Below, piece by piece: positions 1-32,746 of a stretch of 32,746 nucleotides of DNA. Made by a program: the position numbers and the translations under genes. The DNA is from a virus. Position 1 is the stretch's first letter; each line of letters starts with the position of its first letter. Under the pieces are notes generated by a model. That model saw only the letters and a program-made list of their open reading frames with translations. It was not told where the DNA came from and did not search any database. The stretch covers positions 1-32,746 of the IMG/VR virus record IMGVR_UViG_3300044799_000158. One strand, written 5' to 3'.

Positions 1-187
1 CGACAGCCGCCGCGGGCAGCGTGACGACCGGCACCGCGCGCTCGATCGCGTCCAGCTTGGCCACGTCCTCGGCAGCTCCCTGGGGGTCAGCGGCGATGTA
101 GGCCGCAGCCTCGTCGACGGTGAGCGGCGCGTCAGCCAGCGCCGGGATGGCCAGGAGCAACAGCAGCGCGACGATCTTTGATCTCAT
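1..187 (-). CDS. Secreted protein with N-terminal signal peptide, partial (cut by left edge)
   Basis: This frame starts at an ATG (185-187) preceded by a good GGAGGTGC ribosome site and runs open to base 1, giving 62 visible residues. The N-terminus is a clear export signal: a basic start (MRSK), a leucine-rich core, and an ALADA cleavage site around residue 20. There is no cysteine at the cleavage point, so it looks like a signal-peptidase-I substrate, not a lipoprotein. The mature part begins PLTVDEAAAYIAADPQ and is rich in Ala, Asp and Glu. It overlaps the end of the upstream membrane-protein gene by 56 bases in another frame, an arrangement like Rz/Rz1 spanins, but the lipobox expected of an outer-membrane spanin is missing. 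Function unknown. Confidence 0.6.
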   Translation of the reverse strand, partial: MRSKIVALLLLLAIPALADAPLTVDEAAAYIAADPQGAAEDVAKLDAIERAVPVVTLPAAAV

Positions 188-491
188 TGAGCACCTCCAC
201 GACAGCGGGCTGGGCGGGGACGATGACGACCGCCCGGACGTCGGGCGCCGTGATCCCCGCGGGGAGTTGCACGGGCTCGGTCCCGATCGGCGTCTCGACC
301 AGGATGATGCCCGGGTCCTCCGGGGAGGCCCGGAACGGCTGCCCGGCGCCGCTCACCTGCCCCTCCCGGCTCTGCCGGATGAGCCTGACGACCTCGTGCG
401 CGGTGCAGACCGCGAAGATTGCCACCGCGATCGCGCCGAGGATTTTCAGCGCCGGCAGGATCCACTTGGACCAGATATCGGCGAGACTCAT
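132..491 (-). CDS. Small bitopic membrane protein, unknown function
   Basis: This 119-residue protein starts at ATG 489-491, chosen because GGGGGAGGTAGC sits directly upstream; an in-frame ATG ten codons earlier lacks such a site. One transmembrane helix is visible at about residues 10-36 (WILPALKILGAIAVAIF and following). After it comes a soluble tail rich in Pro, Val and Glu with a VVIVPAQPAVVEVLNEIKDR segment. Its 3' end overlaps the start of a signal-peptide gene. Size, N-terminal anchor and overlap recall an inner-membrane spanin or a tail-end lysis accessory, but the periplasmic part is short and not clearly coiled coil, so the role stays open. Confidence 0.6.
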   Translation of the reverse strand: MSLADIWSKWILPALKILGAIAVAIFAVCTAHEVVRLIRQSREGQVSGAGQPFRASPEDPGIILVETPIGTEPVQLPAGITAPDVRAVVIVPAQPAVVEVLNEIKDRRAAVAPGHPGAG

Positions 492-528
492 GCTACCTCC
501 CCCGGGAAAGCGCCGCGCCAAGTGCCCG

Positions 529-546
529 TTTTGGGCCCAAAATATA
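529..546 (-). promoter_or_regulatory. Candidate minus-strand promoter -10 overlapped by a perfect palindrome (operator-like)
   Basis: In the 104-bp divergent gap between the membrane-protein gene (minus, from 491) and the plus-strand trio (from 596), bases 529-542 form a perfect 14-bp palindrome, TTTTGGGCCCAAAA. On the minus strand a TATATT hexamer occupies 546-541, with a TTGTCC hexamer 15 bp upstream as a possible -35. The palindrome would cover the -10 edge and start point, as an operator would. The spacing is short and the match moderate, so this is only a candidate. Confidence 0.3.
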
Positions 547-595
547 GTTGACGATTTCTCTGGACAAATACCCGACGTGAGGCCATATTAAGGCT

Positions 596-1009
596 ATGGA
601 AACGATAAAAAAGAACGAGACCAGAGATGACCTGATCGCCCCCGAGCACATCGCGTACTACTACGCCAAGATGATCCTTGCCGAGGGTCCCGTAGCCGTC
701 ACCGAGGGCAGCCCCGCACAGATCAAGTTGGCCAATCAGCTCCGCGCCGACCTGCTGAGCAACCTCGCCGACCAGTCTACCACCGTTGTCATCGCAGAGG
801 CTCGTAGCTATGCCGCCGATCCGAGGGCCTGGAAAGCGGAAAAAGGATGGAGCGTGCTGGCTCAGGACGCCGTGGACCGCAACACCCTGCGCATCACCAA
901 CGTGTCGTCGGCAAAGGCCATCCTTGACCGGCTGATCTCCAACGAGGGCAGAATCCAGAGAATCAACATGCACGCGCGCTATTGCAAGATGATGCGCGGA
1001 GACAAGTAA
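596..1009 (+). CDS. Hypothetical protein (first gene of plus-strand trio)
   Basis: This 137-residue soluble protein begins METIKKNETRDDLIAPEH. The start is the only good one in the frame; the upstream TAAGGCT is a weak ribosome site, and the divergent gap leaves little leader. The sequence is mixed alpha-helical with a charged C-terminus ending YCKMMRGDK and no membrane segment. I do not recognise the family. It is followed after 21 bp by a ParB-like gene and then a third small gene on the same strand, so the three probably form one operon. They are the only genes in the window transcribed rightwards. Confidence 0.65.
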   Translation: METIKKNETRDDLIAPEHIAYYYAKMILAEGPVAVTEGSPAQIKLANQLRADLLSNLADQSTTVVIAEARSYAADPRAWKAEKGWSVLAQDAVDRNTLRITNVSSAKAILDRLISNEGRIQRINMHARYCKMMRGDK

Positions 1010-1030
1010 AAGGTCATGGAGGACAGAAAG

Positions 1031-1339
1031 ATGACAGTAAACAGCCTGCATGCAATAGACCCGAGCAAGTTGGAGGCCATCAAGGCTGAGATGGTCAAAC
1101 TCGGCGTCCCCTCTATCCGCGCTATCTGGGACGGAGAAATCTATTGGGCAATCGAGGGGACGCATAGGCTTGCCGCCGCCGAGGCGCTGGGCATCATCCC
1201 TGAGATTATCGAGGTAGATGCATCTGACGATCTGCCCGCCGATCTCATAGAGGAGACATCTTGCGAGACGGGAGCCGATTTGATCGATACTTTTATCCGC
1301 TTCGGCTGGATGGGCGATAGATACGAATTTGCAGAATAG
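1031..1339 (+). CDS. Small ParB/Srx-like domain protein
   Basis: I choose the ATG at 1031 (102 residues) because GGAGG lies at 1018-1022, seven or eight bases upstream; the ATG at 1016 overlaps this site. The protein contains EGTHRLAAAEALGI, which matches the conserved G-x-H-R-x-x-A-A-x-x-x-G core of ParB-type nuclease/CTPase folds (ParB box II). It is far shorter than chromosomal ParB and has no DNA-binding helix-turn-helix segment, so it is not a partition protein in the usual sense. Phages often carry such single-domain forms as nucleases or modification-linked proteins. The C-terminus is acidic. Second gene of the plus-strand trio. Confidence 0.6.
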   Translation: MTVNSLHAIDPSKLEAIKAEMVKLGVPSIRAIWDGEIYWAIEGTHRLAAAEALGIIPEIIEVDASDDLPADLIEETSCETGADLIDTFIRFGWMGDRYEFAE

Positions 1340-1348
1340 GAGGATCAT

Positions 1349-1666
1349 GTGTACGAACTTATTGTCTGGAACGAGCAGGGCGCAAGCGAGGCCACAAAGC
1401 ACCGCACTATTGATGCCGCGAAAAAGCAACTGCGCGCATGGGCCGACCCGGAAAGGCTCACCGCTGATATCCGTGACGAGGATGCAGTGCTCTATCACTG
1501 GACGGGTGAGGAGTGGATCATGCCCGCTACCGCCGCCGCCCGCGCCCTCCGCGCGATCCCCAGCGAGAGTCGCGCGCAGGCGAGCCGGGACAACGGCGCC
1601 AAGGGCGACCCCGAGAGCCACCGTAGGGGCGGACGGCCGAAGAAATCTCACCCCACGATCCCCTGA
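1349..1666 (+). CDS. Hypothetical protein with basic AT-hook-like tail
   Basis: The start is GTG at 1349, set by GGAGG at 1339-1343; the ATG two bases earlier is in another frame. The 105-residue product begins VYELIVWNEQGASEATKHR, folds plausibly as a small alpha/beta domain up to about residue 60, then has an Ala/Arg-rich linker and a basic tail containing RRGGRPKKSH, which resembles an AT-hook (GRP core). It may therefore bind DNA. Last gene of the plus-strand trio; its final 19 bases overlap the end of the convergent holin-like gene. Family not recognised. Confidence 0.6.
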   Translation: MYELIVWNEQGASEATKHRTIDAAKKQLRAWADPERLTADIRDEDAVLYHWTGEEWIMPATAAARALRAIPSESRAQASRDNGAKGDPESHRRGGRPKKSHPTIP

Positions 1667-2004
1667 TCCGGCGGCGGGGCGACCGGCGGCTTCGACTCTC
1701 CGCCGAGCAGTGCCTTGATCGCCGGCTTCCCGAGCTGGTAGATGAGGGTGGCAGCTCCTCCGTACTTCACAGCCGAGCCCAGGAGCTCGCGGACGACGCT
1801 CCACGCCCCGTCCTCGTAGTTGCCCTTGAGGATGCCGCAGAGGATGCCGGCGCCTGCGACGATGAGCCGCCAGAGGACGTCCGTGAGCTCGACCTTCCGC
1901 GCACTGAGCGCGAGCCGCACCAGCATGACGATCAGGATGATGCCTGCCACCAGCAGCACGTCGATCTCGCTCGCAAACCGCCGCAAAATCGTTGACCAAT
2001 CCAT
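1648..2004 (-). CDS. Holin-like membrane protein
   Basis: The ATG at 2004 follows a strong TAGGGGAGGGGACA ribosome site; longer frames upstream are arginine-rich shadow sequence. The 118-residue protein shows a hydrophobic helix at about residues 14-35 (VLLVAGIILIVMLVRLAL), a second at about 43-60 (LWRLIVAGAGILCGIL), and a weaker third near AATLIYQLGKPAIKALL, then a short Pro-rich C-terminus. Size and topology fit a phage holin, which would puncture the inner membrane to time lysis. It lies directly downstream of the cysteine-peptidase-like gene, supporting a lysis role. Sequence family not identified, so the holin call rests on topology and position. Confidence 0.55.
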   Translation of the reverse strand: MDWSTILRRFASEIDVLLVAGIILIVMLVRLALSARKVELTDVLWRLIVAGAGILCGILKGNYEDGAWSVVRELLGSAVKYGGAATLIYQLGKPAIKALLGGESKPPVAPPPDQGIVG

Positions 2005-2015
2005 TGTCCCCTCCC

Positions 2016-2492
2016 CTATAGCATCCGTGCGACGCGTTTGCTGAGGAGTACTCCATCGCTCACGCTGTCGCTTCCAGCAGGGCCCCACGGATCGTAAATC
2101 GTGATGCCTTTGCCGTTGCCCTGGACGAAATGCTTGTACGTGTGCGGCGCCAGGTGCCAGCAGCAGGCCTCGATCTCGTTGTCTTTGCAGACGTATGCAG
2201 CGGGGCGCTCGCCGCAAAACAGGACCCTATCGCTGCCCACCAGATCATCGATGAGGTCCTGGGGGTCGCCGACGAACATCTCATTCGAGACATCCACATC
2301 ACCATCGCCGATCTCCCCGAGGAAGAGGCGCTGCACTCGCTCATGCGTGTATGGCAGATTGTAATGGCAAGCGAGCGCGCGCACGATGGACATGAAGTAA
2401 CAGCCGCTGGGGCGCATGCGCGGGATGACCGCGAACTCGGGGTCCGTCTGGTAGAGTTCCTGCCAGCCCGGGCGGTAGATGATGGCCTTCAT
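2016..2492 (-). CDS. Papain-like (C39/DUF261-like) cysteine peptidase fold, candidate endolysin
   Basis: The ATG at 2492 overlaps the stop of the preceding gene (ATGA), giving 158 residues. The pattern PSGCYFMSIVRAL puts a candidate nucleophile at Cys31 in a helix-start context, and HFVQGNGKGITIYDPWG supplies His121 and Asp134, the order and spacing expected of a papain/C39-type Cys-His-Asp triad. The opening (RPGWQELY followed by GCYF) recalls the DUF261 proteins of Borrelia; this is from memory. It sits between a coiled-coil/TM protein and a holin-like protein, so the likely job is cell-wall cleavage at lysis. The classic endolysin families (lysozyme, amidase_2, CHAP) are not otherwise present in the window. 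Alternative: a non-lytic peptidase. Confidence 0.55.
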   Translation of the reverse strand: MKAIIYRPGWQELYQTDPEFAVIPRMRPSGCYFMSIVRALACHYNLPYTHERVQRLFLGEIGDGDVDVSNEMFVGDPQDLIDDLVGSDRVLFCGERPAAYVCKDNEIEACCWHLAPHTYKHFVQGNGKGITIYDPWGPAGSDSVSDGVLLSKRVARML

Positions 2493-2752
2493 TTCAGTAC
2501 CGCCACGGCGAGTGAGCCGATCACCCCTATCGCCCCGATGACGGCCGCGAAGATGCTCCACCCGCTGATCTTGCGCTCCTTCGGGCTATCGACAGTCTGC
2601 TCGATATGGCCGGGCAGTGGACACTTCCGGGGATGGCTATTCTTCCATTCCTTGATTTCGGCCACGTCGCCCGAGAGTCCCTCCGTCCGCACCTTGATCA
2701 CGGCTACATCGGTGGCGACCTGCTGCAAAAGTTCCGCTTGCTTCTCTGTCAC
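2489..2752 (-). CDS. XhlA-like coiled-coil protein with C-terminal membrane anchor
   Basis: GTG start at 2752, chosen from the GGGAGGCGAG site upstream. The 87-residue protein has an N-terminal helical, coiled-coil-like half (TEKQAELLQQVATDVAVIKV and following), a short Cys/Pro segment (HPRKCPLPGH), and a C-terminal transmembrane helix at about residues 66-86 (WSIFAAVIGAIGVIGSLAV). This is the architecture of haemolysin XhlA-type lysis accessories, which work with a holin and an endolysin in PBSX-like phages. It overlaps the next gene by ATGA, consistent with one lysis operon. Confidence 0.55.
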   Translation of the reverse strand: MTEKQAELLQQVATDVAVIKVRTEGLSGDVAEIKEWKNSHPRKCPLPGHIEQTVDSPKERKISGWSIFAAVIGAIGVIGSLAVAVLK

Positions 2753-2791
2753 CTCGCCTCCCTGTCGCTCATGCTGTCTCCTTGCCGGGGG

Positions 2792-3547
2792 TCATGCCGA
2801 ATATGCCACCGCATTGGCGATATACAACGTGCCCGCCCTGCCTGCCGTAAAATCTACCCTACCGGAAGAATCTACTGGCACCTCGATCTGTCCGCCACCC
2901 CAACTTGATGTCAAGGCGACTGCGACATTCCGAGCTATATTTGTCCCACCCACGCCAAACAGTCTGTAGCTGACATTGTCCGACCCCGCCGCCGGGGCAA
3001 GATATTGCAAAAAGCATTTGACCTTCTTTGTACCAACAGGGCACTTTCCCGCCCCAGCCCCGATAGGAAATGTCGCCGTGTACCATGTCCCTACAGATAT
3101 CACTTGTCCGTTTATCAGCCACGCATCAATAGGAGAAGAAACGTCATGCCAAGTTCCCGCGCTCGGCTCGCCGGAGACGGGGGCTCCCACCCCTGACCGC
3201 ACCCGCCATGCCGTGCCATCACTCTGGATGGTGAAGTTATCCCCTTGGCCGATGAGGTACAGCGTGTCGTTGACTCCGCCCAACCCCGCCACCGCGTAGG
3301 TCCCCGCACCTGCATCCACTTTGACGAAGGTGAGGGTACGGAATAGGTTGGCGACCCCGGCGGCGGGAACGGTCCCTGTTATGCCGGCGGCGCCCGTGGT
3401 ACCCATGTAGACGGAATAATGATCCCCGTTGCCCACCGCATGGGAGGCGGAAACCTCCAGCCCCCAACTGCCGTGAATAGCGTCCACCTGCCGCAGGTTG
3501 GTGATGAGTTGCTTGACGTCCCGGTCCATCTGTTCAAGGTTTGGCAT
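2792..3547 (-). CDS. Virion tail-tip/fibre-type structural protein, hypothetical
   Basis: The ATG at 3547 overlaps the TGA of the preceding tail gene (TGATG); the TTG one codon earlier is an unlikely start. The 251-residue product has a short N-terminal helix (LEQMDRDVKQLITNLRQVD), then Gly/Ala/Thr/Val-rich sequence with beta-strand character, including TLYLIGQGDNFTIQSDGTAWRV, and a C-terminal jelly-roll-like stretch ending TLYIANAVAYSA. A short helix followed by a beta-rich body is typical of trimeric tail fibres or receptor-binding tips. It is the last structural gene before the lysis block, a common place for host-recognition proteins. No named family recognised. Confidence 0.55.
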   Translation of the reverse strand: MPNLEQMDRDVKQLITNLRQVDAIHGSWGLEVSASHAVGNGDHYSVYMGTTGAAGITGTVPAAGVANLFRTLTFVKVDAGAGTYAVAGLGGVNDTLYLIGQGDNFTIQSDGTAWRVRSGVGAPVSGEPSAGTWHDVSSPIDAWLINGQVISVGTWYTATFPIGAGAGKCPVGTKKVKCFLQYLAPAAGSDNVSYRLFGVGGTNIARNVAVALTSSWGGGQIEVPVDSSGRVDFTAGRAGTLYIANAVAYSA

Positions 3548-4971
3548 CAAGTTATCCTATACCGGAAGCCAAGGTTCGCTTCCCGGAGGTTGTAGCGCTT
3601 GCTCAGGAGTTCCACCTTTTGCGTCCCCAGCATTGTCGCCCCTTCCCTGTCGATCACGGCGTCCACCATGTCCCCGACGTTGCAGGGATAGTACTTCATC
3701 GGCACCACCAGTTCCCCTTGGCCATGGACATCCTGGGCGTAGTCCAGAATCTTCATCGCGAAGGCCTGCGCGTCGGCGAAGGTGGTCAAGAGCGTATAGA
3801 ACGTTTTCTGGTTATAGGTCTTGTACTTGAGATAGACCGCATTCTCACGCGAGGTGTCGGTCAAGAAGGTATAAGGAGAAACGTAATCGGAGTCCCAGTC
3901 CTTGGCGTAGCCGACCTTCACGGAAGAAATGACCTCTCCTGACTTGTAGCCGACAGTGTGATGGTTGATGATGTCGGCGGCGACGATGGTAGTCAGCGAG
4001 GAAGCGGTGGTGTCCACGATCTTCGCCGAGAAGCGGTTGTCTGCTTCTATCTTGAACAATCCAAAGACGCTGCCGCAGATGTCCTCTATGACATCGATGG
4101 TCGGCCGCTCTTCCTTCATATCGATTGTTATGACGGGGACCAGCGCCTGCGCGGCGGCCCATGCTGTGGTGTCATAGTATGTGGCGTTGTACTGCACGTT
4201 GTAAGACTGCCCGAGGATTTCCACGATGGCGTCAAGCGCATTAAGGGCCGTGCACTGATACTGGATGGGCTTCGACAACTGCGCCCGCTTGTCGGCCAAG
4301 GTGATCCCGATCTCCTCCTCGCCGACATCTATATCCTGAATCGTGCCCGAATGGATGCGGAGGTAATCGGCAATGTCCAGTTGCTTGAACCCAAAATAGA
4401 AGCGGGCCTCGTTGCCATAGACATTGTTATCCCTGGCGAAACCGTCATAGGCACCGTCCGCGTTGATGAGGGAGAAGCCGCCGAGGTTGAATTGCAGTTT
4501 CCCCCAGAATAGGGGGTCGCGGGCCTGCTCCACTGATGGCGAGCCGAGTAGGCGGCCCTCATAGAGAGAGTTAGACCCTGCGGGGGTGAACTCGTCAAAC
4601 GAATAGCCATGAATCACGCCGAGGAGGATTGTGTGAACCCATGGCTCCTGGTAGGCGGCAAGGCAGATATAGAAATCATTGTTCGCGTTGTCCCAATAGT
4701 AGGCGCCCATGGTATCCGTGAGAGCGCCGAGGGATGCGACGGCGGTTTGGAGAATGGCATCCACGGTCACCGAGCCGATGTCCGTGAAAGCCGTTTGCGC
4801 CGTGAAGCCGTCGAGAAGGGAATCGTCCACCTCGGGATAGAGGCCGTCAGTGTTCATTTTCCAGATGCCCGCTCCGGCGTTCACCCATTGAGAATTCAGA
4901 GATACAATGTCAATCTGCGCGAGAACGCGAGCATCGGATACTGACTTTGCGGCGTGTTCGGCGAAGGTCAC
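3547..4971 (-). CDS. Tail-tip (hub/baseplate-like) protein, hypothetical
   Basis: GTG start at 4971 immediately after the previous stop (GACTGAGTG), with GGGGGA upstream; 474 residues. The middle contains DYLRIHSGTIQDIDVGEEEIGITLADKR-type sequence followed by a long alpha/beta region, and the C-terminal third (VVPMKYYPCNVGDMVDAVIDR) resembles the domains in siphovirus tail-hub proteins that end with a closing beta-barrel. This is inferred from general pattern only. It lies downstream of the tape measure and two distal-tail candidates, the position where gp21-like/Tal hub proteins are found. No peptidoglycan-cleaving domain is visible. Confidence 0.5.
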   Translation of the reverse strand: MTFAEHAAKSVSDARVLAQIDIVSLNSQWVNAGAGIWKMNTDGLYPEVDDSLLDGFTAQTAFTDIGSVTVDAILQTAVASLGALTDTMGAYYWDNANNDFYICLAAYQEPWVHTILLGVIHGYSFDEFTPAGSNSLYEGRLLGSPSVEQARDPLFWGKLQFNLGGFSLINADGAYDGFARDNNVYGNEARFYFGFKQLDIADYLRIHSGTIQDIDVGEEEIGITLADKRAQLSKPIQYQCTALNALDAIVEILGQSYNVQYNATYYDTTAWAAAQALVPVITIDMKEERPTIDVIEDICGSVFGLFKIEADNRFSAKIVDTTASSLTTIVAADIINHHTVGYKSGEVISSVKVGYAKDWDSDYVSPYTFLTDTSRENAVYLKYKTYNQKTFYTLLTTFADAQAFAMKILDYAQDVHGQGELVVPMKYYPCNVGDMVDAVIDREGATMLGTQKVELLSKRYNLREANLGFRYRIT

Positions 4972-5817
4972 TCAGTCCCCCATGTAGAAGCCGACAGCCA
5001 CAACTTCTAATGAGCAACTCCCCACGAATACATTGACAGTCTCAAACGTGTAGGCATAAAACTTTTTGAGTGAATCGAGTGGAATGTCCATCTCGAAACA
5101 TGGGGCTACTGTGTCTGCTGTATTTGCCGCCTTCAATCTTCCCAAAAGAGTAGGATGTGCGGTCCCAAGAGTGGGTGCATTTAGATTATTATCCGAGAAT
5201 CCTACTATTAATTCGGCGATGCCCGCTGCGGTTGCATACGTTAGCAAATATCCTTTGGCTCGTATCCCCAGGGCGCCCGCTGGGATTCCAACAATCCCGG
5301 CTCCCGTTATGGCCGCCGTCCAGTTGAGTTCGGTTGGAGGAGGTGTGGGACCGTAAAGGATTCTGGTCGTCGTATTCCCCAGCGGCAGGTGGTGGAGCTT
5401 GCCAAGGCTCGCCGTGAGCGGTCCCAGCAGCTCCTTCCCCTCCTGACTTGTGGGACCAACCTTGTAGGCAAACCCGATTATGCGCGTTGAGCTTCCCGCA
5501 CTCGCATACCATCCTTGCATGTCTGTCCGCCAGGTCGGGGCAGAGGTCGTCCACGAGGAGGTGAGAATCTGCGTCCCCGCGCTCCCGCTCGGCACGCACT
5601 GTAGGTAAGGCGAGGTCGCCGTGGTGATGGCGGTCCAAGAGGAGGCATTCGGAGTCTCGTCGCCCGTCCAGTGGAAGAACGCCCCGGCCACTTCCAGCAC
5701 GCTCCCGCTCGCAATCGCGGAGAGCGCGGAGGTCGTGTAGTTGGTAAGCGAGATTCCTTGAAAGCCTTTCAGCGATGAAATTATCGTGACGGATGTAGGT
5801 ATCTGTACTACACTCAC
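4972..5817 (-). CDS. Tail structural protein, hypothetical
   Basis: Two GTG codons compete; I choose 5817 (281 residues) because it gives a GTGA overlap with the previous stop and sits seven bases after GGAGGA, whereas the GTG at 5823 is too close to that site. The protein is Thr/Ser/Ala-rich and mostly predicted beta strand, with no coiled coil, signal or membrane segment. A central Pro-rich turn (PTPPPTELNW) separates two similar-sized halves. Gene order (tape measure, 254-residue protein, this protein, hub candidate) places it in the distal tail. Family not recognised. Confidence 0.55.
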   Translation of the reverse strand: MSVVQIPTSVTIISSLKGFQGISLTNYTTSALSAIASGSVLEVAGAFFHWTGDETPNASSWTAITTATSPYLQCVPSGSAGTQILTSSWTTSAPTWRTDMQGWYASAGSSTRIIGFAYKVGPTSQEGKELLGPLTASLGKLHHLPLGNTTTRILYGPTPPPTELNWTAAITGAGIVGIPAGALGIRAKGYLLTYATAAGIAELIVGFSDNNLNAPTLGTAHPTLLGRLKAANTADTVAPCFEMDIPLDSLKKFYAYTFETVNVFVGSCSLEVVAVGFYMGD

Positions 5818-6578
5818 TTGCACTCCTCCATTTGCAGCCCGTAAGCATACCGCTGGTACTTGTCATGCGTGAACGTCAAGTCCCCGTCGATGCTGACGTA
5901 ACAGGGATACACGAGGGGATATGAATAGTCGGTGTCGAGGTTCGTGAACACGAATGCCGAGTGATTCCCCACCGCATCGTACATGGTCTGGATCGCCGTG
6001 AGCGCCGATCCCCCAGTAGGCGGGAAGGCAAACTCAAACCGTCGCCAGTTCTCTCCCGGCGTCGCAAACTTCTGCCGATTCTTCCCGAAGGACACCATGT
6101 CGGACCTGCGCTTGATGACCGTGAAGCCCAGGAGCGATGACGGGGACACCGTGATGTAATCTCCGAGCCACAAGCGCCCGATATCAAGGTACCCGTCCGT
6201 GTTCGACGGATCATCGATGGAGAACTGGAAATAGCGGAATGGCGCGCCGGTGAAGAACTTCAAGATGGCATTCTCATTCCGCGTCAGCGTGGCAATCACG
6301 TTCCCCGCCGTGAAGCCCGTGTCAGCCCGCGCCGAGAGGAGAATGCTTGAAGCCGTCGCCGATGACGAGATGTTGTGCCCAAGGATCGCCGCCGTCGTCA
6401 CGGTCTGCTCGGTCCCGAAGTCTATGATGACAGTCTGCGCAGTCACCGCCGCGCTCCGCCACCGCACAGAAAGCCGCTGCTCCTGCACGTTTTCTATCGG
6501 GTAGCCAACGGCAGACCCCAAGGCCGTGAAGGCAGAGGCCGCGATGTCGTCGATGAGATTGAGATAGGCCATTCTCAT
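5814..6578 (-). CDS. Distal tail protein candidate with discoidin-like strand pattern
   Basis: The ATG at 6578 overlaps the tape-measure stop (ATGA), which favours it over the ATG two codons later. The 254-residue protein has an N-terminal region with VRWRSAAVTAQTVIIDFGTE, AAILGHNISSSATASS, and FRYFQFSIDDPSN followed by LDIGRLWLGDY. This sequence of strands and the W-R/D-G/L-G-H-N pattern resembles the F5/8-type (discoidin-like) carbohydrate-binding fold found in some distal tail proteins. The C-terminal part contains RRFEFAFPPTGG and ends YAYGLQMEECK. It is the first gene after the tape measure, the usual place of Dit. The fold call is from pattern memory. Confidence 0.5.
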   Translation of the reverse strand: MRMAYLNLIDDIAASAFTALGSAVGYPIENVQEQRLSVRWRSAAVTAQTVIIDFGTEQTVTTAAILGHNISSSATASSILLSARADTGFTAGNVIATLTRNENAILKFFTGAPFRYFQFSIDDPSNTDGYLDIGRLWLGDYITVSPSSLLGFTVIKRRSDMVSFGKNRQKFATPGENWRRFEFAFPPTGGSALTAIQTMYDAVGNHSAFVFTNLDTDYSYPLVYPCYVSIDGDLTFTHDKYQRYAYGLQMEECK

Positions 6579-9304
6579 GAGGTTGCCAGTCCATTGGGGT
6601 GGATAATAACGGTACGGTTCCGCGTAGCCGGGAAAATCTTGTCCAGGATCGGGCGGGAATCCATGTTGAAAACAAAATGCACCAGCATGCCCTCCCCTCC
6701 GCCCCCGCCACCGGTCGCACGGTTGGGTAGATATTGGTCGAGGGGAATAATGGCCTCTGCCTGTCCGGCCTCACCTGCACGCACAAGCATACCTCCGGGG
6801 GTCGCTGGGATAATGCCACCTTTGGCCAATTGTTTTAATTTGGGTTCACCACCAAAATATGCCGCACCCGCTGCTAGCCCGGCCGCAGTTGCCAAAGCGG
6901 CGCCAACGACTCCGCCTGTTACGTATGCTTCGATTATTGCCAAAGCCGATTTGAATAGCAAAGTTATTCCTTGTCCCACCCATGCTGCATGGTCAGCATC
7001 ATATTGTAATTTCAATATCTTGTTTTGCGTTTCCTTATCCAAGGCGGCCTTCACGATTGCGGCCGCGGCTTCGATGGCCGCCTTCTTTTCCTCGTACTGC
7101 TGTGTGATTAGCAGGGTATCGAGGGATTTCTGCAGGGCCGCGGCCTTCTCCGTGTCACCCGCGGCGAGGGCAGCCGTTATCTCTGCGCGGTACTGTTCTT
7201 CCGTGGCCGCCGAGGCAAGACCCTTGGCCCACAGGGCCGCCTGGAGTTCTGTGTCCAGGGCCGCCAATTTCGCGCTGGTCTGCTTGTCCAGTGCGTCCAG
7301 CGTCGCCTTGGTTTCAGCGTCCAACAGGACAATCTTGGCCGCCAGTTCCCGCGCGTTCTGGGCATTGATAGCGTCGAGGATGGTGGAGATGATGGAAACG
7401 ATCTGCGCGCCATAGCCATGCCAGTCGCTAACCGCTTTCGCACGCGCCGCCTTCTCGGCCTCTGCGATTTTATCCTCTGAGGCAATCCGAGCCTCTTCAA
7501 CATCACGCGCATTCTTGATTTCCTGATCCCTCTGGTCTTTATCCAATCCTGCGAGATAATCTGCTGCTTCTTTGGCGGTTTTTTCAACACCCGCATAGTA
7601 AACCGCCTTGGCATCCTCGGCATTGCGAGTGCCTTCAATTATTAATTCTCTCAATTCATTTTCATCTGCTAAAATCTTACTTTGTATTTCCTTTCTATTC
7701 TTTTCTATTTCATCGGCACTATCCATTAGAGTTTTGTCGCCAGCAAGTTTCGCCTTGACCGCCGCGTCCGCCGCCGATGCCGCAATAGCATCCGAAATCA
7801 CCTTATCCGAAGCTGCCTTAGTATCCGCTAATGCCTTCGCTATAGTGTCAGTAGCGGCTTTTGTGTCTTTTGCTGTCTGCGCATGCATGAGACGTTCAAC
7901 AGCCTCGATCTGGAGTTCTAAGGCTGCCAATTGCTCAGCCGCCGCCGTCTTATTCCTTGCAGCCTCCCGCGGCCCGACTACCATCGGGTTGGCTTTGTTT
8001 GCGATGTCCTCATATCGCGATTTCATGACGGCCAGAGCCTGATTGTAATCCTGCGCCGACGTCAGGGTTCCCGCTATTGCTCCATCAACGAGTTTCTGTT
8101 CGTCCTTGAATGCTCTTGATGCGGCGACAATTCCTGCTATTTCAGCGACAAGGAGGGCTACGGCAGCCACCACAATACCGATGGGGCCCGCGGAGGTTTC
8201 GAAGGCAGTCCCCATAGCCCGGACAGCCGTCACAATCTTGGGGATGATGATAAGGAGGGGACCGGCTACGGCAAGAACACCTGCTCCCGCTATAATGGCA
8301 CTCTTTGTCGGTATGTCCAGTGCGGCGAAACTATCCGCAAGTCCCGCTATCGTGTTGATGAGTTTGTTGAATGCCGGGGCTATCACCGCACCGAAGGATT
8401 CCCCGAGCTCGTCCATGCTGTTTTTGAAATTCTTCGCGCTGCCTTCCGTGGTGTTGCGCATTTCCGCGCCGGCACCCTTGACTGCTTCGGCTACCCTATC
8501 GACAGCGACACCTGCCCTCAATTGCGCCTCAGTCAAGTCTCCCGTGATTGCCCGGAGCTCCTTACTGCGTGGAGAAAGTCCCTCATAGGTGACTTGCAGT
8601 GCCTCGAATGCGGCATCAAGGGGCAGGATCCCGCGCGCGGCGATATCAACGGCGGCACTTGCAAGCTTTTTCGCTTCCTCCTCGGTCCGCCCCATCGCAA
8701 TAGCTTGCGCCATAAGGTTCCGGATCAACTCATCCGACACCCCGGTAGTCTTCATCAACCCGGTAGCAAAATCGGAAAGACGTTCCGTCGCACCCGCCGT
8801 GAATGTACCCGCCAACTCTATGGCGCCGCTGAGTCGCTTGGTTGCCGCTTCCGCTTCAGAGAAACTTTTTACCGCAAGCCCACCAGCGGCCACGATAGGC
8901 GCAGTAAAAACAAGGGAAAATGTTTTCCCTATCTTTGTAAGGTCCTCCATAGAGACCTTTAGAGTCTTTTGATGATTGGCTAAATCTTCCGCTTCTTTTC
9001 CAAGACGAAAGTATTCTTGATTCAGGTCAACGATTGATTTATCTAGTGGGTCTACACCCTTTTTCAACAGTTCGGTTATCTCATTTTTCAATGCCTCTTG
9101 TTTCTGTTGAATAAGATCGACTGACTTTCCCCATACCGCCGCTTCCCCATCCAGGACACGAAACTTGTCAGCTATAGATTCCGCACTTTTTACTATTGCG
9201 GCCGAGGAGGTTTTGAATTTTCTTTCACTGGCATCAATGTCAGAATCAAATTTGGAGTTGTCTGCTACAATTCTTACGACCATGTCCCCCAATGCGCCGC
9301 CCAT
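6575..9304 (-). CDS. Tail tape measure protein
   Basis: This is the longest gene in the window, 909 residues, starting at the ATG that overlaps the chaperone stop (TGATG). The N-terminus (GDMVVRIVADNSKFDSDID and the following helical region) and the stretch FTAPIVAAGGLAVKSFSEAEA match the start of TP901-type tape measure proteins. Hydrophobic segments are visible at about 325-350 and 375-400 and again near the C-terminus (GGVVGAALATAAGLAAGAA); the stretch between is a long Ala/Lys/Glu/Asp coiled coil. The end has the typical KGGIIPATPGGMLVRAGEAG motif. By the common rule of about 0.15 nm per residue the tail would be about 130-140 nm. It follows the two chaperone frames, as in most siphoviruses. 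Confidence 0.92.
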   Translation of the reverse strand: MGGALGDMVVRIVADNSKFDSDIDASERKFKTSSAAIVKSAESIADKFRVLDGEAAVWGKSVDLIQQKQEALKNEITELLKKGVDPLDKSIVDLNQEYFRLGKEAEDLANHQKTLKVSMEDLTKIGKTFSLVFTAPIVAAGGLAVKSFSEAEAATKRLSGAIELAGTFTAGATERLSDFATGLMKTTGVSDELIRNLMAQAIAMGRTEEEAKKLASAAVDIAARGILPLDAAFEALQVTYEGLSPRSKELRAITGDLTEAQLRAGVAVDRVAEAVKGAGAEMRNTTEGSAKNFKNSMDELGESFGAVIAPAFNKLINTIAGLADSFAALDIPTKSAIIAGAGVLAVAGPLLIIIPKIVTAVRAMGTAFETSAGPIGIVVAAVALLVAEIAGIVAASRAFKDEQKLVDGAIAGTLTSAQDYNQALAVMKSRYEDIANKANPMVVGPREAARNKTAAAEQLAALELQIEAVERLMHAQTAKDTKAATDTIAKALADTKAASDKVISDAIAASAADAAVKAKLAGDKTLMDSADEIEKNRKEIQSKILADENELRELIIEGTRNAEDAKAVYYAGVEKTAKEAADYLAGLDKDQRDQEIKNARDVEEARIASEDKIAEAEKAARAKAVSDWHGYGAQIVSIISTILDAINAQNARELAAKIVLLDAETKATLDALDKQTSAKLAALDTELQAALWAKGLASAATEEQYRAEITAALAAGDTEKAAALQKSLDTLLITQQYEEKKAAIEAAAAIVKAALDKETQNKILKLQYDADHAAWVGQGITLLFKSALAIIEAYVTGGVVGAALATAAGLAAGAAYFGGEPKLKQLAKGGIIPATPGGMLVRAGEAGQAEAIIPLDQYLPNRATGGGGGGEGMLVHFVFNMDSRPILDKIFPATRNRTVIIHPNGLATS

Positions 9305-9926
9305 CAGCCTATCTCCCCGTACTGCGCCCTGAGTTCATCTCTGAGTTTCTTTAGTTCATCGGGCGGCATGTTCTTCAAACTCGGCGTCTCCCCTTCACCC
9401 TTACCATATTTCGCGTCACTCCCCAGATTGTAGTAGAGGATTATCTGGCCGAGTGACATCTGCCACAAAAGATATTCTTTCGTGGCCCACGGATACATCA
9501 GGGCCATGCCCACAAACAGGGGGCCGAGGTGAACCTTGCCGTCACCCCCGCCCCCGCTCAGTTTTTTCCGTACTCCCGAACCCCCTCATAGGATCGCAGG
9601 AGAGCATCCTTGATGATCTCGGCCATCTTCTGTGTCTGCACGGCATCCACGTTCGCGCGAAACCATGCCTCTGTCATCTCGGGATTGTTCACCCTTGCGA
9701 AAGTCGCACACAGCTTGATGGTCAGGTCCAGCGCGTCCCGCGTTACGGTACCGCCCTCTTTGATTTGTTTCTGGTCCAACTTCATCAAGTCGCGCACAAT
9801 CTGGTCGATCTCGAATGTTATCCCGCAGGGGATCATTGAAACGTCGATGGTCTTGTTTGCGAGCCGCACGCATTTGCGCTTCGGCCGCAGGATGTCCAGG
9901 TCAACGATATCAGTCATGTCTGACAT
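9304..9926 (-). CDS. Tail assembly chaperone, -1 frameshift fusion product (GT-like)
   Basis: Reading from the ATG at 9926, ribosomes that slip back one base at 9561-9567 continue in the frame that ends at 9304. The fusion would be 122 residues from the first frame plus 85 from the second, 207 in all. The second frame has no good start of its own (its first candidate, a GTG at 9513, has no ribosome site) and is open upstream exactly to the slip site. The extension has ATKEYLLWQMSLGQIILYY and an acidic/basic helical end, like the T part of lambda GT. The fused protein is expected to bind tail tube and tape measure during tail assembly and to be made in small amounts. Confidence 0.85.
9519..9567 (-). 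promoter_or_regulatory. Programmed -1 ribosomal frameshift signal
   Basis: On the minus strand the heptamer A AAA AAC lies at 9567-9561 in the correct register (zero-frame codons GGA AAA AAC, then TGA). Five bases later (TGAGC) begins a strong hairpin: arm GGGGGCGGGGGTGA (9555-9542), a 9-base loop (9541-9533), and arm TCACCTCGGCCCCC (9532-9519). The arms pair over 14 positions with one G-G mismatch and one G-U pair. Slippery heptamer, spacer and hairpin together are a textbook -1 frameshift site, and it joins the two tail chaperone frames. Confidence 0.88.
9558..9926 (-). CDS. Tail assembly chaperone, unshifted product (G-like)
   Basis: This 122-residue protein starts at the ATG overlapping the tail-tube stop (TAATG) and ends at TGA 9558-9560, right after a slippery run. 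It is a compact helical protein with a conserved-looking IVRDLMKLDQKQIKEGG segment and ends EYGKN. Between the tail tube and tape measure genes this is the usual gpG-like chaperone, which coats the tape measure before tube polymerisation. An ATG three codons in is an alternative start; the ribosome site for either is weak, suggesting coupling to the upstream gene. Confidence 0.85.
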   Translation of the reverse strand: MSDMTDIVDLDILRPKRKCVRLANKTIDVSMIPCGITFEIDQIVRDLMKLDQKQIKEGGTVTRDALDLTIKLCATFARVNNPEMTEAWFRANVDAVQTQKMAEIIKDALLRSYEGVREYGKN

Positions 9927-10483
9927 TAGACTGTCTTCGTTATGGAGAAGAGTTGAGACCCGGCGCTGCGCGTCGAATCGACCTTCGCCTCAATTGCAAT
10001 GGGCATGATGGTGATCGGGTCAGCATCGTTGTCTGATTTTGCGGTGAACTGGAGTCCCGCAGTCAGATGCGCCTTATAGGTAAGAATCACGGTCGTTTTC
10101 GTTGCCCCGCTGATGATCCTAGTGTTCGTCAAACGGAATGCCCGATCCGTGATCACGCTGTTTCCGCCGCCATTGATGACCGTCTGCACTGACGATGAGG
10201 TGGTGTCCGCGCTGATCGCCCCGCCGGAGATTGCCGAAAGTACCGAGGCATCATACTCGATGAGTTCACAGTCGATGGTGAAGGTCTCATCGGCTACGCC
10301 TTCCACGGGGTCCGGCGCGTTCCCGGCCTGCGTCTTGTACATGGTAATGTTGTGCCCGAACTTCGATACCATGCCCGCGCCCAGATTGACAAAAGTTCCC
10401 CCCGAGCTCGCCGAGGTCTCGATCTTGTAGTTGCCGAGGATCAACTTTGCGCTGTCAACGGATGTGTTCTGATGGTACGCCAT
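9926..10483 (-). CDS. Major tail tube protein
   Basis: The ATG at 10483 has an excellent CAGGGAGGTAGT site; the frame upstream is shadow. The 185-residue product begins MAYHQNTSVDSAKLILGNYK and is rich in Ser, Thr, Gly and beta strands, including GTFVNLGAGMVSKFGHNI, a conserved-looking core and a Gly-rich loop (ISGGAISAD). Placement between the tail terminator and the tail chaperones is the standard place for the tube subunit. A capsid-like abundance is suggested by the strong ribosome site. Confidence 0.8.
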   Translation of the reverse strand: MAYHQNTSVDSAKLILGNYKIETSASSGGTFVNLGAGMVSKFGHNITMYKTQAGNAPDPVEGVADETFTIDCELIEYDASVLSAISGGAISADTTSSSVQTVINGGGNSVITDRAFRLTNTRIISGATKTTVILTYKAHLTAGLQFTAKSDNDADPITIMPIAIEAKVDSTRSAGSQLFSITKTV

Positions 10484-10497
10484 ACTACCTCCCTGAT

Positions 10498-10923
10498 TTA
10501 GCTGACCGTATCCAACGGATACGTCAAAAGAATATCCACCGGCACGTTGTAGCAACTGCTATCAGGTTCCGGTATAAGCCCGTTGTGATTCCTAAGTGAC
10601 ACCCGCGCAACTTGGAACAGATTCCCAGCTGACCCGCCGTCCCCGTAGACGCCCGTCCCCGAGGAACCGTTGAAAAGCTCGATCACTTTCTCCGCAAGAT
10701 TCAGCGCAGTGTCAGCGGTGACCGCCCGGCAATTGATGGAGAATGTCGTCGAGCCGATTCCGTTCCGTCTGCCCCCGGGCATCTCGTAGTAATTGATGCA
10801 CGGCAGCGCAGAGAGAGCAGAGGTCTGAGGCCGCATCCCGTGCGTTATCCTATTCGCCGTGGTGATGGACGTAACCGCCGATGCCCCTATGAGACTGACC
10901 CCGATTACCTGATAGGGCTTCAT
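10498..10923 (-). CDS. Tail terminator/completion protein candidate
   Basis: ATG at 10923 follows GAGGGAGAAGTGGC and overlaps the stop of a 31-codon gene (ATGA). The 141-residue protein has alternating strand/helix pattern: an N-terminal SLIGASAVTSITTANRITHGMRP region, a central FSINCRAVTADTALNLAEKVIELFNG that looks like the helix of lambda gpU-type terminators, and a C-terminal beta strand PVDILLTYPLD. Position directly upstream of the tail tube gene agrees with a terminator that caps the tube and joins it to the head. Confidence 0.6.
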   Translation of the reverse strand: MKPYQVIGVSLIGASAVTSITTANRITHGMRPQTSALSALPCINYYEMPGGRRNGIGSTTFSINCRAVTADTALNLAEKVIELFNGSSGTGVYGDGGSAGNLFQVARVSLRNHNGLIPEPDSSCYNVPVDILLTYPLDTVS

Positions 10924-11015
10924 GCCACTTCTCCCTCTTTGTAAACGTGAAGCAAACTTCTCCTCACTAGATTAATGATCTTGTAGATTACAGGAGGTCC
11001 GTTTCTATTTCTCAT
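10920..11015 (-). CDS. 31-residue basic protein fitted between HK97 gp10-like and tail terminator genes
   Basis: This very short frame begins with an ATG overlapping the gp10-like stop and ends with a TGA overlapping the next ATG, so both junctions are ATGA. AGGAG lies nine bases upstream. The product begins MRNRNGPPVIYKIINLVRR and is strongly basic, with a hydrophobic-basic helix in the middle. Without it there would be an unexplained gap of about 90 bp in an otherwise packed operon. No family recognised; the perfect junctions are the main evidence that it is translated. Confidence 0.55.
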   Translation of the reverse strand: MRNRNGPPVIYKIINLVRRSLLHVYKEGEVA

Positions 11016-11452
11016 AATCCACGACTCCTAAGATAACTGTCGTGCTCCTGTAGGTAGGTTTTGAAGTGCATCTTCGCGTTCCGCTCGACGATGGTGAGAA
11101 CCTTCCCCTGTGCCAGTTGGAGCGCCGGTCTCAGGAACGGCTGTGCATCGGTTTTGATAGTTCCGAATTCCATGTGCGGTCCGTACTCGACCGGCGTTCC
11201 GACAAGCACCTCCATGGCATCATTCGGTTTCTGGATCACATCCGATGAAATAGCGGGAGACTTGGGGGATGTACCCTCTGTGGACGATTGCGTGGTGATA
11301 CTCCCCGCGAGTCTCCCGGTATCCACTGGACAAAGTTCCTTCGCCTGCCCCTCGACGACAAGCCCTATCTCATAGGCGCTCCTGCCGACAACCTTCTTGC
11401 CCATGATCTTGACTTCCTCGCCGTGCCACTGCTGGGAGACCGTTGACTTCAT
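11012..11452 (-). CDS. HK97 gp10-like neck/tail-joining protein
   Basis: The ATG at 11452 overlaps the previous stop (TGATG). The 146-residue protein has the signature of the HK97 gp10 family: AKELCPVDTGRLAGSI near residue 40, a middle loop, VEYGPHMEFGTIKTDAQPFLRPAL near residue 90, and a C-terminal amphipathic helix. Members join the head to the tail in siphoviruses. The serine-rich insertion in the middle (SSTEGTSPKSPAISSD) is longer than in compact relatives. Confidence 0.85.
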   Translation of the reverse strand: MKSTVSQQWHGEEVKIMGKKVVGRSAYEIGLVVEGQAKELCPVDTGRLAGSITTQSSTEGTSPKSPAISSDVIQKPNDAMEVLVGTPVEYGPHMEFGTIKTDAQPFLRPALQLAQGKVLTIVERNAKMHFKTYLQEHDSYLRSRGL

Positions 11453-11781
11453 CACGATTGCAGCTCCAAAGGCACGACAAGCAACTCCCCGTTGTTCATC
11501 ACATCATCCGGCCGTCCGATGATCTTGTACGTTGCCCCGTCATAGGTCACCTGCCTATCGTCCTGCGTCCAAGCGTAGGCAGAAGGCACACAGGCAAGTA
11601 CATGCGTGCTCGCGCGCGTGAGCCGGTCTGACATCCAGCGGTTGGCGCTCCCCGCCTGCCAGATCGCGGCAGCGGAAAGGATCGTCGTCTCCACGGAGGT
11701 CGTGTTGCCCCCCATGCCATCCGAGGTCACCGTTTCCCGCGATACCGTCACGCCTGTAAGATTCAGCATGTCGGACAGCAT
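11452..11781 (-). CDS. Head closure/stopper protein candidate
   Basis: ATG at 11781 overlaps the previous TGA; the TTG one codon earlier is less likely. The 109-residue protein reads MLSDMLNLTGVTVSRETVTSD, then beta-rich sequence ending DDRQVTYDGATYKIIGRPDDVMNNGELLVVPLELQ. This small beta-barrel with a GATYKIIG-type strand is typical of head-closure (SPP1 gp16-like) proteins. It sits between a head-tail adaptor candidate and the gp10-like gene, as expected. Confidence 0.65.
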   Translation of the reverse strand: MLSDMLNLTGVTVSRETVTSDGMGGNTTSVETTILSAAAIWQAGSANRWMSDRLTRASTHVLACVPSAYAWTQDDRQVTYDGATYKIIGRPDDVMNNGELLVVPLELQS

Positions 11782-12353
11782 CAAAATAACCTTGCCATTC
11801 GGAAGGGGATCAGGGCATCCGTGATTTTGCGAGGGTAGCCCATTTGATCCTCCTCCCCTGAGGAGAAAGTCTCACTGAACGGCCCGAGGGTGTGCGATTT
11901 CAGATTCGCCGACGCCTTCGGTCGCACATCGTAGTCATATTGAATCATCAACGCCGCCGTCTGCTTCACCGCCACCGGCCATTTGACAATTGATATCAGC
12001 ACGCTCCGGCAGGACAATTCTCCCACCACCGTCTGCCCGCTGATCACCGTCAACGTCGATCCGCTCACAGAATCGAGGGTGAAATAGCCATCGTTGCGAT
12101 AGCTGTTGTAAACCATGATATCGTCACCCGCGAGGAAGTTGACAGAGTCATAGTCCCCCGATGCAGCAATGATCGTCCTTGCCGTGCCGTTGAACGTAAC
12201 TTGATCCTGTAGGCATAAATCAGTGAGGAAGAAATTGTTCGTCATCATCGTGATGCGTTCTTGGACAATGGGAATGAGACCGCTTGCCGTGATGGTGCCG
12301 GCGGAGGCAGAGATCGAGCTGTAAGCAGTACATTCGCTACCGGAAATTATCAT
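11781..12353 (-). CDS. Head-tail connector/adaptor protein candidate
   Basis: ATG at 12353 follows a strong AAGGAGGCGGC site. The 190-residue protein starts MIISGSECTAYSSISASAG, and has a central VTFNGTARTIIAASGDYDSVNFLAGDD-like beta region and a C-terminal part with AALMIQYDYDVRPKASANLK and a conserved-looking SETFSSGEEDQMGYPRKI motif. The gene lies after the coat and decoration-type genes and before the stopper, which is the standard adaptor location. Helical adaptors are usually smaller, so it may combine two domains. Confidence 0.55.
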   Translation of the reverse strand: MIISGSECTAYSSISASAGTITASGLIPIVQERITMMTNNFFLTDLCLQDQVTFNGTARTIIAASGDYDSVNFLAGDDIMVYNSYRNDGYFTLDSVSGSTLTVISGQTVVGELSCRSVLISIVKWPVAVKQTAALMIQYDYDVRPKASANLKSHTLGPFSETFSSGEEDQMGYPRKITDALIPFRMARLF

Positions 12354-12398
12354 GCCGCCTCCTTGAAATCAGGGAGCCCGCAGGGGACCCCCTGTTGC

Positions 12399-12788
12399 TT
12401 ACGGAAGCATGAACGCCGAGACGTACACGGACGACGCGGTCGTCCCCAGAGCGAAGATCACGGTATCGCTTGAAGTCTGGAACCGGGCCGACTCGAAGCT
12501 GCCCCCTCCTATGATGAGGATGGCCGTCGCGCTGCCCGAGGTCCCCAGCGTTACCGCTGCCGCGTTGCCGATGCCCACAGCAGAGTAGTCGTCGCCCTTT
12601 TTCGCGGTGATCGTGGTTTCGGCAGAACCGTAGTTCTGGAACCTCACGACCAGCTTTGAAAGGTCAAGTACCGACTGCGCCGTGGTGGCGGTGATGATGA
12701 CATTCTCGGTCGTTGCCCCAGTGGCGACTTCGGTAACTGTGCCCCCCGTGATAAGCGGGGTAACGGGATTGATGGTTTTGTTTCCCAT
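12399..12788 (-). CDS. Head decoration-type or capsid fibre protein candidate
   Basis: ATG at 12788 follows GGAAAGGAGAATACC. The 129-residue protein is almost free of charged residues and is rich in Thr, Ala, Val, Gly and Ser, for example TPLITGGTVTEVATGATTE and VTLGTSGSATAILIIGGG, which suggests an all-beta fold. A small beta-rich protein immediately downstream of the coat gene is usually a head stabiliser or decoration protein. There is no cysteine and no membrane segment. Identity inferred from place and composition. Confidence 0.55.
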   Translation of the reverse strand: MGNKTINPVTPLITGGTVTEVATGATTENVIITATTAQSVLDLSKLVVRFQNYGSAETTITAKKGDDYSAVGIGNAAAVTLGTSGSATAILIIGGGSFESARFQTSSDTVIFALGTTASSVYVSAFMLP

Positions 12789-12803
12789 GGTATTCTCCTT
12801 TCC

Positions 12804-13679
12804 TTACCCGGCCGCTTCTGCAAGGTAGAGGGTAAGCAGCTCCTCGGGAGCCGTCACCTTTGCGCCGTAGACGTACAGTCCGCGCGCCGCGGTAGCAAAC
12901 GTAGTCTGAATACGCAATCTTTCGACTTCGGTCACCTGTCCCGCGTAGCCGATTGCGTTCCTGGTTCCGCACATGATGCGGTACTGGGTTCCGTTGTTGG
13001 ATATGTTCTGAGACTCGTAGATGTCGAATCCCAGGAGGTGACCGATATATCCGTTGACCAGAGCGCCGTCACTCTGGAGCTTCGGCACTCCGATTGCCGA
13101 AACCGCGCCTGTTGCAGCAATCGTGAGTTTCTGCACCAGCCACGACGGGACCGTTATCCACCTGCCGCCCGTTGGCACGTTCTTCTCGCTCAGGTACCGC
13201 TGTGCATAGGTGAACGTCTCGATGACGTTCCCCGAGGAGACGGAAAGCGAGCCGCCCGATGCGCCGATGTAGGTCGTCGCGGAAGGCGTCGCCCCCGCCT
13301 GCGCATACAGCCCCGCGATATAGGCGTCGATGGTGTCAGCGATCCTGTAGGCTGCGTCGCTCATGGCACCGTCCATCAGCGACGGGGTTGACTGCGCCTG
13401 TGCGATATCGATGTCGTCGATCTTGAAGGCGAAACTCGACGCCTGGTCGATCTTCAATTCCTTCTGCGCGCTGGACAGGCTCTCGTAGCTGAGGGTTGCG
13501 CCCTTGGTATAGGCAGTAACCGTCACCGGCCCTATTTCGTTGATCTTCACCGTGTCGCCGAACCGAGCGATTTCTCCCTCATAGGTCCGCTGGCACAGTG
13601 CCCCGAAAATCAGCGATTTGCGGAGTTTCACAAAAAGCGAAGCGCTCCACATCTCAGGAACGAAATTCTCTACTCCCAT
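12804..13679 (-). CDS. Major capsid protein (P22-coat-like)
   Basis: The 291-residue protein starts MGVENFVPEMWSASLFVKL after GGGAGGGAATC. The N-terminal RKSLIFGALCQRTYEGE, then FGDTVKINEIGPVTVTAYT and the following helix of the E-loop region (SAQKELKIDQASSFAFKID), is typical of the P22-like coat family in the HK97 fold. A spine helix and A-domain core follow (IADTIDAYIAGLYAQAG, then RWITVPSWLVQKL). It follows the scaffold gene, as expected. No delta-domain protease gene is visible, in keeping with a separate scaffold protein. Confidence 0.85.
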   Translation of the reverse strand: MGVENFVPEMWSASLFVKLRKSLIFGALCQRTYEGEIARFGDTVKINEIGPVTVTAYTKGATLSYESLSSAQKELKIDQASSFAFKIDDIDIAQAQSTPSLMDGAMSDAAYRIADTIDAYIAGLYAQAGATPSATTYIGASGGSLSVSSGNVIETFTYAQRYLSEKNVPTGGRWITVPSWLVQKLTIAATGAVSAIGVPKLQSDGALVNGYIGHLLGFDIYESQNISNNGTQYRIMCGTRNAIGYAGQVTEVERLRIQTTFATAARGLYVYGAKVTAPEELLTLYLAEAAG

Positions 13680-13691
13680 GATTCCCTCCCG

Positions 13692-14333
13692 TTATTTTCT
13701 CGTTGCAGCGTCACGCTTTTCAGCTTCGGCAATTTCGTATGCCATGCGCTGCTTGGAATCCATCTTGGATACGTCCACCTTGGATTCCCCTCCCCCACCA
13801 TTGTTGCCAGATCCCGGTTTGAAGCCGCCTGCCAGAAGTTCATTCGCCTTCTTGCTCTCGACTTCCGCGTACCGTTTCACCCTGGCGTCCAGTCTTTCGA
13901 TCCCGCTTTCGAGGGTCAGTTTGGGATTGTCGATGTCAAGCTCGTCTTTCAGAACAAGTTTCCGTGAAGCGGCTTCGGCTTCAAGCTGGCGTAAAACACG
14001 CTCGCGCGCGAGCTCGCCGTCTTTGGAGTCGAGTCGTTTCTTGATCTCGGCTACCTCATCGGCGACGGTCATCTTCTCTTTCTTCCCCAGCTCCGCAACC
14101 TTCTTGCTGATCTCCTCGTCGATCTCCGCACGCTTCTTTTCGTCATGCGTCTTGACAGCCTTCTCGGCGTATCGATCGAAGTGACTCCGCACACTCTCAA
14201 AGTTCTCTTTGACTTTGAGAAATTCTCCGAGTCGCTCCTCCGTGATAGCCGCGTAGGATGCCATCAATGCCTTGACTTCCTCGGTATCCTTGTTCTTTTC
14301 CAAGAACGCCTTGACCTCAGTAATCCCTTCCAT
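13692..14333 (-). CDS. Capsid scaffolding protein
   Basis: I choose ATG 14333 (213 residues), seven bases after AAGGAG; ATG 14360 with GGAGG four bases away is a close rival. Longer frames run into the terminator at 14415-14454. The protein is nearly all charged helix: VKAFLEKNKDTEEVKALMAS, EISKKVAELGKKEK and VAEIKKRLDSKDGELARERV, followed by a Gly-rich linker (GSGNNGGGGES) and a short basic C-terminal helix. This coiled-coil body with a flexible linker and a C-terminal coat-binding helix is the typical scaffold design. It directly precedes the coat gene. Confidence 0.8.
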   Translation of the reverse strand: MEGITEVKAFLEKNKDTEEVKALMASYAAITEERLGEFLKVKENFESVRSHFDRYAEKAVKTHDEKKRAEIDEEISKKVAELGKKEKMTVADEVAEIKKRLDSKDGELARERVLRQLEAEAASRKLVLKDELDIDNPKLTLESGIERLDARVKRYAEVESKKANELLAGGFKPGSGNNGGGGESKVDVSKMDSKQRMAYEIAEAEKRDAATRK

Positions 14334-14414
14334 GTCCCTTCTCCTTGGCGACTCGAACATCGAGCCTCCGCTTTGGATTTCGCACAGCCCCCGAGGATCA
14401 TCCCCGGGTGCAAT

Positions 14415-14454
14415 AAAAAAAGGGCGCACCGAGATTTCTCTCGAATGCGCCCTT
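14415..14454 (-). terminator. Intrinsic terminator upstream of scaffold gene (attenuator candidate)
   Basis: On the minus strand AAGGGCGCA (14454-14446) pairs with TGCGCCCTT (14428-14420); an inner CGAGA/TCTCG stem extends it. It is followed by a seven-base T run (14421-14415). Hairpin plus T tract on the minus strand is a classic Rho-independent terminator. It lies after the cargo cassette and about 80 bases before the scaffold start, so read-through or a downstream start is needed for head genes. Confidence 0.85.
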
Positions 14455-14483
14455 CCGTTTTCGGATCGGGTGCTCTAAGTCCT

Positions 14484-14516
14484 GCGGGAGAAGCAAAGGA
14501 GGAAAACCCCTCCCGC
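14484..14516 (-). promoter_or_regulatory. Leader hairpin between promoter-like site and terminator
   Basis: GCGGGAG (14516-14510) pairs perfectly with CTCCCGC (14490-14484), with a pyrimidine-rich loop. It lies in the stretch between the TTGACA site and the terminator. A further GCACCCGA segment (about 14472-14465) can pair with the terminator's downstream arm (TCGGTGC), so an alternative antiterminator fold is possible. Confidence 0.4.
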
Positions 14517-14534
14517 ATTCGCACGTTAAGCTAA

Positions 14535-14563
14535 ACAGTACGCCATTCCTGCCGGGTTGTCAA
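14535..14563 (-). promoter_or_regulatory. Candidate sigma70-type promoter for the head gene block
   Basis: On the minus strand a perfect TTGACA (14563-14558) is followed after exactly 17 bp by TACTGT (14540-14535), a weak -10. The -35 overlaps the stop codon of the DUF2292-like gene. Transcription would start near 14528 and pass a hairpin and the intrinsic terminator before the scaffold gene. Confidence 0.45.
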
Positions 14564-14736
14564 GACTTCTCCTCAAGGGTGAAATGGTCGCAATCCACGC
14601 TCTCCCGCCGCACGTCCACCACTTGCCCCGCGTGAACCTTAAACCTGATCGCAACCTCGCCATACTGCCGTTTGGCAAGCTCCCCCTCGATCCATGCCAG
14701 ATACTCGCCGATTGATGAGCCCGTTGTCGTCGTCAT
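14560..14736 (-). CDS. DUF2292 (YezD)-like small protein
   Basis: This 58-residue protein starts at the ATG overlapping the HNH stop (ATGA), with AGGAAGG upstream, and ends at TGA 14560-14562. The core YGEVAIRFKVHAGQVVDVRRE matches the pattern of DUF2292/YezD proteins (F-G-x-V-x-I-x-V-x-x-G-x-V-V-x-I-x-R), which are about 60 residues long. Their function is unknown; many occur next to sulphur or transport genes and in phages. It is the last gene of the cargo segment before the terminator. Confidence 0.6.
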   Translation of the reverse strand: MTTTTGSSIGEYLAWIEGELAKRQYGEVAIRFKVHAGQVVDVRRESVDCDHFTLEEKS

Positions 14737-15122
14737 ATCGCCTTCCTGCAGCCCGGGCGGTTGTCTGCATGTAATCTCTTGGATATTTCATCAAGATCAG
14801 GGAGCGTTTCGGGACCATTCGTTATCTTTTTTTTCGAGGAACGCCATAATAACGCACCAAGCATTGATTTGATAAATGATTTTTTCTCCCCCCCCAATTT
14901 GTGCGCACATCTCTTATGGCAATCCCTACAAAGAACGAGCAAGTCAGAATATCCTTCATTCCAGAGATGGTTATAATTTTTGTGGTGAACATCTAGATTT
15001 TTCTTTTCGGAGCAAATTTGGCATTCATGATGAGCTTCCGATAACATCATGGTGCGAATGGATCGCCAATGTCGGGATCGAAGATATATGCCATGATACC
15101 ATAGTTTTAGACGGGTACTCAC
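14733..15122 (-). CDS. HNH endonuclease
   Basis: GTG start at 15122 overlaps the TGA of the glycosyltransferase gene (GTGA); 129 residues. The HNH core is clear: CQICSEKKNLDVHHKNYNHL, then YSDLLVLCRDCHKRCAHKL, giving two CxxC zinc pairs, the His-His catalytic pair and the final His. The C-terminal third is basic and may bind DNA. The gene is visibly richer in A and T than its neighbours (runs of T around 14827-14835 and 14881-14886), which suggests it came from elsewhere. Unusually for a homing endonuclease it is start/stop-coupled on both sides. Confidence 0.8.
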   Translation of the reverse strand: MSTRLKLWYHGIYLRSRHWRSIRTMMLSEAHHECQICSEKKNLDVHHKNYNHLWNEGYSDLLVLCRDCHKRCAHKLGGEKKSFIKSMLGALLWRSSKKKITNGPETLPDLDEISKRLHADNRPGCRKAI

Positions 15123-16441
15123 TTCACGGCCTGCCGCGCCTTCACAAGCGCCAGCAGCTTCTCCACCCGCGCCATGTTCCCTGCCACGTCGATCCCCACC
15201 GAGCGCAGTATCTTCCCATCCTTGCACTCCGGGCATGCCTCGCCGGTGTGGTCCTTCTCGTCATTCGCCAAGGATTGCGCAGAGCATTTGTCACACTTGT
15301 ACTGCCGCTCGATCCCCGCCATGAATGCCGGCAGGTCCTGTAGCGGATTCTCGCTCTCGATGAACGCTACCCCGTTGTCAGTCACGACGACAAACGCCCC
15401 CACGCTCGCAAGGTACCGCTCCGTGATCCTCTCGATCATCTCGTGGCTCTGCGTCGGGTAGTTCAACCCCTGTTTCTGGATCATCTTCTCCACGTTGGTA
15501 AACGGCACCTCGCACATAATCCCTTGGTCCGTGGAGTACATCTGCTGATGGGACAGCCGCCACGCGCTGATGTGGTTCTTCTTGTAGTACAAATGCATCT
15601 CGGCAGTCAGTACCCCGCTATTCGTCATTACCTTGCCGTCCGCCGGTGTATACGGGTGCTCGTGCGTGATCCACTTCCCGTCATCGCCCACCGTGTAGCC
15701 GGTGAAGCGTTCCTTATTGTGCGGGAAACCGTAATCGCATCCGCAGAGAAACACCGTGCCGTACCCCAACCGATCCGCAACGAACATCTGCATGGGTGGG
15801 CTGCACGCAAAGATCGTGATCTTTGTCCTGATGTAGAAGTGGAACGTCGGATTCCGCGGCGGCCCATCACGCCAGGTATACATGCGTTTCTGCGTCGTCT
15901 CGTAAAATGAATCCGGATGCCCGTTGTCCTGAATATAGAGCAGCATTTCGCCCGGCCAGGTCGCAACCATCTCGGGAGTGATCCCGGGGTGAAGCACGAG
16001 CTTCGTCCGCGTCTTGCTCCAATCCACGCCCTTGATCTCATCCCACCCGGAGAACGGGTCAAGGCACACGATATGCGTCGGCTCGATCCCATGGTACATG
16101 AGGGTGAGCGCATGAGACGTGCTGCATAGTATCCCTCCCTTCCACTGCTTCAAATGCTTGATCGAGTGGTCCAGTGACGGCCCCGAACCGATGATAACGC
16201 AAGGCACCTTGTCCACCTTCGGCTCATCGGAGATGTCCCGCGCGCGCCCTGCTTTGAACGCCTCCACGATGGGCGTCCAGTTCTCGGCGCTGTTGCACTC
16301 CTCGATTATGAGTTGCTTGTGTTTCGTTCCTTCGTTGTATGCGCCGGAAAACGAGCGGATTGTCCTTTCGTTTTTTTCGACGGGCTTCTCTATCGTCGAT
16401 GTCATCCCGTCAACCGCGCCTGTTGCCAATTGGTCAGACAT
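15119..16441 (-). CDS. MAF/DUF115-type glycosyltransferase with C-terminal zinc ribbon
   Basis: The 440-residue protein starts at ATG 16441 after GGAGAGAGC. Residues 78-130 hold the hallmark of the DUF115/MAF (motility accessory factor, MptE-like) family: VPCVIIGSGPSLD (GSGPSLD at 85-91), then SHALTLMYHGIEPTHIVCLDP. MAF enzymes of Campylobacter, Aeromonas and relatives transfer CMP-activated nonulosonic acids to flagellin; the DUF115 fold is shared with sialyltransferase-like enzymes. A later YGTVFLCGCDYGFP segment matches the usual second conserved block. Two CxxC pairs (383-386 and 403-406) form an extra zinc ribbon not usual in MAF. Its upstream neighbour, ten bases away, makes CMP-nonulosonate, so the pair would supply donor and transferase. 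Acceptor unknown. Confidence 0.7.
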   Translation of the reverse strand: MSDQLATGAVDGMTSTIEKPVEKNERTIRSFSGAYNEGTKHKQLIIEECNSAENWTPIVEAFKAGRARDISDEPKVDKVPCVIIGSGPSLDHSIKHLKQWKGGILCSTSHALTLMYHGIEPTHIVCLDPFSGWDEIKGVDWSKTRTKLVLHPGITPEMVATWPGEMLLYIQDNGHPDSFYETTQKRMYTWRDGPPRNPTFHFYIRTKITIFACSPPMQMFVADRLGYGTVFLCGCDYGFPHNKERFTGYTVGDDGKWITHEHPYTPADGKVMTNSGVLTAEMHLYYKKNHISAWRLSHQQMYSTDQGIMCEVPFTNVEKMIQKQGLNYPTQSHEMIERITERYLASVGAFVVVTDNGVAFIESENPLQDLPAFMAGIERQYKCDKCSAQSLANDEKDHTGEACPECKDGKILRSVGIDVAGNMARVEKLLALVKARQAVK

Positions 16442-16451
16442 TGCTCTCTCC

Positions 16452-17261
16452 TTATTGCTGATTTAGATTGCCGGCAAATCTTGCCAGCACGGATGCGCTC
16501 TTCTGCTTCGTAGCCCCGTATTCCTGGTAGACCATCGGTCCGCGTCCTTTGAGGATGAACTTCTCCATGGCCAGCTCCCCCATCTCAAACTCGACAAGGG
16601 TATCGACATCAACCCACTGCCATGGCTCCGATGGAAAGTAGTAGAGCGTGGTCCCCGCCTGATCCGACTTCGCCGCTTCCCTGTCCATGTCTTTGTCAAG
16701 GTCTGATTCGTCGGTGTCCTGATACCACAGATACCAAGCCGGGGAAGTAACAATCCAGAATCCCGCCTCCCCGAGATACCCATACCGCTTATCAAAGAGC
16801 ATGGTATGCGCCCTGTTTCTTCCAAGGTCTTTCAGTAGCACCATTTCCCGCATTGGCCGCAGCGGTCGGATACAATCAGCCCCGATGGAGCGATACATCC
16901 GGATGCCATTGTCAAAGTCCCCGGGGAGATTGAGCGGATTCGTCGGGAGGATCGTCAACACCGTGTCGAAGTCAGTCCCATGCTCGCGCATGATCTGCCT
17001 GATGCCATGGACCATCGGCCTGCACGCCGCCGCCTCGTTCGCGTCCGGCCAGTCGGGACGGCGGATCACTTGTGCGCCGTACTGGTTTGTGATGTCCGCT
17101 ATCTCATCGTCGTCGGTACTGACATATACCGCGTCGATCAGGTGCGATTCCCGCGCCTGAATGATAGCCCATGCAAACAGTGGGTGCCCGCAGAATAGCT
17201 TGACATTTTTCCTCGGCAATCGTTTCGACCCTCCGCGCGCGCAAATCAAAGCTGCTGTCAT
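16452..17261 (-). CDS. Acylneuraminate (nonulosonate) cytidylyltransferase
   Basis: The 269-residue protein starts at the ATG overlapping the permease stop (ATGA). Residues 8-19, ARGGSKRLPRKN, are the signature nucleotide-binding motif of CMP-sialic acid synthetases (ARxGSKxLxxKN). VYVSTDDDEIADITNQYGA, ILPTNPLNLPGDFDNGI and the late QWVDVDTLVEFEMGE (the metal-binding DxD region) follow in the family order. The enzyme would join CTP to a sialic, legionaminic or pseudaminic-type acid, giving CMP-nonulosonate and pyrophosphate. Which acid cannot be told from sequence alone. The family is usually about 220-240 residues; the extra C-terminal 30 or so residues (GPMVYQEYGATKQK) are unassigned. Directly precedes the MAF-like gene. 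Confidence 0.85.
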   Translation of the reverse strand: MTAALICARGGSKRLPRKNVKLFCGHPLFAWAIIQARESHLIDAVYVSTDDDEIADITNQYGAQVIRRPDWPDANEAAACRPMVHGIRQIMREHGTDFDTVLTILPTNPLNLPGDFDNGIRMYRSIGADCIRPLRPMREMVLLKDLGRNRAHTMLFDKRYGYLGEAGFWIVTSPAWYLWYQDTDESDLDKDMDREAAKSDQAGTTLYYFPSEPWQWVDVDTLVEFEMGELAMEKFILKGRGPMVYQEYGATKQKSASVLARFAGNLNQQ

Positions 17262-18097
17262 CCCTTCACCCCTCCATCAACCGTGTAGTCCATCAAATGC
17301 TTTCGCCCTGCCAGAAATATGAGTAGCGTAGGAATGAACATCCCCACGCCCATTGCCATCTTGATATTTATCATGCTTTCAGTTCCGCCGACGCTGCTTG
17401 CCACAGTCCATATTTGATTGGTGAATGCGACAACCACCGTCTGCATTTTTGGGGAAATAAGATTGATCGACTGCCAGAGATAGTCGCCCATAAACTCCAT
17501 ACCCTTGCCTATGGCAGTCAGAGCAAAGACAGGCTTAGAAATAGGCAGCACGATATGCCAGAGTGTTTGAAGGTCAGTAGCCCCATCGAGTACCGCCGCC
17601 TCGAAATATCCATCAGGCATGCTTTTCAAGAATTGCCATGCGATGATGATCCCTGATGGAACGGCAAGACTTTTGAGCATGACGGCAGGCAGTCCCGATA
17701 TTCCCATGTAACGCATTTCCAGAAACAAAGGGATGATGATCACGGTTGAAGGAATAGCCATGGCGATTACTAGTATTACCAGAGTAAGCCGACGCAGCCG
17801 TGCCTTCATCTTCACCATGGCAAACCCGCCAGCGAGCGCAAGTATGCCGCTACCGATTGCTACCACAGCAGCGTAAATCATGGTATTGGCGTACCAGCGC
17901 GCCACAGGTCCAGCCCTTGAAAGCGCCGCATAGTTGCCGAGTGACATTTCGGCAAAGTTGATCGTGCGTAGATTAACGAACCTTGCGCCCAACCCTGTGC
18001 CGAGAGATAGCAAGGCCATGCAAATAAGCGGAACGTAAAAGACAGCGACAAGTAGCCAGGGAAGGCGCTTCAATTCATCCTCACTATGAAAGCCCAT
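17258..18097 (-). CDS. Carbohydrate ABC importer permease, MalG type
   Basis: I choose the ATG at 18097 (279 residues); upstream sequence in the same frame is not membrane-like, and the ribosome site here (ATCCGG) is poor. Six hydrophobic segments are visible, starting PWLLVAVFYVPLICMALL. The cytoplasmic EAA loop is intact at about 166-188: EAAVLDGATDLQTLWHIVLP, which docks on the ATP-hydrolysing subunit. This is the CUT1-family inner permease. Its stop overlaps the start of the cytidylyltransferase. The EAA loop needs an ATPase (MsiK/MalK type), but none is in the window, so the host's shared ATPase would have to serve. Confidence 0.88.
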   Translation of the reverse strand: MGFHSEDELKRLPWLLVAVFYVPLICMALLSLGTGLGARFVNLRTINFAEMSLGNYAALSRAGPVARWYANTMIYAAVVAIGSGILALAGGFAMVKMKARLRRLTLVILVIAMAIPSTVIIIPLFLEMRYMGISGLPAVMLKSLAVPSGIIIAWQFLKSMPDGYFEAAVLDGATDLQTLWHIVLPISKPVFALTAIGKGMEFMGDYLWQSINLISPKMQTVVVAFTNQIWTVASSVGGTESMINIKMAMGVGMFIPTLLIFLAGRKHLMDYTVDGGVKG

Positions 18098-18176
18098 ATT
18101 ACCGGATCTTGTTCTGTACCAATAGAAACACAGACATATCCGGGATGTTGCTTTATGCAAAACAGGAGGTGCTTCA

Positions 18177-18386
18177 TTATTTGAATAATCCAGTCTTATG
18201 ATAAACAAGATTACATTCAGGGCATGCCCAAAGCCCATCTCCTACATTCAAGAGAGGATATTCGCCATGCATAAATATTATTGGAAAACTTCTATCAGTT
18301 TCATTTCCTTGAACTACCTCAGCCATGGTTCCGGCATTTGTTGCATGGCGACAGTATGGTTTTCCATCTTTTATGATAAAACTCAT
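18177..18386 (-). CDS. Small protein with single CxxC zinc motif, inserted between permeases
   Basis: The 69-residue protein starts at the ATG overlapping the first permease's stop (ATGA). It has an early Cys-His pair (YCRHATNAG), and a C-terminal WACPECNLVYHKTG, so a zinc-finger-like site with two extra ligands is plausible. The DNA here is richer in A and T than the permeases around it. It separates the MalF- and MalG-type genes, which are normally adjacent, and leaves an 80-base gap before the second permease. No family recognised; it may be an inserted phage gene. Confidence 0.5.
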   Translation of the reverse strand: MSFIIKDGKPYCRHATNAGTMAEVVQGNETDRSFPIIFMHGEYPLLNVGDGLWACPECNLVYHKTGLFK

Positions 18387-19195
18387 CTTTTTACTCTCCT
18401 TACCGCGAGCATGATCAACCCAAATGCCGCCAAGTAGATCGCCGTCTCCGCGCTGGCGAGTCCATATTTCACCTGTGCAAATCCGGTGTCATATATCTGC
18501 CACACCGGGGACCCCGATGCGCCCTGCGGCCGCGCGCGGGAGATAATCTGGATGGTCTCCCATATTTGCGTTGCACCGATCATCGAGAGAATTACCAGCG
18601 CCGCGAGAATCTTGGATATGCCCGGCAGGATGATGCGCCACCGTATCTGCCCCTCCCGCGCCCCGTCGATCCGCGCCGCCTCCCGCACGTCGCCCCCGAT
18701 GGATGCCGCAAGCACCGATATGATCATTGCATTCCCGCTTGCCGCGGCCGCCACTATGACAAGGCTCATTGCCGCAATCGCCGTCCATCGGTTCGCCCAT
18801 ACGTTGATAATGCCAGCAAGTGGGCCGGTGAAAGGATGCAGAACCCATATCCACAGCGCCGCTATCATCACCCCCGCGGCTAGTCCAGGCACATAGAGCG
18901 CTGTCTGTATCTTCTTGCGCATTCGCTTAGGAAGGTCGGCAACCAATAGGCCAAGCGGGATGCCTATCCCAAAGTTGCCGACCGTTATCAGCACCGCATA
19001 CGCCAAGCCATTAACGAGTGACCCCATGAATCGCACGTCTCCCAGTGCCGTGACGTAATTGCGCAAGCCCACGAATGCGTTGTCCTGAAAGTCGATCTTC
19101 CACAATCCGACCACTGCTGATACCGCCATAGGAAGGATAAAAAAGAGCACGCACAATGCAAGACTCGGCAGTATCAACAGGGCGGATCGGTTCAT
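18383..19195 (-). CDS. Carbohydrate ABC importer permease, MalF type
   Basis: The 270-residue protein has six predicted membrane helices, beginning ALLILPSLALCVLFFILPMAV. The EAA loop is at about 172-192: EAARIDGAREGQIRWRIILP, with the conserved G and LP positions. This is the CUT1 family permease that pairs with a MalG-type partner to form the import channel for an oligosaccharide or glycoside. It starts right after the stop of the binding-protein gene and ends overlapping the small zinc-finger gene, as expected for a SBP-MalF-MalG operon that gained one gene. Confidence 0.88.
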   Translation of the reverse strand: MNRSALLILPSLALCVLFFILPMAVSAVVGLWKIDFQDNAFVGLRNYVTALGDVRFMGSLVNGLAYAVLITVGNFGIGIPLGLLVADLPKRMRKKIQTALYVPGLAAGVMIAALWIWVLHPFTGPLAGIINVWANRWTAIAAMSLVIVAAAASGNAMIISVLAASIGGDVREAARIDGAREGQIRWRIILPGISKILAALVILSMIGATQIWETIQIISRARPQGASGSPVWQIYDTGFAQVKYGLASAETAIYLAAFGLIMLAVRRVKR

Positions 19196-20458
19196 TTACT
19201 GTAGCGCCTCGTTCGCCGCCTTCTCATAATCCTTGATCAGCTTTTCAGCGTCGATCTTGCCGTCAAAGAATTGCGCCAGAAGCGGCATGAGCACCGGGCG
19301 GAATGCGGGATACTTCGGAGTCTCCCCGCCCATGTCATAGGCGCCGTACTTGTTCACCACGTCGGCGAGCTGCTGCATGTTGCGCGCGGTATTCGTGTTC
19401 GCCATGCCTACGATGCTTGCAACCCCGGATCCCTGAGTGACGATCTGCTTCTGAAATCCTTCATCCGAACAGAGCACCGCAAGTTCCGCGCCGATCTGAT
19501 TCAACCGCTTGTCCTTCTTGTCCATGGCGACGACAGCGGCGTAATTCAAGAATGTTCCGGTGCTCTTGACCCCGGGTGCAAGCGGGAACGGATACCAAGC
19601 AGACTTGAATGCTTCGGGAATAGCGCCTGCCTTGACCTTCGCCCCTACCTCCCCGAGGAAGTCCGGGAATATAGGCTGTGCCGCTGCCTTGCCTTCTGCA
19701 AAGATGGACACCATGTCGTCGTCAATGAGCTGGCTTGCATTCGGTGCCGCGTAACCCTTGGCAATCATGTCCTTCAACCATGCGAGCGTCGCGCGCATCT
19801 GTGGGGAATTGATAGCCACTTTTGAGTAATCGTTGTTTTTGAAAAACTCCACACCGAATGAAGTAAACCATGCCGTGACATAGGGAATGGGATTCGACCC
19901 TGAGAAAAATACGGTGCCGTATTTCCCCTTGGTTTTTGCCAGCCTCGCAAACTCCATGAACTGCGCCATGGTCCAATTACTCCCCGGCGCCGGCAGCTTG
20001 AATCCCACCTCCTCGGCAAGCGACACATTTACGCTCAGTCCAAGCGGAGCCACGGTCTGCGGAAGCGCATAGACATGCCCGTCCCTGGTAGTCCGCGCAA
20101 GGATTGCAGGCTCATACTTTTTCAGGTCGGCAGGAATGTACTCCTTCAAATCAATTGCCTGCCCGGCCTTGAAAAGTTTCGATGAGCGCATGACGGTGAT
20201 GGCCACCACGTTCGGAGCGTTGCCGCTGGCAATCATCGTCTCCAGCGTCATGTCCACCGCGCCCTGTAGCGTCCCCTGGATGAGCTCCACAGTCACCCCG
20301 GGGTAGCGCTCCTGGATGAGTGTGGCAGCGCGGGAGAAGACCGTCGGCCATGCCTGCCCTGCAAGCGGCGTGTCCCCCTCGTGCAGCAGCGTGATCTTCT
20401 GCGCGTTCAGTGAGAAGGCACAAAGGATCGCAATCAAGACAAAAGTGATTCGTTTCAT
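19196..20458 (-). CDS. Extracellular solute (sugar)-binding protein of ABC importer
   Basis: The start is the ATG at 20458 (420 residues), set by GGAGGTACCT. The N-terminal signal peptide reads MKRITFVLIAILCAFSLNA with cleavage near Ala20; a cysteine at residue 12 is not in a normal lipobox, so the protein is probably soluble periplasmic or poorly anchored. The body has the family-1 binding-protein pattern: ITLLHEG near the start, APNVVAITVMRSS, LFKAGQAIDLKEYIP and DGHVYALPQTVAPLGLSVN, then SNWTMAQFMEFARLAK. This is the CUT1/MalE-like group that binds sugars. Substrate cannot be inferred. It leads a run with two permeases. Confidence 0.9.
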   Translation of the reverse strand: MKRITFVLIAILCAFSLNAQKITLLHEGDTPLAGQAWPTVFSRAATLIQERYPGVTVELIQGTLQGAVDMTLETMIASGNAPNVVAITVMRSSKLFKAGQAIDLKEYIPADLKKYEPAILARTTRDGHVYALPQTVAPLGLSVNVSLAEEVGFKLPAPGSNWTMAQFMEFARLAKTKGKYGTVFFSGSNPIPYVTAWFTSFGVEFFKNNDYSKVAINSPQMRATLAWLKDMIAKGYAAPNASQLIDDDMVSIFAEGKAAAQPIFPDFLGEVGAKVKAGAIPEAFKSAWYPFPLAPGVKSTGTFLNYAAVVAMDKKDKRLNQIGAELAVLCSDEGFQKQIVTQGSGVASIVGMANTNTARNMQQLADVVNKYGAYDMGGETPKYPAFRPVLMPLLAQFFDGKIDAEKLIKDYEKAANEALQ

Positions 20459-20519
20459 AGGTACCTCCATGATTGGAGGAATTTAGCAGGAAGGGAGTTG
20501 AAATTACTATGTCAAAACG

Positions 20520-20795
20520 TCAACAGTTCACTATGGCCATAATCCGTCGCGGTGACAATTCGTGTCTTTTCGCCAGTTGCTTATAGCTGGACATGCATGT
20601 TCCGCCCGTGGAAAGCATCTCATGGAATTGCGCCTTGATGATATCGTCCCGCCCGTCCTTGATCTTGCGCGGCCAGTATTTAGCCTCGCCGCCAAACTCC
20701 CTTAGAAATTTCTCTGCGCCTTCCCTGCCGACAAGACTCACAAGGATAGACGTGGCGGATGTCTCGGTGTTAGATGTGGTGTCTTGATTCTTCAT
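20520..20795 (-). CDS. Mor-like transcription activator family protein
   Basis: The 91-residue protein starts at ATG 20795 one base after the previous stop (TAGATG). The stretch FLREFGGEAKYWPRKIK followed by SSYKQLAKRHELSPRRIMAIV matches the Mor/C family plan: a FGG-x3-Y-x-P dimerisation region, then a helix-turn-helix ending in a recognition helix. Mor of phage Mu activates middle promoters. It lies between the minor head gene group and the sugar importer, so it could switch on the cargo cassette or late genes. The 5' third is Ser/Thr-rich and unstructured. Confidence 0.6.
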   Translation of the reverse strand: MKNQDTTSNTETSATSILVSLVGREGAEKFLREFGGEAKYWPRKIKDGRDDIIKAQFHEMLSTGGTCMSSYKQLAKRHELSPRRIMAIVNC

Positions 20796-20936
20796 CTACG
20801 CGGCTTTCTTCCTGAGAGTCCGCAGTCTCGCCTTGGCTTCCTCCGATAAGGGGAATAGTTCAAGATGTCTTCTTTTGGCAGTATTGAGTCCGAGATAGAT
20901 TATTCCATAAGACGATCTATCGAACGATGGGTCCAT
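20796..20936 (-). CDS. 46-residue basic hypothetical protein
   Basis: The ATG at 20936 lies inside the end of the minor head gene (20-base overlap) and the frame stops at TAG 20796-20798, directly before the Mor-like ATG. The product begins MDPSFDRSSYGIIYLGLNTA and ends in a basic helix (EEAKARLRTLRKKAA). It fills a gap that would otherwise be empty. No family recognised. No strong ribosome site, so translation would be coupled to the gene above. Confidence 0.45.
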   Translation of the reverse strand: MDPSFDRSSYGIIYLGLNTAKRRHLELFPLSEEAKARLRTLRKKAA

Positions 20937-21849
20937 TTTCCTTCGCCCATTCGTTAAACGGCATGTAAGGAATTATACCCTGATCCCGCGTGCGGCGCAA
21001 CTGTGGGGAATAGCCCGCGACCTCGAAGCGCAGCTTACACCTACAATTTATTCTCTGCTCGGCCGACAATCCTTCCCATGCAGGGTACGGCGCGGTCTCC
21101 CCGTTAGGGAAGTGAAACAGGCCCTCGGCGTCACGCACCTGCCCGTCCATCTCTTGGTGTTGGTCCCGCGTGCGTTCGTCCAGCGTAGCCGACCATACCA
21201 CGCTACCATCGACACCATCCTCTAGCGCCTTGTCATAGGCATCCGCGGTCCCTGCCGCTATCGCCCCCTGCCCCTCGGTGCGGATGATCCGCATAGCCTC
21301 AAAGTTAGTCTTGTTCAGCGCATCCTTGATATCGCGCATCATGTCTTGATACGACTTCCCCTGCGCCAACCCATTGTTCAGAGCGACCCTGATCTTGCCC
21401 CGCGCCTTCATGGAGTAGTTTTTCAGCGCCTCGGCCATAGCCTCGTTCTCTGGATCGGTTATTGCATAGGCCGCCTTGATCGCGTCGGTATTGATGATCC
21501 CCCAATTGAGACTTATCCCGGTAGCGTTGTCTATCGCCCACGCCGAGCGAAAGAATGCAGCCTGGTACTGATCGGGAGAAAGCCGCTTCATCGTCGCCAT
21601 GCTCGCCTTGATCGCGGGGTCCATCTTGCTGACAATGTTCGTCTCCATCGCCGAGTACCGAGCGTACCGCGTCATCGCGGCCTTGCTCAGAATGCCGTCA
21701 ACAGCGTACTTCTCATAGATCACGCCCATTGCCGCGCGTATCTCATCCAGCGCCTTACGCAACACGGAAGCTACACGGCGCTCGTACAACGCCTCACGCG
21801 CTCTCAGTGCTTTTGCCGCCGCGTTTTCCAGAGCGGTCAAATCAGGCAT
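20917..21849 (-). CDS. Minor head protein, Mu gpF / SPP1 gp7 family
   Basis: The 310-residue protein starts at ATG 21849, overlapping the previous gene by 8 bases. The N-terminal half is helical; the C-terminal half has WSATLDERTRDQHQEMDGQ, then LFHFPNG and EQRINCRCKLRF. The T-R-x-x-H-x-x-M-x-G and N-C-R-C motifs are the signature of the Mu gpF-like/SPP1 gp7 head morphogenesis family. These sit inside the procapsid with the portal. Neighbours (portal upstream) agree. Confidence 0.88.
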   Translation of the reverse strand: MPDLTALENAAAKALRAREALYERRVASVLRKALDEIRAAMGVIYEKYAVDGILSKAAMTRYARYSAMETNIVSKMDPAIKASMATMKRLSPDQYQAAFFRSAWAIDNATGISLNWGIINTDAIKAAYAITDPENEAMAEALKNYSMKARGKIRVALNNGLAQGKSYQDMMRDIKDALNKTNFEAMRIIRTEGQGAIAAGTADAYDKALEDGVDGSVVWSATLDERTRDQHQEMDGQVRDAEGLFHFPNGETAPYPAWEGLSAEQRINCRCKLRFEVAGYSPQLRRTRDQGIIPYMPFNEWAKENGPIVR

Positions 21850-22135
21850 GATCCAATTCGCTCATAAGCGGACCAAGGTCAACCCCGACGTTCCGCAGAA
21901 CATTGTACAGCCCTACCTCCAAGCCGATCACTTGTTCCTCTTCAAGTTTGAGTTTTAATTGCCACACAATCGACTCGATAACCTCATGGATCATAGTCGA
22001 TTCCTGGTGCTGCCTATCCATGCCTGTGCAGATACGGATGGTCAAATCCTGCCCATCATGCCGGCCAAATAGAGTAGAGTCAGCTATGGGAGTCGGCACC
22101 GCTTTGATCTCGTAATCGTATGCGAGTATTTTCAT
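21842..22135 (-). CDS. Small ImmA/IrrE-like metallopeptidase relative with HEVIE site
   Basis: The 97-residue protein has TMIHEVIESIVWQLKLKLEE and then VIGLEVGLYNVLRN, which recalls a common small phage protein with the plan HELxHAI..GLxxxxV..L..GLYQVL. The usual HExxH zinc site reads HEVIE here, so the third ligand differs or the site is lost. It starts at the ATG overlapping the previous stop area and lies in the head gene cluster. Its function in phages is unknown. Confidence 0.5.
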   Translation of the reverse strand: MKILAYDYEIKAVPTPIADSTLFGRHDGQDLTIRICTGMDRQHQESTMIHEVIESIVWQLKLKLEEEQVIGLEVGLYNVLRNVGVDLGPLMSELDHA

Positions 22136-22335
22136 CAGTCCGGCCAGTTTGCCAGCGCTTCCTCTGCCGCCTTCACGGGGTTCATCTCGGGCGGCATGAA
22201 CTGATGCGCCCGCGCGAATGCGGCGCCCGAAGTGAATGCTCCCCGCATGTCATCGGCGGTGAATGCCGCAATGATCTTCGTGCGCTCGGGAACCGAGAAA
22301 TCATTGACGCCCCTTGCTTTCGCCTCTTCTCTCAT
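22135..22335 (-). CDS. Small hypothetical protein downstream of portal
   Basis: The 66-residue protein starts at the ATG overlapping the portal stop (ATGA). It is soluble, with VPERTKIIAAFTADDMRGAF and a C-terminal EMNPVKAAEEALANW helix. No family recognised. Its position in the tight portal operon supports translation. Confidence 0.55.
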   Translation of the reverse strand: MREEAKARGVNDFSVPERTKIIAAFTADDMRGAFTSGAAFARAHQFMPPEMNPVKAAEEALANWPD

Positions 22336-23861
22336 TTCGCACCTCCAATCGGTTTCGCATTCTTGTTCATCGGCTTTCCCTGCATGTCTACAGGATTGCC
22401 TTGTGCATCCACGTTCTCGTCCGGCGCTGGAACGTTGCTGATATCAGGCATGAGGGCATTCGCATCCTCATCCTGCCGTTTCAACTCCTCATCCACATCA
22501 GGGATGATATCGTCGGGCATGATATCGGCTATCACGTAACGGCTAAATCCCGCATTCTTCATCGTCAACGCCGTGTCTGCAAACTGCTTCATGTCCAGCG
22601 GGACGTTGCGCTTGTGGGAAATGCTTATCATTCCGGGCGTGCCTACAGTGCGCTTTGCCTTGCCGTACATCAGTGTTATCATCCGTATACGCTCGATCAA
22701 CCCCGTGTCAAAGTCGGCTTCCGCAGAACTAACCAGATTCTCCAGGGGGAACAAGAGACGTTCGATTGCCGCCCCCGACAAAGTACCTGTTGCTATGTTT
22801 TTGAAATCGGGAACATGAGACTGAAGATGTATCTGATCACGGATAAAGTCTGACATGAACGTTATGAACTCGGTAGGGATATCCTTTGTCAGGTAGCTGA
22901 TCTCCGCGTCTTTCGGCACGTTCTCGAACACTCGCTTGCGCTTCATCATGGCAAGCGCCTGAGAAACAACGCCCGGCTCTTTCTTTTTCATCATATCGCT
23001 GATCCCGAAGTTTTTCATGATCAAGTAGGCGGCGGCAAATTTGTCATACTCATTCATCGAATCGCTGATGAGCGTGTCGTATGCATCAACCAGCGGGAGG
23101 ATTGGTTCGATAACACCCAACATCTCATCCCCAAAGTAATAGGCTACCACGGGGATCTCCCCGAAGAAGTTTGGTTGCACACCATCAGCAGTCAACGTCC
23201 ATTTGTAACCGCCTTTCTCCCGCTTGCGGTCGTACAGATCCACGCGCTCAGGGTAGTACACCTCGACCTTATAGTGATCCGGCGTGATCGGGTAGAAGCG
23301 AATCGCCATGACCTTCCGCGGCTCTGAGGAGTAGTCGTACAGCAAGATCATCTCGCGCGGGTCCACGGAGAAGAACCGCGGCTCTGCCTTGACTGCCATC
23401 TTTGCATCAAGAGCCGCGTCGATGTAAAGCAATTCATAGGACACGCCGAATATCCCCGTGTTGCGTCCCGCTCGGGAAGTTTTGACGTGCTCGCTATTCA
23501 GGTTGAAGGTCTCTTGAAGCTCCTTCACATAGATTTCGGCTGGAGAGGATGCCTTGTCCGCCGTGTCCGTGTCCTCCGCCCCCGGTTCCGCCTTTGGCGT
23601 GACGGCCTTATACGTGATGTACCGCGGCCGGTAGGCATAGCCCGCAAAATCCTTGATGATCTTCCGCGCGTAGGCGATAGGCACCTTGTTGTCCGGGCTA
23701 TTCGGGTCCGCGGCCTTGCGTGACATAATCGCCGTGTTCTCGCCCTTGTAGTACGACCAGAGTTTGTCGAACTCCTTCACTTGCGCTTTCTCGTACTCGT
23801 CGATGTAGGTCAGGATTTCGTCAGGCGTCAGCGTCGTCTTGTCGGTCTTCTGTAGTTGCAT
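22332..23861 (-). CDS. Portal protein, SPP1 gp6-like
   Basis: The 509-residue protein starts at ATG 23861 after GGGGAGGGGACC. TPDEILTYIDEYEKAQVKEF followed by LWSYYKGENTAI is the typical N-terminus of the SPP1 gp6 portal family. NKVPIAYARKIIKDFAGYAY (the stem/wing region) and LSGAAIERLLFPLENLV further on (the tunnel-loop region) agree. The C-terminal tail is Asp/Pro/Asn-rich and unstructured. It forms the dodecameric ring for DNA entry and exit. Length is normal for the family. Confidence 0.88.
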   Translation of the reverse strand: MQLQKTDKTTLTPDEILTYIDEYEKAQVKEFDKLWSYYKGENTAIMSRKAADPNSPDNKVPIAYARKIIKDFAGYAYRPRYITYKAVTPKAEPGAEDTDTADKASSPAEIYVKELQETFNLNSEHVKTSRAGRNTGIFGVSYELLYIDAALDAKMAVKAEPRFFSVDPREMILLYDYSSEPRKVMAIRFYPITPDHYKVEVYYPERVDLYDRKREKGGYKWTLTADGVQPNFFGEIPVVAYYFGDEMLGVIEPILPLVDAYDTLISDSMNEYDKFAAAYLIMKNFGISDMMKKKEPGVVSQALAMMKRKRVFENVPKDAEISYLTKDIPTEFITFMSDFIRDQIHLQSHVPDFKNIATGTLSGAAIERLLFPLENLVSSAEADFDTGLIERIRMITLMYGKAKRTVGTPGMISISHKRNVPLDMKQFADTALTMKNAGFSRYVIADIMPDDIIPDVDEELKRQDEDANALMPDISNVPAPDENVDAQGNPVDMQGKPMNKNAKPIGGAK

Positions 23862-23891
23862 GGTCCCCTCCCCGGCCGTAGTCGTCTATTC

Positions 23892-24362
23892 CTATGCCGT
23901 TGATATATGACGTTGCCTTTTTCTGATGCTCGTGAAATATCTTGGATCTATTCTCATTTCATCCATGGTCGGCAAATAGTCCAAATCGGGTTCAATGCCC
24001 TGCGTTTCTATAGCGTGACAATTAGAACAGAGTAGATCGCATTTTTTGATCTCTTCCCAAATCACTTCAATGGGCAACCTTTTATTCATCATGTCAGCGA
24101 CAGTCATCACCTTGGCAGTTGGTCTCGGATGATGAAAATGCAAAACGCGCAAATCGGTATTACCGCACTTATTGCAACCGTTCTGTTTCTTATATTGGAA
24201 TATCGGACGATAGATTATTAACCTGATGATTTTACAGCGAGCGACAGTACCTTCCCTATCCTCATGCTGACGAGTGTAAGTCTTACTGTACTCAGACCTC
24301 TTGACATGTATCAGATAATTAGGCCCGGTACATTTTCTTTTTCTGCCCTCTTCTATGGTCAT
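23892..24362 (-). CDS. HNH endonuclease between TerL and portal
   Basis: ATG 24362 follows AAGGAAAATA; 156 residues. The core NGCNKCGNTDLRVLHFHHP followed by CDLLCSNCHAIE is a zinc-binding HNH motif (two CxxC pairs, His-His and final His). The surroundings are basic. The gene is noticeably AT-richer than terL and portal and interrupts a pair that is normally adjacent, so it is probably a free-standing homing endonuclease that lodged here. Its ends are not start/stop-coupled, unlike its neighbours. Confidence 0.8.
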   Translation of the reverse strand: MTIEEGRKRKCTGPNYLIHVKRSEYSKTYTRQHEDREGTVARCKIIRLIIYRPIFQYKKQNGCNKCGNTDLRVLHFHHPRPTAKVMTVADMMNKRLPIEVIWEEIKKCDLLCSNCHAIETQGIEPDLDYLPTMDEMRIDPRYFTSIRKRQRHISTA

Positions 24363-24378
24363 TATTTTCCTTCCGCCC

Positions 24379-25641
24379 TCACAACCCCAGCTCCGCCGCG
24401 CCCCAGTCCGATATCTGGAGCACCCTGTTCGGCTCCCCTATCCCTTCACTACATCCATAGCGAATACTGTCTATCGCGTGGTTGTAGTCGTCAATCGGTT
24501 CTGCCTTCATATCGCCCTCCCGTGACACCTTCCACGTATAGTTAGCGAGTTCCATTTGGATGTTGGCCGAGCGTCCGGTGACGTGAATGCGCTTTGAAAG
24601 TAGCCAGTCGATCCCCACGCGCACAGAGTCCGGTCCCTTCAACGCGCCCTCAATACGATAGCCAAACTTGCGCCGGAGCTCCTCTACACTCTTCGGCTCT
24701 GCGCAGTCAGCCCACACGGTAACACCATCGACTATCAGGGCTTTCATCATCTCCCCCAGATCGTCGTTTGTCAATTGCGTCTGGTAGATCAATTCGTCGA
24801 TCCACACATCATCCCCGTTGACATAGATATCCGTGAGTACAGCCGGGTCAACACTGAAACCAAAGTCAAGGCCATAGGTATGGCGTGAGTGCAACATGAT
24901 CTCATCCGTGATCTCGGCGACGTCCCAATTCGTAAAGATGGTTCCCTCGGGGTCTGTCCACTCGCCCAGCAAGAATCGCTTGCGCTTCATTTCTGGCAGG
25001 CGCTCAAGAATGTCCTCGATGTACCGCGGCGGAAGGTTGCCTCTGTTGTCCTCAGGGTTGACCTTGAGATAGGCATATCCTAGCCCGCATGGCTTCCCGT
25101 CCGGCAGCTCGCCATGCAAGAATATCTTGTTAGCCCAGTGCAGCCTGCCAGCAGGGTTGCAGTCGTAGTATGCCATGTTGCGGCATCCGGGGATGCTTTG
25201 AGAAAGTCGTGTCAGTACCGTGGTAACCGTGTCATAGGGCAATTGCGATATCTCGTTGAAGTAAATCGTCGCGTATTCACGGCCTAAAATCTTGTCAACA
25301 CGGTCCTTGTCGTCCAGACCGTCAATCCAGACCTCCGAGCCGTTGGCAAAGCGCGCGTAATGGTCAGTCTCGTTTAGAGTATAGGCGCCCTTGGGGATAT
25401 GATCACGCAACACCTTTTGCAGCGTGTCCATCCAAATAGACAGCTTTGCATGGGCGAATCGAAGGCGGGCTATCAAATGTCGGGACTCGGGATACTGCGC
25501 GGCGCGGCTGACAACGGCAAGGACAAGCAGGTACGTTTTGCCAGATCGAGCACCCCCTGCCAAGAGTACATGCTTGTTTACGGGGTCGCGTAGGAGCTCC
25601 AGGGCCTTCAGCTGCTTAGGGGTGAAGGCGAACTTAGACAC
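24379..25641 (-). CDS. terL: Terminase large subunit
   Basis: The 420-residue protein has an ATPase half with Walker A GGARSGKT at 29-36 and Walker B ATIYFNE at about 124-130, and a nuclease half with D259 (GLDFGFSVDP), D312 (WADCAEP) and D390 in DDYNHAIDSIRYG. The order fits PBSX/SPP1-type large terminases that use headful packaging. It overlaps the small subunit gene by 8 bases, starting MSKFAFTPKQ. All catalytic residues look present. It cuts the concatemer and pumps DNA into the procapsid. Confidence 0.93.
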   Translation of the reverse strand: MSKFAFTPKQLKALELLRDPVNKHVLLAGGARSGKTYLLVLAVVSRAAQYPESRHLIARLRFAHAKLSIWMDTLQKVLRDHIPKGAYTLNETDHYARFANGSEVWIDGLDDKDRVDKILGREYATIYFNEISQLPYDTVTTVLTRLSQSIPGCRNMAYYDCNPAGRLHWANKIFLHGELPDGKPCGLGYAYLKVNPEDNRGNLPPRYIEDILERLPEMKRKRFLLGEWTDPEGTIFTNWDVAEITDEIMLHSRHTYGLDFGFSVDPAVLTDIYVNGDDVWIDELIYQTQLTNDDLGEMMKALIVDGVTVWADCAEPKSVEELRRKFGYRIEGALKGPDSVRVGIDWLLSKRIHVTGRSANIQMELANYTWKVSREGDMKAEPIDDYNHAIDSIRYGCSEGIGEPNRVLQISDWGAAELGL

Positions 25642-26116
25642 CCTGCAATTCCTTGGCGAACAGGATAGTCAGTGGCCCGCCATTGGCACCGGTGATCTCC
25701 TGCTTGTGCCGCCAATCCTTTGGGCGCCGGTTGGTGAGCCAGAACTCGGCAGCTCCCGTGTCGGGGGCGAAGTGCTCGATGTAAGGAACTTGTCTCACCC
25801 TCCCGCCAACGGTCATGATCTTAATGGCAGGGTGAGAGTAGCCTATGGCGCGTTGGAACAGGGAAGCCTCGACCATATCATCAGGCCAAGTCTTCCCATC
25901 CGCTAATGCCTTCCGAAACTCTTGATACCTTTTTTGCCAACAGTGAAATGTGGTCTGCCCAATCGTCATGGCCTTTGCTATAGCCTCGCCTGACAATCCT
26001 TGCTTTGCCAAAATCTTAGCTAGAACAGGATGAATATCGGGGTCATACTTCGGGGGGCGCCCGCCGGGGTGCTTGCCGTGAGATGCAGGCTTGCGCTTGA
26101 TAGACTTCTTTCCCAC
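25634..26116 (-). CDS. terS: Terminase small subunit
   Basis: GTG start at 26116 (160 residues), set by the GGGAGGGGAAT site. The N-terminus is basic with an AT-hook-like GGRPPKY, then a helix-turn-helix: LAKQGLSGEAIAKAMTIGQTTFHCW, typical of terS DNA recognition. A central oligomerisation region and a C-terminal NRRPKDWRHKQEI, common in phage small terminases of this group, follow. It would recognise the pac site; the large subunit is directly downstream. Confidence 0.85.
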   Translation of the reverse strand: MGKKSIKRKPASHGKHPGGRPPKYDPDIHPVLAKILAKQGLSGEAIAKAMTIGQTTFHCWQKRYQEFRKALADGKTWPDDMVEASLFQRAIGYSHPAIKIMTVGGRVRQVPYIEHFAPDTGAAEFWLTNRRPKDWRHKQEITGANGGPLTILFAKELQGV

Positions 26117-26153
26117 ATTCCCCTCCCATGTTTAATTGTATCACAAAGTCTCC

Positions 26154-26372
26154 TCAGTCGTCTATGCCTGGCTTGATAACAGATTCCACGTGCGGCAGAT
26201 CGTCCTTCGCCTCCAGCGCGTTCTTCGCCTTGTCCCAGCATGTATGACAAACGTTCAGCGTCTTTCTGGGAGACAAGTTCTCCGGTATCGCCGAGTAAGC
26301 ATAGATTGCGATCACCTTTATCCAGGTGTACCCGCATTCCCTGCCGCATACATCGCATTTGAGATGCCACAT
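26154..26372 (-). CDS. Small zinc-ribbon protein
   Basis: 72 residues from ATG 26372 after GGGAGGTTGAAAC. CDVCGRECGYTW at the start and CHTCWDKAKNAL near the middle give two CxxC pairs, so a zinc ribbon is very likely. The spacing between them is about 34 residues. No family name. The preceding gene is a nuclease, and the following one is terS; its stop lies 38 bases before terS. Confidence 0.6.
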   Translation of the reverse strand: MWHLKCDVCGRECGYTWIKVIAIYAYSAIPENLSPRKTLNVCHTCWDKAKNALEAKDDLPHVESVIKPGIDD

Positions 26373-26375
26373 GTT

Positions 26376-26708
26376 TCAACCTCCCTCTTTGTCTATCGCA
26401 TCCGCCACGTCCTGCACGTTGCGCGCCTCCACGTACTCAAACCCCTGGCGCTCCACGTACTCGCGGAACTGCTCCTGCTCTGGTCGCAACTTGTCCCGCC
26501 CCACCTTTGCCTCGACAAAGACCGTGCGCCGCGCCTTGAACGCCAGCAGATCAGAGACGCCGGGCTCGCCTGTTATGCCGCCCTTCGGCGTCACGATCAC
26601 GTACCAGCCGGCAAGCCGAAGGTACTGCACCAAGTCGTGGACGAGGTTCGCGTGCGACGGCGCCATGGAGGCAATCGTCCAGTCGACGGAAAAGGAACGG
26701 CGCGTCAT
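26376..26708 (-). CDS. VRR-NUC / Holliday-junction-resolvase-like nuclease
   Basis: The 110-residue protein starts at ATG 26708 in GGAGGCGACATGA, overlapping the replication gene's stop. Motifs follow the VRR-NUC plan: EPGVSDLLAF (the G-x-x-D metal ligand), then TVFVEAKVGRDKLRPEQEQF (E-x-K catalytic pair). The short form is typical of phage and archaeal single-domain resolvase-like nucleases that process branched DNA during replication or packaging. An inner ATG at residue 15 would give a shorter variant. Confidence 0.78.
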   Translation of the reverse strand: MTRRSFSVDWTIASMAPSHANLVHDLVQYLRLAGWYVIVTPKGGITGEPGVSDLLAFKARRTVFVEAKVGRDKLRPEQEQFREYVERQGFEYVEARNVQDVADAIDKEGG

Positions 26709-27724
26709 GTCGCCTCCGGGAAGAGCGGCGCTATAGGACCCGGCAACGGGTCATCCTCGAACGTGTCCACCTCTGCGACAGGCGGAGGCGCGGGAGGCGG
26801 AGGAGACACCGCTGCCGCGACATTGTCCGGGTGCCTGGAGCAGACGCCCGTGTGACTGCCTCTGGTCGCGTGGCACTCGGGGCAGGGCGGGTCCTCTTTC
26901 TTCCCAGGCTTCTGGCTCTCCGCGAAGTACTTGCCGAAGTCCTCCAAGAACCACCGCATTTCCTTTCCGGGTTTCTTCGCCTGACAGAGCCGGTAGGCGG
27001 CGACGACAGCGGCGTCTCCGTGCCGGCGGTACAGCGTCATCAACTCGCGTGCCTCGTCGGTGGTGATGCTCGGCAGCTCGGCTCCTCCCGTGGCCTTGCG
27101 GTGAATAGTCATCAGTTCGATCATCATGGGGTTCTCCTTGACGCTGTCTGCTTTTGTCGACAACTCGGCAGCCGTTCTTTTTGGGTCCGAAGGCGTAGCC
27201 GAAGAGGGGGGGATTTCCTCCCTCCCTTCCTTTAATCCCTCCCTTCCTATAGGGATAGATTTGCCGGATATGCCTTCCACGGCGGATAGATTTGCCGGAT
27301 ATGCCCCCGTGGAGGGTGTTTCCGGACCGGATATCCCTGGAAATGGCCTGGACGGCAATGCGCCTGTTCTGCCCGAATAGACATCCGTGATATTATTGAC
27401 AAAATCCTGACACCAGAGGATGCGATGGGTCGTCCAGAGCTGTTCGTCGAGGTTGCCGCGCTCAGCCAGCCAAGCTGTTATTTCTTCGCATTTCTGGACC
27501 GGAAATCGCATGCGAGCTACCAGATACTCCCAGTTCTCGCGCCCCGACCTGGTCTCTTTCGAGCAGTCGAGAAAGTGATCGGTGGAGGCGCCGAGGATCA
27601 TCAGGAGCTTGAACCAGAATGAGAATCCGTCTGGCCCCCACTTCTCCTCCAAGAGGAACAGGGTCTTACCAAACTTCACAAAATGAGGAAAGTACTCGAC
27701 GGTTCTCGCTGCCTTACGCCCCAC
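26705..27724 (-). CDS. DUF4373/DnaD-like replication initiation protein
   Basis: GTG start at 27724 (339 residues) after GGGAGGAAAGC. The N-terminal YFPHFVKFGKTLFLLEEKWG then FSFWFKLLMILGA is the DUF4373 (Lin1244/Lin1753 N-terminal) pattern found at the start of phage replication initiators related to DnaD. A Pro/Ser/Gly-rich linker (about 125-190) is followed by a helical region with AVVAAYRLCQAKKPGKEMRW, similar to the DnaD end, then a CPECHATRGSHTGVCSRH zinc knuckle and an acidic/Pro-rich tail. The linker-coding DNA carries the repeats described separately. Probably loads the host helicase. Confidence 0.65.
   Translation of the reverse strand: MGRKAARTVEYFPHFVKFGKTLFLLEEKWGPDGFSFWFKLLMILGASTDHFLDCSKETRSGRENWEYLVARMRFPVQKCEEITAWLAERGNLDEQLWTTHRILWCQDFVNNITDVYSGRTGALPSRPFPGISGPETPSTGAYPANLSAVEGISGKSIPIGREGLKEGREEIPPSSATPSDPKRTAAELSTKADSVKENPMMIELMTIHRKATGGAELPSITTDEARELMTLYRRHGDAAVVAAYRLCQAKKPGKEMRWFLEDFGKYFAESQKPGKKEDPPCPECHATRGSHTGVCSRHPDNVAAAVSPPPPAPPPVAEVDTFEDDPLPGPIAPLFPEAT
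27253..27337. repeat. Iteron-like repeats within replication gene (candidate origin)
   Basis: A 22-bp sequence (27253-27274) recurs exactly at 27284-27305. Its CCGGATAT core at 27264 and 27295 recurs a third time at 27327, so three cores are spaced 31 and 32 bp, about three helical turns. CCACGG (about 27277) and CCGTGG (about 27307) form an inverted repeat around the second copy. The two 22-bp copies are read in different protein frames, so the repeat is not a peptide repeat. Confidence 0.5.
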
Positions 27725-27890
27725 GCTTTCCTCCCAGTTTTCGCGCCTTCAACAGTTCCTGCTCCAACCATTCCACGTACTGCGCGTCCACGAACTCCCG
27801 GAAGGGGCCGTCGAACATGCGGTGGACGTCCCACCCGGTGGCCGCCTTATACTCGCCGGAGAACGGGCGCGCGAACTCAGGCTTTCGCAT
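27714..27890 (-). CDS. Small hypothetical protein upstream of replication gene
   Basis: 58 residues from ATG 27890 with GGGGGAAGC upstream; a TTG eleven codons earlier is unlikely. The product starts MRKPEFARPFSGEYKAATGW and ends with a basic helix (EQELLKARKLGGKRGA). The stop overlaps the GTG of the replication gene by 11 bases. Family not recognised. Confidence 0.55.
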   Translation of the reverse strand: MRKPEFARPFSGEYKAATGWDVHRMFDGPFREFVDAQYVEWLEQELLKARKLGGKRGA

Positions 27891-27996
27891 GCTTCCCCCG
27901 ATCCGCGCGAATGCCGTCCTCAATGACCTGGTGAAGGCGCGCGACCATCCCGTCCCAAGAGAGCGTGTCGGTGCCGCCGATGACGGTTCTATTCAT
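27877..27996 (-). CDS. 39-residue hypothetical protein
   Basis: ATG 27996 overlaps the preceding stop (ATGA) and follows GGCGGGGGA; it stops at 27877-27879, overlapping the next gene by 14 bases. The product reads MNRTVIGGTDTLSWDGMVAR and then HQVIEDGIRADRGKHAKA. Coupled junctions at both ends and the ribosome site support translation. No function known. Confidence 0.5.
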   Translation of the reverse strand: MNRTVIGGTDTLSWDGMVARLHQVIEDGIRADRGKHAKA

Positions 27997-28352
27997 TCCC
28001 CCGCCTGCCGGGCACGTAACACCGTCCGCGCGCGTCCCGCGTAGTCGATGCCGTGACTTGCCTGTTCCGCGACGAGGCCAGCAAGCCGGATATTTTCGCG
28101 AATCATCCGGTCCCGCTCGTCAGAGGCTTCCACCAGGCGCGCGCATATCTTTTCGTAGTCGGCGAGTAGCTTTGCGTTCAGGTCCCGCTTCCTCCTCGCC
28201 TTCGCCTTCGGGGTGAACTCGATCAGTTGGAAGAAGATCGCGGGCGCCAGGCTGGCGAGGACGCCGATGACGGCAATTGTTATGAGCGCGCCACGGGCAA
28301 GTGACCACGGGTCGGCGCTCAGGATCTTCATCAGGATGGCGTTGACGAGCAT
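27993..28352 (-). CDS. Membrane-anchored coiled-coil protein
   Basis: 119 residues from ATG 28352 after AAGGGAGGGGAA. One transmembrane helix is visible at about 20-42 (GALITIAVIGVLASLAPAIF), then a basic stretch KAKARRKRD and a coiled-coil-like region (ADYEKICARLVEASDERDRM) to the end. No signal cleavage site. The topology suggests a cytoplasmic coiled coil tethered to the inner membrane. Function unknown; in the early-type region a superinfection or membrane-association role is possible but not supported directly. Confidence 0.6.
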   Translation of the reverse strand: MLVNAILMKILSADPWSLARGALITIAVIGVLASLAPAIFFQLIEFTPKAKARRKRDLNAKLLADYEKICARLVEASDERDRMIRENIRLAGLVAEQASHGIDYAGRARTVLRARQAGE

Positions 28353-28376
28353 TTCCCCTCCCTTGTGGCGAAAAAG

Positions 28377-28718
28377 CTATAGTTCCATTTGATCCGGGTG
28401 GCCGAATCCGAGCCGCGACATACGGCGCTTGTGCAGGTGGTGTTCCAAGTCGTGGCCGAGGTGACAGGCTTGGCAGAGAGCTGCAAGGCGGTCATCCTTG
28501 ACCTCGTGATTCAGCTTGTCCCGGTCGATGTGCGCGATGGTGAGCACTACCATGGAGCCGGTCCTCGGATGTGGCCGGTGATTCGTCGCCGTGCACCACT
28601 CGCATTTAGCCTCGACGACAATCAAGCCATCGCAATCCCTGCGCTCCCCAGCTCGGTACATGATGCGCGAACGTATCTCCTGCCAGTCCTCGGGATACTC
28701 GCGATAGTCAATCGGCAC
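28377..28718 (-). CDS. HNH-type phage nuclease
   Basis: GTG start at 28718 (113 residues) after GGGGGAGAAGC. The protein contains CEWCTATNH, then TIAHIDRDKLNHEVKDDR and LAALCQACHLGHDLEHH, which is the HNH plan with two zinc CxxC pairs and the central A-H-I-D. This compact form is common in phage early regions. The C-terminus is basic (KRRMSRLGFGH). Unlike the two other HNH genes it shows no lower GC than neighbours. Confidence 0.7.
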   Translation of the reverse strand: MPIDYREYPEDWQEIRSRIMYRAGERRDCDGLIVVEAKCEWCTATNHRPHPRTGSMVVLTIAHIDRDKLNHEVKDDRLAALCQACHLGHDLEHHLHKRRMSRLGFGHPDQMEL

Positions 28719-28750
28719 GCTTCTCCCCCTTGCGGACCATGGCTTGTGGT

Positions 28751-29038
28751 TTATCCATGAGGTAGATCACCCCTTAAGTTGTCAAAGGTGACTCCTCTTC
28801 CGTTTGTCGCCATGACGAAATCGGGACGAATATTATCGGGATTTCCGGCTGGTCCGAAGGAAACGAGTTTGCCATCATTCAACCTCATGCTTACCAACGA
28901 CCCACAATTCGGGCAATATGCCGTTACAGATCCATCCGCTCCGTGCATGGGCTTTCCCATTGGGTTGTTCAACCATTCCTCGATCTTTGGACCGTTTCCG
29001 CACCAACCACAATAGCATTCGTCATCATGAAGACGCAT
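28751..29038 (-). CDS. Zinc-finger hypothetical protein
   Basis: 95 residues from ATG 29038 after AAGGAGTAACA. Two zinc pairs are visible: CYCGWCGNG near the N-terminus and YCPNCGSLVSM in the middle; together they could form one four-cysteine site. The rest is polar with Gly/Asp/Asn turns. No family recognised. It follows the 52-residue gene by two bases. Confidence 0.55.
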   Translation of the reverse strand: MRLHDDECYCGWCGNGPKIEEWLNNPMGKPMHGADGSVTAYCPNCGSLVSMRLNDGKLVSFGPAGNPDNIRPDFVMATNGRGVTFDNLRGDLPHG

Positions 29039-29040
29039 TG

Positions 29041-29199
29041 TTACTCCTTTTTCTCAGCCCGGACCATGGCTATGATGCGGTCGCTGGCAGTCCTGATCCT
29101 TTCCTGCGCGTCCAGGGTGAACCCATAAGGCCAATTCCATCCGGGGTCAACGGCCTTTGCCATTCCCCGCGCTACCCGCTCCCGTAGAGACTGCTTCAT
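29041..29199 (-). CDS. 52-residue hypothetical protein
   Basis: ATG 29199 overlaps the stop of the gene above (ATGA) and has AAGGAGCAAGCC upstream; it ends at TAA 29041-29043. The product begins MKQSLRERVARGMAKAVDPG and contains a WNWPYG turn followed by a helical C-terminus (TASDRIIAMVRAEKKE). Strong ribosome site and coupled junction support it. Family unknown. Confidence 0.6.
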   Translation of the reverse strand: MKQSLRERVARGMAKAVDPGWNWPYGFTLDAQERIRTASDRIIAMVRAEKKE

Positions 29200-29402
29200 G
29201 GCTTGCTCCTTTTCGGTTTCCTGCGCGAAGTCGGGATGCGAATATTGAGTTGATGGAGGACATATTCCTCAAGATTCTGCAGAATGACCCCGGCCATGTA
29301 GAGAGATGGTTGGTCTCCCGCCTCAAAATCAAGTGCATTCACTTGCCGCCAGAACTGATGGGAATTATCTCCCGAGTAATGAGGTTGTAGAGACCGCTTC
29401 AT
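29196..29402 (-). CDS. 68-residue hypothetical protein
   Basis: The ATG at 29402 overlaps the previous stop (ATGA) and has GGAGG nearby; longer frames upstream are shadow. The product begins MKRSLQPHYSGDNSHQFWRQ and has a helical middle (LYMAGVILQNLEEYVLHQL) and a strongly basic tail (SRRKPKRSKP). No family recognised. Confidence 0.6.
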   Translation of the reverse strand: MKRSLQPHYSGDNSHQFWRQVNALDFEAGDQPSLYMAGVILQNLEEYVLHQLNIRIPTSRRKPKRSKP

Positions 29403-29815
29403 CGGGGGACCTCCGGGGTTGCGATTGGCGGCGTGAGCCAGTCCGGTCGATTTTCTTTCAGCCACTCCACGATGCCGATCTCCTTGCGGCAAACCTCGTC
29501 GCAGCTCCACGGCTGGTATTCCTTGGTGATCACTTCGAGGAAAACGCGCTCCGCCTCTTTCATTGCCTCCGTTGCCTCGGTAGCGTCTCCCTCCGGGTTG
29601 GCATAGTCCTCGTCGAGTTGCTCCAGAAGGTTGTCCAATACGCCGCGCGGTGAAATCTTCACCTGCGACAAGGCGTACCCTGCGATGGTAATCCTCCCGG
29701 GAAGTGGCTCGTCCATTGCATCGAGGATCTGCTCGATCGCATCATTCTCATCCTCTGCGGTGAGACAACCCTCCGCATCGACGGGCCCCCAAAACTGCGG
29801 TTCCCTTTCGCTCAT
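29399..29815 (-). CDS. Acidic hypothetical protein
   Basis: 138 residues from ATG 29815 after GGAGGAGGGAAA. The first 90 residues are acidic (AEDENDAIEQILDAMDEPLP, QLDEDYANPEGDATE), with a helical pattern; a C-terminal segment has WSCDEVCRKEIGIVEWLKEN. It starts overlapping the previous stop (ATGA). No membrane segment, no known motif. Could be a DNA-mimic or inhibitor by composition, but this is not supported further. Confidence 0.55.
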   Translation of the reverse strand: MSEREPQFWGPVDAEGCLTAEDENDAIEQILDAMDEPLPGRITIAGYALSQVKISPRGVLDNLLEQLDEDYANPEGDATEATEAMKEAERVFLEVITKEYQPWSCDEVCRKEIGIVEWLKENRPDWLTPPIATPEVPR

Positions 29816-30231
29816 TTTCCCTCCTCCGTACTTGGCGCGGGGGTGAGGGCCGCATCGAATCCACAAGTGCACGTCGGCTTCTCATCTCTCCCATACCACT
29901 GGTTCCCGTAGCGGGTTTCATAGCCACCATCAGAGGTTGGCCTGCCCTCGTGCCATTGCGCCAAGAGGCATGGCATCTGGTGACTTCCGTAATCCGCCAA
30001 GGCTTCCCGCGCTTCCGCAAGGCGCTTCTCGGCGGCTTCGGCGCGGGAGGAATGGAAGTACGGCTTGCTCGGGTCGCTCTTGTCGTAGACAGCCGTTTCA
30101 TACCAGGTGTCCCGCTCCTTCTCCAGCTCGGCGAAGTCGGCGATGATTGCCCATACCTCAAACCCTGAGAGCAGATGATCATTGTTTTCAATTATCCATT
30201 CCTTCGCCGTCCGCTTCACCTTGTCAGCCAT
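29812..30231 (-). CDS. Hypothetical helical protein
   Basis: 139 residues from ATG 30231, seven bases after AGGAG; an in-frame GTG six bases earlier is too near the ribosome site. It begins MADKVKRTAKEWIIENNDHL, has a long charged helix (SRAEAAEKRLAEAREALADY) and a C-terminal CTCGFD with a single Cys pair. No family recognised. It overlaps the Lar-like gene by 8 bases. Confidence 0.55.
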   Translation of the reverse strand: MADKVKRTAKEWIIENNDHLLSGFEVWAIIADFAELEKERDTWYETAVYDKSDPSKPYFHSSRAEAAEKRLAEAREALADYGSHQMPCLLAQWHEGRPTSDGGYETRYGNQWYGRDEKPTCTCGFDAALTPAPSTEEGK

Positions 30232-30388
30232 CGGCACGCTCCTTGTTCCACAGCGCCACGGTGCGGACAGGACTTCGACTCGCCCACTTTGCCCGCCTCC
30301 CGCACGTCCAGCAAACAACGCGATACCACTTGCCCTCGAATCGGTTCGCGTCCACGTTGTGACCACACGAACATTTTTTAGCCTTCAC
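30224..30388 (-). CDS. Lar-like zinc-finger protein
   Basis: This 54-residue protein starts at GTG 30388, overlapping the methyltransferase stop (GTGA), with AGGAGGAAGCGA upstream. CSCG near the start and VVCWTCGRRAKW then TVALWNKE match the plan of Lar (restriction alleviation)-like phage zinc fingers (C-x-C...V-x-C-x2-C-x-R...A-x-x-x-W-N). Lar of Rac modulates type I restriction. Position directly after a DNA methyltransferase agrees with an anti-restriction or modification role, though many such proteins have no proven function. Confidence 0.6.
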   Translation of the reverse strand: MKAKKCSCGHNVDANRFEGKWYRVVCWTCGRRAKWASRSPVRTVALWNKERADG

Positions 30389-31089
30389 TCGCTTCCTCCT
30401 AATTCAAGTTGCACCGTCTGGCGCTTCTCCTCCGGCGGGAAGAGCTTCAACTGCGCGTACTCCCGGGCTATGCGCTCGCAGGCGATGGCGAAGTACTTCG
30501 GCTCAATTTCTATTCCGATAAAGCGACGGCCGAGGCGCGCGCAGGCTACGCCGGTAGTGCCGCTGCCCATGAAGGGGTCAAGCACCAGCTCCCCGCTCTC
30601 CGTTGCCCGCACGAGAATCTGCTGCATGACGTACACGGGCTTCTCGGTCGGGTGGTGGTGCTCGCCTTTCTGAGAATCGCGGAGCAGGCCATTCCAACGA
30701 TGCCTGATTATTCGGGCTGGGCCTCCATGCGACCACCAAGCGAATTCACAATCAGAGAAACAGTTTCCCCTTCCGTGTTCCTTATCCCAGACAAACCAAG
30801 AATCCCGGGCTGGCAATTTGTCGCTGTAGTGATTCGCGCCGAACAAAACCACATTGCTGCATATCGCCAAGATCGGGGCGGGATCGAACGGCTTGTCATC
30901 GCCCACGATTTTCTCCCCGATGAAGTTTTTCCCACCATGCATCCAGCCGCGCCCCCCCCCGTGGTGTGTATAGCCAATTCCATACGGCGGGTCCGTGAGC
31001 ACGGCGTCCACCGGATCGAGGGTCGGCAGGATTTCAAGGCAGTCGCCCTGATAGAGAACAGCGTCACCGATGATGGTTGGCGTACTCAC
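30385..31089 (-). CDS. Beta-class DNA methyltransferase (N4-cytosine or N6-adenine)
   Basis: GTG start at 31089 (234 residues). Catalytic motif IV, DPPYGIGY at about 33-40, precedes the SAM-binding motif FMGSGTTG at 173-180, the order of beta-class amino-methyltransferases. The intervening target region has SQKGEHHHPTEKP. The enzyme would methylate adenine N6 or cytosine N4 in phage DNA. No partner restriction gene is seen, so it is probably an orphan that protects the phage genome or marks it. The next gene encodes a Lar-like zinc finger. Confidence 0.88.
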   Translation of the reverse strand: MSTPTIIGDAVLYQGDCLEILPTLDPVDAVLTDPPYGIGYTHHGGGRGWMHGGKNFIGEKIVGDDKPFDPAPILAICSNVVLFGANHYSDKLPARDSWFVWDKEHGRGNCFSDCEFAWWSHGGPARIIRHRWNGLLRDSQKGEHHHPTEKPVYVMQQILVRATESGELVLDPFMGSGTTGVACARLGRRFIGIEIEPKYFAIACERIAREYAQLKLFPPEEKRQTVQLELGGSE

Positions 31090-31412
31090 TCGCTTCCTCC
31101 CTCCTCAACCACGGGGCCGCACTCTATTCCGTCACGAATGTGCGTGAAGCAGTTAGTTCCCATTTCTGTTCCGCACCCCTTGCAAACATACCGCTCCCCC
31201 TTCTCCTCACTCGCGGATGAGGCGGGGCCTTCCTCGATGGTCACGCGCACGGGGATGGCTTCTTCGTTGTCATCGAAACAACCCATGACAGCCTCTTCGC
31301 GCGCACCGAAGAGCTCAGCCTCGAAAATATCCACATGGTCGGCATTCCTACCAATATACAGCCCATCCTTGCGCCGGATCACGTAACGGGTGACTGTCAC
31401 GGGGTCACCCAT
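31086..31412 (-). CDS. Hypothetical protein with C-terminal zinc motif
   Basis: 108 residues from ATG 31412; a GTG at 31400 would give a GTGA overlap with the previous stop and is a real alternative. The N-terminal half is TVTRYVIRRKDGLYIGRN-type mixed alpha/beta. The C-terminal part has YVCKGCGTEMG and FTHIRDGIECG, so one zinc site is possible. Family not recognised. Confidence 0.55.
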   Translation of the reverse strand: MGDPVTVTRYVIRRKDGLYIGRNADHVDIFEAELFGAREEAVMGCFDDNEEAIPVRVTIEEGPASSASEEKGERYVCKGCGTEMGTNCFTHIRDGIECGPVVEEGGSE

Positions 31413-31594
31413 TCCCCGGTAGACAAGTCTAATCCAGAATTGGCGGGCGGGTTGTACTTCTTTTCAAGCCGCGCCACCGCCGCTTGAGGATCACCTATGG
31501 GCATTCCGCCGCTGAGAAACATGCCCGATGTGCGCTGATTGATACGCACACCTTCAAGCTCATCGGGAGTCACAAAAATCCCTGTGTGTGTCAT
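31397..31594 (-). CDS. Small hypothetical protein
   Basis: 65 residues from ATG 31594 with GAAAGGAAGCAGAC upstream; overlaps the preceding stop (ATGA). It reads MTHTGIFVTPDELEGVRI at the start and contains AAVARLEKKYNPPANSG. No motif known. Tight coupling supports translation. Confidence 0.5.
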   Translation of the reverse strand: MTHTGIFVTPDELEGVRINQRTSGMFLSGGMPIGDPQAAVARLEKKYNPPANSGLDLSTGEWVTP

Positions 31595-31785
31595 GTCTGC
31601 TTCCTTTCGGCGGGGGCGGGGGTGCTCCACGAATCAATCGCCACGGGAAGAGTCGGCCTGTGTTCCTCGCACCACGTCCAACCATCTGTGACGTTGTCAA
31701 CAACCAAGGCACTTCGATAGGTGCCCTCATTTCGACACGCCGGATCGGTAGGATGAAACCTGTTCATGAAACACGGTTCGATCAC
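31591..31785 (-). CDS. Small zinc-finger-like hypothetical protein
   Basis: 64 residues from GTG 31785, chosen for the AGGAGGCAAGAT site and the overlap with the previous stop (GTGA). The pattern ACRNEGTYRSALVVDN then WTWCEEHRP resembles a common small phage protein with C-x-N/P-x-A-T/S-x-R-S-A-L and W-x-C-E-x-H, probably a zinc-binding fold. An ATG at 31767 is possible but has no clear site. Function unknown. Confidence 0.55.
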   Translation of the reverse strand: MIEPCFMNRFHPTDPACRNEGTYRSALVVDNVTDGWTWCEEHRPTLPVAIDSWSTPAPAERKQT

Positions 31786-32312
31786 ATCTTGCCTCCTTGC
31801 CCGCTTTCCCCCTCGGCAGGGGCGGCGCGGAGGGCGGCGATTCCGCTCTTCATCTCGCACGTTTCTGCATGACCATCAATTGTCGTTCCGCCACAAATGG
31901 GGCAACATAAGGTTTCATCACTGCCAGAAACCTGAGATGACCACTCCAAATCACAGAGTGCCTTCAATGCTCTTTTCAATCCCGGCCCCACCTGCAATGA
32001 GCGGAGAGCGGCGAGCGCACGATTCGCCCCGTTGCCTATCGCCGTGGCCCCGCATGACACGCACAGGCCCTCCTCGTCAACCTGCACGCCGTGCCCACAC
32101 TCGGGGCACCATGTCCCTTCCACGGGCTCGAAAGCCTGCGATGGGGCAAGCAGGGCGCGGAGGGCCTTGGCGAGATTGTCATAGGCGACTGACCAGTCTA
32201 CGTCGGCCCACTCATCCTCGGTCATTTTCTGGAAGTCGTAGGTGCCCTTTATCAGCGCCTTTCCTCTCAGCGTCATTGCCAGGGCGAAAAGCCTCTGTGT
32301 CGTGTCGCTCAC
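31782..32312 (-). CDS. Hypothetical protein with two zinc ribbons
   Basis: GTG start at 32312 (176 residues), fixed by GGGAGGA upstream and the overlap with the repeat-protein stop. The N-terminal half is helical (TQRLFALAMTLRGKALIKG). WCPECGHGVQVDEEGLCVSC then CCPICGGTTIDGHAETC give two zinc-ribbon sites, one near residue 92 and one near 148, separated by a helix. Such proteins are common in phage early regions. No named family. Confidence 0.55.
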   Translation of the reverse strand: MSDTTQRLFALAMTLRGKALIKGTYDFQKMTEDEWADVDWSVAYDNLAKALRALLAPSQAFEPVEGTWCPECGHGVQVDEEGLCVSCGATAIGNGANRALAALRSLQVGPGLKRALKALCDLEWSSQVSGSDETLCCPICGGTTIDGHAETCEMKSGIAALRAAPAEGESGQGGKM

Positions 32313-32746
32313 TTCATCCTCCCGAATATGGTATGGCCGTCCCACGGACACCCCGGACACTCAGCGGCGTGCAGGGCTATAACAAGGGGATCGGCGCCGG
32401 CCTTGATCCACTCGGCGTCGGCCTTGCGATACTCGGCGCGGGCCTTGCGATACTCGGCGTCGGCCTTGCGATACTCGGCGCGGGCCTTGATCCACTCGGC
32501 GCGGGCCTTGCGATACTCGGCGCGGGCCTTGCGATACTCGGCGTCGGCCTTGATCCACTCGGCGTCGGCCTTGATCCACTCGGCGTCGGCCTTGCTCCAC
32601 TCGGCGTCGGCCTTGAGCCACTCGGCGTCGGCCTTGCGATACTCGGCGCGGGCCTTGATCCACTCGGCGCGGGCCTTGCGATACTCGGCGCGGGCCTTGC
32701 GATACTCGGCGTCGGCCTTGATCCACTCGGCGTCGGCCTTGATCCA
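32309..32746 (-). CDS. Tandem 7-residue-repeat protein, partial (runs off right edge)
   Basis: The visible 145 residues end at TGA 32309-32311; the start lies beyond base 32746. The frame is a run of heptads of the form E-[WI/YR]-K-A-[D/R]-A (about 16 copies) with the D/R and W/Y positions changing independently, then a non-repeat end AGADPLVIALHAAECPGCPW and HTIFGRMK. The heptads are highly charged and helix-prone with an aromatic every seventh residue; they look like an extended rod or coiled coil. The first codons past the edge are unknown. The other frame that is open here reads an arginine-rich DQGRRR repeat, with no start or ribosome site, and is less likely. Confidence 0.6.
   Translation of the reverse strand, partial: WIKADAEWIKADAEYRKARAEYRKARAEWIKARAEYRKADAEWLKADAEWSKADAEWIKADAEWIKADAEYRKARAEYRKARAEWIKARAEYRKADAEYRKARAEYRKADAEWIKAGADPLVIALHAAECPGCPWDGHTIFGRMK
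32400..32746. repeat. 21-bp tandem repeat array with 168-bp higher-order period
   Basis: About sixteen 21-bp units (core CGGCGTCGGCCTTGATCCACT or its variants) run to the window edge. Each unit varies at two blocks only (cgtcgg or cgcggg; tgatccac, tgcgatac, tgctccac or tgagccac). Bases 32458-32578 and 32626-32746 are identical over 121 bases, so the array has an eight-unit (168-bp) higher-order repeat, which suggests recent block duplication. Confidence 0.9.

Follow-up and report, generated by a model that had tools for sequence, protein, structure and literature searches.

A phage-borne sugar importer without its own ATPase, probably the supply arm of a glycosylation cassette

In sugar importers of the CUT1 type a cognate ATPase is usual, not obligatory, and shared ATPases exist. 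Single uptake subunits were already known from phages, as were, in separate cases, genes for sugar synthesis or glycosyltransferases; ABC transporter genes have been reported in soil viruses, and the Shewanella phage Thanatos has a nonulosonic-acid synthesis cluster. Cyanophage pstS is cited in PMC10746233 as a phage-encoded uptake gene. The pneumococcal NeuNAc-linked CUT1 systems SP1681-3 and SP1688-90 have no linked ATPase (PMC3302838), and Maf glycosyltransferases can use CMP-Neu5Ac (PMC11339370). The window, the whole stretch of 32,746 nucleotides of viral DNA analysed here, has genes for a binding protein and a permease pair of this kind among phage head genes, and we propose, with a probability of roughly 0.6, that they are the supply arm of a phage cassette for import, CMP activation and transfer of a nonulosonic-type sugar.

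Table 1. Features of the cassette and its surroundings in the window
Feature	Position	Strand	Evidence
Mu-F-like minor head protein	20917-21849		
Small HTH-like ORF	20520..20795	-	homologue upstream of binding-protein gene in several relatives
Sugar-binding protein (SBP), signal peptide	19196..20470	-	Pfam SBP_bac_8 E 1.4e-15, 58.3 bits (cut-off 27)
MalF/UgpA-type permease	18383..19195	-	BPD_transp_1 32.7 bits (cut-off 26.4); EAA loop
Small 69-aa ORF between MalF and MalG	18177..18386	-	ATGA overlap with MalF stop
MalG/UgpE-type permease	17258..18097 (ORF open to 18238)	-	BPD_transp_1 48.7 bits; EAA loop
CMP-nonulosonate (NeuA/PseF-like) cytidylyltransferase	16452..17261	-	CTP_transf_3 E 3.8e-18; start overlaps MalG stop
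Maf/MptE-like glycosyltransferase, 440 aa	15119..16441	-	MptE-like Pfam E 9.3e-16
HNH endonuclease-like	14733..15122 (ORF open to 15236)	-	weak HNH similarity to IscB/ZorE models
Hairpin and T-run between cassette and scaffold gene	14413..14457	-	RNA fold -26.8 kcal/mol, z -5.7
Scaffold-like protein	13692-14429		
Major capsid protein	12804-13679		

The initial annotation had recognized a binding protein and MalF/MalG-type permeases with intact EAA loops, and profile searches (Pfam) and loop motifs agree on this (Table 1). The binding protein starts with a signal peptide, as a secreted family-1 binding protein should, and the loops of the two BPD_transp_1 permeases read EAARIDGA..RIILP in MalF and EAAVLDGA..HIVLP in MalG. 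All three genes are intact and on the minus strand (17258-20470); homology of MalG begins at Met 18097, which is probably its start rather than 18238. By gene content the trio is thus classed as a CUT1-type sugar ABC importer, transport itself being predicted. Both permeases score far under the NCBIfam equivalog cut-offs, MalF also under that of the UgpA model. The best PDB relatives of the binding protein are oligosaccharide-binding proteins, and the nearest solved ones with named ligands bind oligosaccharides and not sialic acids, which counts against a nonulosonate as the substrate. Single-sequence scans gave no close relatives of the binding protein or the Maf-like protein, nor were close MalG relatives found in genomes. 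The 69-aa ORF between the permease genes has no Pfam match and is not conserved.

It had also been stated that the window lacks an ATP-binding subunit, and this absence proved to be general: neither the window nor any of 21 further phage records, up to 78 kb long and possibly incomplete, gave an ABC ATPase (PF00005) match over the cut-off. Thus no cognate ATPase is encoded alongside the trio. Matches below the cut-off occurred only in G003, G271 and G274, all three in frames about 311 aa long; they were rejected as importer ATPases, since contigs L271 and L273 carry RecF/SbcC-like ORFs and the matches are probably DNA-repair ATPases. A shared host ATPase of the MsiK type would power the importer. 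The missing subunit would equally suit membrane proteins with no transport role, acting as superinfection exclusion factors or as decoys of host ATPases or receptors, and phage membrane proteins frequently exclude other phages. However, the phages have retained the EAA loops and the binding protein as well as the tie to genes for activating and transferring the sugar, none of which an inert decoy needs, and we consider this explanation very improbable.

The trio had been placed between phage head genes in a single operon. Phage genes do flank it on both sides, with the minor head protein, portal and TerL upstream and the scaffold-like and major capsid proteins downstream, but it is not immediately next to the head genes: the cytidylyltransferase, Maf/MptE-like and HNH genes, in the same operon, separate it from those downstream. 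MalG and the cytidylyltransferase gene join in an ATGA overlap. The cytidylyltransferase and Maf-like genes form one cassette with the trio, which makes five genes in the order binding protein, MalF, MalG, CMP-sialic-acid-synthetase-like and Maf-like glycosyltransferase. The HNH gene that follows, which shares an ATGA with the next phage ORF, is likely a passenger. Upstream, the HTH-like ORF, with 33-43% identity to homologues in L170, L176, L177 and L242, is a possible regulator, and the hairpin after the cassette is predicted to be terminator-like. A Termite-leu RNA match at 14371-14459 was discarded, being sub-threshold, absent on a narrower range and similar in score to matches in unrelated genomes.

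By family and signature motifs the fourth protein is a putative CMP-nonulosonate synthetase. Like NeuA and PseF, it has the RGGS-R-P-KN signature, the LPTxPL motif and the C-terminal invariant Asp; unlike them, its C-terminal half is divergent and it scores below the equivalog cut-offs (91.8 bits against the PseF model, with an NCBIfam cut-off of 205.7 bits). NeuA crystal structures head its PDB matches, and the profile of its family matches CMP-NeuAc synthetases best (6ifd, E 6e-33). The protein appears to be a relative of NeuA/PseF, with a score that does not fix the exact sugar.

An AlphaFold model of the fifth protein (pLDDT 89.8) was compared with known structures, and matched Maf 5MU5 with Z 20.2 and 3.1 A over 235 residues, limited to residues 238-514 of 5MU5; other matches were MjHPPK (Z 13.9) and the CMP-sialyltransferase CstII (Z 9.4). 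As modelled, the protein has the fold of the central alpha/beta catalytic domain of the flagellin glycosyltransferase Maf. The Pfam match to MptE may also point to an archaeal 6-hydroxymethylpterin pyrophosphokinase; MjHPPK gave a lower Z than Maf, and no folate or pterin gene was recognised near the Maf-like gene. The fold and the link to the CMP-nonulosonate pathway are shared with Maf flagellin glycosyltransferases (5MU5; CbMaf; C. jejuni Maf4). However, flagellar Maf has three domains in about 630-650 aa (domain limits in PMC9298399), whereas only one domain is matched in the phage protein, which has no counterpart of the Maf domains at either end and carries a C-terminal four-Cys, zinc-ribbon-like motif. 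Unlike flagellar Maf genes, its gene lies in a phage structural region, and no flagellin gene was seen in the window.

The trio is not a one-off. When related phage contigs were searched for it, at least 16 non-redundant phage contigs, that of the window among them, proved to have the five-gene cassette with its gene order unchanged, with protein identities of 25-60%, GC contents of 31-62% and at least two portal types; the other 15 all have homologues of the binding protein. Phage genes flank the cassette in these independent genomes, as expected of an auxiliary cassette. Elsewhere it lies upstream of terminase or portal genes, the position between minor head protein and scaffold being particular to the window. 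A putative porin-like gene (AlphaFold pLDDT 29.6) precedes that of the binding protein in L172, L175 and L249, and a BNR_2 sialidase-like gene lies beside it in one importer contig, L246.

In a tree of 15 phage MalG sequences and 50 cellular ones from outside the Spirochaetota, those of the phages form one clade apart from the cellular ones (100/100). The host is probably a spirochaete; the nearest capsid among named phages (41%, a Methanosarcinales virus) is uninformative on this point. Misassembly of the junctions had been raised as a possible refutation. The record is a single, possibly incomplete metagenomic contig, which could in principle hold host DNA through chimerism, a provirus edge or generalised transduction. 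However, independent contigs show the same cassette in phage context, ATGA overlaps span the MalG/cytidylyltransferase and HNH/phage junctions, third-position GC is matched (GC3 0.70 in the cargo, 0.675 in phage genes) and the MalG clade is single. Thus a chimeric assembly is effectively excluded, and we give an artefact of any of these kinds almost no probability.

The initial annotation concluded that the phage changes what the infected cell takes up. An importer is indeed present, but this misses the genes tied to it, for a CMP-sugar synthetase and a glycosyltransferase of the Maf kind, because of which the imported sugar is more likely meant for glycosylation than for food. The cytidylyltransferase and Maf genes are always downstream of the trio in the 16 divergent contigs, and a scan based on the binding protein, with the Maf gene left unused, matched only contigs with the cassette or with a fragment of it at the contig end. 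Distances are tightly correlated among binding protein, MalF and MalG (r 0.81-0.90), moderately between cytidylyltransferase and Maf (0.46) and weakly between the two groups (0.28-0.49), which indicates two sub-modules. This weak correlation would suit an importer that feeds phage replication, with the cytidylyltransferase and Maf-like genes as mere neighbours; CUT1 binding proteins and permeases normally serve catabolism, and the relatives of this binding protein bind oligosaccharides. Such a nutritional role is nevertheless unlikely, as the five genes stay together in fixed order and the conserved part of the cassette includes neither a sugar kinase nor a catabolic gene.

In three contigs the Maf-like gene stands without the importer, beside nonulosonic-acid synthesis genes: PseB, a NeuB fragment and a WbuX-type amidotransferase in L184, a LegC/PseC-like gene, NeuB and a second cytidylyltransferase in L247, and PseB, PseC and a NeuB-like gene in L253. 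No NeuB or PseB was found in the importer contigs (Fisher p 0.0009, 17 against 3 contigs), although this alternation is seen in only three contigs, of which two are distant or fragmented. Kdo, an amino-Kdo derivative or some other sugar activated with CMP would follow the same logic of import, activation and transfer: KdsB models match the cytidylyltransferase too, SIS and class III aminotransferase genes lie beside it in L241 and L168 and an aminotransferase beside the binding protein in L246, and Maf can use Kdo (PMC11339370). The SIS-domain or aminotransferase genes in two importer-less contigs make other sugars possible. Since NeuA and PseF models outscore KdsB, and PseB, PseC and NeuB genes replace the importer elsewhere, a CMP-activated sugar other than a nonulosonic acid seems quite unlikely.

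According to the glycosylation proposal, during infection the binding protein and permeases, driven by a CUT1 ATPase of the host, would import a sugar of the nonulosonic type, such as sialic, legionaminic or pseudaminic acid or one of their relatives. Activation with CMP would fall to the NeuA/PseF-like enzyme and transfer to the Maf-like one; the likeliest acceptors are structural (virion) proteins of the phage and surface or flagellar proteins of the host. More tentatively, we suggest a lineage-spanning "scavenge and decorate" strategy, presumably of benefit to the phage, in which an environmental sialic-acid-like sugar is put on virions or the host surface by a fixed activation and transfer pair with a swappable supply module, either import or de novo synthesis. 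If true, it would be, to our knowledge, the first viral route known to run all the way from sugar uptake to glycosylation. No published precedent for the cassette was found in the open-access literature, most subscription papers lying outside that scope.

The union of importer, activating enzyme and Maf-like transferase in one cassette suggests that viruses can use extracellular sugars for glycosylation. It opens to experiment the targets and the purpose of phage glycosylation, and the way in which a viral permease draws on an ATPase of the host. Like CUT1 importers without a linked ATPase, such as SP1681-3, the trio has a binding protein and two EAA-loop permeases, with the ATPase presumably supplied in trans; unlike them, it is phage-borne, has its MalG in a separate clade and is coupled to CMP-sugar and transferase genes instead of catabolism. 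With cyanophage pstS and the ABC genes of soil viruses it shares the carriage of transport genes by phages, but the known cases are mostly single subunits or efflux genes, whereas the window phage has both permeases and their binding protein within a five-gene pathway. As with the phage nonulosonic-acid synthesis clusters of L253 and Thanatos, a CMP-nonulosonate-type glycosylation by the phage is indicated, but in the window phage the sugar is apparently imported, not made.

The initial annotation had placed a sugar importer, composed of a binding protein (SBP) and two permeases, among the head genes of this phage, which is borne out by SBP_bac_8 and BPD_transp_1 matches and intact EAA loops. 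The window comprises 32,746 bases and is an IMG/VR virus record. The adjacent cytidylyltransferase and MptE-like genes, on which it had not commented, complete a five-gene cassette with the minor head gene on one side and the scaffold gene on the other, the MalG stop being overlapped by the cytidylyltransferase start codon. Past the major capsid gene, the minus strand carries neck, tail and tape measure genes. The cassette is followed on its 3' side by an HNH gene and then, through an ATGA overlap, by a short conserved phage ORF, and is separated from the scaffold and capsid genes by a strong terminator-like hairpin with a T-run (14413-14457, minus strand; -26.8 kcal/mol, z -5.7), so that the capsid genes may require their own promoter or antitermination. 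The MalF/MalG gap holds a 69-aa ORF with a CPxC motif (18177-18386, minus strand), and in relatives is filled by other, unrelated small ORFs. A small HTH-like protein (20520-20795, minus strand), a possible regulator, has homologues in several relatives, where they lie upstream of SBP, and in contig L247, where it is just before portal.

Gene order around the cassette in the window
Feature	Coordinates	Strand	Basis
TerS	25634-26116	minus	position and homology to related phages
TerL	24379-25641	minus	
Portal	22332-23861	minus	
Mu-F-like minor head protein	20917-21849	minus	
SBP, secreted, SBP_bac_8	19196-20470	minus	Pfam domain
MalF-type permease, BPD_transp_1, EAA loop intact	18383-19195	minus	
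MalG-type permease, BPD_transp_1, EAA loop intact	17258-18097	minus	
NeuA/PseF-type cytidylyltransferase	16452-17261	minus	
MptE-like protein	15119-16441	minus	
Scaffold-like protein	13692-14429	minus	position and homology to related phages
Major capsid protein	12804-13679	minus	

Judged from sequence, the five genes are a phage cassette. In related phages L002, L004 and L005 (capsid protein 72% identical) the block is absent at the corresponding site, and is thus an insertion in the window relative to them. A capsid-based search found all five genes in window order, upstream of TerL, in L100/L179, and MptE-like family searches recovered further contigs. Querying only with the SBP family, which leaves no room for bias towards the MptE-like gene, returned 15 loci, all from contigs with the cassette or a fragment of it at the contig end, and added two new near-identical contigs with a different portal type. 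The trio first noticed here therefore recurs, with all five genes in 16 contigs once near-identical contigs and overlapping loci are merged (the window, L179 group, L170, L171, L172, L174, L175, L176 group, L240/L273, L242, L245, L246, L248, L249, L250 and L278 group), counting L174, whose SBP is cut off at the contig end, and L240/L273, whose MalG is seen only partly, between two loci of one contig. As translated, the five genes show no internal frame breaks, and in relatives whose context can be read the cassette lies upstream of TerS/TerL or portal. GC of these contigs ranges from 31% to 62%, with median pairwise protein identities of 38-44%; in the window, GC3 is 0.70 for the cargo versus 0.675 for phage genes. 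In a maximum-likelihood tree all 15 phage MalG sequences fall on one side of a branch (100/100) from 50 cellular ones, these being the best matches, from Bacillota and Armatimonadota and without spirochaete homologues; a tree with 9 phage sequences gave the same division (100/99). A caveat is the great length of the window's branch.

Beside the cassette, phage contig L178 carries RtcB-like and radical-SAM/QueE-like genes (2125-4686) and L183 a YhhQ-like queuosine-precursor transporter (3806-4402), both assigned by eye. The L099 TerL frame (2331-4808) has 825 aa, with terminase homology beginning at about residue 430 and an intein-like insert.

The AlphaFold model of the MptE-like protein, built from 14 phage sequences, is confident (pLDDT 89.8). 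Among solved structures it is closest to 5MU5, a Maf flagellin glycosyltransferase (Z 20.2, 235 residues, 3.1 A), then to archaeal HPPK/MptE (Z 13.9); lower matches include CstII (Z 9.4) and ST8SiaIII (Z 9.2), both CMP-sialyltransferases. The aligned portion of 5MU5 (residues 238-514) is essentially the Maf central domain, to which substrate binding and catalysis are assigned (PMC9298399). Maf has flanking domains, whereas the phage protein lacks them and ends in four invariant cysteines. From these features, the fifth protein is predicted to work like the Maf catalytic domain, yet not to be a flagellar Maf. Since Maf enzymes attach nonulosonic acids, supplied in CMP-activated form, to flagellin Ser/Thr, with Neu5Ac and Kdo also usable (PMC11339370), a CMP-nonulosonate-type synthetase beside a Maf-like gene makes a coherent activation/transfer pair. 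Tandem duplicates occur inside the cassette, of the cytidylyltransferase in L250 (8012-8812 and 8790-9575) and of the Maf-like gene in L172 (8422-9840 and 9971-11368).

The importer would supply sugar to this pair, and the strongest support is that synthesis genes stand in its place elsewhere. In three contigs without importer the Maf-like gene adjoins PseB, a NeuB fragment and a WbuX-type amidotransferase (L184), a LegC/PseC-like aminotransferase, NeuB and a second cytidylyltransferase (L247), or PseB, PseC and a NeuB-like gene (L253), some of these synthesis-type genes appearing split. No contig has both importer and nonulosonate synthesis genes (17 vs 3, Fisher p 0.0009, small numbers). SIS-domain genes adjoin the pair in L241/L168 and L243, with a class III aminotransferase clear in one only, so the sugar may vary. 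Distance matrices correlate tightly among SBP, MalF and MalG (r 0.81-0.90), moderately between cytidylyltransferase and Maf-like gene (0.46) and loosely between trio and pair (0.28-0.49), the pattern expected of exchangeable sub-modules. In L246, a BNR_2 sialidase-like gene (137-1327) is directly upstream of SBP, and an aldo/keto reductase and a class III aminotransferase (2646-3503, 3464-4447) are interleaved with the importer cassette.

The initial annotation was also right that the window has no ABC ATPase, as the PF00005 search found none there, nor any above cut-off in 21 other phage records. A host ATPase would thus be required if the importer transports. In streptococci CUT1 ATPase sharing is known: MsmK energizes several permease pairs, although whether it takes part in the uptake of sialic acid is disputed (PMC3302838).

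A spirochaete is a candidate host. Signal peptides of the SBPs, such as ...VWAEGNAEA, ...YATGQSD and ...LFATGESE, resemble, in our judgement, spirochaete ones. Near SBP, signal-peptide proteins with a terminal Phe occur in L172 (1256-2158), L175 (4186-5199) and L249 (896-1783); they are porin-like by eye, and a diderm host would fit. Leptospira makes nonulosonic acids (PMC3438082), which is compatible with a spirochaete host, though no test of it.

Full-text searches of the open-access literature turned up no description of a sugar importer linked to a Maf-like transferase in a phage. Each component belongs to a known type; their combination into one cassette for import, activation and transfer appears to be new.
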